Positions 1 through 50,816 of a stretch of DNA of 50,816 nt are shown here, piece by piece. Below the pieces are notes generated by a model. That model searched no databases. It was not told the origin of the DNA and saw only the letters and a program-made list of their open reading frames with translations. A program made the position numbers and the translations under genes. This stretch comes from Solirubrobacterales bacterium. GTDB lineage: Bacteria > Actinomycetota > Thermoleophilia > Solirubrobacterales > Solirubrobacteraceae. The stretch covers positions 1 through 50,816 of the forward strand of contig DAIDJO010000055.1 of assembly GCA_027451345.1 (NCBI GenBank), in the 5' to 3' direction. The stretch's first letter is position 1, and each line of letters begins with the position of its first letter.

Positions 1-1310
1 CCCCAGCCGGCCTGGCCGCCACCGTCAACGGCGACTCGAGCGCCAACCCCGGCACCGTCACCGGCCTCACCAGCGGCGGCAACGACCAGTTCGCCGGGAT
101 CGCCACCATCGACGGCCCCAGCGGCGGCAACGCGACCTTCATCGCCGCCGCCACCGGCAACAACACCTTCAACGGCACCGGCGCCAACAACACCCTCGAC
201 CTCAGCCAAGCCCCAACGGGCATCGTCGTCACGGTCAACGGAGACTCCCTGGCGCAGCCGGGCACGGTCACCGGTCTGACCGGCGGTGGGACCGACCTGT
301 TCTCCGGCGCCCAGCGGATCACGGGCGCGCCCTCGATCATCTCCTCGGTGGCCGTCGCAACCGCGTTGCCGGCCACAGCCGCCGTCGGTACCCCCTACAG
401 CGTCCAGCTGAACGGGATGGGCGGCAGTGCTCCCTACTCCGACTGGAGCGTCGAGGACGGCGCACTGCCGCCGGGACTCACGCTCTCGTCCGGAGGGCTC
501 CTCGCCGGCACGCCCACCGCCTCGGGCACGTATGTGTTCACCGTGGAGCTCCTCGACGCCGGCCAGCTTCCCGGGGCGACCACGTTCACGCTGACGGTGA
601 ACAGCGCCCCGGAGATCACGAGCGTCGGCACCGCCTCGATCGCCGAGGGCAGCGCCGGGAGCTTCACCATCACCACCGTCGGGACGCCCACCGCGACGCT
701 CAGCGAATCCGGTGCACTCCCAGCGGGCGTCTCCTTCACCGACAACGGCAACGGCACCGCCACGCTCTCAGGGACTCCGGCCGCCGGAACCGCGGGGACG
801 TACACGATCACGATCATCGCCGCGAACGGGGTCGTGCCCAACGCGTCTCAGAGCTTCACGCTCACGATCGCCCCGCCCCCTGTCCCGAGCTCGGGCGGCA
901 GCACGGGGAGCGGCGGCACCAGCACGACCAGCAGCGGCGGCAGCAGAATCGTGGTCGCGGTGCCCGGTGGTCAATCCACCGTGGCCAGGGGCGCGGCCAA
1001 GCTCGGCCTGGCGTGCACGGGTGACTCGAGCCGTGGCGATTGCGCGGGCTCGCTGCGGTTGACCGTCCGGAAGAGGGTGGTCCGGCGGGTGCATCGCCGC
1101 CGCACCGTCACGTTCAGGACGATCGTGGTGGGACGCGCCGGTTTCCGGATCGCCCGCGGCGGATCACGCGTGCTCTCGGTCCGTCTGAGCCGGCCCGGCG
1201 TACTGGCCCTCGCTCACGCTCACCGGCACGCTCTGGCGGTGCAGCTGCAGGTCACGGTCACGGGCGGGGCGACCGTGAGGCGCAGGATCATCCTGCGCCT
1301 CAAGCGGTAG
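1..1310 (+). CDS. Secreted Ig-like/putative-Ig repeat protein, C-terminal part
   Basis: The reading frame is open from base 3 to the stop at 1308-1310, so the start lies outside the window. Two copies of a roughly 70-residue Gly/Asn/Thr-rich unit (VNGDS...GTVTGLT.GG..D.F.G) occupy bases 25-330. Two putative-Ig (He_PIG-like) domains follow, recognisable by 'ALPPGLTLS..GLLAGTP' and 'ALPAGVSF...GTATLSGTPAAGT'. After a Gly/Ser/Thr linker comes a 100-residue Arg/Val-rich C-terminal beta domain ending in LRLKR. Such proteins are cell-surface or secreted in Solirubrobacterales-like genomes; the function, probably adhesive or structural, is inferred. The C-terminal stretch is unusually basic. Confidence 0.8.
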   Translation, partial: PAGLAATVNGDSSANPGTVTGLTSGGNDQFAGIATIDGPSGGNATFIAAATGNNTFNGTGANNTLDLSQAPTGIVVTVNGDSLAQPGTVTGLTGGGTDLFSGAQRITGAPSIISSVAVATALPATAAVGTPYSVQLNGMGGSAPYSDWSVEDGALPPGLTLSSGGLLAGTPTASGTYVFTVELLDAGQLPGATTFTLTVNSAPEITSVGTASIAEGSAGSFTITTVGTPTATLSESGALPAGVSFTDNGNGTATLSGTPAAGTAGTYTITIIAANGVVPNASQSFTLTIAPPPVPSSGGSTGSGGTSTTSSGGSRIVVAVPGGQSTVARGAAKLGLACTGDSSRGDCAGSLRLTVRKRVVRRVHRRRTVTFRTIVVGRAGFRIARGGSRVLSVRLSRPGVLALAHAHRHALAVQLQVTVTGGATVRRRIILRLKR

Positions 1311-1314
1311 CGGA

Positions 1315-1857
1315 TCACGGCGCGACGGCCGCTCGTTCCGGCCGAACCCCGAGCCGGAACCAACCGAGCCGCTCGGTCACGACGGCGCCGAGCGCCGCGA
1401 GGTTGTAGGAGGCGTGCAGGAGCACGACGGCCCAGAAGCCCCACGTCAGGTACACGGCGACGAAGAGCCAGCCGATGACGGTGAGATACAGGCACATCCG
1501 CAGGGTGACGAACGAGGTGAGGTGGGCGAAGCCAAAGGCCACCCCGCCGAGCAGCACGCCGGTGAGCAGGCCGTGGACCGGGTAGCGGAAGGCCAGCTCC
1601 TCCACAAGCGCGAGCCCGGGGATGACGGCGGCGAGCGCGACCACGTAGAGCGGCCACAGGCGGGTGCGGACCGGCAGCAGCGCGAGGTTCGCGCGCACGT
1701 GGAAGGGCGACCAGTTGAGGATCGCCGGCGCCGGCAGCGATCGGTTCACGGTGATGCCGACGAGAAGCAGCAACGGCCCGCCGAGGATCGGGAGCGCCTG
1801 GACGTGCTGGCCGAGCTGCTGGTACATGAAGTCGACGCTGGCCAGAAAACCGGTCAT
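1315..1857 (-). CDS. CPBP-family intramembrane metalloprotease (CAAX/Abi type)
   Basis: This is a 180-residue multi-pass membrane protein. It carries the three CPBP motifs in order: EELAFR (paired Glu and Arg), FGFAH, and HASYN near the C-terminus. In this family the Glu and His residues coordinate the catalytic metal inside the membrane. The start is the ATG at 1857, which gives the family's compact length; the frame stays open upstream but that part is Arg/Glu-rich and opposite the ABC gene. The substrate is unknown. The gene is divergent from the ABC importer operon and lies 4 bp from the end of the preceding convergent gene. Confidence 0.85.
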   Translation of the reverse strand: MTGFLASVDFMYQQLGQHVQALPILGGPLLLLVGITVNRSLPAPAILNWSPFHVRANLALLPVRTRLWPLYVVALAAVIPGLALVEELAFRYPVHGLLTGVLLGGVAFGFAHLTSFVTLRMCLYLTVIGWLFVAVYLTWGFWAVVLLHASYNLAALGAVVTERLGWFRLGVRPERAAVAP

Positions 1858-1947
1858 GCTGCTGTTGCTTCCCGCGGGCTGCGGGCGCGACCCCCGACCG
1901 TCAGCCTGCGGACGACGGCGACGGGGCCTGTGGGAACCTATCGACCC

Positions 1948-2685
1948 GTGGCGCCGCTGCCCCTCATCGCCTTCGACGGCGTCTCCCGCACGTTCGCGGG
2001 GCGGCGCGGCGGCGAGCCGGTGCCGGCGCTGCGCGACCTGTCGCTGCGGGTGGCGGAGGGCGAGACGGTCGCCGTCGTCGGCCCGAGCGGCTGCGGGAAG
2101 ACGACGCTGCTCGAGCTGATCTGCGGGCTGCAGCGTCCCGACTCCGGCGCGCTGCGGAGCGCTCCCGCCGCCCTGATGCCCCAGCGTGACCTGCTCCTGC
2201 CGTGGCTCCCGGCCGTCGACAACGCGGCGCTCGCCCTGCGCGTGCGCGGCGTCGCGCGCGACGCCGCACGCCGCGAGGTGGCCCCCTGGTTCGAGCGGTT
2301 CGGCCTGAGCGGGTTCGAGACGGCCCGGCCGCACGAGCTCTCGGGCGGCATGCGCCAGCGCGTCTCCTTCCTGCGCACGCTGCTGGCCGGCAAGCCGGTG
2401 CTCTCGCTCGACGAGCCGTTCGCGGCGCTCGACGCGATCACCCGCGCCGAGATGCAGGCCTGGCTCGCCCGCATCCTCGCCGAGGCGACCCGGACGGTGG
2501 TGCTCGTCACCCATGATGTCGAGGAGGCCGTCCTGCTCGGGGACCGCGTGCTCGTCATGTCCCCCCGGCCCGGGCGGATCGTGGCCGACCTGACCGTGCA
2601 GGGCGACCGGCCGCGCCACCGCAACGACGCGGCCGTCGTCGAGCTGCGGGCGCGAGCGCTCGAGGCGCTCGGGGTTGCGGCGTGA
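1948..2685 (+). CDS. ABC transporter ATP-binding protein (nitrate/sulfonate/HMP type)
   Basis: This is a 245-residue ABC ATPase. Walker A is GPSGCGKTT, the Q-loop is at MPQRDLLLPW, the signature is LSGGMRQRV, Walker B is VLSLDEPFAALD and the H-loop is VTHD. The Q-loop and the short D-loop region resemble the SsuB/TauB/ThiZ group. The GTG at 1948 is chosen because the family begins just before 'IAFDGVSRTF'. Its stop overlaps the permease start (GTGA at 2682-2685), which indicates translational coupling. It energises import by the two downstream genes. The substrate is inferred from the binding protein and is not certain. Confidence 0.92.
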   Translation: MAPLPLIAFDGVSRTFAGRRGGEPVPALRDLSLRVAEGETVAVVGPSGCGKTTLLELICGLQRPDSGALRSAPAALMPQRDLLLPWLPAVDNAALALRVRGVARDAARREVAPWFERFGLSGFETARPHELSGGMRQRVSFLRTLLAGKPVLSLDEPFAALDAITRAEMQAWLARILAEATRTVVLVTHDVEEAVLLGDRVLVMSPRPGRIVADLTVQGDRPRHRNDAAVVELRARALEALGVAA

Positions 2686-3443
2686 GGCGCCTGCTCCTGC
2701 CGCTCGCCGCGATCCTCGTCCTGCTCGGGATCTGGCAGCTCTACGCGGGGGTCAGCGGCGTGAGCTCGCTCGTGCTCCCCTCGCCGGTCGACGTCGGGCG
2801 CGCGCTCGTCGAGGACCGCGGCGCGCTCTGGCACAACCTCAAGCCGACCGCCGCGGAGATCCTGCTCGGCATCGTCCTCGGCGCGGCGGTCGGCCTGCTC
2901 GTCGCGGTCGCGCTGCGCCTCTCCGCCCTGGCGCGCGAGGCGACCTATCCGCTGCTCGTCGCCAGCCAGGCGATCCCGATCCCGATCCTCGCCCCGCTGC
3001 TCGTCGTCTGGCTCGGCTTCGGCCTCCTGCCGAAGCTCGTCGTGATCGCCCTCGTGACGTTCTTCCCGGTCGTGGTCACCACGCTCTCCGCCCTCGCTGC
3101 GGTGGACCCCGACCTGATCAAGCTGATGCGCACGCTCGACGCCGGGCGCTGGCAGACCTTCGTGCGCGTCGAGCTGCCCTCGGCGCTGCCGGGCGTCTTC
3201 GCGGGCGCCAAGGTGGCCGCCGTATTCTCCGTGATCGCGGCACTGCTCGGCGAGCAGGCCGCGGGTTCCAATTCCGGACTTGGGTACCTCCTGACCGTGA
3301 CCGTTCAAAACCTGGAGATGTCCGAGGCCTTCGCCAGCGTGTGCGTTCTGGCAGGCTTCGCGATCGTGCTGTTCGCGCTGCTGACGCTGCTCGAGCGCCG
3401 CGCCCTGCCCTGGGTCCACCGATCAACGAGCACCGGAGCCTGA
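2682..3443 (+). CDS. ABC transporter permease (BPD_transp_1, ThiX/SsuC-like)
   Basis: This is a 253-residue inner-membrane permease with about six hydrophobic segments. The stretch 'SQAIPIPILAPLLVVWLGFG' followed by FFPVVVTTL and the coupling-helix region 'LMRTLDAGRWQTF..VELPSALP' match the permeases of hydroxymethylpyrimidine-, nitrate- and sulfonate-type importers. The wording of the SQxxP and GFGLLPK motifs is closest to ThiX-like proteins. The start overlaps the ATPase stop and the stop overlaps the ATG of the lipoprotein gene, so the three genes form one tight operon. Confidence 0.92.
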   Translation: MRRLLLPLAAILVLLGIWQLYAGVSGVSSLVLPSPVDVGRALVEDRGALWHNLKPTAAEILLGIVLGAAVGLLVAVALRLSALAREATYPLLVASQAIPIPILAPLLVVWLGFGLLPKLVVIALVTFFPVVVTTLSALAAVDPDLIKLMRTLDAGRWQTFVRVELPSALPGVFAGAKVAAVFSVIAALLGEQAAGSNSGLGYLLTVTVQNLEMSEAFASVCVLAGFAIVLFALLTLLERRALPWVHRSTSTGA

Positions 3444-4426
3444 TGAGACACCGCCTCCCACGAGTCGCGCACGCGCGTCCGGCCGCCCTGGCCGCCCTGG
3501 CCGCGGTGGCTCTCGGCGGCTGCGGTGAGATCACGAACACGATCACCGCGCCCGCCGGCACCGCGAACCGGATCACGGTCGTCCTCGCCGGTCCGCGCAG
3601 CGCCCTGTACGCCGGGCTCTATGAGGCCGAGCGGCGCGGCCTGTTCGCCCAGAGCGACCTGTCGGTCCGGGTCATCACCCCGGCGGCGGGCGCCGACCCG
3701 CTGACGATGGTGCACGACCGCCAGGCGTTGATCGGCTTCTCCTCGGAACCGAACGTGCTGCTGCACCGCAACCTCGACGAGCCCCTGGTGAGCGTCGCCG
3801 CGGTCCTCCACGCGCCGCTGCCGACGGTCCGGATCACCCTTCCGAGGCGCGGCCCCTCGGGCGGAGCCCCGCTCCCCACCACCGGCAGGACGACCACGAC
3901 GCGCACCGCGACCACCATCGGCACGACGACGGGCCGGACCCGGACGGCGCGCCACGGCACCACCGCCACGACACCGGCCACGACGACGACCACGCTCGCC
4001 GACCCGGCCGCGACCCGCTGGCCCGCCGAGCTGCAGCGGCTGCTCAGCGGGCCCGGGCACCCGACCTACGACGGCCTCGTGGTCGTCGTCCGCAAGGAGA
4101 CGATCGTCGATCAGGCGCCGCTCATCCGGCGCTTCGTGCAGACGCTCGCGCGTGGCTACCGGGCCGTCCGGGCCGACCCGCGCCGCGCGATCAGCGATCT
4201 GATCACGGCGGTTCCCTCCCTCGCGCCCAAGCGGGCGCTCGAGGCCTCGATCCTGCGCGCCGCGCTCCCGCTCGTCTTCCCCGCCGGGCTCAGGGTGTGG
4301 GGCTACCAGCGCCCGACGCAGTGGAACGCGTTTGGCACCTGGCTGACCCGGCATCAGCTGCTCGCCAACCCGAACGCGAGCCCCGACGCCTCGACGAACG
4401 AGCTGCTCCCCGGCCAGGGGGTGTGA
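3443..4426 (+). CDS. NMT1/THI5-like substrate-binding lipoprotein with Thr-rich insert
   Basis: This is a 327-residue exported lipoprotein with an Arg-rich n-region and a lipobox LGGC (Cys27). Residues 43-130 match the first lobe of NMT1/THI5-like proteins (ThiY type): YAGLYEAERRGLF, then GFSSEPNVLLHRN. Residues 207-327 match the family's end (TYDGLVVVVRKE..., RRFVQTLARGYRAV, GYQRPTQWNAF). Between them, where the family normally has the roughly 90-residue core of the second lobe, there is only a Thr-rich low-complexity stretch (about 146-185). ATG 3443 overlaps the permease TGA. The ligand could be a thiamine precursor or another small aromatic compound; the missing lobe makes this uncertain. 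Confidence 0.85.
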   Translation: MRHRLPRVAHARPAALAALAAVALGGCGEITNTITAPAGTANRITVVLAGPRSALYAGLYEAERRGLFAQSDLSVRVITPAAGADPLTMVHDRQALIGFSSEPNVLLHRNLDEPLVSVAAVLHAPLPTVRITLPRRGPSGGAPLPTTGRTTTTRTATTIGTTTGRTRTARHGTTATTPATTTTTLADPAATRWPAELQRLLSGPGHPTYDGLVVVVRKETIVDQAPLIRRFVQTLARGYRAVRADPRRAISDLITAVPSLAPKRALEASILRAALPLVFPAGLRVWGYQRPTQWNAFGTWLTRHQLLANPNASPDASTNELLPGQGV

Positions 4427-4430
4427 GCTC

Positions 4431-4457
4431 CCGTGGCGGCGCGCTTCGCCGCCACGG
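4431..4457. terminator. Bidirectional hairpin terminator
   Basis: A perfect 11-bp stem (CCGTGGCGGCG / CGCCGCCACGG) with a 5-nt loop lies 4 bp past the stop of the binding-protein gene and 26 bp before the stop of the convergent glycosylase gene. There is no T-tract, as is common in high-GC actinobacteria. Confidence 0.7.
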
Positions 4458-4482
4458 TCGAGCCGCGCGGTCGGCTCCGCGC

Positions 4483-5397
4483 CTAGGCCACGAGTGCGCT
4501 GGGGGCGGCGGCGCCGACCCGCATCGCATAGGTGGCGGCGAGCCCCTGCCAGGGACCGAACCGGGCGAACACCTCCCGGACCTCGTGCTCCTGCGCCCGA
4601 GCCCACGGGTCGCCCCCCGAGAGCAGCCGCCCGACGACCTTGATCAGCCCGAGGTCCCCCGCCGGGACCTGGTCGAGCCGCCCCTGGCCGGTGAGGGCGA
4701 GGATCTCCACCGTCCAGGCGCCGATGCAGGGGATCGTGCGCAGGCGCCGCCACCCGGCCTCCTGCACGTCCGGGTCGGCGCTGCCGAGCTCCACCCGGCC
4801 CGCCGCCACCTCGCGCGCCGCCCGGACCATCGCCAGGGCGCGCGACCCGGTCAGGTCAAAGGCCTCGAGCTGCGCCGGCGCCGTCCCGGCGAGCACCGAC
4901 GCGCTCGGCGAGTCGCGCAGGCCGCTGGCGGCGTCGCGGCGGCCGAGCGCCGCCACGATCCGCCGCTGGATCGCCGCCGCCCGCTCGTACTCGATCAGCT
5001 GCTCGGTGATGGCCCAGGCGAGCGCCTCGAAGGGATCGGCGCGCCCCGCCGGCCGCAGCGTCGGGTGCGCGCGCACCGCGGCGCCGATCAGCGGGTCGTC
5101 ACGGTGAGCGTCGTGGAACGGCCGCAGGTCGAGATCGACGCCGAGAGCGCGGCGCATCGCCCCGATCGCCCGTTCGGCCGCCTCGCGCCGGACGCAGCGG
5201 GCGCCGATCAGGACGTTCCCGGAGCTCAGCTGCGCGACGCGCACGTGGACGGGCAGCTCCTCGCCGTCGCCGTGATCGTGCAGGAGGCGGTGCAGGACGC
5301 CACCGCGCACCGGGCTGAGGCCATCCATCCCGCTGCGGCGCCGCAGACGGAACGGCCACCGCGGCCGCACCTCGACGCGCACCTCCACGGCCCTCAC
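4483..5397 (-). CDS. DNA-3-methyladenine glycosylase II (AlkA-type)
   Basis: This is a 304-residue HhH-GPD glycosylase that removes alkylated bases in base-excision repair. The helix-hairpin-helix is LRTIPCIGAWTVEILAL (about 219-235), and the catalytic Asp is in PAGDLGL (Asp248). The N-terminal 100 residues resemble the AlkA N-terminal domain. The GTG start at 5397 overlaps the stop of the upstream small membrane-protein gene (GTGA), so the two are probably co-translated. A second, shorter AlkA-type gene lies at 46002-46652. No Ada-like regulator is seen nearby. Confidence 0.88.
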   Translation of the reverse strand: MRAVEVRVEVRPRWPFRLRRRSGMDGLSPVRGGVLHRLLHDHGDGEELPVHVRVAQLSSGNVLIGARCVRREAAERAIGAMRRALGVDLDLRPFHDAHRDDPLIGAAVRAHPTLRPAGRADPFEALAWAITEQLIEYERAAAIQRRIVAALGRRDAASGLRDSPSASVLAGTAPAQLEAFDLTGSRALAMVRAAREVAAGRVELGSADPDVQEAGWRRLRTIPCIGAWTVEILALTGQGRLDQVPAGDLGLIKVVGRLLSGGDPWARAQEHEVREVFARFGPWQGLAATYAMRVGAAAPSALVA

Positions 5398-5690
5398 CCG
5401 AGCTGTCGCACGTGCACCACGTAGGTGCGCACCGACGCGGAACGTGGCGGCTCCAGCGGCGCGGGCACGGCCGCCCGTTCGAGCCGGGCCTGGCCGTAGC
5501 GGCGCAGCAGCGCCATGGTGGCGGCACCCGCCACGAACCCGGTGGCGGCCGCCACCGCGGTCTGCACCCCGGCGGCACTGACGCGGACGGGTGGCCGCGC
5601 CGGCGGCGCGGGCTCGATCCAGGCGCCGGTCGTCTCGACGACCTCGCCATGGAGAAGCTCCAGCTCGTACTGCTCGTCCTCGGTGGGCAC
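5394..5690 (-). CDS. Small single-pass membrane protein, function unknown
   Basis: This is a 98-residue protein that I do not recognise. It has an acidic N-terminus (PTEDEQYELELLHGEVVETTG), a Pro-rich stretch, one hydrophobic segment (VQTAVAAATGFVAGAATMALL, about 50-70), then a basic tail ending in TYVVHVRQLG. GTG 5690 is chosen. A TTG at 5726 would add 12 residues but would sit inside the promoter-proximal dyad. The stop overlaps the glycosylase start, so the two genes form a pair. Its coupling to a DNA-repair gene is unexplained. Confidence 0.6.
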   Translation of the reverse strand: MPTEDEQYELELLHGEVVETTGAWIEPAPPARPPVRVSAAGVQTAVAAATGFVAGAATMALLRRYGQARLERAAVPAPLEPPRSASVRTYVVHVRQLG

Positions 5691-5702
5691 CGTCCAGGAT
5701 GG

Positions 5703-5725
5703 TGACAGCGTTCCCGGCGCTGTCA
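5703..5725. promoter_or_regulatory. Inverted repeat between divergent genes
   Basis: TGACAGCG and CGCTGTCA form a perfect 8-bp dyad with a 7-nt spacer, midway between the small membrane-protein gene (minus) and the aminotransferase gene (plus). A TTGACA on the minus strand (5721-5726) overlaps the right arm. This could be an operator for either promoter. Confidence 0.4.
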
Positions 5726-5745
5726 ACGTTACGATGCGTTCACCG

Positions 5746-7005
5746 ATGACCGCTGTTGACGTGTTCGCCAAGGCCCGCGAGTTCGAGCGCCTCGAGCAGC
5801 TGCGCGCCGCCCGCGAGATCGGGGCGGTGCCGTACTTCCACGTGCTCGAGGGACCGGCCGGGCCGGTGGTCGAGATGGAGGGGCAGCGCCGGATCATGCT
5901 CGGCTCCAACAACTATCTCGGCCTCACCGGCGACGAACGGGTCAAGCAGGGCGCGCGGGACGCGCTCGACCGCTACGGGACGGGCCTCACCGGCTCGCGC
6001 TTCCTGAACGGCACGATCGACCTGCACGTGGAGCTCGAGCGCGAGCTCGCCGCCTGGTTCGGGACCGAGGACGCGCTCGTCTTCACCACCGGGCACCAGG
6101 CGAACCTCGGCGCCATCGGCACGATCCTCGGCCCGCAGGACACGGTGATCGTCGACTCCGGTGACCACGCCTCGATCCTCGACGGCTGCCTGCTCTCGCA
6201 GGCCAAGCTCCGGCCCTTCCGCCACAACCGCCTCGACCTGCTCGAGAAGCGGCTGCAGGCGGCGCAGGCCGACGGCGGCGGCGTGCTCGTCGTCGTCGAC
6301 GGGGTGTACTCGATGGAGGGGGATGTCGCCCCGCTGCCGGAGATCGTCGCGCTCTGCCGGCGCTACGGCGCCCGGCTGATGGTCGATGAGGCGCACGGCT
6401 TCGGCGTGCTCGGCGCGCGCGGCGCGGGCGCCTGCGAGCTCTTCGGGGTCGAGGACCAGGTCGACCTGCGCATGGCGACCTTCTCCAAGTCGCTGGCCTC
6501 CTGCGGCGGCGCGATCGCCGGCTCGAGCGAGGTGATCGAGTTCCTGCGCATCGCCGCCCGCCCCTTCATCTTCACCGCCTCCGGCGTGCCCGCGGCGGTC
6601 GGCGCGGCGCTCGCCGCCGTGCGCATCGCCCGCTCCGACGAGGGCCGCGAGCTCTTCGCCCGGGTGCTGCACAACGCCGCCTACCTGCGCCGCGGCCTGG
6701 CGGACCTCGGCTTCTGGGTGCTGCCGCCGGCCCACATGGCCGACGGCACCGAGATCGTCACCCCGGTCGTGCCGGTCGTCGTCGGCGACGACTGGAAGGC
6801 CGTCTTCCTGTGGAAGGCGCTGTACGAGGCGGGCGTCTTCGTCAACGTCGCCATCCACCCCGCCGTCCCGCCCGCCGGCGCCCTCCTGCGCACGAGCGTG
6901 ATGGCCACCCACGACGAGGCCGTGCTCGACGAGGCGCTCGGCATCTTCCGGCACGCGAAGCAGAACTTCGAAGCCGAGCACGGACCGCTGCCCACCGGCC
7001 ACTGA
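5746..7005 (+). CDS. PLP-dependent alpha-oxoamine synthase-like aminotransferase (KBL/BioF/SPT family)
   Basis: This is a 419-residue fold-type I PLP enzyme. It shows SNNYLGLTGD near the N-terminus, GSRFLNGT (83-90), HQANLGAIG, the DEAHGFG motif (214-220) whose Asp contacts the pyridine nitrogen, and TFSKSLASCGG with the Schiff-base Lys248. The family condenses an amino acid with an acyl-CoA or acyl-ACP (2-amino-3-ketobutyrate ligase, BioF, serine palmitoyltransferase). TFSKSLAS is most like serine palmitoyltransferase, but no biotin or sphingolipid genes are nearby to decide. ATG 5746 starts at the usual position; an in-frame ATG at 5734 is possible. Confidence 0.88.
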   Translation: MTAVDVFAKAREFERLEQLRAAREIGAVPYFHVLEGPAGPVVEMEGQRRIMLGSNNYLGLTGDERVKQGARDALDRYGTGLTGSRFLNGTIDLHVELERELAAWFGTEDALVFTTGHQANLGAIGTILGPQDTVIVDSGDHASILDGCLLSQAKLRPFRHNRLDLLEKRLQAAQADGGGVLVVVDGVYSMEGDVAPLPEIVALCRRYGARLMVDEAHGFGVLGARGAGACELFGVEDQVDLRMATFSKSLASCGGAIAGSSEVIEFLRIAARPFIFTASGVPAAVGAALAAVRIARSDEGRELFARVLHNAAYLRRGLADLGFWVLPPAHMADGTEIVTPVVPVVVGDDWKAVFLWKALYEAGVFVNVAIHPAVPPAGALLRTSVMATHDEAVLDEALGIFRHAKQNFEAEHGPLPTGH

Positions 7006-7030
7006 GGCGCGCTCGAGCGCGGCGGCGAAG

Positions 7031-7049
7031 CTGCGGCGAGCCGCCGCAG
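7031..7049 (+). terminator. Hairpin after aminotransferase gene
   Basis: CTGCGGCG / CGCCGCAG, an 8-bp stem with a 3-nt loop, is followed by AAAATT and lies 26 bp past the stop. Confidence 0.45.
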
Positions 7050-7088
7050 AAAATTGCCGCTAGGTGCACACGGATCGGGCTTGTGAAC

Positions 7089-7118
7089 TTGCTGTGACCA
7101 ACCCGCTCGCGCTAGCTT
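7089..7118 (+). promoter_or_regulatory. Putative promoter of mIHF gene
   Basis: TTGCTG (7089-7094), an 18-bp spacer, then TAGCTT (7113-7118). The -10 box sits in the loop of a 6-bp dyad (GCTCGC 7105-7110 / GCGAGC 7119-7124). The resulting leader would be about 200 nt. Within the 7006-7328 spacer I see no further gene, only a T6 run at 7231-7236 and a small CACCC/GGGTG hairpin at 7243-7256. Confidence 0.4.
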
Positions 7119-7328
7119 GCGAGCAGTTCGCAGAGGGCCGATGAGGTCGCCGCTCCCATCGCCGATCGAGGCGACGGGGCCGGAGCCGGGGGGGCACCGC
7201 GGGCCATCGAAGGGGGCAGACCACACGTCGTTTTTTCACCAGCACCCGCTCGGGTGGCGATCTCGCACGCCCACGAGCGGCAACGTCACATACAGCGCCT
7301 TGGGGCAACAACCAGCAAGAGGATGTCG

Positions 7329-7730
7329 ATGCCGGCAACAACAGAGATCCCGACCGAACCACAGCGTCTGCGTGCCCTCGAGCATGCCAACGCCATACGT
7401 CTCGCTCGCGCCGAGCTGAAGCGACGGATCGCAGTCGGCGAGGTCTCCGCGGCGGATGTGATCCTCGAGTGCCCCGAGGCGGCACGGCGCTGGACGGTGG
7501 CCGAGCTCCTGCTGTCCCAGCGCCGCTGGGGAAGCACCCGCTGCCGCAAGTTCCTCGAGCGCAACGGCGTGAGCGAGATCAAGCCGATCGGAGCGCTGAC
7601 CGAGCGCCAGCGCAAGCTGCTCGCCGCCCAGTTGCGGGGCTGCACGGCAGCGCCGGAGCTGAGCGTCGAGGCGCCGGAGATCGGTCTCCCGCGCGGACGT
7701 GGCGCGGACCGCGAGCTGGCCTACGCCTGA
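7329..7730 (+). CDS. mihF: Integration host factor, actinobacterial type
   Basis: This is a 133-residue protein. Its central 95 residues match the actinobacterial mIHF family: RALEHANAIRLARAELKRRI, VSAADVILECP, then the helix-two-turn-helix region AELLLSQRRWGSTRCRKFLERNGV and a closing QRKLLAAQL. mIHF is a nucleoid-associated protein that binds DNA as a monomer and affects recombination and global transcription. Start ATG 7329 is preferred because AAGAGG lies 6 nt upstream; ATG 7323 overlaps that site. The N-terminal 15 and C-terminal 30 residues extend beyond the family norm of about 105. The gene stands alone and is convergent with the next. Confidence 0.88.
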   Translation: MPATTEIPTEPQRLRALEHANAIRLARAELKRRIAVGEVSAADVILECPEAARRWTVAELLLSQRRWGSTRCRKFLERNGVSEIKPIGALTERQRKLLAAQLRGCTAAPELSVEAPEIGLPRGRGADRELAYA

Positions 7731-7743
7731 GCCCGCGGGCGCG

Positions 7744-7761
7744 GCGCGGCGGGCGCCGCGC
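7744..7761. terminator. GC-rich hairpin between convergent genes
   Basis: GCGCGGCG / CGCCGCGC stem, with the innermost bases forming the loop, between the mIHF stop (7730) and the stop of the convergent gene (7770). Confidence 0.4.
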
Positions 7762-7769
7762 GGCTTCGC

Positions 7770-8387
7770 TCAGCGCGCCGCTCCTCGCCGGACCTGCGCC
7801 TGGGGGACCCAGTTGCTCGGCGGCAGCCGATACGGTCCCCCGGGCGTGCTGATCGCGCGCAGGTACCTCGGGCGCCGGGTCGTTAAGGCGTAGGCGCCGT
7901 ATCGGCTCGGCACGTGGATGGTTCGCCCGTTGTCGGCCGTGGCGCTCACGGTTCGAGCCGCGCCCGGCCGCACCCCGACGACGTACTCGTGCGTCGTGGT
8001 GATGACGAGCAGGACGACCCCCTGCCGCAGCACCGTCCGGTCGCTCTGACAGTGCTCGAGCAGCGCGGTCCCCGCGGCGGGCGGGGCATCGAGGACGGCG
8101 ACGCACGACTCGACGGCACCGGGAACCATCCACAGCGTGGCACCGTCCGGCAGCCTCTGCACGACGGCCCGTGACGGCGCCAGGCCCATCCCCGTCGACC
8201 GGTTCCCCGACATGATCTCCGCCGGCGGCCGACGCGGCCGGTTGTGCCCGAGCAGCGGGAAGGCCGCGGCGAGTCGCGCGAGCATGCGCGCTCCCCCGCC
8301 GGCCCGCTGCTCCCTGGCCGCCGCCGGGACGGCGCCGAGCGCCCCCAGCAGGAGGGCCACGAGGGCGTAGCGAGTGCGCCTGCGCAT
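7770..8387 (-). CDS. Secreted protein of unknown function
   Basis: This is a 205-residue protein with a clear signal peptide (MRRRTRYALVALLLGALG..., Ala-rich cleavage region about residues 20-25). I do not recognise the mature part. It has a hydrophobic beta-rich core (GATLWMVPGAVESCVAVLDAP, GVVLLVITTTHEYVVGVRPG) with two Cys residues that could form a disulfide, and an IHVPSRYGAYAL segment near the end. The gene is monocistronic, convergent with mIHF, and begins 62 bp beyond the stop of the AbiEi-like gene. It may have a periplasmic or cell-surface role. Confidence 0.75.
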   Translation of the reverse strand: MRRRTRYALVALLLGALGAVPAAAREQRAGGGARMLARLAAAFPLLGHNRPRRPPAEIMSGNRSTGMGLAPSRAVVQRLPDGATLWMVPGAVESCVAVLDAPPAAGTALLEHCQSDRTVLRQGVVLLVITTTHEYVVGVRPGAARTVSATADNGRTIHVPSRYGAYALTTRRPRYLRAISTPGGPYRLPPSNWVPQAQVRRGAAR

Positions 8388-8465
8388 ACCGCCGCGATCG
8401 TATCGGCGCGGTCAGCCGTCCCGGCCCCGACCGGCGCAGCCAGCCGTCGAGTGCGCGCCCGCACC

Positions 8466-9449
8466 TCAGCCGCCCAGGCGCAGCGTCGTGATCACGCTCG
8501 CGATGCGCGCGACGAGCGCGTAGGGCTGCAGGTCGATCTGGCGGCGACTGATCCGCATCACGCGATGCCCGGCGATCAGCAGGTCCTGATCCCGCAGACG
8601 GTCGCGCTCGAACCTGTCCCGGTGGAAGCGCCAGCCGTCGAACTCGTAGGCGAGCTTCAGGTCCGGCCACAGGCCGTCCACCAGCTTGTCGGCGACGAGC
8701 ACGTTGGTGAGCGGACGGGGAAGCTCGGCGGCCTCGAGCAGGGCGAGCATCCTGCGCTCGTAGGTGGAGCGGGTGTCGTGCAGCGGCTCGTCCTGCGCCA
8801 GGAGCGCACGCAGCATGCCGATGCCCCGCGCCCGGGGGTTGCGCGCCATCACCTCGTCGAGCTGCGGGCGTCCCGTGAGGCTCCGCCTCCAGGCGGCCGC
8901 GAGTGCCGCCTGGAGCTCGAGGTCGCTCAGCGTCCCGGCCAGATCCAGGAGCGTGCGAGCCGGTGAGGTGACCGGAATGCCCCGGCGCCACCGCACGTCG
9001 CTCTGGGGAAGGTCGACGACGCGACGGACGAGGATCGCGGGCCGCGGTCGGAAGCTCCGCCCGGCGAGCAGGACGTGGACGGGGGCGTCCTCGCGGGGCT
9101 CCTGCGTCGTGTCGAGCAGCTGCCACAGGCTCGCGGCGTCGCGCTCGGACACCACCGCGTGCCCGGCGAAGACGAGGGCGGCGGCCATGCAGCGCCCCGC
9201 GCGGCTCCGCTCCACGCCCGCGAGCCGGTAGACACTCGGGTGCACCTCCTGCAGCCAACCGGTCTGCAGCCGGTGAGCGATCGCCCCACGGCCGAGCCCG
9301 GCCCGCATGACCTGCTGACGGTGGATGTGGCCGTGCTGGCGGGTCGCCAGGCGGACGACCTCCGCCTCACCCCGGCCGCGAACCTGTTCAAAGTGGCAAA
9401 GTGCGCGCGCGCCGGGCAGATTGCCGCCAGAGCGCGCGGATCCGTGCAC
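8466..9449 (-). CDS. AbiEi antitoxin-like winged helix with DUF559-type nuclease-like domain
   Basis: From the GTG at 9449 the product has 327 residues. The segment VVRLATRQHGHIHRQQVM and the following WLQEVHPSVYRLAG match the N-terminal winged helix of type IV AbiEi antitoxins. The C-terminus (YEFDGWRFHRDRFERD...HRVMRISRRQI) resembles DUF559/Vsr-like PD-(D/E)XK domains, with Glu, Asp and a downstream R..R. No AbiEii toxin gene is adjacent, so it is an orphan of the kind common in Thermoleophilia. The start is uncertain: GTG 9449 and ATG 9512 both place the first codons inside the dyad cluster at 9379-9501, and neither has a ribosome-binding site. Confidence 0.7.
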   Translation of the reverse strand: MHGSARSGGNLPGARALCHFEQVRGRGEAEVVRLATRQHGHIHRQQVMRAGLGRGAIAHRLQTGWLQEVHPSVYRLAGVERSRAGRCMAAALVFAGHAVVSERDAASLWQLLDTTQEPREDAPVHVLLAGRSFRPRPAILVRRVVDLPQSDVRWRRGIPVTSPARTLLDLAGTLSDLELQAALAAAWRRSLTGRPQLDEVMARNPRARGIGMLRALLAQDEPLHDTRSTYERRMLALLEAAELPRPLTNVLVADKLVDGLWPDLKLAYEFDGWRFHRDRFERDRLRDQDLLIAGHRVMRISRRQIDLQPYALVARIASVITTLRLGG

Positions 9450-9501
9450 CTGGTGGCAATCTGCCGCTGAGGCGGGCAGATTGCCACGTTCGACAGGTTC
9501 G
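9379..9501. repeat. Nested inverted repeats (dyad cluster)
   Basis: The outer arms 9379-9399 and 9481-9501 are inverted copies matching at 18 of 21 bases (CGAACCTGT...GTGGCAA). Inside are three copies of a 12-bp unit GGGCAGATTGCC: 9414-9425 direct, 9455-9465 inverted, 9474-9485 direct. The second and third form a perfect 13-bp dyad (9453-9465 / 9475-9487). It covers the 5' end of the AbiEi-like gene and the distal upstream region of glnA. Confidence 0.75.
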
Positions 9502-9656
9502 GATCGCGCCATCTGGGGGACGATGCACCCGCCCGTCTCCCCCAGGCCCGCACGGCCCCGATTCGGCACAGATTCGGCACACATGCCGCACGCCTCGCCG
9601 CGCCGGCCGCCGCCCCGCGGACCGCACCGGCCCGGCCCACTTTGGACATTTGGATA

Positions 9657-9685
9657 GTGACGGGCCCGGGCGCGTCCTATAGCTT
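9657..9685 (+). promoter_or_regulatory. Putative glnA promoter
   Basis: GTGACG (9657-9662), 17 bp, then TAGCTT (9680-9685, within TATAGCTT). The leader would be about 90 nt. Purine-rich AGGAAGGAACAGAGAAGAG precedes the ATG at 9780. Confidence 0.5.
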
Positions 9686-9779
9686 CGGGACACCCGCGTT
9701 GCGCCGCGGTCGCTTACCCACGCGCGCCTCAGATCGGGTGCCACCCCGCCGAGGCGAACAGGAAGGAACAGAGAAGAGC

Positions 9780-11933
<2,154 letters not shown>

Positions 11934-11949
11934 TCCTCTGATGGGTTCG

Positions 11950-11978
11950 GAGGGGCCGCCCCGCTCGGGCGGCCCCTC
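11950..11978 (+). terminator. glnN terminator
   Basis: A perfect 12-bp stem GAGGGGCCGCCC / GGGCGGCCCCTC with a 5-nt loop, 16 bp past the stop and without a T-run. Confidence 0.75.
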
Positions 11979-12009
11979 TCGGGCTCGCCGCTGCGTCGCC
12001 GGCCACCCG

Positions 12010-12034
12010 GGGGCCGCCCCGCATGAGCGGCCCC
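12010..12034. terminator. Second GC-rich hairpin downstream of glnN
   Basis: GGGGCCGC / GCGGCCCC, an 8-bp stem with a 9-nt loop, related in sequence to the hairpin at 11950-11978. It may be a backup terminator. Confidence 0.4.
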
Positions 12035-12164
12035 ACCCGGCCGCCTCCACGCCCGGGCCGCCCACGGCGGTCCGGGCGTCACTCGTTGACACGCGGACCG
12101 AGGGGCCGCGCTATCAATGGCGAAGACCACAGGGGCGTCACCCGCGAGCGACGGCGCAACTTTG

Positions 12165-13979
12165 ATGAGACGACAGGGGTTTCGAAGAGCCGTGAGGCAC
12201 GTCTTGGCGAGGCTGCTCGGCGAGGAGCGGTTGGAGCGGCTCCCGCGCGGGAGCGGGGTGGGCCTCGTGGTCGCCGCGGTGCTCGCGGCCGCGCTCGGTC
12301 CGGCGGCGGCGCTCGCCGTCGCGGACAACAACACGGGCGGCGTGGCGGCCGGGACGACCACCGGGGCGGGCGGCACGACCACGGGCACCACCGGCACCAC
12401 GGGCACCACCGGCACCACCGGCACCACCGGCACCACGGGCACCACCGGCACCACCGGCACCACCGGCACCACCGGCACCACCGGCACCACGGGCACCACC
12501 GTGACGGTGACCACCCCGTGCAGCGGGTCGATCGGGAGCACGACCACGACGACCGGTTCGGCGGTCACGACCACGGTCGCGACGACCACGACGGTCTCCA
12601 CCACCGCGACGACCTACGCCACCGTGACCCTCACCGACCCGACGACCACGGCCACGCCGCCGGGCATCGCCACCAGCACCGTGCCGATCACCACCCCCGT
12701 GACGACGACGATCCCCGTGACGGTGACGCAGACCACCCCCGGGACGACGACCGTGACCACGACGCCGGCGTGCACCGTCCGGTCCGCGCCCCCCGCGACG
12801 ATCGCGGTGCCGAGGACCAACCCGTTCAACGGACGCGGGATGTGGGTCTGGGAGATGCGCTACACCGACGGGGGCAACGTGGCGGCGATCATCGCGCAGA
12901 CGAAGCGCTACGGGATCCAGGCCCTCTACATCAAGAGCAGCGACGGGACGAGCTGGTGGCCGCAGTTCAGCCGCACGCTCGTGACCGACCTGCACGAGGC
13001 CGGCCTGAAGGTCTGCGCGTGGCAGTACGTCTACGGGATGCGCCCGGTCGCGGAGGCCAACCTCGGCTACCGGGCCGCGCGGGACGGCGCCGACTGCCTG
13101 GTGATCGACGCCGAATCCGAATACCAGTCCCGCTACCCCGCGGCCCAGACCTACATCAGGCGCCTGCGCGGGCTCGTCGGCCCCCGCTACCCGGTCGGCC
13201 TCGCCGGGTTCCCCTACGTCGACTACCACCTGAGCTTCCCGTACTCCGTGTTCCTCGGACCCGGCGGCGCTCAGTACAACCTGCCGCAGATGTACTGGGC
13301 CGACATCGGAACGACCGTGCGGTTCGTGTACGCCCACACCTACGAGTACAACGAGATCTACCGGCGCCCCATCTTCCCGCTCGGGCAGCTGTGGGGCAGG
13401 CTCTCGGCGCCGGCGATCGAGCAGTTCGGCCTGCTCGCCAGGGAGTACGGCGCGACCGGGATCAGCTGGTGGGACTGGCAGTCGGCGCCGCTCCCCTACT
13501 TCAACGACATCACCCGGGTGCCGCCGCAGTTCGTCGGCTACTCGGTGAACCGGACGCCGGCGAGCGTGTTCCGGGGCAACAAGGGCGACCTCGTCATCTG
13601 GGCCCAGGAGCACCTCTACGGCGCGGGCGACCACGTCGCGATCGATGGCGTCTTCGGGCCACGCACGCAGGCGGCCGTGCGCGCCTTCCAGCGCCGGCAC
13701 CACCTGCCCGTCACCGGCGTCATCGACGGGCCGACCTGGGACGTGCTCGACCGGGCCACCCCGGTCGCCGTCCACTGGACCCGGCGCGGCCGCTACGCGG
13801 TCGCCGTGATCGGCCGCGGCGCCCGCGCGCGGGGACGGACCCCGGGGATGAGCCTGATCGAGCCGATGCCCGCCTGGATGGCCCGCACCCGCTCGCGCAA
13901 CGAGCTGCGCACCGAGATCGGCGCGGGCGGAGCCCCCGGCGCTCAGGCGGGCGGCCGTCCCTCCGTCGCCAGGCGGTGA
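12165..13979 (+). CDS. Secreted glycosidase-like protein with Thr-rich linker and peptidoglycan-binding domain
   Basis: From ATG 12165 the product has 604 residues; an ATG at 12117 would add 16. A cytoplasmic basic N-terminus and signal/anchor segment (VGLVVAAVLAAALGPAAALAVA) lead into about 145 residues of Thr-rich linker containing a (TGT)n block. The next 250 residues, from GMWVWEMRYTDGGNV to ATGISWWDWQSAP, look like a TIM-barrel glycoside hydrolase-like domain with acidic residues at DCLVIDAESEY. A PG_binding_1 domain follows (GDLVIWAQEHLYG..VDGVFGP-type repeat, AVRAFQRRHHLPVTGVID). It probably acts on or anchors to the cell wall; enzymatic activity is unproven. It overlaps the convergent CYTH gene by 37 bp. 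Confidence 0.82.
   Translation: MRRQGFRRAVRHVLARLLGEERLERLPRGSGVGLVVAAVLAAALGPAAALAVADNNTGGVAAGTTTGAGGTTTGTTGTTGTTGTTGTTGTTGTTGTTGTTGTTGTTGTTGTTVTVTTPCSGSIGSTTTTTGSAVTTTVATTTTVSTTATTYATVTLTDPTTTATPPGIATSTVPITTPVTTTIPVTVTQTTPGTTTVTTTPACTVRSAPPATIAVPRTNPFNGRGMWVWEMRYTDGGNVAAIIAQTKRYGIQALYIKSSDGTSWWPQFSRTLVTDLHEAGLKVCAWQYVYGMRPVAEANLGYRAARDGADCLVIDAESEYQSRYPAAQTYIRRLRGLVGPRYPVGLAGFPYVDYHLSFPYSVFLGPGGAQYNLPQMYWADIGTTVRFVYAHTYEYNEIYRRPIFPLGQLWGRLSAPAIEQFGLLAREYGATGISWWDWQSAPLPYFNDITRVPPQFVGYSVNRTPASVFRGNKGDLVIWAQEHLYGAGDHVAIDGVFGPRTQAAVRAFQRRHHLPVTGVIDGPTWDVLDRATPVAVHWTRRGRYAVAVIGRGARARGRTPGMSLIEPMPAWMARTRSRNELRTEIGAGGAPGAQAGGRPSVARR
12381..12500 (+). repeat. 9-bp tandem repeat (ACS GGC ACC)
   Basis: About 13 in-frame copies of a 9-bp unit encode Thr-Gly-Thr in the linker of the wall protein. 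Copies differ only by ACC/ACG at one codon. Length variation by replication slippage would keep the frame. Confidence 0.9.
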
Positions 13980-14434
13980 TTCTTGTACCGGGCGTCGTCG
14001 GTCACCTCGGGGCCGAACCAGTACGGCGGGAGGAAGGACTCGGCGCCCCAGGGGTCATCGAACTCGACCTCCGCCACGACCAGCCCGGCCAGCGCGCCGG
14101 CGTAGACGTCGAGCTCGATCACCCGGCCATCCTCACCGCTCAGCACGTGCCGGCGCTTCACCAGCCGGGCCCCCACCGTGGCCGGCCACAGCGCGTCGAA
14201 CTGCTCGCGCGTCAGCGCGATCTCATGCTCGGCGCGCGTCATGCCCGACCCGGACTTGACGGTGAGGAAACAGCGCTCGCCGCGTCGGCGCACCCTGGTC
14301 TCCGCGCCGTCGGCGCCGACGGTGAGGTAGCCCTGTTCGATCGCCTCCGACGGCGCGGCGAGCGCCTCGGCCGGGGCCTGGTCCACCAGCCACTTGCGTT
14401 CGATCTCGACGCCCGACACCCGCGTCTCACCCAC
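13943..14434 (-). CDS. CYTH-domain triphosphate tunnel metalloenzyme
   Basis: This is a 163-residue protein with the CYTH hallmark ExExK (EIERKW, near residue 10), followed by the alternating basic and acidic strands of the tunnel: TRVRRRGERCFLTVKSG, VKRRHVLSG, VIELDVYAG, VVAEVEFDDP. Members hydrolyse inorganic triphosphate or related substrates using divalent metal. The GTG start at 14434 overlaps the stop of the uridylyltransferase gene by 8 bp, which puts it in the nadE operon. The end overlaps the convergent wall-protein gene. Confidence 0.88.
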   Translation of the reverse strand: MGETRVSGVEIERKWLVDQAPAEALAAPSEAIEQGYLTVGADGAETRVRRRGERCFLTVKSGSGMTRAEHEIALTREQFDALWPATVGARLVKRRHVLSGEDGRVIELDVYAGALAGLVVAEVEFDDPWGAESFLPPYWFGPEVTDDARYKNHRLATEGRPPA

Positions 14435-15809
14435 CGAGCACGGCGCCGTCCGGCACCCGCAGGCCGCCGGCGGGCGCGTCGAGCTCCACCTCGCCGCTCA
14501 CCGCGACATCACGACCGAACCGCACGTCGCCGTTGACCACGAACCGCCGCGCCCGACGCAGGGACGGGGGCCCGGCGGGCATGCGCGCCTCGAAGTCATC
14601 GATCATCCCGAAATGCTCCTTGTCGAGCGCGACGTACGGCGGGGCCGACCCGTTCTCGAGGGCCGGCTCGACGCGGTACTCCTCGGCGAGGCGGAACACG
14701 TCGGAGCGCAGCAGCAGCAGGTCGTCGGTCGTCTTGACCGGCACGAACCGGGTGCGGGGCACCTGCAGCAGGGCGGCGCCCGGGAAGCTGCCGATCGCCG
14801 CGCCCATCGCGCTCTCGAGCTGCAGCACCGGCGGCGAGGTGCGGTCGCGCGGGTCGACCGTCTTGTGGTTGACGATCACCGGCAGTTCGAGACTGCCACC
14901 GTCGCGGAAGCGCTCGGCGATCGCGTCGAGGTCGATCCAGAGCGAGTTGGTGTTGTAGTAGCGCCAGTGGCGATAGTCGCGGAAGGACTCCTCGTCCTCG
15001 GGCGGGGTCTGGGCGGTCTCGCGGAGGATCAGCTGCCCGTCGCTGCGGCGCTGCGCGATGTGACCGCCCTTGCGGTCGGCGGCCGTGCCGAGCACGACCT
15101 CCATCAGGAAGGGCAGACCCTCGCGCGCCATGTGACCGGCGATGCGCGGGTCGACGGTCGCGCCGAGGTTGTCGGAGTTGGAGATCATCACGTGGCGGAA
15201 GCCCTGCTCGCGCAGCGCCGCGAGCGCCCCGGAACCGACGAGCGAGGCGTAGACGTCCCCGTGCCCGGGCGGACACCACTCGAGTTCGGGGGCGGCCGGC
15301 CAGCGGGCCGGGAGCATCGTTTCAGCGTCGAGCTTCGGCACCATCGACTGCAGGAAATCCTCGGGCAGCTCCGGCGTGCGGAGCTCCGGGAAGCGGGCCA
15401 GGGCGGCGAGCGTCGGCGCGCGCGTGCTCTCGCTGTCCATCAGCAGCAGGGGCAGGCGCACGCCGTGGCGACGGCGCAGCGCGAGCGTCTGGCCGACGAT
15501 GATCTCCAGGAAGCTCCGGCCCTCCCGCGCCTCGAGCAGGGACTTCGGCTGCTGCAGCCCCATCGAGGTGGCGAGGCCGCCGTTCAGGCGGATCACGGCG
15601 ACGCGCTCGAGCGCCGCGGCGGGATCGACCGCGGGCAGGCCCTCGAGCGAGGGCACGTCCGGGGCCGGCTCGAGCTCGGAGCTCGGGAGCATCGTCTGCT
15701 CGCCGCTCAGCACGCGCTCGAGGTTGACGCTGAACTGCCGGACCGCCGCCTCGCTCTGACCGGCCGCCCGCATCTTCTCGACCGCGGCCGCCACCGGCTC
15801 AGCGGCCAT
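14427..15809 (-). CDS. UTP-glucose-1-phosphate uridylyltransferase (UDPGP family)
   Basis: This is a 460-residue enzyme of the eukaryote-like UDPGP family, which makes UDP-glucose (or a related UDP-sugar) from UTP. The nucleotide-binding loop is [18 protein letters not shown], with the downstream family features [44 protein letters not shown] and the [15 protein letters not shown] region. A left-handed beta-helix-like tail ends the protein. ATG 15809 overlaps the stop of the NAD synthetase gene by 11 bp. UDP-glucose would serve the exopolysaccharide genes 4-15 kb away; that link is inferred. Confidence 0.9.
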
Positions 15810-17877
15810 CCGCGAGGCCCCTCTCGAGCTCGGCGAGCCAGGTCGTCGCGTTGCCATCACTCGGCGCCCGCCAGTCACCCCGCGGCGACAGGGATCCGCC
15901 CGAGCCGACCTTCGGCGCGTTGGGGATCGCGGAGCGCTTGAACTGGCTGGTCTGGAAGAAGCGGTGCAGGAACACGCGCAGCCACCTTTCGATCTGCTCG
16001 AGGCTGTACTCGTTGCGGCGGTCGGCCGGGATCAGGTCCGGCCAGGTGCCCCGGTCGCGATCACCCCACGCCTCGTGGGCGAGCCACGCCACACGGCTCG
16101 GCCGGTTGCCGAAGCGCAGGACGTGGTACAGGAAGAAGTCCTGGAGCTCGTAGGGCCCAACGGTGTGTTCGCTGTTCTGATGGGGTGCATTCGCGCTGGC
16201 ATCGCCGCCGGCGGGGATGAGCTCGGGAGAGATGGCGGTGTCGAGCACGGCGCTCAGCACACGGCCCGCCTCGGGCCCGAACTCGTCGGTGTCTACTGCC
16301 CAGCGCAACAGGAACTGAATCAACGTCTTGGGCACCGAGGCGTTGACGTTGTAGTGCGACATCTGGTCCCCGACGCCGTAGGTGCTCCAGCCGAGCGCGA
16401 GCTCGCTCAGGTCCCCGGTGCCGAGCACGAGCGCGTTGTGGAAGTTGGCGAGGCGGAAGAGGTGCGAGGTGCGCTCGCCCGCCTGCACGTTCTCGTAGGT
16501 GATGTCGTAGACCGGCTCGCCGGCGGCCGCCGGATGGCCGAGGGTCTCGAGCATCCGCTGGGCGGCGGGACGGATGTCGATCTCGTTCGCGGTGACCCCG
16601 AGCGCGGCCATCAGCTCCCGGGCGCTCTGCAGGGTGCGGTCGCTCGTGCCGAACCCGGGCATCGTGTAGGCGAGCACGTTGCTGCGGGGCAGACGCAGGC
16701 GATCGAGCGCGCGCACCGCGACGATCAGCGCGTGCGTCGAGTCCAGGCCGCCCGAGACCCCGATCACGAGCTTCTCGATGCCGGTCGCCTCCAGGCGTGT
16801 CTGCAGGCCGCTCACCTGGATCATGTACACCTCCTCGCAGCGCTCGCGGCGCGAGGACGGGTCGGCCGGCACGTACGGGAACCTCGCCACCTCGCAGAGC
16901 GGGCGGATCTCCCGGACGGGCGGACGCACGGCGAACTCGACGCGCCGCAGCTCACGCAGGCGGTCGCGGAGGTCGTGGACCGCGTCGCCCCAGGAGCTCC
17001 GCTCGGTGCGGTCGGCGCGCAGCCGCTCGAGATCGACGTCGGCGGCGATGAGATGGTCCTCGAGCGGGTAGCGCTCGGCCTCGGCGAGGAAGTCGCCGTT
17101 CTCGTAGATCATCGCCTGGCCGTCCCAGGCCATGTCGGTGGTCGACTCGCCCCGCCCCGCCGCCGTGTAGATGTAGGCGCTCAGCGTGCGCGCGGAATGG
17201 CCCGCGCAGAGCACCCGGCGGTACTCGGGCTTGCCGACCGTGATGTTGCTCGCCGACAGGTTGGCGAGCACCGTCGCCCCGGCCAGCGCGCCGTACGTGC
17301 TCGGCGGGATCGGCGCCCACACGTCCTCGCAGATCTCGACGTGGACGGCGAAGTCGGCGAGGTCGGTGGCGGCGAAGATCAGGTCGTTGCCGAACGGGAC
17401 CACGGCATCCCCGATCCGGATCTCCGGGCGCACCACGTCGCGCGCCGCCCGGAAGTGGCGCTTCTCGTAGAACTCGCGGTACTCCGGCAGGTAGCTCTTC
17501 GGCACGGCGCCGAGCACCCGTCCGCGGTGGAGCACGACCGCCGCGTTGAAGAGGCCCTGCTCGGTCCGCAACGGGGCGCCGACGACGATCACGGGCAGGA
17601 GTGACTCGCTCGCGCGCCGAACCACCTCGACGCCGTCGAGCGCCGCCTCGATCAGCGCATCCTGGTGGAACAGGTCGTCGCTCGTGTACGCGGTCAACCC
17701 GAGCTCCGGAAAGACGATCAGCGCGACGTCCCGCTCGTGCGCCCGTCGCGCGAGGTCGACGCTGCGCTCCGCGTTGAACGCCGGATCGCCGATCCGCACG
17801 CGGGGCACGGCGGCGGCAACCCGCACGTAGCCCTGGCGGTAGATCGAGTGCAGCGGGAGCGAGGGTCGGTCGGTCAT
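15799..17877 (-). CDS. nadE: Glutamine-dependent NAD+ synthetase
   Basis: This is a 692-residue two-domain enzyme for the last step of NAD synthesis. The N-terminal nitrilase-type glutaminase has Glu in [10 protein letters not shown], Lys in PKSYLPEY and the nucleophilic Cys in EICEDVWAP. The C-terminal synthetase has the PP-loop [10 protein letters not shown] and the conserved [20 protein letters not shown] region. Ammonia made by the first domain is channelled to the second. ATG 17877 fits the family start. It is the first gene of the operon nadE - UDPGP - CYTH and diverges from the response-regulator gene. Confidence 0.95.
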
Positions 17878-18037
17878 CGCTGCAGTATCGCGTCGTTCAC
17901 GCGATGAACACGGGACGCGGCATGCAGGACCGTCGGCGCGGGCGCCCGCATGCCTACCGCCCCGGGGCCGCGCGAGCCTGCGTAGTTTCCCGCAGAAAGC
18001 GCGCCGTCCTGCCACCCCTCCCGGCGTCTCGGCCACA

Positions 18038-18067
18038 TTGCGATCGGTGCACCGACCCGAGTACCGT
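18038..18067 (+). promoter_or_regulatory. Putative near-leaderless promoter of response regulator
   Basis: TTGCGA (18038-18043), 18 bp, TACCGT (18062-18067), then only 9 bases to ATG 18077, with no Shine-Dalgarno sequence. Confidence 0.45.
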
Positions 18068-18076
18068 GTCCTCAAC

Positions 18077-18706
18077 ATGAGCGAGCCCATCAAGATCGTC
18101 ATCGCCGATGACCACGCGATCGTCCGTCGTGGCCTGCGCCAGCTGCTCGACAGCGAAGAGGGGTTCGAAGTGGTGGCGGAGGCCGACGACGTCGACGCCG
18201 CCCGGCGCTACCTGCGGGGCCACCACCCGCACGTGCTCGTGCTCGACCTCAACATGCCGGGCGAGCCGAGCATCGAGGCGATCCCGAAGCTGCGCGAGGA
18301 GTTTCCCGACACCCAGATCGTCGTGTTGACGATGCAGAACGAGCCCGCGTACGCGCGCAGCGCGCTCAGCGCCGGCGTGCTCGGCTACGTGCTCAAGGAG
18401 TCGGCCGACGCCGAGCTCGTCGAGGCGATCCGGGCGGCCATCGCGGGGGAGCGCTACCTGAACCCCCGCCTCGGCGCCAAGGTCGCCGCCGAGCCGCCCC
18501 CCGGCCCGCCGGACGGCCTGTCCGAGCGCGAGCTCGAGATCCTGCGCCTGATCGCGCTGGGGTACACGAACTCCCAGGTGGCGGAGGAGCTCTTCCTGTC
18601 GGTGCGGACCGTCGAGACGCATCGCGCCCACATCCAGCAGAAGCTCGGGCTGAGCGACCGCGCCGAGCTGGTGCGCTACGCGCTCGACCGCAAGCTCGTC
18701 AGTTAG
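18077..18706 (+). CDS. NarL/FixJ-family response regulator (orphan)
   Basis: This is a 209-residue two-domain regulator. The receiver domain has the acidic pair ADDH (10-13), phospho-acceptor Asp57 ([10 protein letters not shown]), Thr85 and Lys107. The LuxR-type HTH (about 148-205) reads [20 protein letters not shown], then [16 protein letters not shown]. No histidine kinase gene is nearby. ATG 18077 is chosen because the family begins at once with IKIVIADDH and a promoter-like sequence ends just upstream. Targets are unknown. A strong hairpin follows the gene. Confidence 0.92.
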
Positions 18707-18721
18707 CTCGGACTCGCCTCC

Positions 18722-18752
18722 CGAGCCGGCCCGCCGCTGCTGGGCCGGCTCG
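18722..18752 (+). terminator. Terminator of response-regulator gene
   Basis: A perfect 11-bp stem CGAGCCGGCCC / GGGCCGGCTCG with a 9-nt loop, 15 bp past the stop. Confidence 0.75.
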
Positions 18753-18899
18753 ACCTGACGCCTCGCGCCGCTCGCCACCGCGGAGGGTGCCCCCGATCCC
18801 TGTGGGGTTCGGTCCCCCGGCTGCGGGTTTCTACGGATCGCCGGCGACGTGCCGTCACCTAGCTTGGTGGGGGCCACACCGACCAGACTGGAGGATTCG

Positions 18900-19394
18900 A
18901 TGATTCTCATTGCCTACGACGGATCCGAGGACGCGGGCGCGGCGATCGAGCAGGCGGGACGCCTCTTCCCGGGGGAGCACGCCGTCGTGCTGACGGTCTG
19001 GCAGCGCTTCATCGACACCCTGGCGCGGGCCGGCGGGGGCATGACGATGGTGATCGACTACGAGGAGATCGACCGTGACGCCGCGCAGGCGGCCGAGGAG
19101 CGGGCCGAGCAGGGCGCCACGCGGGCGCGGCAGGCCGGACTCCGGGCCGAGGCCCACACGGCGGTGGTGGAGACCACCGTCGCGGACGCGATCCTGGCGC
19201 ACGCAACCACCGTCGGAGCGAGCGCCGTGGTGGTGGGCAGCCGCGGCTTCAGCGGGTTCAAGTCGCTGATGCTCGGCAGCACCTCCCACCATGTCCTGCA
19301 GCACGCCGACCTGCCCGTGGTGGTCGTGCCCTCGCCGCAGGTGGCGCGGGCACGCGCCGAGCACCGCAGCACCCTGCGGTCGGCCGGCGCCTGA
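18900..19394 (+). CDS. Universal stress protein (UspA family)
   Basis: This is a 164-residue single Usp domain. It starts MILIAYDGSEDA and carries the ATP-binding motif G-2x-G-9x-G-S (Gly113, Gly116, Gly126-Ser127: GSRGFSGFKSLMLGS), ending in LPVVVVPSP. The Usp family supports survival under stress or starvation. ATG 18900 has a good GGAGG 5 nt upstream. A -10-like TAGCTT (18860-18865) flanked by CACC/GGTG lies 35 bp upstream. It is a single-gene unit with a hairpin just after the stop. Confidence 0.93.
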   Translation: MILIAYDGSEDAGAAIEQAGRLFPGEHAVVLTVWQRFIDTLARAGGGMTMVIDYEEIDRDAAQAAEERAEQGATRARQAGLRAEAHTAVVETTVADAILAHATTVGASAVVVGSRGFSGFKSLMLGSTSHHVLQHADLPVVVVPSPQVARARAEHRSTLRSAGA

Positions 19395-19403
19395 GCCGGC
19401 TCG

Positions 19404-20309
19404 TCACCGGGTGCGGCCAGCGGGCCGCACCCGCTGCCACACGCGCACGTACGCGACGCGCAGCGCGTCGGCCCGGGCGACCTCGGGGGACTTCATCGAG
19501 GTGGTGTTGACCAGCACGATGTACATCGGCGCCGAGGTCACGCCCCGATCGGTGTGGGCGAACTCGATCCCGTCGTAGTACCAGGTCACCCGGCCCGGCT
19601 CCCAGTCGGATTCGACCACGTGCCAACCGGGCGTGAACCCGGGGTCGCAGCCGCCGAGGTTGCTCCCGGGCGCGTGGCCGGGGCTGATGAAGTGCGCGCA
19701 GACGAGACCGCCGAGATTCTCGAAGACGTCGTCCTCCCCGTCCCTGGGCCACACCTGGCCGAGCCCGACGACGGCGGGCCAGTCGGCGATCCGGGTGACG
19801 CCGTGCACCCGGATCGCCGGCACGTCGATCCGCGCCTCGAGCACCCCGTAGCGGTAGGTGAAGCCGCCGCTGCTCCGCCCGTCGAGCGGGTTGGTCGAGA
19901 GCACGGCGCCGGTGAACGGGCGCAGGCTCCCGCCACAGCGAGACGGGGTCCGGGAGACGATCAGGGAGAGGCCGGACCCCTTGGCGATCCGGACGTTCTG
20001 CGGGCTGTAGCAGGCGGACTCGTGCCGGTTGATCGGCCCGCTGATCCCGTGCCCGAACCAATCGGGGCGCCAGATCCGGCGGTCGAGCGTGCCCCGGTCG
20101 AACTCCGCGTCGAGGATCGGCTTCCAATGGCCGGGAATGCCGAGTGGACCGGTCGCAGCGGGCGCCCGCCCGCCGGTGTGGCGGCCCGGCGGGCCGGGGC
20201 GGGAGTGGGGTGCCGGGCGCCGGCCGGGCGCCACGACGAACACGACGACGAATAGCACAGCCAATCCCACGGGTAGGACTGCCCAGAGCAATGAGCTGCG
20301 CTTAGTCAC
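19404..20309 (-). CDS. Secreted/membrane-anchored glycoside hydrolase family 16 protein
   Basis: This is a 301-residue protein with an N-terminal signal anchor (LLWAVLPVGLAVLFVVVFVVA), a Pro/Arg-rich linker and a GH16 jelly-roll: FDRGTLDRRIWRPD, YRYGVLEARI, then the active-site strand GEDDVFE, and WHVVESDWEPGRVTWYYDG. GH16 enzymes cleave or transglycosylate beta-glucans and galactans through E-x-D-x-x-E. Here the second position is Asp instead of the usual Ile/Leu/Val, but both Glu residues are present. GTG 20309 is the start; GGAGAGGG lies upstream. It diverges from the polysaccharide membrane-protein gene and probably trims or remodels that polymer. Confidence 0.85.
   Translation of the reverse strand: MTKRSSLLWAVLPVGLAVLFVVVFVVAPGRRPAPHSRPGPPGRHTGGRAPAATGPLGIPGHWKPILDAEFDRGTLDRRIWRPDWFGHGISGPINRHESACYSPQNVRIAKGSGLSLIVSRTPSRCGGSLRPFTGAVLSTNPLDGRSSGGFTYRYGVLEARIDVPAIRVHGVTRIADWPAVVGLGQVWPRDGEDDVFENLGGLVCAHFISPGHAPGSNLGGCDPGFTPGWHVVESDWEPGRVTWYYDGIEFAHTDRGVTSAPMYIVLVNTTSMKSPEVARADALRVAYVRVWQRVRPAGRTR
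19408..19433. terminator. Hairpin terminator after usp
   Basis: A perfect 11-bp stem CGGGTGCGGCC / GGCCGCACCCG with a 4-nt loop, 13 bp past the usp stop. It overlaps the last codons of the convergent GH16 gene. Confidence 0.65.
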
Positions 20310-20345
20310 ACCAGCCCTCTCCCCGGGGACCGCTCGCCCGACGCA

Positions 20346-20363
20346 TCGGTACGACGGTACCGA
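20346..20363. promoter_or_regulatory. Palindromic operator-like site between divergent genes
   Basis: TCGGTAC-GACG-GTACCGA is a perfect 7-bp dyad with a 4-nt centre, in the 82-bp gap between the GH16 gene (start 20309) and the membrane-protein gene (start 20392). Confidence 0.5.
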
Positions 20364-20391
20364 GCCTACGCGACAGAGGCCGCACTTCACG

Positions 20392-22701
20392 ATGAACGTC
20401 AAAACGGTTGAACCGGAACAGCCCACTGCCCCCTTCCCCGCGCTCGACGCGGTCGGGCGCGTGGGTGCGGTGCCCCGTCGTGCGGTGACCGAGCCCGAGC
20501 CGCATCTGAGCCTTGTGCGGGCGTGCGCCACGGGGGCGGCCGGCTCGCTCGTGCTGGCGCTGATCGGGCGGTTCACGGGGATCGAGGCGGTCGCGCTGGT
20601 CGGCGGATACGGCGTGCTCTTCCTCGGGATCGGCGCGGCCCCCTTCCAGCTGCGGCCCGGCCTGTCGCTGTACGCGCGCCTCACCGGAACGGTGATCGTC
20701 GGATTTGCGGCACTGCTGCTCTCCGGGGCGGCGATGGCCGACATCCGCCATCTCTGGAGTCCCGTGGTGTGCCTGATCCTCCTGGGCATCCCCGCCGTGT
20801 GGCTGCACGTCGAGGGCCTGCGCCGGCTGCGACGCGCCGGGGACCTCACCGCCCGGACCGAGGCGCTCGACGCCGTCGACCCGTTCGACGAGCTCGACCT
20901 TGCCGGTGTCGAGGGCGAGACGCTCACCGGTGTCGAGGGCGAGACGCTCGCCGGGGCCACGCCGCGCCCGCGCCGGCTCGCCGGCATGCTCCCGGCCCCC
21001 GACCGCCTCGCGGGCCAGCTGCTCCTCGTCGGCACCGTCTTCTGGTTGGGCACGGCGATCGCCACCCGCGACCCCCACCCCGGCTACTGGGGCATGCTGG
21101 CCACGATCAACCGGCTGTGGTACGTCGGGCTCGTCATCGTCCTCGTCGGCTTCGTCATCGGCCGCCGCAGCGAGCTCACCGCCGGACTCGGCGCCCTCTC
21201 CTTCGGTCTCGCCACGACGCTCACCCCCGCGCTCGTCTACGGGGCGCCGAGGGAGCCGACCGCGGCGAAGCAGATGGAGATCACGCAGTGGGTGCTGGTG
21301 CACCACCACATCCATGTCACCGCGGGCATCTATCCCGCCTTCTCGAGCTTCTTCGCCGGGATCGCCGCGTTCTCGCAGCTCCTCGGGATCCACGGCCTGC
21401 TCGGCCACATGAGCCTCTGGGGCATCGCGACGTACTGGCCGGTGCTGCTCGTGCCGATGCGGATCGTGACCCTGCGCTTCCTGGCCGGCCGCCTGCTGCC
21501 GACCACAGCGCGGCGCTGGTCCGCGGTGATGCTCGTGCTCCTCGTCGACTCGCTCGGCAACGACTATTTCTCCCCCCAGTCGGTCGGCTACGTCCTCGCC
21601 ATCGCCGCGGTGGCCGTCGGCATGAACGGCCTGCGGGCGCGTCCGTTCTCGAACCGGGGGACGGTGGTGCTGCTGCTGCTCTGCGGGATCAGCCTCGCGC
21701 CAACCCACGAGCTCAGCCCGTACATGGCCGCCGGCGCGCTCATCGTCCTGCTCCTGTTCGGACAGGCGCCGTGGTGGAGCTGGGCGCCGGTGACGATCCC
21801 CGCGCTGCTGTGGGCCGGGCTCGTCCATAAGGCGATCTCGCAGAACTTCAACTTCGCCTCGCTCTTCAACCTGTCGAACTTCCGCCCGCCGGTCACCGTG
21901 GCCACCAAGGGACTCACCCGCCTTCCGGTCGTCGGCATCCAGTCTCACGTGCTGCTCCTGTCGCTCCTGCTCCTGATGGCGCTCGCCGCCATCGGGTTTC
22001 TCCCGCACATCCGCCGGCGCTGGGCGTGGGGGTACGCCCTCTGCCCCGCGGTCGGCATCGCGCTGATCGCGATCAACCCGTACGGGAACGAGGGGATCTT
22101 CCGGGCCACGCTGTTCGCGATCCCCTGGATGGCGGTGCTGGCGATGCTGATGCCCCACCCGTCCAGGCTGATCCCGGCCCTGCGGCGACCGCTGTTCCTG
22201 GGGACGGGCATCGCCCTGACCCTCACCACCCTGCTGGCGACGTTCCTGATCGCCGCCTACGCGATGGATGGCACGATGGTTCTGCCGCCGGGCAACGTCG
22301 CCGTCGTCAGCTACCTGATGCACCAACCGCCGCAGGGTGCCTACGTCCTCGCCGTCGGCTCCGCGAGCAACCCGGCGGACGGAGCCAACTTCTCGCTCGA
22401 CTATCGGACGCTCGAGTGGAGCCAGATCGTCCAGGGCGCTCCCGCCCTGCAGCGATCGCGCCCCACCCTGCTCGATGCCGCGGCCCTGGCCGACCGCTAC
22501 GGCCTCTACACGGCGTCGCTCGGCGTACCCGCCGGCAGCCCGCTGTACCTGATCTGGGATCGCCTGTCCCGGCAGTACGCCAACGCCTACGGGCTGCAGT
22601 CGACGGCGCAGCTGAACCAGTGGTTGCGGGTGCTGCTGCGCAGCCCGTCCTGGGAGCTGGTCGACCGCAGCGGCGGCACATACCTGTTCCAGCTGACGTA
22701 G
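20392..22701 (+). CDS. Large multi-pass membrane protein, polysaccharide locus
   Basis: This is a 769-residue protein. A cytoplasmic N-terminus is followed by about four hydrophobic segments, a charged loop (about 150-205) that includes a duplicated GVEGETL motif, then about ten more segments and a roughly 140-residue soluble C-terminal domain. The topology recalls GT-C glycosyltransferases or O-antigen polymerase/ligase-type proteins, but I see no diagnostic motif. Two polar loop sequences between helices, QWVLVHHHIHVTAGIYP and APTHELSPYM, are candidates for an active site. ATG 20392 has no strong ribosome-binding site. The position next to GT4, flippase and GT2 genes suggests polymerisation or transfer of a surface glycan (inference). 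Confidence 0.75.
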   Translation: MNVKTVEPEQPTAPFPALDAVGRVGAVPRRAVTEPEPHLSLVRACATGAAGSLVLALIGRFTGIEAVALVGGYGVLFLGIGAAPFQLRPGLSLYARLTGTVIVGFAALLLSGAAMADIRHLWSPVVCLILLGIPAVWLHVEGLRRLRRAGDLTARTEALDAVDPFDELDLAGVEGETLTGVEGETLAGATPRPRRLAGMLPAPDRLAGQLLLVGTVFWLGTAIATRDPHPGYWGMLATINRLWYVGLVIVLVGFVIGRRSELTAGLGALSFGLATTLTPALVYGAPREPTAAKQMEITQWVLVHHHIHVTAGIYPAFSSFFAGIAAFSQLLGIHGLLGHMSLWGIATYWPVLLVPMRIVTLRFLAGRLLPTTARRWSAVMLVLLVDSLGNDYFSPQSVGYVLAIAAVAVGMNGLRARPFSNRGTVVLLLLCGISLAPTHELSPYMAAGALIVLLLFGQAPWWSWAPVTIPALLWAGLVHKAISQNFNFASLFNLSNFRPPVTVATKGLTRLPVVGIQSHVLLLSLLLLMALAAIGFLPHIRRRWAWGYALCPAVGIALIAINPYGNEGIFRATLFAIPWMAVLAMLMPHPSRLIPALRRPLFLGTGIALTLTTLLATFLIAAYAMDGTMVLPPGNVAVVSYLMHQPPQGAYVLAVGSASNPADGANFSLDYRTLEWSQIVQGAPALQRSRPTLLDAAALADRYGLYTASLGVPAGSPLYLIWDRLSRQYANAYGLQSTAQLNQWLRVLLRSPSWELVDRSGGTYLFQLT
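20903..20950 (+). repeat. 24-bp tandem duplication in membrane-protein gene
   Basis: Two adjacent in-frame copies differ by one base and encode (T/A)GVEGETL twice in a cytosolic loop. Confidence 0.85.
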
Positions 22702-22740
22702 CGGGATGCGGGGGACTGCGTCCGACCCGTCCGGGACACG

Positions 22741-23853
22741 ATGCGGATCGTGACCCACCTGCCGGTGCTCGAGAGCCGTGGCGGCGTCGAGCTGAGCCTG
22801 CTGGAGACCTCACGCGAGCTCGCGGCGCGCGGGCACCGGATCTCCCTGCTCTACGAGCAGCCCGGCAACCTGACCGATGACTTCCGCTCGGTGTGCGACT
22901 CGATGCGTCAGGGGCCGTCGCTGCGCTACTCCGAGCGGCCGGCGCGTGACGTGGCCCGCATCGCCCTGCGCGCGGTGACGGCCGCCCGCGCGCGTCCCCA
23001 GGTGATCTTCGTCAACAACTTCAGCGAGCTCGCGTGGGCCGCCGCGGTGCGGGCGCTCACGCGCGCGCCGATCGTCTGCCATCTCCACGAGTTCCGCCCC
23101 GTCCGCCGCGGATCGCTGCGCGCGCTCGGGGGGCGCGCCAGCCGCTTCCTCGTCGCGTCCGAGTTCATGCGCCGCGCCTGGGTCAACCACGGCCTCGACC
23201 CGCGCCGCGTGGAGGTGATCCACCAGGGCTTCTCCCCGGCCGCCTACGCCGTCGCCTCCGAGGCGGACCGGCTCCGCGCGCGCGAGGAGCTGGAGCTTCC
23301 GGCGGAGGCGTACGTCGTGCTCTATCTCGGCCGCATCATCCCGGAGAAGGGCGTTGACGTGCTGCTCGACGCGTGGCGGGCGCTCGCGCCCGACCCCGAG
23401 CACGCCCGGCTGCTCCTGGTGGGCCTGCCGGCTGCCCCGGACCCCTACGTCGAGGGGCTCCGGGCGTCCGCGCCGCCCGGCTGTGACTGGCGACCGATGC
23501 GGCGCGACGTCACCTCGCTGCTGCACGCCTGCGACGTGCTCGCGCTGCCGTCCCGGTGGGACGAGCCGTTCGGCCGCGTCGTCGTGGAGGCGATGGCCAC
23601 CGGCCGGCCGGCGGTGGCCGCGCAGGTCGGCGGCATCCCGGAGATCCTCACCGGGGACTTCACCGGGCTGATGTTTCCCCGCGGCGACGCGTCCGCCCTG
23701 GCCGAACGGCTGCGCACGCTGGAGAGCTGGCGCCGGACCGATCCGGCGCTCGGCGCGCTCTGCGCCGCGCACGCGGTCGAGAACTTCAGCCTCGACGCCG
23801 CCATGTCCCGGCTCGAGGGGGTGTTCGAGCGGGTGACGGGTCGCGCCGGCTGA
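22741..23853 (+). CDS. Glycosyltransferase family 4
   Basis: This is a 370-residue GT-B enzyme. The N-terminal Rossmann domain starts MRIVTHLPVLESRGGVELSLL, and the acceptor-side region holds CHLHEF. The C-terminal nucleotide-sugar domain has YLGRIIPEKGVDVLLDA, ALPSRWDEPFGRVVVEAMA (E-x7-E) and GGIPEIL. It probably transfers a sugar from a nucleotide donor in assembly of the surface polysaccharide. It begins 39 bp after the large membrane-protein gene and is likely in the same operon. Confidence 0.92.
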   Translation: MRIVTHLPVLESRGGVELSLLETSRELAARGHRISLLYEQPGNLTDDFRSVCDSMRQGPSLRYSERPARDVARIALRAVTAARARPQVIFVNNFSELAWAAAVRALTRAPIVCHLHEFRPVRRGSLRALGGRASRFLVASEFMRRAWVNHGLDPRRVEVIHQGFSPAAYAVASEADRLRAREELELPAEAYVVLYLGRIIPEKGVDVLLDAWRALAPDPEHARLLLVGLPAAPDPYVEGLRASAPPGCDWRPMRRDVTSLLHACDVLALPSRWDEPFGRVVVEAMATGRPAVAAQVGGIPEILTGDFTGLMFPRGDASALAERLRTLESWRRTDPALGALCAAHAVENFSLDAAMSRLEGVFERVTGRAG

Positions 23854-23854
23854 G

Positions 23855-23882
23855 GCGCCGGGGCCCGCGGCCGGCCCGGCGC
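23855..23882. terminator. GC-rich hairpin between convergent genes
   Basis: GCGCCGGG / CCCGGCGC, an 8-bp stem enclosing GC-rich bases that can form an inner GGCC hairpin, between the GT4 and flippase stops. Confidence 0.45.
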
Positions 23883-23900
23883 GGGTCGGGCGGCGAGCGC

Positions 23901-25436
23901 TCAGGCGTTCGGGTCGGGACGCCCGAACTGGAGCCACGGACCGAGGCGGTCGGTCATCCGGGTGCGCCAGCGCCGGCCGAGGTCGGGCCGAACGAGGTTG
24001 ACGAGCTGCTCGACGAAGACGATCGCGGCGAGGAGCGCGACGATCAGCCGCAGGACGAGGGCCGGGCCCTGCGACGGCACCGCCGACGACGCGATGCAGA
24101 CGACGAAGCCGGCCAGGGCGAGCGCGAGCGGCCGGAGGTTCGTGGCGGGGCCGGTGTCGCCCGCCAGCCAGCGCCAGCGCGCGGCGCCGAGCGCGTAGCA
24201 CAGGCAGGTGATCGCCGCCGAGCCGTCGATCCCGATCACCGGCACCAGCGCGAGGTTCAGGCCGAGGTTGATCACCGCCACCCCAGCCGAGCCGACGGCG
24301 ACCGACCGGGTGCGCCCGTCGATGATCAGGACCTGCTGGTAGATCACGGCGTCGGCATACGGGAGCGCGCTGGCGGCGATCAGCGCGGTGATGAGGAGCA
24401 GCGAGGACGAGTGGTAGCTCGCCGGCGCCCAGAGCATGAGCAGCAGGGGCGACGCGGCGGCGAGCCCGACGGCGAAGGTCACGGCGAGCACATACAGGCC
24501 GTCGCGGCTGGTGGCGAGCACCGCCCGGCGAGCGAGCGGGTCCTTCATCGCGAACAGCCGGGGCATCCAGGTGAAGCTGACGAGCTGCAGGAACACGATC
24601 GCGAAGCCCCCGATGTTCCGGGCCACCGCGTAGCGGCCGAGCGTTCCCGCCCCGAGGTCGCCGTGGATCACGATCCGGTCGGAGGCGTCGAACAGGAAGG
24701 TGGCGATGGCGGCCGGGACGAGCGCGGCCGAGAAGCGCAGCGCGTCGGCGAACATCGGCACGTGCGCGCGCCGCGGGACCCTCGGGCGGGCGAGCCACAG
24801 TCCGATGACGGCGGTGAGCGCCTCCCCGAGGACCTGGCCGAGCAGGTAGCTCGAGGCGGTCGCCGCCACCACCACGACCAGGGTGAGCGCCAGCACCTGC
24901 GCGAAGATCGACTGCGCGAAGCTGGCGGCGACGAAGCCCTTCAGCTGGTCCCGACTGCGCGCGAGCCCGAGCGTCGGCGCGGTGATCGCCGTGAGCACCG
25001 CCCACAGCACCGCATAGCGGATGGCCGCCGGGAACGGCCCGAGCCCGAGCCATGGGCACCACCAGCGGCCGGTGGCGTACGCGACGGCTCCGGTGACCAG
25101 GGAGAGCCCGATCGCCAGGGACACCAGCCGCCGCGCGTTGTTCTCGCCGTCCTCGGCGGCATAGACGCGCTGGACGGCCGTCGAGAGGCCGAAGCCGAAC
25201 AGGCAGGTGAGCAGCTGCATCACGGCGATCCCCGCGGCCGCCTGGCCGAACGCGCTCTTCGGCATCAGGCGGGTGGTGGCCGGCGTGAGGGCGGCGGCCA
25301 GCACGATCTGCAGCCCCCAGAAGGCGAGATAGATCATGTCGCGCCCGAACATGCCGCTGACCTCGGCCGCGTCGGCGCGCTCGGCGGCCGGCAGCTCGGG
25401 GGATGGCTCGGTGTCAATCATGCGATGTTCGGGCAT
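23901..25436 (-). CDS. Polysaccharide flippase (Wzx/MOP superfamily)
   Basis: This is a 511-residue membrane protein with about 12-14 hydrophobic segments and the pattern of oligosaccharide flippases: an N-terminal GMFGRDMIYLAFWGLQIVLAA helix, a central FLFDASDRIVIHGDLGAGTLGRYAVA signature (common to Wzx-like proteins), and paired helices to the end. It would move lipid-linked saccharides across the membrane. ATG 25436 is given; ATG 25421 is an alternative. It is divergent from the GT2 gene at 25451 with only 14 bp between starts, so the two promoters overlap the coding starts. Confidence 0.87.
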   Translation of the reverse strand: MPEHRMIDTEPSPELPAAERADAAEVSGMFGRDMIYLAFWGLQIVLAAALTPATTRLMPKSAFGQAAAGIAVMQLLTCLFGFGLSTAVQRVYAAEDGENNARRLVSLAIGLSLVTGAVAYATGRWWCPWLGLGPFPAAIRYAVLWAVLTAITAPTLGLARSRDQLKGFVAASFAQSIFAQVLALTLVVVVAATASSYLLGQVLGEALTAVIGLWLARPRVPRRAHVPMFADALRFSAALVPAAIATFLFDASDRIVIHGDLGAGTLGRYAVARNIGGFAIVFLQLVSFTWMPRLFAMKDPLARRAVLATSRDGLYVLAVTFAVGLAAASPLLLMLWAPASYHSSSLLLITALIAASALPYADAVIYQQVLIIDGRTRSVAVGSAGVAVINLGLNLALVPVIGIDGSAAITCLCYALGAARWRWLAGDTGPATNLRPLALALAGFVVCIASSAVPSQGPALVLRLIVALLAAIVFVEQLVNLVRPDLGRRWRTRMTDRLGPWLQFGRPDPNA

Positions 25437-25450
25437 ACCTCGGGTTGGTG

Positions 25451-26854
25451 ATGAGCAGCACGGTTGAGCGCTCCAACGGCTTCCTGCCCCTCCAGCCCCT
25501 GCGGCATGCAGATCCGACCGCGGTCGGACTGTGGGACATGGATCGCGGTCCCGCGATCACCCGTCCGCTCCAGCTACCCAGCCACGGGGCGCGCGATCAA
25601 CTCGTGCTCGTCCGACTCCACGGGGAGCCGCTCACGATCCTCCATCTCGAGGCGGCTCCTGGGGAGGAGCGCCCCGACCAGCTCCTCGAGGCGGTGTGGC
25701 ACGGCGCGAGCGAGGAGCTGATCGCCCACGTCTCGACCTGCGGCTGCCTGCCGGTCCCCGAAGGGGTCGATGACCTCGCCGCCCTCCTCGAGACCGGCGG
25801 GCGCGCGACCCCGCGCCAGACACCGCCACGGCCCCGCGGCCGGGCGGCCGCGATCGTGTGCACCACGGGAGAGCAGCCGGAGCTTCTGCGGCGCAGCCTC
25901 GAGTCGCTCGTCGGCATGGACGGCGGGGACGCTGAGATCGTCGTCGTCGACAACCGGCCGTCGCGAGCCGGCACGCGCGCGCTGGTCGAGGAGTTCGGCG
26001 CGCGGGCCCCCGTGCGGTACGTGCGCGAGTCGCGACCGGGGCTCGCCATCGCCCGCAACGCCGGACTGGCCGCCACCGGCGGGGTGGACTTCGTCGCCTT
26101 CACCGATGACGACGCGGTGGTCGACCCGGACTGGCTCAGCTGGCTGCTCGCGCCGTTCCGTCACCCGGAGGTGCAGGCGGTCACGGGGCTGGTCATGCCG
26201 CTGCGCCTGGAGTCCGAGGCCGAGAAGCGCTTCGAGCGCTACGCGGGCTTCGGCAAGGGCGTGGCCGGGGCCACCTACGACGCCGGCGGGTACGCCGCCC
26301 GTGACCGCTTCCTCTTCCCGTACTGGGGTGGGATGTTCGGCTCGGGCAACAGCATGGCGTTCCGCCGCGAGACCCTGATCGCGCGCGGGGGGTTCGACCC
26401 GGCGCTCGGGGCGGGGACACCGACCGCCGGCGGCGAGGACATCGCCGCCTTCACCGACGTGATCCTGGCGGGCGGGCGGCTCGTCTACGAGCCGCGCTCG
26501 ATCTGCTGGCATCAGCACCGCGGAACCGAGGAGGCGCTCCGCGCCCAGGTGCGGAACTACGGGATCGGGCTGACCGCGGTGCTCTGGAAGTATTGGACGA
26601 GCGATTGGCGGTTCAGCGTGACGGTCGCGCGGAGCGTCCCCGGACTCCTCGGACTCGTGCGGAGCCGGCGAGAGGACCGGGCGCTCGAGCGCCTACCGTC
26701 CGACCTCGCCGCGCTCGAGGGGCGTGGGCGGCTGCTCGGACCGTGGCGGTACGTGTCGAGCCGCCGGCGCGCCCGTCGCGCCGGTGTTCCCGCCCCGACG
26801 GGACGGGAACACCGCACACAGGGGGATCAGGCCGGCTTCCAGACCCGGACGTAA
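25451..26854 (+). CDS. GT2 glycosyltransferase with N-terminal accessory module
   Basis: This is a 467-residue protein. Residues 1-125 form an N-terminal module containing LVLVRLHGEPLTILHLE. The GT-A domain follows: AAIVCTTGEQPELLRRSLESL, VVVDNRP, AIARNAGLAATG, FTDDDAVVDPDW (DxD-type motif), GSGNSMAFRRE, GGEDIAAF and CWHQH. A similar module with HGEPL opens the protein at 29241-30485. Start ATG 25451 (GTG 25448 is adjacent). The 3' end overlaps the convergent GH16 gene by 28 bp. It probably extends or decorates the surface glycan. Confidence 0.88.
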   Translation: MSSTVERSNGFLPLQPLRHADPTAVGLWDMDRGPAITRPLQLPSHGARDQLVLVRLHGEPLTILHLEAAPGEERPDQLLEAVWHGASEELIAHVSTCGCLPVPEGVDDLAALLETGGRATPRQTPPRPRGRAAAIVCTTGEQPELLRRSLESLVGMDGGDAEIVVVDNRPSRAGTRALVEEFGARAPVRYVRESRPGLAIARNAGLAATGGVDFVAFTDDDAVVDPDWLSWLLAPFRHPEVQAVTGLVMPLRLESEAEKRFERYAGFGKGVAGATYDAGGYAARDRFLFPYWGGMFGSGNSMAFRRETLIARGGFDPALGAGTPTAGGEDIAAFTDVILAGGRLVYEPRSICWHQHRGTEEALRAQVRNYGIGLTAVLWKYWTSDWRFSVTVARSVPGLLGLVRSRREDRALERLPSDLAALEGRGRLLGPWRYVSSRRRARRAGVPAPTGREHRTQGDQAGFQTRT

Positions 26855-27903
26855 TCCACCTTCATCTGCCCGGCCGCCCCGAACTGCAGGGTGTTCGAGG
26901 CACCCATCGTGAACAGGAGCTGCTCGGCCGCCCCGTTGTCATCGGTGGTGTACTGCCGCACGAGCGTGCCGTCGTAGTACACGTCGCAGTAGTTGGTGCC
27001 GCGATAGATCCCGTAGGTGTGGAACGCGTTGGACCACGTGCCGGCGACGGTGCCCATGTTGTGCGCCCCGGACGGCGAGTGGTAGTTGACGGTCAGGGTG
27101 CCGAGCCCCTCGGCGACGTCGCTCTCGCCCGCGGCCGGCCAGTTCGGCCCTGAGACCCACCAGGCGGGCCAGTTGTAGATCGTGCTGCCCGAGCCGGCGA
27201 AATCGACCCGTGCCTCGGCGAAGTCGCCCACGGCGAACACGTCCTGATTGCTGCCGATCGCGGCGCCCGAGGTGCCCGAGGCGAGATTCAGCACGAGGTT
27301 CCCGCCCGTCTCCCAGAGGTTGCTCGCGTAGTCGGTGACGTTGTTCTGGTTGGTCCACCCGTTGTGATCGCTCCACAGGTTCGTGTTGAGCGACGTCCCG
27401 TTGAACTCGTCGTCGAAGATCTCGGTCCAGCTGCCGCCCACACCGACGGGGGCCGGCGTGGTCGTCGTCGTCGGCGTCGTTGTCGTCGGCGTCGTTGTCG
27501 TCGGCGTCGTTGTCGTCGTCGTCGTCGGCGTCGTCGGCGTGGTCGTCGTCGGCGTGGTCGTCGTCGGCGTGGTCGTCGTCGGCGTGGTCGTCGTCGGCGT
27601 CGTCGTCGGCGTGGTCGTCGGCGTCGGGACCCAGTGGCGGTGGCGCTGTCCCGCGCGCGTCGCGCGTCCATCACGGGTGACCGCGGCGACGGTGGCGGCG
27701 AAGCGCTCGGCGTAGGTCAGATAGCGGTCGCGGTACAGGTTGTGGTGTCGAGCGTGGTGCTCGATGATCCGGTGCGCGTGTCGGCGGTGGAGCAGGTGCG
27801 ACGTCGGATGGTGGACGGCGGCGGCGGCGATGCCGGCCGTGGTGCCGGCGGCGAGTGCGGTGACCGCGGCCGCACTGCGAAGGGCGGCGTGAACGGGGGG
27901 CAT
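26827..27903 (-). CDS. Secreted GH16 protein with Thr-Pro linker
   Basis: This is a 358-residue secreted protein with a signal peptide (AALRSAAAVTALAAGTTAGIAAAA), a His/Arg-rich stretch, about 55 residues of TTTTP repeats, then a GH16 domain: FDDEFNGTSLNTNLW, NWPAWWVSGPNWPAAGESDVAEG with an intact E-S-D-V-A-E catalytic strand, and YGIYRGTNYCDVYYDG. A typical GH16 endo-beta-glucanase or galactanase role is expected. It is the second GH16 of the locus and, unlike the one at 19404, matches the consensus catalytic motif. ATG 27903 follows a purine-rich stretch. Confidence 0.9.
   Translation of the reverse strand: MPPVHAALRSAAAVTALAAGTTAGIAAAAVHHPTSHLLHRRHAHRIIEHHARHHNLYRDRYLTYAERFAATVAAVTRDGRATRAGQRHRHWVPTPTTTPTTTPTTTTPTTTTPTTTTPTTTTPTTPTTTTTTTPTTTTPTTTTPTTTTTPAPVGVGGSWTEIFDDEFNGTSLNTNLWSDHNGWTNQNNVTDYASNLWETGGNLVLNLASGTSGAAIGSNQDVFAVGDFAEARVDFAGSGSTIYNWPAWWVSGPNWPAAGESDVAEGLGTLTVNYHSPSGAHNMGTVAGTWSNAFHTYGIYRGTNYCDVYYDGTLVRQYTTDDNGAAEQLLFTMGASNTLQFGAAGQMKVDYVRVWKPA
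27456..27627 (-). repeat. 15-bp tandem repeats encoding TTTTP
   Basis: Imperfect 15-bp units (read on the minus strand as GCC GAC GAC RAC GAC-type complements) encode the Thr-Pro linker of the GH16 protein. The shadow frames on the plus strand are Val/Gly runs and are not genes. Confidence 0.85.
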
Positions 27904-28159
27904 GGGAAGTCCTTGTGGGAGGGGATGTGCTCCGCCTGCGGCTCCGGCAGGCGACCCCCAACGCATCGGTGCCACTCGCACCCCTCGGCCAGCCATCCGC
28001 GGGCCGCCTACGACATTTGTCCAGGTTTCAAACGCGTCCGTCAACCGTGCGGTACGGGCACGCGCGGCAGGCGCCACCGGACGCGCCGCGACCGCGACAA
28101 ATGGGCCTGATTCGGGGGCATCGGGGTTTGACACGGACACTTCCGGGAAACACCAGAAC

Positions 28160-29239
28160 GTGCACGCGCAGACCGGGGCGGGATCGCCCACGCAGATTCT
28201 CGATCCGCGCCTCACCGAACCCAAGGCGCGGTACGCGACCCTCGAGCCGCCGGCGACGGACCGGGCCGAGCCGGCGACGTTCTCCCCGTTCAGGGTCTCG
28301 GTCGTCGTCTGCGCCTACACCGCACGACGCCTCCCGGTGCTGCGGTCGGCCGTCGCCGCCGCCCGCGAACAGCTGACGGATGCGGACGAGCTGATCCTCG
28401 TGATCGACCACAACCCCGAGCTGCTCGCGATCGCCCGTGACGCCTTCCCCGCCTCGGACCGTGACGTGCGGGTCATCCCGAACGGGAACGCCAGGGGCCT
28501 GTCGGGCGCTCGGAACGCCGGGGTCGAGGCGGCGCGGGCGGAACTGGTCGCCTTCCTCGACGACGACGCCGTGCCGAGCGAGAATTGGCTCGAACGGCTG
28601 ATCGAGCCGTTCGACGATCCACGCGTGATCGGGACCGGTGGCGTCGCCAGCCCGGAGTGGGAGGACGAGCAGCCGGGCTGGATGCCCGACGAGTTCCTCT
28701 GGGTCGTCGGCTGTTCCTACCGCGGCCTGCCGACCCTGCGGACGCCGATCCGGAATCCGATCGGCGCGAACATGGCCTTCCGGCGCAGCGCCATCCAATC
28801 CGCGGGCGGGTTCGCCGACGGCATCGGCCGGATCGGTCGCACGCCCCTCGGCTGCGAGGAGACGGAGCTCTCGATCCGCGCCACGCGGGCGACGGACGGC
28901 TGGATCGTGCAGCAGCCGTCCGCCTCGGTCGGCCATCTCGTTCCGGCCGACCGCGCCCGGATCGGGTACTTCGTGCGGCGGTGCTGGGCCGAAGGCCTCT
29001 CCAAGGCCCACGTCGCCCGGCTCGCCGGGGAGGACGCGGCGCTCTCCAGTGAGCGACGGTATGCCACGCGGACGCTGCCCGCCGGGGTGCTCGCCGGGGT
29101 GCGAGCCGGGTTCCGCGGCGACCTCTCCGGGTTCGGCCGGGCGGCCGCGATCGCCGGCGGCTTCGCCGTCACGGTCGCCGGATACCTGCGGGGGTTGGCC
29201 GGCAGCCTCCCCGGACGACTCCGGCACAGCGGCGGCTGA
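28160..29239 (+). CDS. GT2 glycosyltransferase
   Basis: From GTG 28160 the product has 359 residues. GT-A motifs are RVSVVVCAYTARRLPVL, LVIDHN, GLSGARNAGVEAA, FLDDDAVPSENW (DDD metal motif), NPIGANMAFRRSA, and GCEETELSIRA. Two C-terminal hydrophobic stretches (IAGGFAVTVAGYLRGL) may associate with the membrane. The start is not certain; the frame is open to 27902 but lacks family similarity upstream. A consensus TTGACA at 28128-28133 lies 26 bp before the GTG, which would give a very short leader. The next GT2 gene starts 1 bp after the stop. Confidence 0.85.
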   Translation: MHAQTGAGSPTQILDPRLTEPKARYATLEPPATDRAEPATFSPFRVSVVVCAYTARRLPVLRSAVAAAREQLTDADELILVIDHNPELLAIARDAFPASDRDVRVIPNGNARGLSGARNAGVEAARAELVAFLDDDAVPSENWLERLIEPFDDPRVIGTGGVASPEWEDEQPGWMPDEFLWVVGCSYRGLPTLRTPIRNPIGANMAFRRSAIQSAGGFADGIGRIGRTPLGCEETELSIRATRATDGWIVQQPSASVGHLVPADRARIGYFVRRCWAEGLSKAHVARLAGEDAALSSERRYATRTLPAGVLAGVRAGFRGDLSGFGRAAAIAGGFAVTVAGYLRGLAGSLPGRLRHSGG

Positions 29240-29240
29240 G

Positions 29241-30485
29241 ATGGATCCGTCGTTTCAACCGATGTGGAGTGGCGAGATCGAGCTGTCCGACCCTCGCCTG
29301 CCCGCACGGCTGATCGACGCCGATGGCGCTCCCCTGCGCCGGGCCCGCCTGCTCGTGCGCGCCCACGGCGAACCGCTGGGATTCCTGCCGTTCGAGACAC
29401 CCGACGGGCGGCTCGACGTCGCTCGCGCGGTCGAGACCGGTGAATCGAGCTTCCGCCTCGCCGCGACGCGGGCGGAGGCCGACCGCAGCTGGGCCGGGGA
29501 GCGCAGCGAGCCGGTGACGATCGTGCTCTGCACCCGCAACCGCGCGACCGGCGCGACCCGCACCCTCGAGTCGCTCCGGGCGCTGCGCCACCGGGCGATC
29601 GAGATCATCGTCGTTGACAACGCCCCGGACGACGACTCGACGCGTCGAGCGGTCGAGACGCTGAGCGCCCGCGACTCGAGGGTGCGGTACGTGCGGGAGG
29701 AGCACGCCGGGCTCTCCTGCGCGCGCAACCGCGGGCTGCGGGAGGCGAGCAACGAGCTGATCGCCTTCACCGACGACGACGTCTGCGTCGACCCGCTCTG
29801 GGTCAACGGGCTGCTCCGCGGCTTCGATCGGCGCGACGACGTGGCCTGTGTCACGGGCCTGGTGGCCAGCGCGTCGCTCCTGCGCCCCGCCGAGCAGTAC
29901 TTCGACCGCCGGGTGTGGTGGTCCTCGAGCTGCGCCCACCGGCTCTTCACCGCCGCGCGAGGCGAGGGCGACCCCGTGCTGCACCCGTACACGGCGGGCA
30001 TCTTCGGCACCGGGGCGAACTTCGCGGCACGCGTCCCGGCGCTCCGGAAGCTCGGCGGGTTCGATGAGTGCCTCGGCGCCGGGTCGCCGACCCGCGGGGG
30101 CGAGGACCTCGACATGTTCGTGCGCCTGGTCACCGCCGGGTTCGCGATCAGCTATGAGCCCGCCGCCCTCGTCTGGCACGAGCACCGGGTGGACGATCAG
30201 GCGCTGCGCCGGCAGATGCACGCCTACGGTCTCGGCCTCACCGCCTACCTCACGAAGCATCTGATGCATGCGCGGTCGCGCCGGGAGCTCCTGCGCCGGG
30301 CGCCGGGAGGACTCCGTCACGCGCTGACGCTGCTCGGGCGCTCCCACGACGCCGTGGGTGCCGCGGCGCTCGACCAGCGCGAGATGACCAGGGTCGAGCT
30401 GCGGGGCATGCTCGGCGGCCCCGCCGCCTACCTCCGCGCGCGACGCGGCGCACGCCCTGAGCACCTCCGCGCCGTGGCCCCCTGA
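29241..30485 (+). CDS. GT2 glycosyltransferase with N-terminal accessory module
   Basis: This is a 414-residue protein. Residues 1-90 form the module (RARLLVRAHGEPLGFLPFETPDG) shared with the protein at 25451. The GT-A domain has VTIVLCTRNRA, IIVVDNAPDD, GLSCARNRGLREA, FTDDDVCVDPLW, GTGANFAARVPAL, GGEDLDMFVR and VWHEH. This pairs the two genes as paralogues. It follows the preceding GT2 with 1 bp between them, so the two are co-transcribed, and it ends directly against the stop of the convergent PPTase gene. Confidence 0.9.
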   Translation: MDPSFQPMWSGEIELSDPRLPARLIDADGAPLRRARLLVRAHGEPLGFLPFETPDGRLDVARAVETGESSFRLAATRAEADRSWAGERSEPVTIVLCTRNRATGATRTLESLRALRHRAIEIIVVDNAPDDDSTRRAVETLSARDSRVRYVREEHAGLSCARNRGLREASNELIAFTDDDVCVDPLWVNGLLRGFDRRDDVACVTGLVASASLLRPAEQYFDRRVWWSSSCAHRLFTAARGEGDPVLHPYTAGIFGTGANFAARVPALRKLGGFDECLGAGSPTRGGEDLDMFVRLVTAGFAISYEPAALVWHEHRVDDQALRRQMHAYGLGLTAYLTKHLMHARSRRELLRRAPGGLRHALTLLGRSHDAVGAAALDQREMTRVELRGMLGGPAAYLRARRGARPEHLRAVAP

Positions 30486-31232
30486 TCAGCCCGGGACGGC
30501 CTGCAGCCCATCGAGCGTGAGGATGCTCATGCGGGCGAGCGGCACGCCGGGAGCGGCGACGGCCACGGCGACCGTCTCCCCTCCCCCCGGGGCGAGACGC
30601 TGATGGACCGTCCAGCCCTCGGCCGGCGGGCCGAGGGCCACCGCCGCCAGCCGCGGGCCGTGCTCCCCGCTGGTGACGGCGACGCGAGCGAGCGCGGGGA
30701 CGATCCCGACGCCGAGCGCCTTGCCCACCGCCTCCTTCACCGTCCAGACCGAGGTGAACCAGGCGGGCACCCGCTCTGCGGCGCACCGGTCGAGCTCGCG
30801 CACCTCGGAATCGGCGAACAGTCGCCGCGCCAGGCGCGCCGGATCGGGTGCAATCTCGGCGGCGGACTCGACGTCAACCCCCACCGCGGCGACCCCCGTC
30901 GCCGCCAGGACGACGACCGGGCCGCTGTGGGCGAGGCTGACGTGCAGCGTGGGCACGTCGGGGAGCCACGGCTGTCCCCCCTCACGGGCGGCGACGCGCA
31001 GTTCGCGGGGCGCGCAGCCGGCGAGGTGGGCGCCGGTCACGCGGAGCAGCGCCCGGCCGACCGCTCGCTGCGCGCGGATCTGCGGGTCGGGCGTCGCGTC
31101 GAGGCGATCGAGCTCCTCCACGCGCAGGAGTCGGCGGGCGGTCCCCTCCCAGTCGGCCCGATCGTGGCGCCCCACGCGCGCGAACGTCAGCCATACGGCA
31201 CCACGCGCCTCGCCCGCCAGCGTCTCGTCCAT
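30486..31232 (-). CDS. 4'-phosphopantetheinyl transferase (Sfp type)
   Basis: This is a 248-residue protein that transfers the phosphopantetheine arm of CoA to a carrier-protein serine. Sfp-type motifs are present: SLAHSG (99-104), GVDVES (Asp120 and Glu122, Mg binding) and WTVKEAVGKALG (Glu167, Lys171). The length fits the Sfp class rather than the short AcpS class. It lies 27 bp downstream of a stand-alone carrier-protein gene on the same strand, so that protein is the likely substrate. Confidence 0.92.
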   Translation of the reverse strand: MDETLAGEARGAVWLTFARVGRHDRADWEGTARRLLRVEELDRLDATPDPQIRAQRAVGRALLRVTGAHLAGCAPRELRVAAREGGQPWLPDVPTLHVSLAHSGPVVVLAATGVAAVGVDVESAAEIAPDPARLARRLFADSEVRELDRCAAERVPAWFTSVWTVKEAVGKALGVGIVPALARVAVTSGEHGPRLAAVALGPPAEGWTVHQRLAPGGGETVAVAVAAPGVPLARMSILTLDGLQAVPG

Positions 31233-31259
31233 GTCTGGGCACCCCTCCAGGGGAGCGGA

Positions 31260-31517
31260 TCAGACCGTCGCCCGGCCCTGGATCTCGTCGACGGCCGCGC
31301 GGATCGAGGCGATGCTCTGAAACACGCTGCGCTTGAGCATGTGATCGGGGAACTCGATGTCGAACTCATCTTCGAGGGCGACCATGATGCTCACGCTCGC
31401 CTGCGAGGACATGCCCACCGCATAAAGGTCAGCTTCTTCGGGCAATGAGGTAGCTGGCACCGTTAGACGGGCATGTGTACCAACGATTTCCCGAATTTTG
31501 TCTTCCGCGAGCTCCAT
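31260..31517 (-). CDS. Small acyl/aminoacyl carrier protein
   Basis: This is an 85-residue acidic protein with a four-helix carrier-protein pattern. The attachment site reads LYAVGMSSQASVSIM, with Ser38 as the expected phosphopantetheine serine; the usual D-S-L is S-S-Q here. Later segments, LEDEFDIEF and SIASIRAAV, match helices II-III of ACPs. ATG 31517 has GAGG close by and AAGGAG slightly further upstream. It is the first gene of the pair with the PPTase and diverges from the hydrolase - aa:CP ligase operon. It is the probable acceptor of that ligase. Confidence 0.9.
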   Translation of the reverse strand: MELAEDKIREIVGTHARLTVPATSLPEEADLYAVGMSSQASVSIMVALEDEFDIEFPDHMLKRSVFQSIASIRAAVDEIQGRATV

Positions 31518-31552
31518 CAACCTCAGTCGCTCCTTGTCGAGTCGTGCTGGAC

Positions 31553-31572
31553 GGGTAGTGGACTCTCTACCC
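31553..31572. promoter_or_regulatory. Inverted repeat in divergent carrier-protein/hydrolase promoter
   Basis: GGGTAG-8 nt-CTACCC, extendable to ACGGGTAG / CTACCCCGT with one bulge, in the 114-bp gap between the two divergent transcripts. A TTGACA (31585-31590) faces the hydrolase gene but no good -10 follows. Confidence 0.4.
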
Positions 31573-31631
31573 CGTAACCCCGGATTGACACGGGAGGTCC
31601 ACGGACCCGCCTCTCCGATCGCCTCGACGCG

Positions 31632-33539
31632 GTGAACACGACGACCCCACCCCACACGCAACCGGCCGCGACGAGCGCCCTGGCCGGCGAGCCGGAATGG
31701 CTTCCCCTCGAGCCGGAGCCCGTCTACGCGGTGCTCCACGTGCCGACGGAGCCGCTGACCGCCTGTGCCGCGCTGCTGCTGCCGGCGTTCGGCTGGGACG
31801 AGGAGTGTTCGTACCGCCGACGCCGGGACTGGGCCACCCAGCTGGCCTCCGCCGGCGTCACCGCCGGGCGCTTTGACTTCCCCGGCCACGAGAACAGCGC
31901 CGGGTCGGCGGTCGAGCCGGGTCGGGCGCAGTCCTGGGTCACCGCGACGGTCGCGGCCGCACGCTGGTTGCGCGGGCGCTCGGGGTGCGAACGGCTGACG
32001 GCGATCGGCGTGGGAGTCGGCGCACTGATCGCCTATCGGGCGGTGATGGACGAGGCGCCGATCGACGACCTGATCCTCTGGGGCGTGCGCGCGAGCGGGA
32101 GGGCGTACGTGCGCGAGTTGCGCGCGTACGCCGCGGTCACCGCGTCTGCCACGGAGGTGGACCCGCCACGCGCCGACGGCGCCATCGGAATCGGCGGCCA
32201 CATCATGAGCCGGGAGACGGCGGCGGAGCTCAGCGCCGTCAACCTGACGAAGCTCCGCCTCCCCGAGGCCGAGCGCCGCCGCGTCCTGCTCATCGGCCGT
32301 GACCGGCACGGCATCGATGCGGCGCTCCGGGATCATCTGACGGCGTCGGGCGCCGACCTCACGCTGCTCGAGTCCGAGGACTACCACGCGCTGATGTCGC
32401 CCCCCGACCTCGGCCTGCGGCCGGCCCGAACCGTGTCGGCCACCGTGGCGTGGATCACCGCCGCACCACCGAACGACATCCCGTCCCCGCCGCGTGCCGG
32501 GAGCGCCCCACCGGTGCGAGCGGTCTCCTTCGATCATCACGGGATCCGGATCCGCGAGCGGCTGACGACCGTCGAGACGCGGCAGGGAGCACTCCGGGGC
32601 GTGATCAGCGAGCCCTCCGGGGAGCCGCGCGCCCCGTTCTGTCTGGTCACCGTGAACTCCGGAGCGCTCCGGCACACGGGCCCGAACCGGATGTTCGTCG
32701 AGATCGGCCGCCGCGCCGCCGGCTGCGGCGTCGTGTCCGCCCGGTTCGACCTGCCCGGACTGGGCGACTCGGACGGCACGGCGGTCAGGAGCTTCGAACG
32801 GGACGAGCCGGACGACCTCGCCTCGCTCGAGGCGATCGGCGCGATCTACGACCACCTCGAGGAGATCGGCCTCGGGCACCGGTTCGTCGCGGCGGGCTTC
32901 TCGCTCGGGGGCTATCTGACGATCCGGATCGCCCGCGCCGACCCCCGGGTGACGGCGGCCCTGGCGGTGAATCCGACGGGCTTCCTCTGGACCGATAAGC
33001 AGCGCAAGCGCATGCTGAAGGACCTGATCGCCGTGGCGGGACCGGACGCGCTGCTCGCCGACACCCCCCCGAACCGTCTGCCACGGGCGCTGCGACCGCT
33101 GGCCGACCGACTCGTAAGGAGCGGCCGCTCGCTCGACGCCGCCGCCCGCCGCCGACTCGCCCACTCCGATCTGCTGTGGCGTATCGAACACCGCCGCGAG
33201 GTGCGCGGCCTCTGCGCCGGACTCGACGATCTGACGGCCGGGCACAGGCGCGTGCTGCTCCTGCTCTCCGAGGAGGAGCAGCTCCTGCGGATGCTCCGCT
33301 TCCGCACGCCCGCGGCGAAGCTGAAGCGCTGTGTCGGGCTCAGGGTCGAGACCCTCCCGGACCGCGACCATCTCCTGCGGCCCCTGCGCATTCAGGAGCT
33401 GGTCATCGACCGGTTCGTCGACGCCCTGACCGAGCTCGGGGCGAGCGGCGGCCCCGCCCCCGCATCCGCGCCGCAGCACGCAACTCCCGTTGAGCCGGCG
33501 GGTTCGAATTGGAAAGAGGTCCTGAGAGATGCCGAGTGA
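31632..33539 (+). CDS. Tandem alpha/beta hydrolase with inactive first domain
   Basis: This is a 635-residue protein with two fused alpha/beta hydrolase domains. In domain 1 (about 30-275) the nucleophile elbow is GVGVG (126-130), so the Ser is replaced by Gly128. Domain 2 (about 300-605) has an intact elbow GFSLG (Ser424) and RFDLPGLGDSDG, with a candidate His580 in DRDHLL. The pair resembles the 'hydrolase 2 / hydrolase 1' proteins that accompany exosortase-linked exopolysaccharide loci, fused here in one chain. It probably releases or transfers an acyl group from the carrier protein (inferred). GTG 31632 is the start. The end overlaps the ligase start by 11 bp. Confidence 0.85.
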   Translation: MNTTTPPHTQPAATSALAGEPEWLPLEPEPVYAVLHVPTEPLTACAALLLPAFGWDEECSYRRRRDWATQLASAGVTAGRFDFPGHENSAGSAVEPGRAQSWVTATVAAARWLRGRSGCERLTAIGVGVGALIAYRAVMDEAPIDDLILWGVRASGRAYVRELRAYAAVTASATEVDPPRADGAIGIGGHIMSRETAAELSAVNLTKLRLPEAERRRVLLIGRDRHGIDAALRDHLTASGADLTLLESEDYHALMSPPDLGLRPARTVSATVAWITAAPPNDIPSPPRAGSAPPVRAVSFDHHGIRIRERLTTVETRQGALRGVISEPSGEPRAPFCLVTVNSGALRHTGPNRMFVEIGRRAAGCGVVSARFDLPGLGDSDGTAVRSFERDEPDDLASLEAIGAIYDHLEEIGLGHRFVAAGFSLGGYLTIRIARADPRVTAALAVNPTGFLWTDKQRKRMLKDLIAVAGPDALLADTPPNRLPRALRPLADRLVRSGRSLDAAARRRLAHSDLLWRIEHRREVRGLCAGLDDLTAGHRRVLLLLSEEEQLLRMLRFRTPAAKLKRCVGLRVETLPDRDHLLRPLRIQELVIDRFVDALTELGASGGPAPASAPQHATPVEPAGSNWKEVLRDAE

Positions 33540-34521
33540 CGTTCGTCTTGACTCGCCCGAGCAGGAGCACTTCCTGCGCGAACTGATCGACGCCGGTCTG
33601 CTGATCGAGAGCGGGGTCCCGGGCGTCTACGGCCACGGCGCGGAGTTCGAGCGCGTGCGGGCGGCGTTCGCGGCGCTGATCACGGAAGCGGGCCGGGCGA
33701 GCGGCGCCGAACAGCTCACCTTTCCCCCGGTGATCCCGAAGCGCAACCTGGAGACCGCGGGGTACGTCGGCAACTTTCCGCATCTCGCCGGCAGCATTTT
33801 CGGGTTCGAGGGGTCCGAGGCGGACGCGCGCGTGGTGCGGGAGCGTGCGGCGGCCCACGAGGACTGGAGCGAGTACGCGGACCAGACCGACCTGATGATG
33901 CTCCCCGCCGCGTGCTATCCGCTGTACCCGGCGATCGCGGCTCGCGGGCCGGTGCCTCCGGGCGGGGTTCTGGTCGACATCGGGGCCGCCTGGGTGTTCC
34001 GCCACGAGCCATCGCTGGACCCGGCCCGCCGGCAGTCGTTCCGGATGCACGAGCTCGTGCGCATCGGGGAGGCTGAGGGGGTCTCCAACTGGCGGGCCGA
34101 CTGGGCCAAGCGCGCCGTCGAGCTGCTCAGCGGCCTGGGACTCGACGCGCGGATCGAGAATGCGAGCGATCCGTTCTTCGGCCGGGCCGGCCGACTGCTC
34201 GCCGCCAACCAGAGCGCCGAGGAGCTGAAGTGGGAGCTCGTCATCCCGATCGCCGGGCCCGAGCCGACGGCCTGCGCCTCGTTCAACTACCACCTCGATC
34301 GTTTCGCCGAGACGTGGGGGCTGCGCTTCGCGGACGGGACCGCGGCGCACACGTCCTGCATCGGGTTCGGCCAGGAGCGCATCGTCGCCGCGCTGCTGCG
34401 GACCCACGGGCTCGAGCCCGAGAGCTGGCCCGAGGCGGTGCGCTCCCGCCTCCGGCTCACGTCCGACGAGGAGGGTGCCGGCGGCGGGCCCCGGCCGGGG
34501 GCGACCGTGACGGCATGGTGA
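33529..34521 (+). CDS. Amino acid:[carrier protein] ligase (class II aaRS-like)
   Basis: This is a 330-residue class II synthetase catalytic core without the N-terminal tRNA-binding coiled coil of SerRS. Motif 2 is VFRHEPSLDPARRQSFRMHEL (Arg158), and motif 3 is IGFGQERIV (Arg284). Cys129, Glu175 and Cys277 fall at the spacing of the zinc ligands known for the Bradyrhizobium aa:CP ligases and archaeal-type SerRS. Members activate a small amino acid such as Gly or Ala with ATP and load it on the phosphopantetheine of a small carrier protein. The divergent 31260 gene is the natural acceptor. ATG 33529 follows AAAGAGG. Confidence 0.92.
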   Translation: MPSDVRLDSPEQEHFLRELIDAGLLIESGVPGVYGHGAEFERVRAAFAALITEAGRASGAEQLTFPPVIPKRNLETAGYVGNFPHLAGSIFGFEGSEADARVVRERAAAHEDWSEYADQTDLMMLPAACYPLYPAIAARGPVPPGGVLVDIGAAWVFRHEPSLDPARRQSFRMHELVRIGEAEGVSNWRADWAKRAVELLSGLGLDARIENASDPFFGRAGRLLAANQSAEELKWELVIPIAGPEPTACASFNYHLDRFAETWGLRFADGTAAHTSCIGFGQERIVAALLRTHGLEPESWPEAVRSRLRLTSDEEGAGGGPRPGATVTAW

Positions 34522-35462
34522 GGCGCTCGGCAGCCGCGCTCGCCGCGCTCGTGCTCACCGGGGCCATCGCCGCGGGCTGCGGGTCGGCCTCGGGCAGCTC
34601 CGGGACCTCGACGGGGCCGCGGGGCTCCGGCCGGGGGCGCTCCGCGCGCGCGACGCAGGGCGTCCAGAGCGTCACGCTGCGCTCGGGCGGGCGGCGCCGC
34701 ACCTATCTGCTCTACGTGCCACCGGGCGACTCGCGCACGCACCCGCTGCCCCTCGTCCTGCTCTTCCATGGCGCGGGCGACACGGCGAGCCACGCCGTGG
34801 GCGAGACCGACCTGCTCGGCATCGCGCAGCGGCGGCACAACATGATCCTGGCGTTCCCGCAGGGCTACGACAACACCTGGAACGAGGGCGTCGGCTCCAC
34901 TCCGGCCGCCCGGGCCGGGGTCAACGACGTGGCCTTCACCGCGGCGATCCTGCGGCAGATCGAGGCGAGGTACTGGATCGACCCACATCGCGTGGTCGCG
35001 ACGGGCCTCTCGAACGGGGCGCTCCTGACCGAGTGGCTCGGCTGCACGCTGAGCCGTCAGTTGACGCTGATCGCGCCCGTCGAGGGGCAGCTGCCGGTGG
35101 CCAGCTCGGCCCGGTGCCACCCCCCTGAGCCGGTGGCCGTCTTCGAGGTGCACGGGACGGCCGACAAGTCGATCCCCTATTCGGGAGGCGGCTTCATCGG
35201 CATCGGCGGCGTCCCCGGCCCGACCGTGCTCTCCGCGCCTGACTCAGCGCGCCGCTGGGCGACGCTCGACCACTGTTCCGCGCCGCCGCGGAGCGCCGGC
35301 TCGGGCGGAGTCGTCTTCACCACCTACGCCCGCTGCACCGACGGGGTGACCGTCACGCTGGCGACGGTCGAGCACGGCGGCCACGCCTGGCCGACCGGAT
35401 TCGGACCGACCCTCGCCAACACGATCGCGGCGCTCCGCACCACCCGCACGGCGATCCCCTGA
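34515..35462 (+). CDS. Lipoprotein esterase (PHB depolymerase/LpqC-like)
   Basis: This is a 315-residue exported lipoprotein with lipobox IAAGC (about residue 22), a Ser/Arg-rich linker, then an alpha/beta hydrolase of the PHB-depolymerase/feruloyl-esterase type: LLFHGAGDTASHAVGET, FPQGYDNTWNEG, a nucleophile elbow GLSNG, an acid-residue region VHGTADKSIPYSGGG, and catalytic His in VEHGGHAWP. It would cleave ester bonds outside the cell. ATG 34515 overlaps the ligase stop by 7 bp, so it is co-translated with the ligase, and it is convergent with the ATP-grasp gene 17 bp away. Confidence 0.88.
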   Translation: MVRRSAAALAALVLTGAIAAGCGSASGSSGTSTGPRGSGRGRSARATQGVQSVTLRSGGRRRTYLLYVPPGDSRTHPLPLVLLFHGAGDTASHAVGETDLLGIAQRRHNMILAFPQGYDNTWNEGVGSTPAARAGVNDVAFTAAILRQIEARYWIDPHRVVATGLSNGALLTEWLGCTLSRQLTLIAPVEGQLPVASSARCHPPEPVAVFEVHGTADKSIPYSGGGFIGIGGVPGPTVLSAPDSARRWATLDHCSAPPRSAGSGGVVFTTYARCTDGVTVTLATVEHGGHAWPTGFGPTLANTIAALRTTRTAIP

Positions 35463-35479
35463 CACCGACCCGGCTTCGC

Positions 35480-36733
35480 TCATGACCCGCCGCTGATCCG
35501 CACCTCCGAGTGCACGCGCCGATCCATCGCCTCGAGCTCGTCGTGATCGCTCACCGTGCCGCGCACGGAGAACACATGGCCGTGATTCCCCTCGCGCCAG
35601 TCGACCGGTTGACCGGGACCACGGTTCAGGATGCACTCGGTCACCCGCGGGTCCTCGGCAAGCTGCTCGAGTCCGTCGACCGCTGTGACCCGGCGCATCC
35701 AGCGCGGCGCATGCACGTAGAAGAGGAACCCGACCCGATCGGGGACGAGGGGACGCTCCACCCTGATCTCCTCCCCGAGCGCGACGCGCATCGCAACGTT
35801 GAGCAGCCGCAGATCGGTGATGTCGGCGAGCATCTCGGGCACGCCACCGCCGATGCGCCCGTTGACCTCGATCACCCGCGCTCCCTCGGGCGTGAACTTG
35901 ATCTCGGTGTGGCAGCACCCGGTCTCGATCCCGATCGCCTCGAGCGCCGCGGTGGCCGCTGAGAGCGCCGCGCGCCGATCCGCGGGATCGAGCTCCGCCT
36001 CGATGAAGAAGCCGGATTCCCGGAACGGCTCGGCGGGCGGGAACCGGCCGGTGATCGCGATGTGGCTCACGTGGCCATGGCTGACCACGCTCTCGACCGA
36101 GACGTAGTCGGCGAAGCAGTCTCGCACCGCGCCCCGCCGGTCCCCGAGGTACTCCTCGAGCACGAGCGCCGTCCCATTCGTCAGGGCCGCCTGTTCCCGC
36201 AGCTCGGCGGGGGACTCGACCCGCACCGTGTCGCGGCTCCCCTCGTTGTCGGTCCGGGGCTTCAGCACGGCGGGGAAGCGCGCGGCGCCGAGGAACGCCT
36301 CCCAGTCCGCGGCCGCCGCTGCCGCGGGCACCGTCTGAAAGCCGGGCACGGGAACGCCGCCGGCGCGAAGGGCCTCGCGCTGGGTGAACTTGTCGGTCAG
36401 CCGCCGCGCCACCAGCGGCGAGTGGAAGGCCAGGCCAAGCCGGTCGGCGAGCTCGGCGGTGAACCGCAACCGCTTGTCCTTGAAGCTGATGATCCCGGCC
36501 GGGGCGAGCGCCGACACGGCCGAGGCCGCCTCCGCGCTGTCCATGCCCGTGACATCGACCACGGGACCAAACCGTTTGAGGAATCGCGCCGCCGCCGCGC
36601 TGTCATCCACCGTCTCGTCCACGACCCAGGCCACCGCGCAGAGATCGTGGGCCGCCTCCATCAGCTGGAAGACGGAGAACGAGGCGGGGTGGTAGACGAG
36701 CGCGAGCGTCGGACGCGTCTGCTCCGCCGCCAC
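35480..36733 (-). CDS. ATP-grasp carboxylate-amine ligase
   Basis: This is a 417-residue protein. A preATP-grasp Rossmann-like part is followed by the ATP-grasp fold: SPLVARRLTDKFTQREALRAGGVPVPGF, the lysine strand FPAVLKPRTDNEGSRDT, VLEEYLGD, and the metal site ARVIEVNGRIGGG. The family makes acyl-phosphates and joins them to amines or amino acids. Residues 330-417 form a C-terminal domain like those of BacD/carnosine-synthase-type ligases. GTG 36733 lies 7 bp past the acyl-CoA dehydrogenase stop. It probably couples an amino acid within this locus; substrates are unknown. Confidence 0.88.
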   Translation of the reverse strand: MAAEQTRPTLALVYHPASFSVFQLMEAAHDLCAVAWVVDETVDDSAAAARFLKRFGPVVDVTGMDSAEAASAVSALAPAGIISFKDKRLRFTAELADRLGLAFHSPLVARRLTDKFTQREALRAGGVPVPGFQTVPAAAAAADWEAFLGAARFPAVLKPRTDNEGSRDTVRVESPAELREQAALTNGTALVLEEYLGDRRGAVRDCFADYVSVESVVSHGHVSHIAITGRFPPAEPFRESGFFIEAELDPADRRAALSAATAALEAIGIETGCCHTEIKFTPEGARVIEVNGRIGGGVPEMLADITDLRLLNVAMRVALGEEIRVERPLVPDRVGFLFYVHAPRWMRRVTAVDGLEQLAEDPRVTECILNRGPGQPVDWREGNHGHVFSVRGTVSDHDELEAMDRRVHSEVRISGGS

Positions 36734-36740
36734 CGCCCGC

Positions 36741-37904
36741 TCACATGTCCTTGCGCAATCTGAGCATGTCGGCGTTCGCCCACAGGTAGCGGTCGTTGCT
36801 GACCATCACCAGGCCGCCGTGCGCGTCGCGCAGCAACCGGTCGAGGCTGAACTCCGAATTGCGGTGATAGCCCGCGATGCCGCAGATCTCGAGCGCGCGC
36901 CGAGCGATCTCGACACCGGTGCGCGACGTCGAGATCTTCAGCGTGCGCAACGACGCGAGCAGACTCGGGTCGTCGATGCTGTCGGCGTCGGCCGCGTCGA
37001 CCGCCCGAGCCACCGTCTCGAGCAGCGCCCGATCCTGGTCGAGCATGGCCGAGAGCTCGGCCAGCCGCAGCGCCGAGGGCGGCGTGACCTCCGGATTGCG
37101 GCGCGCGGCGGCGCGAACGTACGCCTGCGCCTTGAAGGCGGAGGCCTCGGCGAGCCCGACCCACACGGCGCTCAGGAACAGGAGCTGCGCCTGGAGCCCG
37201 CCGGCGCTCCCGATCATGGAGAACGGAACCGGATAGATGAGGTCCTCGTCAACCTCGGCCGTGAGCAGGAACCCGCGGCTGCAGGTCCCGCGCAGCCCCA
37301 TCACGTCCCAATCGGAGCGCGGCTCGAGGGTCGGACGGCGGAGGATCGCCTGCACCTGATCGCCCGCCTCGCTCTCCGGCGTGCGCCGGGCCGTCGCGGT
37401 GATGAGGTCCGCGTACTCCCCGTAGGAGATCGCCAGCGCCTCCTTGCGCAGTGTCACACGGTCACCGTCGCGCTCCAGCGAGCACACGCTGCGGCTCACG
37501 TCACCGCCGGTGCCGACCTCACTGTTCGCGTTGGCGACCAGCAGCTGGTCGGCCACGATCTCGCGCTGCAACTCCTGCAGCGGGTCGGTCGTGCCGTGCC
37601 GGGCCAGGTTCGAGATCTCCATGCTGTGCATCGCCAGCACGAGCGCGCTCGAGCAGCAGTGCCGCGCCATCATGCGGACGGCCGCCGCCATCTCCGAGGA
37701 CGACACTCCGGCGCCCCCGAACCGGGTCGGCACCATGGCCGACAGCAATCCCGCCTCTCGGAAGGCGGTCACCGCCTCATCGGGAAAGCGCGCCTGTTCG
37801 TCGACCTCGGCGGCGGCCGGGCCGGCGACCTCCGCCCCGATGCGGGCGGCGACATCGACGACTGAACCAACGGCTGGAGTGATCTTGGTGACTGCAACCG
37901 ACAC
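36741..37904 (-). CDS. Acyl-CoA dehydrogenase-like flavoprotein
   Basis: This is a 387-residue flavoprotein of the acyl-CoA dehydrogenase superfamily: an N-terminal helical domain (FREAGLLSAMVPTRFGGAGVSSSEM), a middle beta-domain (WDVMGLRGTCSRGFLL), and C-terminal helices (ALRTLKISTSRTGVEIARRALEICG-like, RLLRDAHGG). Where common members have RDA...YEGT with the catalytic Glu, this protein reads RDAHGGLVMVSND, so the usual Glu is absent. Homologues oxidise carrier-bound aminoacyl groups (prolyl-PCP to pyrrolyl-PCP) or act as monooxygenases. A role on the aminoacyl carrier protein is inferred from the neighbours. Confidence 0.87.
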   Translation of the reverse strand: MSVAVTKITPAVGSVVDVAARIGAEVAGPAAAEVDEQARFPDEAVTAFREAGLLSAMVPTRFGGAGVSSSEMAAAVRMMARHCCSSALVLAMHSMEISNLARHGTTDPLQELQREIVADQLLVANANSEVGTGGDVSRSVCSLERDGDRVTLRKEALAISYGEYADLITATARRTPESEAGDQVQAILRRPTLEPRSDWDVMGLRGTCSRGFLLTAEVDEDLIYPVPFSMIGSAGGLQAQLLFLSAVWVGLAEASAFKAQAYVRAAARRNPEVTPPSALRLAELSAMLDQDRALLETVARAVDAADADSIDDPSLLASLRTLKISTSRTGVEIARRALEICGIAGYHRNSEFSLDRLLRDAHGGLVMVSNDRYLWANADMLRLRKDM

Positions 37905-37925
37905 GACGGGACTCCCCTCTCTGTC

Positions 37926-38864
37926 TCAGGCCAGGGCTCGCGCCACGCTCGGTTCGGAACCGACCACGTCGCGGCGCGCCGAATCATCTACACCGTTTGA
38001 CGCAGGAACCGACACGCGCGCGAACACCCCGCTCAGCTCCGCCCACTGCGGCACCCAGTCGTCGGAGGGGCCGGGCAGCCGCGAGAAGCGCTCCTGAAGG
38101 ATCGCCCGCAGGACGCGCCGGCCGTCCCGCCAGGCGCTCAGGTTGCTCAGTCCGTGGATGCGGTCTCGCTCGTAGCTGGGCACCTCGACGATCTCCAGTC
38201 CGGCCTTGGCCGCCCGGACGTTGATCACCGTCTCGACCTCGAAGCCGTCGCAGTCGACATGGAGCTGGGGCAGACAGCGACGCCAGAACGCGTTGTACCC
38301 GTAACACAGATCCGTGTAATGAGTGCCGAAGAGCAGATTGACACTCACACCGAGTGCACGGTTACCCAGGCTGCGCACATGTGTGATGTCAGCGCTACCG
38401 CCACCCTTCATGTACCGTGACCCCTTCACGAAGTCAGCGCCGGCGATGAGGGGGGCGATGAAGCTCGGGATCTCCTCCGGGTCGGTGGACCCGTCGGCGT
38501 CGAGCGCGACGATGATGTCGCCCCGGGCGGCGGCGAACCCACACGCCAGGGCGTTGCCCTTGCCGCGCCGGTCCTGCAGAACGATGCGCGCGTCGGGTCG
38601 AAGATCCTTGGCCACGGCCACCGTGGCGTCGGTGGAGTGGCCGTCGACGATGATCAGCTCATTCACGCCGTTGGGCAGCTTTTTCAGCACGTGAGGGAGG
38701 TTCTCCGCCTCGTTGAGCGTCGGGACGACGGCGGTCACCGTCGGGCGCGTCCGGTAGTCCCGTCGCTCGCGCCTGCGGCTGTGCCGCGTCCGGCTGGCAT
38801 GCTCGCTGGTCGGCTGCCGGTACCCTGCGCGCGGCCGCAGCCGCGTGTCACCCCTGATATCCAT
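37926..38864 (-). CDS. GT2 glycosyltransferase (dolichyl-phosphate mannosyltransferase-like)
   Basis: This is a 312-residue protein. About 40 Arg-rich residues precede a DPM1-like GT-A domain: TAVVPTLNEAENLPHVL, LIIVDGHSTD, GKGNALACGFAAA, LDADGSTDPEEI (DxD), KGSRYMKGGGSADIT, LCYGYNAFWRR and VETVINVRAAKAG. It probably transfers a sugar from a nucleotide donor to a polyprenyl-phosphate or a similar acceptor. No C-terminal membrane helices are present. It is the first gene of the minus-strand operon GT2 - acyl-CoA dehydrogenase - ATP-grasp (21-bp gap to the next). Confidence 0.9.
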   Translation of the reverse strand: MDIRGDTRLRPRAGYRQPTSEHASRTRHSRRRERRDYRTRPTVTAVVPTLNEAENLPHVLKKLPNGVNELIIVDGHSTDATVAVAKDLRPDARIVLQDRRGKGNALACGFAAARGDIIVALDADGSTDPEEIPSFIAPLIAGADFVKGSRYMKGGGSADITHVRSLGNRALGVSVNLLFGTHYTDLCYGYNAFWRRCLPQLHVDCDGFEVETVINVRAAKAGLEIVEVPSYERDRIHGLSNLSAWRDGRRVLRAILQERFSRLPGPSDDWVPQWAELSGVFARVSVPASNGVDDSARRDVVGSEPSVARALA

Positions 38865-39296
38865 ATGGTATCTCGAGCTTTCTCAGTCCGTGATGTACGA
38901 AATGCCCATACCGACCCATGGGCGTTTCACCGCACCACGGCTCGGGTTCGTGACAGTTCGGTTGCCCGGCCGTGTCCCGCTGCCCGTGCTACGCGCCGTA
39001 ATGCGGTGTTGTGACCTTCGCTGCTCAGACAACTACCCGGGCCGTGTTGGTTACTCACCAGGGAGTGGAATTTCGTCGTCCAGCGCTAACACTTGTCAAC
39101 CCACTGCGACATAGGAGTCAGCGCCGGTTGACAGATCGCCCTGCAGGTGAGGGACCATCCCCAATGGGGAATGAACCGGGATCGCGTCAACGACAGCCGG
39201 CGATGCGTCGTGTCGGCCACCCAACCCGCGGGCGGCACGCCGGCGACGTTCGCCTCTCAGATGGCTACCCGCCGGCCCCGACGGGTGACGGGGGCG
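38865..39296. other. Long AT-richer intergenic region
   Basis: This 432-bp gap between two minus-strand genes is visibly richer in A+T than its surroundings and has no gene I can support. It should hold the promoter of the GT2-dehydrogenase-ATP-grasp operon. A TTGACA reads leftwards at 39089-39094 (TGTCAA on plus) but without a clear -10. A short CCCC-AAT-GGGG hairpin lies near 39155-39168. Confidence 0.5.
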
Positions 39297-40343
39297 TCAG
39301 GCGGCGGCGACGGCCGCGCGGATGGCGGCGGCGAAGGCGTCGATGTCGCCCTCGGTCGTGTCCCAGGAGCACATCCAGCGCACCTCGCCCGAGACGTCGT
39401 CCCACTCGTAGAAGTCGAACTCCCGCTGCAGCCGCTCCCGAGCGGTCCGGTCCAGGACCGCGAACACGGCGTTCGCCGCCGGCGGCCGCGTCACCCGCAC
39501 CCCATCGATCCCGGCCACGGCATCGTGCAGCCGGCGCGCCATCGCATTCGCGTGAGCGGCGTTGCGCAGCCACAGGTCGTCGGTGAGCAGCGCGTCGAAC
39601 TGGGCGGCGAGGTAGCGCATCTTCGAGGCGAGCTGGAGCGTCTGCTTGCGCAGGTGCAACAGCCCCGGGACGAGCGCGCGGTCGAAGACGACGACGGCCT
39701 CCCCGACCATCAGGCCGTTCTTCGTGCCGCCGAAGGAGAGCAGATCCACCCGTGCCGCCGCGGCCAGCTCGGCGAGGGAGACGCCGAGCGCGGCGGCGGC
39801 GTTGGCGAACCGCGCGCCGTCGACGTGGACCCGGAGCCGATGGGCGTGCGCGAGCTCGGCGAGCGCGTGGAGCTCCGGCAGGGAGTACAGCGTCCCCCAT
39901 TCGGTTGCCTGGGTCAGAGAGAGGAGCGCCGGCTTGACCGCATGCTCGTCGTTGGGCCGTTCGACGAGCCGGCGGAGCCCGTCGAGCGTGACGCGGCCCT
40001 CAACCGTCTCGGCGATCAGCAGCTTCGCACCCGCGACGGCCTCCGGGGCACCGACCTCATCGGTGTGCAGATGGGCCGTGGCGGAGACGATCGCCGCCTC
40101 CCACGGGTGGAGTGCCGCCCGCAGGGAGAGAACGTTCGCCCCCGAGCCATTGAAGACGAAGAAGACGGACGCCTCGGGATCGCCGAGCGCCGTGGCGAGG
40201 CGCCGTTCGACCTCCTGCGTGTACGGGTCGTGCCCGTAGCCGAAGGCGTGCCCGACGTTGGCGGCGGCGATCGCCTCGAGCACGCGCGGGTGAACGGTGG
40301 CCGCGTTGTCGGACGCGAACCCCCGCCGGGGGGTCGCCGTCAT
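39297..40343 (-). CDS. Low-specificity L-threonine aldolase
   Basis: This is a 348-residue fold-type I PLP lyase of the GLY1/LtaE family, which splits threonine or allo-threonine into glycine and acetaldehyde. Motifs are FASDNAATVHP, FGYGHDPYTQEVE, FNGSGANVLSL, HVDGARFANAA (Asp for the PLP ring) and SFGGTKNG with Lys208. ATG 40343 overlaps the stop of the DUF6421-like gene (ATGA), so the two are co-translated. It could supply glycine, a common substrate of aa:CP ligases, but it sits in a separate transcript. Confidence 0.92.
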   Translation of the reverse strand: MTATPRRGFASDNAATVHPRVLEAIAAANVGHAFGYGHDPYTQEVERRLATALGDPEASVFFVFNGSGANVLSLRAALHPWEAAIVSATAHLHTDEVGAPEAVAGAKLLIAETVEGRVTLDGLRRLVERPNDEHAVKPALLSLTQATEWGTLYSLPELHALAELAHAHRLRVHVDGARFANAAAALGVSLAELAAAARVDLLSFGGTKNGLMVGEAVVVFDRALVPGLLHLRKQTLQLASKMRYLAAQFDALLTDDLWLRNAAHANAMARRLHDAVAGIDGVRVTRPPAANAVFAVLDRTARERLQREFDFYEWDDVSGEVRWMCSWDTTEGDIDAFAAAIRAAVAAA

Positions 40344-42400
40344 GCCGGCGCGAGGGCGCCCTGCAGGGCGGTGTAGAAGATCGAGAGCGGGAACTCGTCC
40401 GGGAGCACCTCATCGCAATACGGCCGAGGATCGGGGATCTCCGCGAAACTGCGGGCGCCCGCGACCCAGCGCGACCCGGTCGCCGGCGGGACGAAGCGCG
40501 CGACGAGGTCGTGCGCGGCCGACCAATGCTGGAGTTTCGTCCGGTCGATCCCGGCCCGGTAGAGCGCGTACACCTCCTCGCGCAGGGCGATCACGCCCTC
40601 CGCCACGCGACCCCACTCGAAGGTGAGGCGGTTGTCGGTCCAGTGCAGGTACCCCCCGGCGTGGAGGTAGGCGAAGAGCAGCTGGCCCCCGAGCCCATCG
40701 TAGTTGCGCACTCGCGGCCCCGTGATCGGGAAACGCAGCAGGCGGTCGAAGAGGATCGCGTACTGGACGTTGCGGGCGAACGCCAGCCCCTCGCTCTCGA
40801 GCGCCACCGCCTCCCCGAAGGCGGTGAGGTCGCAGCGGAGCTCCTCGAGCGAGTACATCCAGTACGGCGCCCGCTGCCGGACCATGAACGGGTCGAAGGG
40901 CAGGTCGCCGTGACTGTGCGCGCGGTCGTGGATGAGGTCCCAGAGGATGTAGGCCTGTTTCGAGGTCTCGGGGTCCGCGAGCAGCCGCGCCGCGTCAGGC
41001 GGCAGGTTGATCTGGAGCAGGTCGGCGGCGCGGGTCGCCACGCGGCGCAGGCGCGCCGACTCCCGATCGCAGAAGATCGCGCCGAAGTTGTTGGGTTGGC
41101 GCTCGGCGACGGCCACCTGCTCGGGGAACAGGACGGCGCACTCACTGTCGTAGCCGCGCGTCGCCGCCACCAACTCGACCGGGACGAACTTCGGGTTGTC
41201 GTACCGCGTGGCCTCGAGCTCGGCGATCCAGGCGGGCCACGGAACCCGCACGAGCACCGCCTCGAAACAGGTGTCGGGTGAGCCGTTCTGCTTGTACATC
41301 GGGAAGAAGGCCAGGTGCAGGCGCCCGTCGACCCGGCCCTGCTCGGGGCGGAACGCGTCGAGCGCCCGGGTGAAGTCGGGGACCCCGTGGCCTCCCTCCG
41401 CCCACGCGCGCAGATCGTCGGCGGCGGCGGCGAGGTTCGGGAACTCCGCGGTGAGCGCGCCGAGCGCCCCCTCGACGGCGGCGAGGCGAGCGGCCGCGTC
41501 GGAGGGCGCGACGCCCTCGCGCAGGGAGCCGTCCGGCGCCTGCAGCTCGGCCAGCGCGTCGGTCGCGGCGACGAGCCGGTGGACATCGGCCAGGAGCGCC
41601 TCGCTCGAGGCACCGTGAGCGCCGTCCACCGCCGAGCGGCCCGGCGAGTCAGCGGACCGCCGGGCCGCCCATCCCACGATGTTCAACCAGAGCGCGGCGT
41701 GATCGAGCGAGCCGATGCAATCGTCGCCGAAGAGGTCGGAGTCGCCGAGCACGACCACGCGCCCCGCGCCGTGCTCGGTGGCGACGACCAGCGGCGCGCC
41801 CGGGACCGAGGCGGAGCGGTGCGTGCGGGCCAGGACTCGGGCGCCGTTGCGGCTCTCGATCGTCGTCGCGCGGTAGAAGCAGGCCGCCCTGACGCCGGCC
41901 AGGAGGTCGCCGCCGCTGCCGCGCCCACCGTCGACGAGCTCGCCATGGATCCAGGTCGGGGCACCGTCGCAGTGCTCGTAGTCCTGCACCGTGTCGCTGC
42001 GCAGGCGCAGGCCGAACCGGTCGAGCAGGTCGTTGACGTTGTTGCCGTACTTGTCCTGCTCGGTCTCGCCGAGCACGATCAACCCGCCGCCGCCGCGCAC
42101 GAAGGCGTGGATCGCGTCCTGTTCGGCGGGACTCAGCCGCGGCGAGCCGATACCGGTCGTGCTCTCCCACTGCGGATCCGACGGGTGGGCGATGACGAGC
42201 AGGTCGCAGGCGTCGAGCACGCCGCCGTCGAGCGGCTCGGTGTTGGCGCTGACGCGGGCGGCGCGCGCGGCGAGCAGTTCGGCGGCGCGGGCATAGGAGG
42301 CGTCGGCCGGGTGCACCGGCTGCATCTGCCCGGCGAGCTCCGGACGGATCGTCCAGGCCTCGCTGTGAGCCTCGTCGAAGATCACGTTGATGCTCTGCAC
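40340..42400 (-). CDS. DUF6421-like protein with N-terminal GATase-like domain
   Basis: This is a 686-residue protein. The C-terminal two thirds match a conserved actinobacterial family I know as DUF6421: HDRAHSHGDLPFDPFMVRQ, MYSLEELRCDLTAFGEAVALE, NYDGLGGQLLFAYLH and LHWTDNRLTFEW. The His/Asp-rich HDRAHSHGD and the E-E-L-R-C-D segment suggest a metal site. The first 250 residues resemble a class I glutamine amidotransferase-like/DUF4350 fold (NVIFDEAHSEAW, FVRGGGGLIVLGE, GRVVVLGDSDLFGDD) and appear to be fused here. Function is unknown. The GTG/ATG start at 42400 is fixed by MQSINVIFDEAH. Confidence 0.78.
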   Translation of the reverse strand: MQSINVIFDEAHSEAWTIRPELAGQMQPVHPADASYARAAELLAARAARVSANTEPLDGGVLDACDLLVIAHPSDPQWESTTGIGSPRLSPAEQDAIHAFVRGGGGLIVLGETEQDKYGNNVNDLLDRFGLRLRSDTVQDYEHCDGAPTWIHGELVDGGRGSGGDLLAGVRAACFYRATTIESRNGARVLARTHRSASVPGAPLVVATEHGAGRVVVLGDSDLFGDDCIGSLDHAALWLNIVGWAARRSADSPGRSAVDGAHGASSEALLADVHRLVAATDALAELQAPDGSLREGVAPSDAAARLAAVEGALGALTAEFPNLAAAADDLRAWAEGGHGVPDFTRALDAFRPEQGRVDGRLHLAFFPMYKQNGSPDTCFEAVLVRVPWPAWIAELEATRYDNPKFVPVELVAATRGYDSECAVLFPEQVAVAERQPNNFGAIFCDRESARLRRVATRAADLLQINLPPDAARLLADPETSKQAYILWDLIHDRAHSHGDLPFDPFMVRQRAPYWMYSLEELRCDLTAFGEAVALESEGLAFARNVQYAILFDRLLRFPITGPRVRNYDGLGGQLLFAYLHAGGYLHWTDNRLTFEWGRVAEGVIALREEVYALYRAGIDRTKLQHWSAAHDLVARFVPPATGSRWVAGARSFAEIPDPRPYCDEVLPDEFPLSIFYTALQGALAPA

Positions 42401-42504
42401 AGTGGCGAGGGTAGTGGATGCGCGGGCTCACGCGCCCCACGCGCGGGAGGGGTTGGCGACTCCCGGGGTCGGCCCGCGGCACGCGCCGGGCGGGCCGTCC
42501 CCGA

Positions 42505-44868
42505 TCAGCCGAGATCGGTCGCGCCGACGCGCTCGACGGCGCGGGCCCCGCGCGCCGGACGCGGTGGCAGCTTGATCGGCGTCGAATGCATCGCGCGCAG
42601 CCGGACCTCACGCCAGGACATCCCCTCGCGCAGCAGCGCCGGCATGCCCATGAGGATCGCGGTGGCGACCTCGACGGCCTGCAGGATCACCCCGTAGGCG
42701 ACGCCGGTGCCCCAGCCGATGTGCCAGCCCGAGTAGAGGACGGTGGCGCAGGCCGCCTGGAAGACGCCGAGGTTGGCGGGGGTGGCGGGCAGGACCGCGG
42801 TGACGTTGACCGCAAAGAGCACGGCGGCGGCCGCGGCGAAGCCGACGTGATGGTGACCGACGAGGCCGAGCGCCATCAGCAGGAAGAAGCAGGAGACGCT
42901 CTGCAGCGCCCAGGCCGCCAGCTGGGCCGCGGTGGCGGTGATGCCGAGCCGCGGACGGCGGAAGACGACGAGGCCGGCCCGGACCCGTCCGAGCGCGCGC
43001 TGCGCCTTCAGCACCGCCGCGTGGGCGCGGCTGAACCGCCGGCCGCCGGTGCCGTAGCGCAGGGCGATCGGCGCGATGACGACGATCGCCAGCAGGACGG
43101 CCGGCGCGACCGCGGCGATCACCAGCGCGCTCTGGTGGCCGGTGAAGAAGTCCACCGACGAGAACATGATCGTGCCGAGGATGATCAGGGCGAGGATGTT
43201 GAGCAGCGTCTGCGAGACGACCGTGCCCAGGACGATGGGGAGGGTGTCGCGCGGCCGGCCGGTCCGGCGGGCGATGATCAGCGCGCGCGAGGGCTCGCCC
43301 AGCCTGGCCGGGAGGGTCGAGGACATCAGGACCCCGATCATCGTGCCGCGGATCGCGTCACCGAGCCGGATCCGGGCCCGCGGCAGCGCGGCCTGCAGGA
43401 TCGCGTGCCAGGAGAAGCCGCGCATCACCATCGCCAGGCACATCGTGCCGAGCCCGAGCAGCACGTACGCCGGCTCGGAGTTGATCAGCGTCTGGCCGAT
43501 GCTGGCGATCCCGATCTTCTTCAGGGCCAGGTAGCCGAGCACCGCCATGCCGACCGTGATGGCGAGCACCGCGACGCGGCGGACCTGCGCCATCATGCTG
43601 CGACGACTGGTCTCGAGCGCGAGCGGGCGCTCCAGGCTCTCGAGCCGGCGGGCGCGAACGCGCGGCTGCAGATCGGCCGGGGCGAACCCGGTGCGGACGG
43701 CGACCGTCCGCCACGCGCCCTCCGGCTCCGGCATGGCGATCGCGTCGCGGTAGGACTCCATCACCTCGAGCGCGACGTGCTCCCAGGCGAAGCGCTGCGC
43801 CGTCGTGGCCGCGGCATGGGCGAGCTGGCGCCGGCGCTCCGGCTCGTAGTGGAGGTCGCGCAGCGCCTCGGCGAGCGCCTGGGGGTCGGCGGGCGGGACG
43901 AGCAGTCCGTCGACCCCGTCGCTCACCACATCCCGGTAGCCGGCGATGTCGGAGGCGACGACGGTCGTCCCCGCGGCGAACGCCTCCGTCAGCACCATGC
44001 CGAAGCTCTCCCCGCCGAGGGAGGGCGCGGCGAGCACGTCAGCGGCGCGCAGCTCCCGGAGCTTGGTCTCGTCATCGACCTTGCCGAGCGCCCGCACCCC
44101 GCGGGGATCCAGCAGCAGCGGCGCGAGCTCGGCCTCGGTCGGTCCGATCACGGTCAGCTCGGTCGGGATGTGCTCGCGGAGGGCCTCGAAGGCGCGCAGC
44201 AGCAGCGGCAGTCCCTTGCGCTCGACGGCCTGGCCGACGAAGGCGATCCGCAGCGTGCCGTCGTCGCGGCGATCGGCCAGGGCCTCGTCGAGCGCGTCCG
44301 CGTCGATGTGGACCCCGTTGGGGATCACGCGGTACCGGCCGCCGTACCAGCGGCGCCCCGTCCAGGCCGCCGCCTCCGACACCGCGATGCGGACGCGCAG
44401 GCGGTTGAGCACCTGGGTGGCGCCGAAGCCGTTGGCGAGCGTGTTGGGCAGGCGCCTGGTCGAATACGAGTGAAACGTCCCGACGAGCGGCACGCCGAAG
44501 GGGAGGGTCGCGACCCACCCCACCATCGGCGCGACGGGCTCGTGGATGTGGGCGACGTCGTAGCCACCGGTGGCGAGCTCGCGCGAGAGCCGCGCCATCC
44601 CGTTGGGCCCCATCAGCAGGTTCGAGACGGCGCCGTTGGCGTTGAAGCCGATCGTGCGTCCGAGCGGAACGAGGTAGTCCGGCGTCGCGAGCCGCTGCGG
44701 CCGGGCGCCGCGATGCATGACCGTCGAGGTGCGGTCCGGCGGGTCGTGGGGAGCCAGGACACGGACGTCATGCCCGGCGGCCAGATACTGCTCGGCCAGC
44801 GCCTCGATGTGTCTCGTCACGCCCCCCGGGTAGGACCACGAGTACGGGGACACCAGCGCGATCCGCAT
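42505..44868 (-). CDS. PimA-like GT4 fused to LPG-synthase-TM/flippase-like domain
   Basis: This is a 787-residue fusion. Residues 1-390 are a GT-B glycosyltransferase close to phosphatidylinositol mannosyltransferase PimA: MRIALVSPYSWSYPGGVTRHIEAL, HIHEPVAPM, VIPNGV, AFVGQAVERKGLPLLLRAF, PSLGGESFGMVLTEAFAAG. Residues 430-750 hold about eight hydrophobic segments of the lysylphosphatidylglycerol synthase TM (UPF0104/AglD2-like) type: MRGFSWHAIL, SSTLPARLGEPSRALIIARRTG, ATPANLGVFQAA. It probably mannosylates a lipid and then flips it or anchors the enzyme. A near-leaderless promoter precedes ATG 44868. Confidence 0.88.
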   Translation of the reverse strand: MRIALVSPYSWSYPGGVTRHIEALAEQYLAAGHDVRVLAPHDPPDRTSTVMHRGARPQRLATPDYLVPLGRTIGFNANGAVSNLLMGPNGMARLSRELATGGYDVAHIHEPVAPMVGWVATLPFGVPLVGTFHSYSTRRLPNTLANGFGATQVLNRLRVRIAVSEAAAWTGRRWYGGRYRVIPNGVHIDADALDEALADRRDDGTLRIAFVGQAVERKGLPLLLRAFEALREHIPTELTVIGPTEAELAPLLLDPRGVRALGKVDDETKLRELRAADVLAAPSLGGESFGMVLTEAFAAGTTVVASDIAGYRDVVSDGVDGLLVPPADPQALAEALRDLHYEPERRRQLAHAAATTAQRFAWEHVALEVMESYRDAIAMPEPEGAWRTVAVRTGFAPADLQPRVRARRLESLERPLALETSRRSMMAQVRRVAVLAITVGMAVLGYLALKKIGIASIGQTLINSEPAYVLLGLGTMCLAMVMRGFSWHAILQAALPRARIRLGDAIRGTMIGVLMSSTLPARLGEPSRALIIARRTGRPRDTLPIVLGTVVSQTLLNILALIILGTIMFSSVDFFTGHQSALVIAAVAPAVLLAIVVIAPIALRYGTGGRRFSRAHAAVLKAQRALGRVRAGLVVFRRPRLGITATAAQLAAWALQSVSCFFLLMALGLVGHHHVGFAAAAAVLFAVNVTAVLPATPANLGVFQAACATVLYSGWHIGWGTGVAYGVILQAVEVATAILMGMPALLREGMSWREVRLRAMHSTPIKLPPRPARGARAVERVGATDLG

Positions 44869-44874
44869 TGGGAA

Positions 44875-44903
44875 ATCCTAGCCGGGCCGCCACCGGGTGT
44901 CGA
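44875..44903 (-). promoter_or_regulatory. Leaderless-type promoter of the PimA-like fusion gene
   Basis: Reading leftwards: TCGACA (44898-44903), 17 bp, TAGGAT (44875-44880), then 6 bases to the ATG at 44868. Transcription would start at or next to the start codon. Confidence 0.5.
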
Positions 44904-44930
44904 TCCGGGGCGCCACCGGGTGTCGATCCG
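44888..44930. repeat. 20-bp direct repeat
   Basis: CGCCACCGGGTGTCGATCCG occurs at 44888-44907 and 44911-44930 with a 3-bp gap. The first copy contains the presumed -35 box of the PimA-like gene. Confidence 0.85.
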
Positions 44931-44989
44931 TACCTCTCCGCGGCGGGCGTTCGCCGCCGCCGCCGCAGGGCCACGTCACACGGCCGGGA

Positions 44990-45059
44990 GGGTCGCCTCT
45001 GGCGGGGCCGGACGACCGCCTCGGGCGGGGTTCGAAGGGTCGCCTCGGACGGGGCCGGA
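44990..45059. repeat. Three imperfect 23-bp direct repeats
   Basis: Copies lie at 44990-45012, 45013-45035 and 45037-45059 (GGGTCGCCTC..GCGGGGCCGGA type). The first and third match at 21 of 23 positions, the second at about 16. They lie in the 450-bp gene-free spacer 44869-45318, where I see no supported CDS. A second pair, GGTTCC-n-GACAGGC, is at 45116-45130 and 45179-45194. Confidence 0.7.
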
Positions 45060-45138
45060 GCGTCACGGCGGGCGGCTCGCGTCCCGGCGGGACGGCCGCG
45101 AGGCCGTCAACGGAGGGTTCCGAGACAGGCCGTCACGC

Positions 45139-45172
45139 GGACCGGCAGCGCATCCCTCAATGCGGCCGGTCC
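45139..45172. other. Long bulged hairpin in intergenic spacer
   Basis: GGACCGGC (45139-45146) pairs with GCCGGTCC (45165-45172), and CGCAT pairs with ATGCG around a 6-nt loop, with a 2-nt bulge on the left arm. It is too far from any stop codon to be an obvious terminator; it could be a structured RNA element or a protein-binding dyad. Confidence 0.45.
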
Positions 45173-45260
45173 ACGACGGTTCCTGCGACAGGCTCACTCT
45201 CTCCTCAGAGCGCAACCGGAACGCGCGCGGCGTCCCGATCGCGGGGACTATACCCAGTTC

Positions 45261-45278
45261 ATGTGACGAGCGTCACAT
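45261..45278. promoter_or_regulatory. Crp-family binding site upstream of chdC
   Basis: ATGTGACG-AG-CGTCACAT is a perfect 18-bp palindrome containing the Crp/Fnr-class consensus TGTGA-N6-TCACA. It lies 41-58 bp before the chdC ATG, just downstream of a TATACC (45249-45254). On the other strand GTGACG-N18-TATAGT could form a leftward promoter overlapping the site. Confidence 0.7.
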
Positions 45279-45318
45279 TCGCCCGCGCGCGGCGTGAGCT
45301 GCCATCATTGGGCCGAGC

Positions 45319-46005
45319 ATGCCGACGCGCCACTTCTTCAAGTACACGTTCCTCCAGGTCGACCCCGCGTGGCGCCGCCTGCCCGACGAGGAGCGCGACG
45401 AGCACAAGCGGGAGTTCATGGCCGCCTGCGAGGACTTCGCCGAGGACCACCTCCTGCGCGCCTTCTCGCTCGTCGGCACGCGCGGCGACGCCGACCTGAT
45501 GATCCTCTCACAGGCCGAGAACCTCGAGCGGATCCACGAGTTCCATGTCGTGCTGCAGCAGAGCGGCCTGATGAAGTGGTGCTCGATCCCGTACTCGTTC
45601 CTGGCCATGACCAAGCCCTCCGAGTATTCGGATGAGTCCCGCCTCGAGGTCCGCCCCGCGCATGGGAAGTACCTCTTCGTCTATCCGTTCGTCAAGACGC
45701 GGGCGTGGTACCTGCTGAGCCGCGAGGAGCGCTGGCGGATCATGCAGGAGCACATCCGCGTGGGCAAGGAGTTCCCGAGCGTCGATCTCAACACGAGCTA
45801 CTCGTTCGGCCTCGACGACCAGGAGTTCGTCGTCGCCTTCGAGTCCGACAACCCGGCGGACTTCCTCGACCTCGTGCAGCGCCTGCGCACGACCGAGTCG
45901 AGCGCCTACACCCTGCGTGACACCCCGACGTTCACCTGCGTGTCGATGTCCGTGGAGCGGGCGCTCGGCGCGCTCGACGGGGTCGCGCTGCGCACCTCGG
46001 CGTGA
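45319..46005 (+). CDS. chdC: Coproheme decarboxylase ChdC/HemQ (chlorite dismutase family)
   Basis: This is a 228-residue protein of the chlorite dismutase-like superfamily. The wording FVYPFVKTRAWYLLSREERWRIMQEH, followed by VGKEFPSVDLNTSYSFGLDDQEFVVAFESD, matches HemQ/ChdC of Gram-positive bacteria. ChdC converts coproheme III to heme b in the coproporphyrin-dependent pathway, using the Tyr in the YPF-type motif and a proximal His. True chlorite dismutase is less likely because the distal Arg context is absent as far as I can judge. The stop overlaps the start of the AlkA gene (GTGA). Confidence 0.9.
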   Translation: MPTRHFFKYTFLQVDPAWRRLPDEERDEHKREFMAACEDFAEDHLLRAFSLVGTRGDADLMILSQAENLERIHEFHVVLQQSGLMKWCSIPYSFLAMTKPSEYSDESRLEVRPAHGKYLFVYPFVKTRAWYLLSREERWRIMQEHIRVGKEFPSVDLNTSYSFGLDDQEFVVAFESDNPADFLDLVQRLRTTESSAYTLRDTPTFTCVSMSVERALGALDGVALRTSA

Positions 46006-46652
46006 GCGCCGACCCGGCGGCGCTCGAGCATCTGCGGGCGGCCGACCCGGTGCTCGCCGGGGTGATCGAGCGCTACGGCGCGGACGGGCTCGGCCAGCGA
46101 CGCGAGGATGGCCAGCGCGCCCACTACGGTGCGCTGGTGCGGGCGATCGTCGGGCAGCAGCTCTCCACCCGGGCGGCCGCCGTGATCTACCGGCGGCTCG
46201 CCGACCGGTTCGGTGGCCGCGAGCCGACGCCCGACGAGATCCTCGCCGACGATCCCGAGGACCTGCGGGCGGTCGGCCTCTCCCGCGCGAAGGTGGCGTT
46301 CCTGCGCTCGCTCGCCGAGCACGTCGTCGACGGGTCGCTCGAGCTCGAGCGGCTCGACACGCTGCCCGACGAGGATGTGATCGCGGAGCTCACCGCGGTG
46401 AAGGGCATCGGGACCTGGAGCGCCCACATGTTCCTGATGTTCCATCTCGGGCGCCCGGACGTGCTGGCGGTCGGCGACCTCGGAATCCGCAAGGCGTTCA
46501 TGGTGCTCTACGGGTTGGAGTCGCTGCCCCTCGCTCCGGTGATGGAGCGGATCGCCGAGCCCTGGCGTCCGTACCGGACGCTCGCCTGCCGGTACCTGTG
46601 GCGGGCGCTCGATGACTCCCCGGAGCCGGGCCTCGAGCCCGACCCGATCTGA
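46002..46652 (+). CDS. DNA-3-methyladenine glycosylase II (short AlkA type)
   Basis: This is a 216-residue HhH-GPD glycosylase without the AlkA N-terminal domain. GQQLST (51-56), HhH LTAVKGIGTWSAHMFLMF (130-147) and catalytic Asp159 (AVGDLGIRKAF) are clear. It excises 3-methyladenine and related bases. GTG 46002 overlaps the chdC TGA, so heme synthesis and repair are translationally coupled here. It converges with the sigma-factor gene 27 bp away, with no hairpin between. Confidence 0.92.
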   Translation: MSADPAALEHLRAADPVLAGVIERYGADGLGQRREDGQRAHYGALVRAIVGQQLSTRAAAVIYRRLADRFGGREPTPDEILADDPEDLRAVGLSRAKVAFLRSLAEHVVDGSLELERLDTLPDEDVIAELTAVKGIGTWSAHMFLMFHLGRPDVLAVGDLGIRKAFMVLYGLESLPLAPVMERIAEPWRPYRTLACRYLWRALDDSPEPGLEPDPI

Positions 46653-46679
46653 CCGGACCGCGACCCCGACCCGACGAGA

Positions 46680-47924
46680 TCAGGCCTCGAGCTCGGCGAT
46701 CCGGCGCCGCAGAAACCGCCGCTCCGCCTCCGAGGGAGCGAGCTCGACGGCGCGCCGGTACTGCGCCACCGCCGCCGCGGCGTCACCGCGCCGGCGCAGG
46801 AGGTCGGCGTGGGTGGCGGGAAGCAGGTGATAGCCCGCGAGCTCGCCCCGCTGGGCGAGCTCGCGCAGCAGCGCGACCGCACCGTCCAGGTCCCCGGCCA
46901 TCGCCACCGCCACCGCGCGGTTGAGCGCCACGACCGGCGAGGCGGTGATGCGCTCGAGCCGCCCGTAGAGGTCGCGGATCCGCGCCCAATCGGTCGGCGA
47001 CCGGACATGGCAGGCGGCGATCTCGGCCTGGAGGCGGTACGGGCCCGACGGGACGGCGTCACCCGGCGGGTCCGCGCCGGTGAGCAGCGCCTCGGCCTCC
47101 GCGATCTCATCGCAATGCCAGCGGCGGCGATCCTGCTCCTCGAGCGTGATGAGGTCCCCGTTCGCATCCAGGCGCGCGTCGCGCCGGGAGTGCTGCAGGA
47201 GCATCAGCGCGAGCAGCGCGTCGGCCTCCGGTGCGTCGGGCAACAGCCGGCGCAGCAGGCGGATGAGCCGGATCGCCTCCTCGCAGAGCGACCGTCGGAT
47301 CAGCGCGTCGCCCGACGAGGCCGCGTACCCCTCGTTGAAGAGGAGGTAGAGCACCGCGAGCACGCCGGGGGTGCGCTCGGGCAGCAGCTCGGGCGGGGGC
47401 ACCCGGTAGGGGATGGCGGCGGCGGCGATCTTCGCCTTGGCGCGCACCAGGCGCTTGGCCATCGTGGGCTCCGGCACGAGGAACGCGCGGGCGATCTCGG
47501 CCGTGGTCAGACCGGCGAGCGTGCGCAGCGTGAGCGCCACCCGGGCCTCGAGCGAGAGGGCCGGGTGGCAGCAGGTGAAGATCAGGCGCAACCGGTCGTC
47601 GTCGATCACGTCCGGCTCCTCCTCGTCGTCGTCCTGGTCGTGTGCGCGCAGGGGGTCGTGGGCGATCTGCTCGAGCAGCGCGGTCCCGCGGGCGCCCCGG
47701 CGCAGCCGATCGAGCGCGCGGTTGCCCGCCACCGTCGTCAGCCACGCCCCGGGGTTGCGCGGGACGCCGTCGCGCCGCCAGCTCGCGAGCGCCTGCGCGA
47801 AGGCCTCCTGGGCACAGTCCTCCGCGAGGTCCCAATCGCCGGTGCGACGGATCAGGGTGGCGACGATCCGTCCCCACTCGTCCCGGAACGCCGCCTGGAC
47901 GGCCTGCTCGGCGTCGAGGCTCAC
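46680..47924 (-). CDS. ECF sigma factor of the ECF42 (DUF6596) type
   Basis: This is a 414-residue protein. Sigma region 2 (AFRDEWGRIVATLIRRTGDWDLAEDCAQEAFAQAL, WLTTVAGNRALDRLRR) and region 4 (LRTLAGLTTAEIARAFLVPEPTMAKRLVRAK) are followed by a 230-residue C-terminal extension (NEGYAAS, RRWHCDEIAEAEALL, TPR-like end) typical of ECF42. These sigma factors lack a membrane anti-sigma factor and are encoded with DGPF/YCII-like proteins, as here. GTG 47924 overlaps the stop of the DGPF gene. The extension is needed for activity in this family. Confidence 0.93.
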   Translation of the reverse strand: MSLDAEQAVQAAFRDEWGRIVATLIRRTGDWDLAEDCAQEAFAQALASWRRDGVPRNPGAWLTTVAGNRALDRLRRGARGTALLEQIAHDPLRAHDQDDDEEEPDVIDDDRLRLIFTCCHPALSLEARVALTLRTLAGLTTAEIARAFLVPEPTMAKRLVRAKAKIAAAAIPYRVPPPELLPERTPGVLAVLYLLFNEGYAASSGDALIRRSLCEEAIRLIRLLRRLLPDAPEADALLALMLLQHSRRDARLDANGDLITLEEQDRRRWHCDEIAEAEALLTGADPPGDAVPSGPYRLQAEIAACHVRSPTDWARIRDLYGRLERITASPVVALNRAVAVAMAGDLDGAVALLRELAQRGELAGYHLLPATHADLLRRRGDAAAAVAQYRRAVELAPSEAERRFLRRRIAELEA

Positions 47925-48619
47925 AGGTCGACGAACCGCCGCACCTCGACCATGTGATGCCGCGCCAGCGGGAAGCGGGCCGCCAGCTCGATCGCCTCCT
48001 GCTCGGTCTGGCAGTTGAGCAGGCAGACGCCGGCGAGGAACTCCTTGGTCTCGATGAAGGGCCCGTCGGTGAGCAGGACCTGGCCGTCGCGCACCCGCAC
48101 GGTGGTCGCCGTCTCCCTGGGCTGCAACCCGTTGCCGAAGACCAGCGCGTCGCCGGCCGCCTCACGCCACTGCTCCCCCTCGCGCCGGATCGCGTCCTCG
48201 ACCTCGGGCGGCTTGGGGACCTCGTCGGCGAACACCTGGAGCAGGTAGCGCAGATCCTCCGAGGCGATCGCGGGGATCTCGAGGCCGTCCGGGAAGGGCC
48301 GCAGCTCGATCGCGTGGAACCAGGAGACCGGGTGCTTGGCCGCCACCTCGATCGCCTCGTCGAGGTTCGCGCAGTCGAGCAGGTCGAGCCCGCCGATGAA
48401 CTCCTTGCTGTCCGCGAACGGCCCGTCGCTGACGATCGTCTCGCCGTTGCGCACGCGCACCGTCTTGGCGCTGGCCGGGTCGTCCAGCGGCTTGCCGACG
48501 ATGTTGATCCGCCGCGCGACGGTCTCCTGGACCCAGGGGCCGACGTTGTCGCGCATCGCCGCGGCCGCCTCGGGCGTGCCGGTCGTTCCTTCGATGCAGA
48601 TCAGCTGCAGGTACTTCAT
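47921..48619 (-). CDS. Tandem DGPF/YCII-related domain protein
   Basis: This is a 232-residue protein with two YCII-like domains, each carrying the hallmark: SDGPFADSKEFIGG near residue 65 and TDGPFIETKEFLAG near residue 185. Single-domain DGPF proteins usually accompany ECF42 sigma factors, and a fused pair is less common. A role in signal input to the sigma factor is presumed in the family but its biochemistry is unknown. ATG 48619 has GGAGG 8 nt upstream. It is the first gene of the two-gene operon, preceded by a 12-bp inverted repeat. Confidence 0.9.
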   Translation of the reverse strand: MKYLQLICIEGTTGTPEAAAAMRDNVGPWVQETVARRINIVGKPLDDPASAKTVRVRNGETIVSDGPFADSKEFIGGLDLLDCANLDEAIEVAAKHPVSWFHAIELRPFPDGLEIPAIASEDLRYLLQVFADEVPKPPEVEDAIRREGEQWREAAGDALVFGNGLQPRETATTVRVRDGQVLLTDGPFIETKEFLAGVCLLNCQTEQEAIELAARFPLARHHMVEVRRFVDL

Positions 48620-48637
48620 CGTGCCCTCCTCCGGACC

Positions 48638-48674
48638 GGTGTTGCGTTCATGCTCCTACGACGAACGCAACACC
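48638..48674. promoter_or_regulatory. 12-bp inverted repeat upstream of DGPF-ECF42 operon
   Basis: GGTGTTGCGTTC (48638-48649) and GAACGCAACACC (48663-48674) form a perfect dyad with a 13-nt spacer, 19 bp before the ATG at 48619. It could be an operator or an RNA hairpin in the leader. Confidence 0.6.
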
Positions 48675-48705
48675 TCCGGGAGGACACCTCCGGACGAGCG
48701 ACCGC

Positions 48706-49059
48706 TCAGACGGCGGAAACTTCTTCCTCGTCCGCCACGCGGAACGAGGAACCGCAGCCGCAGGCCGCGATCACGTTGGGGTTCTCGACCTTGAAGCCGG
48801 CGCCCTGGAGGCCGTCGACGAAGTCGATCACCGAGCCCTCAACGTAGGGAAGGCTCGAGCGATCCACCAGCAGGCGGATGCCCTTGTCCTCGAACACGGT
48901 GTCGTCGTCGCGCTGCTCGTCGAAGGCGAGCGCGTACTGGAAGCCCGAGCAGCCACCGCCCCGCACACCGACCCGGAGGCCGGCGGTATCGGCAACGGCG
49001 GCCTGCGCGGCCAGGAACTCCTGGACCTTCTCGGCGCCCTTGTCAGTCAGAGTGATCAT
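48706..49059 (-). CDS. erpA: A-type iron-sulfur cluster carrier (HesB/IscA/ErpA)
   Basis: This is a 117-residue A-type carrier with the three cluster-binding cysteines: Cys37 in RGGGCSGFQY, and Cys100 and Cys102 in ACGCGSSF. It receives a [4Fe-4S] or [2Fe-2S] cluster and passes it to target enzymes. ATG 49059 fits the family start (MITLTDKGAEKV). A -10-like TATACT lies 9 bases upstream of the ATG, so the transcript may be almost leaderless. It is divergent from bolA-grxD, which act in the same process. Confidence 0.93.
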   Translation of the reverse strand: MITLTDKGAEKVQEFLAAQAAVADTAGLRVGVRGGGCSGFQYALAFDEQRDDDTVFEDKGIRLLVDRSSLPYVEGSVIDFVDGLQGAGFKVENPNVIAACGCGSSFRVADEEEVSAV

Positions 49060-49068
49060 GCTTCATTC

Positions 49069-49078
49069 AGTATAGCTT
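49069..49078. promoter_or_regulatory. Overlapping divergent -10 elements, erpA/bolA
   Basis: AGTATAGCTT contains TATACT for the leftward erpA gene (49069-49074) and TAGCTT for the rightward bolA gene (49073-49078). No convincing -35 box is seen for either. TACGCT at 49094-49099, 7 bases before GTG 49107, is an alternative bolA -10. Confidence 0.4.
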
Positions 49079-49106
49079 CGGGCGTCCAGTCGCTACGCTT
49101 CGTCTC

Positions 49107-49337
49107 GTGAGCGTTTCCCCCGACGAGCTGAAGGATCGCATCGAAGCGGCGATTCCCGGCACCCGCGCCGCTGTCACCGGCGACGGCCACCACTTCGAGG
49201 CGACGGTCGAGGGCCCGGCCTTTGCCGGCCTCAGCCGGATCGCCCAGCACAAGCTCGTCTACGACGTGTTCGGCGCTGAACTCGGCGACCGGATCCACGC
49301 CCTCTCCCTGAAGATCACACCAACGGAGGCCCGATGA
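49107..49337 (+). CDS. bolA: BolA family protein
   Basis: This is a 76-residue BolA/IbaG-like protein. The family core is seen as DGHHFEATVEGPAFAGLSRIAQHKLVYDVFGAEL, with the His residue in H-K/R-x-V-Y and an invariant His in GDGHHF. BolA binds monothiol glutaredoxins through a shared [2Fe-2S] cluster. The GTG start at 49107 fits. Its stop overlaps the ATG of the glutaredoxin gene (ATGA at 49334-49337), a partner pairing that is common and functionally supported. Confidence 0.92.
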   Translation: MSVSPDELKDRIEAAIPGTRAAVTGDGHHFEATVEGPAFAGLSRIAQHKLVYDVFGAELGDRIHALSLKITPTEAR

Positions 49338-49738
49338 GCGACTCCCCCAGCAATCCGATGCGCGAGGCGATCCAGAGCGCGATCTCCGAGAACCCGGTGA
49401 TCCTCTTCATGAAGGGCACCCCCGAGGCGCCGGCCTGCGGCTTCTCGGCCCGCACGGTCGCGGTGCTCGAGGCGGTCGACCGGCCGTTCGCGGCGGTCAA
49501 CATCCTCCCGGACCCGGCGATCCGCCAGGAGCTCTCGGCGATCTCCGGCTGGCCGACGATCCCGCAGCTGTTCGTCGACGGCGAGCTCGTCGGCGGCTGC
49601 GACATCGTCACCGAGATGTACCAGACGGGTGAGCTGCAGAAGCTGCTCGGCGTGGAGACGGCCGAGGCCGGCGCCGAGGCGCCGGAGCCCGCCGCCCACC
49701 ACGAGACGGCGCCGCTCAGCATCGAGAACCTGCTCTAG
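49334..49738 (+). CDS. grxD: Monothiol glutaredoxin (Grx4/GrxD type)
   Basis: This is a 134-residue protein with the CGFS motif (Cys35-Ser38) in a thioredoxin fold: NPVILFMKGTPEAPACGFS, WPTIPQLFVDGELVGGCDIV. CGFS glutaredoxins carry [2Fe-2S] clusters with glutathione or a similar thiol and deliver them, often with BolA. A 25-residue acidic C-terminal tail (AEAGAEAPEP...) is extra. It is translationally coupled to bolA. Confidence 0.95.
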   Translation: MSDSPSNPMREAIQSAISENPVILFMKGTPEAPACGFSARTVAVLEAVDRPFAAVNILPDPAIRQELSAISGWPTIPQLFVDGELVGGCDIVTEMYQTGELQKLLGVETAEAGAEAPEPAAHHETAPLSIENLL

Positions 49739-49788
49739 CAAGCAGCCGCTTCCAGCCAGCGAGCCCGGCTCGACGCCCGACCCGCGAG

Positions 49789-50682
49789 ATGGGGTCACAG
49801 GCCGCACCGTCGGTGGCGCTCGTCTCCGACCACTGCCATTACCTCCCCGCGGAGGTGGCGGCCGACTGCGGCCTGCACGAGGTGAGCCTGTACGTCCATC
49901 GCGACGGCGCGGCGGTGCGCGAGAGCGAGATCACCGACTACGACGACTTCTTCGCGAGCCTGGCGGAGGGCGGCGCGCTGCCGACGACCTCGCAGCCCTC
50001 GATCGGGGACTTCCTCGCCGTCTACGAGCCCCTGCTCGCCGCGGGCCACGAGGTCGTCTCGATCCACCTCTCCGGTGGCCTCTCCGGGACGGTGCGGGCG
50101 GCCGAGCAGGCCCGCGATCAGCTCGGTGACGCGGCGGCGCGCGTGCACATCGTCGACTCGGCCACCGCCTGCGGAGCCCAGGGGCTGATGGTCCTCGCGG
50201 CGGCCGCGGCGGCCCGCGCCGGCGCCGACGCGAGCGGCGTCGTCGAGCGGGCGCGGACAGCCGGCGCGGGGCTGCAGTTCCTCTTCTCGCTCGACACGCT
50301 CGAGTACCTGCGACGGGGTGGGCGGATCGGGGGCGCCCAGGCGTGGCTCGGCTCGGCGCTGAAGATCAAGCCGATCCTCTCGCTCCAGTCGGAGATCGGA
50401 GCGGTCGAGCGGGTGCGCACGAGCCGGCGCGCGTTCGAACGGCTCGTGACCCTGCTCGAGCAGATGCGCGCGGACGGGTGCGACGGCTGGGTCGTCCAGC
50501 ACACCCAGCTCCCGGAGCAGGCGGCGGCGCTCGTGGCGCGCGGACGGGAGATCTTCGGCACCGACCCGGTGTTCGTCTCCGAGATCGGGCCGGTCATCGG
50601 CACCCACATCGGGCCCGGCCTGCTCGGCTGCGGCGGGACGCGGCGCGAGCTGCTCTCGCCCGAGATCGGCGAGCGGGGCTAG
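49789..50682 (+). CDS. DegV family fatty-acid-binding protein
   Basis: This is a 297-residue DegV-fold protein: VALVSDHCHYLPAEVA, SLYVHRDG, TTSQPSIGDFLAVYE, SIHLSGGLSGTVRAAEQA, VDSATACGAQGLMV, LEYLRRGGRIGGAQAWLGSALKIKPIL, and a C-terminal GPVIGTHIGPGLLG. DegV/FakB-like proteins bind a fatty acid in a buried pocket; FakB presents it to the kinase FakA. No fakA is in the window. ATG 49789 is 50 bp past grxD. Confidence 0.92.
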   Translation: MGSQAAPSVALVSDHCHYLPAEVAADCGLHEVSLYVHRDGAAVRESEITDYDDFFASLAEGGALPTTSQPSIGDFLAVYEPLLAAGHEVVSIHLSGGLSGTVRAAEQARDQLGDAAARVHIVDSATACGAQGLMVLAAAAAARAGADASGVVERARTAGAGLQFLFSLDTLEYLRRGGRIGGAQAWLGSALKIKPILSLQSEIGAVERVRTSRRAFERLVTLLEQMRADGCDGWVVQHTQLPEQAAALVARGREIFGTDPVFVSEIGPVIGTHIGPGLLGCGGTRRELLSPEIGERG

Positions 50683-50691
50683 TCACTATGG

Positions 50692-50715
50692 ACGCGAGGA
50701 GGCTGGCCCTCGCGT
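50692..50715 (+). terminator. Terminator after degV-like gene
   Basis: ACGCGAGG / CCTCGCGT, an 8-bp stem with an 8-nt loop, 10 bp past the stop. Confidence 0.6.
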
Positions 50716-50792
50716 GTTGCAGGTTCGCGGGTTAGCGTCCGGCGGTGATAGGGCCACTTTGGCCAGAGCCGCATACAACCGGAGGACCAGCC

Positions 50793-50816
50793 ATGCCTGA
50801 CGTTATCTCTAACGCT
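50793..50816 (+). CDS. Start of an unidentified gene (truncated by window end)
   Basis: ATG 50793 has GGAGG (50781-50785) 7 nt upstream, and the frame MPDVISNA runs off the window. Eight codons are too few to identify the product. Confidence 0.5.

Follow-up and report, generated by a model that had tools for sequence, protein, structure and literature searches.

The closest described relatives of the locus reported here are the Bll0957 system of Bradyrhizobium and the Atu2571 system of Agrobacterium, with which it shares the ligase family, the zinc triad and a dedicated family of carrier proteins. An acyl-CoA dehydrogenase-like gene, bll0958, neighbours the Bradyrhizobium ligase, a further likeness. 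The usual operon around such ligases runs carrier-flavoprotein-ligase-DUF1839-GH2, often with a tandem hydrolase in addition, and the Rhizobium, Azospirillum, Phyllobacterium and Mycetohabitans plasmid operons of the DUF1839-GH2 type share carrier, flavoprotein and ligase with our locus; an alpha/beta hydrolase adjoins GH2 in four of the five DUF1839-GH2 regions read. Assembly of the butirosin side chain (BtrI, BtrJ) also works on a carrier-bound amino acid, with an ATP-grasp ligase and flavin oxygenation, but there the loading itself is done by an ATP-grasp enzyme, whereas here it would fall to a synthetase-like ligase. In butirosin assembly BtrH carries out a papain-fold transfer to a sugar, while no papain-fold transferase was found in the cluster described below.

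We conclude that this cluster is a variant of the known carrier-flavoprotein-ligase-DUF1839-GH2 operon. The window, by which we mean the whole 50,816-nt stretch of DNA analysed, lies on contig DAIDJO010000055.1 of assembly GCA_027451345.1 (Solirubrobacterales bacterium), with the cluster at 30486-38864. The rhizobial operons compared carry DUF1839 and GH2; the window cluster has neither, and in their stead holds an ATP-grasp enzyme and a lipoprotein esterase. No GH2 domain is present among the cluster proteins, and no PF08893 (DUF1839) match in the window's genome (85% complete). Seven genes, from PPTase to flavoprotein, fill 30486-37904:

30486..31232, minus strand, Sfp-type 4'-phosphopantetheinyl transferase (PPTase; Pfam ACPS, 1.1e-16)
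31260..31517, minus strand, stand-alone aminoacyl carrier protein of 85 aa, phosphopantetheine Ser in DLYAVGMSS (NF005480, 100.8 bits, cut-off 72)
31632..33539, plus strand, tandem alpha/beta-hydrolase, a dead half (GVGVGA) followed by an active-looking half (GFSLGG, His in PDRDH)
33529..34521, plus strand, amino acid:[carrier protein] ligase, class II synthetase-like (NF005479, 386.1 bits, cut-off 357)
34515..35462, plus strand, predicted secreted lipoprotein esterase of the PHB-depolymerase/carboxylesterase type (lipobox AAGC, nucleophile GLSNGA)
35480..36733, minus strand, ATP-grasp ligase with the L-amino acid ligase fold (Foldseek; nearest PDB entry BL00235, 3vot)
36741..37904, minus strand, ACAD-fold flavoprotein of the ATP-grasp-linked clade (Pfam ACAD domains; V368 in the C-terminal motif)
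37926..38864, minus strand, GT2 glycosyltransferase, loosely linked (domain matches)
22741..30485, strand not specified, polysaccharide region with a GT4, a flippase, three GT2 and a GH16-like protein (context, outside the core)

All eight genes named in the first-pass annotation lie where it had placed them, and the polysaccharide neighbourhood it described is present. The carrier gene diverges from the hydrolase-ligase pair, with 115 bases between the carrier and hydrolase starts; an Rfam scan of the sequence gave no match.

By family, the window enzyme is a genuine amino acid:[carrier protein] ligase, for which loading activity is predicted. Its nearest solved structure is Bradyrhizobium Bll0957 (4h2w, E 1e-79; 3mey was also matched), aligned over residues 24-312 of 330 without a tRNA-binding domain and with a dedicated NF005480 carrier nearby, whose own nearest PDB entries are the Bradyrhizobium aminoacyl carrier protein (4h2w_C) and Agrobacterium Atu2571 (2jq4). 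Cys129, Glu160 and Cys277, which we take to be the zinc ligands, are invariant in 46 of 46 aligned rows of the ligase family, as are Arg158 of motif 2 and Arg284 of motif 3. The Bradyrhizobium-type loading locus and Cys/Glu/Cys triad first read from the letters are thus supported, and the accompanying remark that the pathway beyond loading is undefined still stands. Of the 48 loci searched, among which one contig counts twice, 30 gave a PPTase match. A carrier of the Dlt (D-alanylation) type was considered and rejected on a DltC score of 19.6 bits (cut-off 68); a viral scan with the carrier protein as query found none, and a scan of named genomes gave one locus.

The hydrolase had been taken for an XrtA-like pair, a view that does not survive comparison with the family models (53 of 168 bits for TIGR03100 and 44.5 of 203 for TIGR03101, both far under cut-off). 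In 20 of 20 rows the leading half of the fusion has neither Ser nor Cys where the nucleophile should be, so the protein, with its single active site, is not a working pair of XrtA-type hydrolases. It is a probable thioesterase or acyltransferase, and a homologue occurs in at least 15 of 32 DUF1839-type loci within the stretches compared, several of which are truncated. Three of the five ATP-grasp-type loci keep a hydrolase with a Cys nucleophile, and hence release through Ser would not be general.

The flavoprotein carries the ACAD N- and C-terminal Pfam domains above cut-off, in keeping with the acyl-CoA dehydrogenase-like protein of the first-pass annotation as far as fold is concerned, but the usual catalytic Glu is absent. 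The bases of acyl-CoA dehydrogenases sit, we presume, at a C-terminal and a helix-G site. The former holds V, I or L in 38 of 38 rows (V368 in the window), and at the latter no Glu appears in the region shown (positions counted by hand). Because that residue is missing, the protein is probably an ACAD-fold enzyme other than a classic dehydrogenase; classic alpha,beta-desaturation is disfavoured, and the desaturated amino acid proposed earlier becomes less likely. Dehydrogenases still head the PDB matches of the flavoprotein profile; an FAD-dependent oxidoreductase (3m9v/4kcf) takes ranks 5-6, and DnmZ, a nitrososynthase and DszC come lower.

An amino-acid ligase kind for the ATP-grasp enzyme is supported by fold. 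With its AF2 model (pLDDT 84.8) as Foldseek query, three L-amino acid ligases supply the six best chains (TM, query, 0.69-0.83), ahead of the wider ATP-grasp superfamily; dipeptide formation is a putative activity. The bacilysin-type ligases (BacD/YwfE, BL00235, RizA) provide both the fold and the best sequence matches, yet identity in the structural alignments is 16-21% and the window enzyme falls under the curated NCBIfam and Pfam cut-offs (LAL_C2 20.2/29.4, ATP-grasp_4 23.1/27, BacD 35.6/850 bits). A 37% match in Streptomyces clavuligerus lies in unannotated DNA; neither carrier nor ligase is matched within 9 kb of it, and the flavoprotein only at 24%. In this comparison the lipoprotein esterase was confined to the ATP-grasp type; it adjoins the ligase-linked ATP-grasp gene in four of five loci and none of the 32 DUF1839 loci, the exception being L025, on a contig that ends just past the flavoprotein.

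Across the loci compared, the core consists of carrier and ligase, mostly with a PPTase and some ACAD-fold flavoprotein and often with the tandem hydrolase. The second unit is the ATP-grasp enzyme with its own flavoprotein clade, usually accompanied by the esterase, and it replaces DUF1839, GH2 and the other flavoprotein clade, the DUF1839-GH2 operons differing from the window in this clade and in the transferase/glycosidase step. Co-occurrence of all eight genes in relatives, which the first-pass annotation had set as a test of its reading, is thus a mixed result: it holds for the core and for the ATP-grasp/flavoprotein unit but not for the GT2, and elsewhere DUF1839 and GH2 take the unit's place. 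Of the 146 family genomes compared, 33 have the ligase. DUF1839 is found in 24, every one ligase-positive, and the ends of 25 of 25 matches lie 27-81 bases from a ligase match. The ATP-grasp enzyme is found in eight, all with the ligase (hypergeometric p 3.3e-6), and the ATP-grasp-type flavoprotein in six, all ATP-grasp-positive; both profiles were built from members, which accordingly match by construction, and the flavoprotein threshold was set at a gap noticed afterwards. G666, with a divergent ligase under the cut-off (128 bits), and G731, with a contig of 5.3 kb, counted as misses in the Fisher test. A single family genome, G238, has both the ATP-grasp enzyme and DUF1839.

The ATP-grasp-linked flavoproteins form one clade (support 100/99), while the ATP-grasp type requires three changes on the ligase tree; together these indicate that ATP-grasp enzyme and flavoprotein travel as a pair. 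Proteins below 75% of query length, with query coverage of 50% or less or with 80 bits or less were left out of the trees, which keeps G661, G693 and G697, whose ligases are fragments, outside the ligase tree. Independent contrasts on it gave five pairs, in which the ATP-grasp type went with absence of DUF1839 in 3.5 on average and the opposite in none, a tendency that is weak after tree correction (sign test, median p 0.25). By sequence comparison, then, the module is a different one, both modules are restricted within the family to ligase-positive genomes, and the linked flavoproteins share a common ancestry. The titles and abstracts of the literature searched describe no ATP-grasp version of the loading operon. 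As a separate point, the three changes can also be read as fewer gains together with losses.

Overall, we favour, at even chances, a tRNA-independent loading core with an exchanged downstream module, in which loading of a small amino acid is followed by its oxidation, its release and amide coupling by the ATP-grasp enzyme. The module replaced, the more widespread of the two, would be an ACAD-fold flavoprotein with DUF1839 (papain-fold, a probable aminoacyl transferase) and GH2. In the window, the PPTase would arm the carrier protein with phosphopantetheine; the ligase would adenylate a small amino acid, Gly or Ala being the likeliest, and pass it to the phosphopantetheine; the flavoprotein would oxidise the tethered aminoacyl group, monooxygenation being likelier than alpha,beta-desaturation; the active-looking half of the hydrolase would release or transfer it; the ATP-grasp enzyme would join a second amino acid or amine; and the product would be exported, with the lipoprotein esterase working outside on it or its target. 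Only family membership speaks for this choice of substrate, oxidation step and ATP-grasp partner. In favour of the exchange, a site between ilvN and a chorismate-binding gene exists in congeners in DUF1839-type, ATP-grasp-type, eroded and, in the window's own genome, empty states, and in G160, a single contig, ligase and carrier share a locus while two others hold ATP-grasp enzyme and flavoprotein. Against it, neither module adjoins the ligase in G043, G690, G731, G160, G653 (L051) or Tsukamurella, with an ATP-grasp gene elsewhere in the genome in G690 and G160.

A serious rival, though on balance an unlikely one, is that the charged and perhaps oxidised amino acid decorates the neighbouring exopolysaccharide, with the ATP-grasp enzyme extending or attaching it and the esterase trimming outside, for which teichoic acid D-alanylation and butirosin side-chain transfer are models. 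It draws on the polysaccharide genes at 22741-30485, on homologues of the window's flippase and GT2 at L017, a congener's cluster, and of its flippase or GT4 near the DUF1839-type loci L018, L019 and L021, on Tsukamurella plasmid 13, where ligase, carrier and PPTase lie within a glycosyltransferase/EPS cluster, and on GH2 as part of the usual operon. For the DUF1839 version, Iyer et al. 2010 propose ligation to a surface sugar amine, and a papain-fold survey classes DUF1839 as papain-like and proposes glycan processing at the cell wall. However, it is exactly the module with the plausible sugar transferase and the glycosidase that the window lacks, the ATP-grasp fold is closest to amino acid ligases, and the ATP-grasp-type loci L020 and L025 have no homologues of the window's flippase or glycosyltransferases (at L095 the search covered the GT2 alone).

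That the ATP-grasp enzyme and flavoprotein instead serve an unrelated amino-acid or peptide pathway, and sit beside the ligase by chance in a few genomes, we regard as improbable. Five of 12 ATP-grasp matches do lie on contigs other than the ligase's or far off, and weaker relatives turn up in genomes without the ligase (3 of 299, E 3e-78 to 2e-41). Yet all eight ATP-grasp-positive family genomes have the ligase even where unlinked, L020 and L095, from different genera, share the order flavoprotein-ATP-grasp-esterase-carrier-ligase (L095 with a second carrier), and each of the eight family copies of the flavoprotein clade has such an ATP-grasp gene no more than 1 kb away. Least probable is that ligase and carrier are decaying remnants of DUF1839 loss in a genome without an active pathway. 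At the ilvN site G160 retains just carrier and ligase, and the window's own genome has nothing. But the window cluster, at a different site, is complete, the expected catalytic residues are in place in ligase, carrier and ATP-grasp enzyme, and the frames of PPTase, hydrolase, ligase, ATP-grasp enzyme and flavoprotein are uninterrupted and show a strong G+C bias by codon position.

Since the usual processing enzymes are exchanged relative to those of relatives, the comparison suggests one loading system feeding different products. Priestia plasmids, in the order acpS-ACP-ACAD-ligase-DMT-ATP-grasp-alpha/beta hydrolase-alaP-alr, share the core and an ATP-grasp enzyme, with no DUF1839 on the plasmid; their enzyme, however, a distant relative, belongs to the PRK07206/DdaF kind (17% identity to the window's), and in the tree their flavoprotein, long-branched, falls to the DUF1839-type side. 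The cluster adds a thioesterase-II-like hydrolase, a DMT transporter (exporter), the alanine permease AlaP and the alanine racemase Alr. A bolder and more doubtful idea, less probable than decoration of a glycan, is that the core serves as a platform into which peptide-ligase modules have been plugged repeatedly, and that carrier-bound alanine or glycine, once oxidised, is turned into small dipeptide antimetabolites for secretion without NRPSs or tRNA; the Priestia racemase and a neighbouring D-Ala-D-Ala ligase might then be self-protection, and alanine metabolism the target. Were the peptide-ligase reading true, this would be a modified-dipeptide route with a tRNA-synthetase relative in place of an NRPS adenylation domain. 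An exchangeable module also makes the kept part (loading) and the swapped part (transfer or ligation) separately testable, and the natural swap predicts the same stage of action for papain-fold DUF1839 and the ATP-grasp enzyme.

The flanking polysaccharide genes fit glycan decoration better than they fit the exchanged-module reading, and the glycan substituent first suggested for this locus is in essence the proposal of Iyer et al. 2010 for the DUF1839 version. The GT2, counted at first as a member of the set, proves to be a loosely linked neighbour, with close homologues (58-76%) beside the loci of only three other genomes, G705, G709 and G724.

The window locus is real and contains a variant of a known amino acid loading system. 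All eight genes listed in the first-pass annotation exist and are correctly positioned, in a window that makes up an entire contig of 50,816 bases. The amino acid:[carrier protein] ligase scores 386 bits against a curated cut-off of 357, and its residues 24-312 align with the Bradyrhizobium Bll0957 structures. The Cys/Glu/Cys zinc triad that had been read from the sequence is borne out as C129, E160 and C277, unchanged in 46 of 46 aligned ligase rows, as are the motif-2 and motif-3 arginines. Ligases of the Bradyrhizobium type load Gly or Ala. The stand-alone carrier protein likewise exceeds its own cut-off (100.8 bits against 72) and the proteins closest to it are the aminoacyl carrier protein of Bradyrhizobium and Atu2571 of Agrobacterium.

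The usual form of the system has a different complement of genes. In all five plasmid regions read (two from Rhizobium, and one each from Azospirillum, Phyllobacterium and Mycetohabitans), the genes are annotated in the order carrier, acyl-CoA dehydrogenase family protein, ligase, DUF1839 and glycoside hydrolase family 2 (GH2), followed in four of the five by an alpha/beta hydrolase. Across the plasmid collection the ligase occurs in 60 records (E up to 1e-30), DUF1839 in 59 (E up to 1e-5), and the two together in 57; the three ligase records lacking DUF1839 are two Priestia and one Tsukamurella, and the two DUF1839 records lacking the ligase are Rhizobium. According to PMC10318531, DUF1839 folds like papain and has a C(T/S)H site, and Cys37 is unchanged in all 32 rows aligned here. 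Iyer and colleagues, in a 2010 note in proof, predicted that an Atu2574-type conserved protein links an amino acid with the amine of a surface sugar and that the amino acid is modified by the redox enzyme (PMC2922099); we infer that Atu2574 is a DUF1839 protein.

DUF1839 has no match in the window's genome (85% complete, 133 contigs), and GH2 is absent among the proteins of the window cluster, which instead encodes, besides an ATP-grasp enzyme and a lipoprotein esterase, a flavoprotein belonging to a different clade. An AF2 model of the ATP-grasp enzyme, built from four alignment rows, has a pLDDT of 84.8, and its best six Foldseek chains represent three L-amino acid ligases at 16-21% identity. 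The flavoprotein profile best matches dehydrogenases and next the FAD-dependent oxidoreductase 3m9v/4kcf; DnmZ, a nitrososynthase and DszC rank below these. At the C-terminal position that we take, by hand count, to be where acyl-CoA dehydrogenases carry their catalytic Glu, 38 of 38 flavoprotein rows have V, I or L, and no Glu was found at the helix-G position. The tandem hydrolase lacks the first-half nucleophile in 20 of 20 rows, and its second-half elbow carries Cys in 18 and Ser in two, namely the window's protein and one copy from the congener G705.

In a class sample of 299 genomes, 16 carry the ligase; DUF1839 adjoins it in 11 and not in five, and in three of those five an ATP-grasp gene adjoins it. 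Strong ATP-grasp matches fall in five genomes of this sample, every one ligase-positive, and three ligase-negative genomes give weaker ones, with E from 3e-78 to 2e-41 and an internal stop in one of them. Among 146 genomes of the family, 33 have a ligase match (28 exceeding the cut-off) and 24 have DUF1839, all ligase-positive, the ends of all 25 DUF1839 matches being 27 to 81 bases away from a ligase match. By profile (E up to 1e-40), ATP-grasp is found in eight family genomes, again all ligase-positive, with seven of 12 copies near a ligase; eight copies of the ATP-grasp-type flavoprotein, set apart by E below 1e-137 where the next match has 3e-122, occur in six genomes, none of them more than 1 kb from such an ATP-grasp gene. 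Some of the members counted went into building the two profiles. With kinship ignored, the confinement to ligase genomes has a hypergeometric p of 2e-20 for DUF1839 and 3.3e-6 for ATP-grasp, and ATP-grasp is present in 7/9 ligase genomes without DUF1839 versus 1/24 with it (Fisher p 6e-5). Independent pairs on the ligase tree, only five in number, gave a mean of 3.5 in favour and 0 against (sign-test median p 0.25).

There is good support for a processing module that differs and moves as one unit. On the ligase tree (46 rows) the ATP-grasp type requires three changes, in the window with G705, in G151 and in G121, each forced by starred branches and each seated among DUF1839-type ligases; these may also represent one gain and two losses. 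On the flavoprotein tree (38 rows), all six ATP-grasp-linked flavoproteins form one clade (100/99), a grouping kept when two more are added (SH-aLRT 99), and thus the flavoprotein travels with the ATP-grasp enzyme and not with the local ligase. Gene order runs PPTase-flavoprotein-ATP-grasp-esterase-carrier-ligase at locus L020 and flavoprotein-ATP-grasp-esterase-carrier-carrier-ligase at L095. The esterase adjoins four of the five ligase-linked ATP-grasp loci, the exception (L025) lying on a contig that ends just past the flavoprotein, and is found in 0 of 32 DUF1839 loci.

Within the window's genus, one chromosomal site exists in four states. In three genomes (G238, G278 and G698) ilvN and a chorismate-binding gene flank a DUF1839-type operon; in G693, ilvB-ilvN is followed by an ATP-grasp-type cluster whose contig ends in the ligase; G160 retains only carrier and ligase; and in the window's genome the ilvN and chorismate-binding gene matches lie 125 bases apart with nothing between. 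G700 has a DUF1839-type operon just before ilvB, and no ilv match was found in the stretches examined around the loci of G690, G696 and G705. In G160, a single contig, ATP-grasp and flavoprotein genes occur together at two other places, one of which (L048) has a luciferase-like (F420-type) oxidoreductase between them at 9781-10584. A contig of G705 (C54; L017, the same as L079/L097) holds two ligases, two tandem hydrolases and three ATP-grasp genes, and another (C143; L094) a further ATP-grasp/flavoprotein pair. Because the ilv site is empty in the window's genome, the window cluster occupies a different site, beside polysaccharide genes. Other features of the window are:

14829-14905, + strand, tRNA-Lys(ctt); the long open frame 14427-15878 on the opposite strand overlaps it, which makes the extent of that frame doubtful
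20029-22701, + strand, 890-aa protein at the margin of the polysaccharide region, with no Pfam match at E up to 0.001
26827-28224, - strand, GH16-like protein whose linker is a long Thr/Pro repeat, through which several frames are open
39297-40343, PLP lyase, adjoining the DUF6421 protein
40340-42400, - strand, DUF6421 protein with a DUF4350-like N-terminal part, adjoining the PLP lyase
42505-44868, - strand, GT4 glycosyltransferase fused to a lysylphosphatidylglycerol-synthase-type membrane domain

A general pathway can be proposed. From the protein families, the PPTase would arm the carrier, and the ligase would adenylate a small amino acid and transfer it to the carrier phosphopantetheine. 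The flavoprotein may then oxidise the tethered aminoacyl group, the second half of the tandem hydrolase may release or transfer it, and the ATP-grasp enzyme may form an amide with a second amino acid or an amine. The product would exit the cell, where the lipoprotein esterase could act on it or on its target. This product may be a small amide or dipeptide, or else a glycan substituent. One review names Ala, Gly and Ser among the amino acids that ligases of this class load. A table of the proteins altered in a Bradyrhizobium phaR mutant (PMC10888616) includes bll0957 together with its neighbour, the acd bll0958, each at 3.0-fold.

The Priestia plasmids, p-LAD4 of P. aryabhattai (L099, 7127-15686) and one from P. 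megaterium (L103), carry a second version of the system, in what looks like a small-molecule cluster: acpS, carrier, flavoprotein, ligase, DMT transporter, ATP-grasp, alpha/beta hydrolase, alanine permease and alanine racemase. The alanine genes may hint at Ala as substrate. Upstream lie a D-alanine--D-alanine ligase and comX, and ComX signalling genes adjoin the cluster. On p-LAD4, carrier and ligase both exceed their cut-offs, and the hydrolase, which has no NCBIfam match, appears from its GHSMG elbow to resemble a type II thioesterase. The p-LAD4 ATP-grasp enzyme passes PRK07206 and scores 212 bits, under the cut-off of 840, for the dapdiamide synthase DdaF; it is only 17% identical to the window's enzyme, although profiles place the two in the same superfamily (hhalign probability 98). 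The Priestia flavoprotein, on a long branch, falls on the side of the tree where the DUF1839-type flavoproteins are. On Tsukamurella tyrosinosolvens plasmid 13 (L104, 6740-15327), neither DUF1839 nor ATP-grasp is annotated in the 20.9-kb stretch; ligase, carrier and PPTase lie among the glycosyltransferases of an exopolysaccharide cluster, and this may be a third type.
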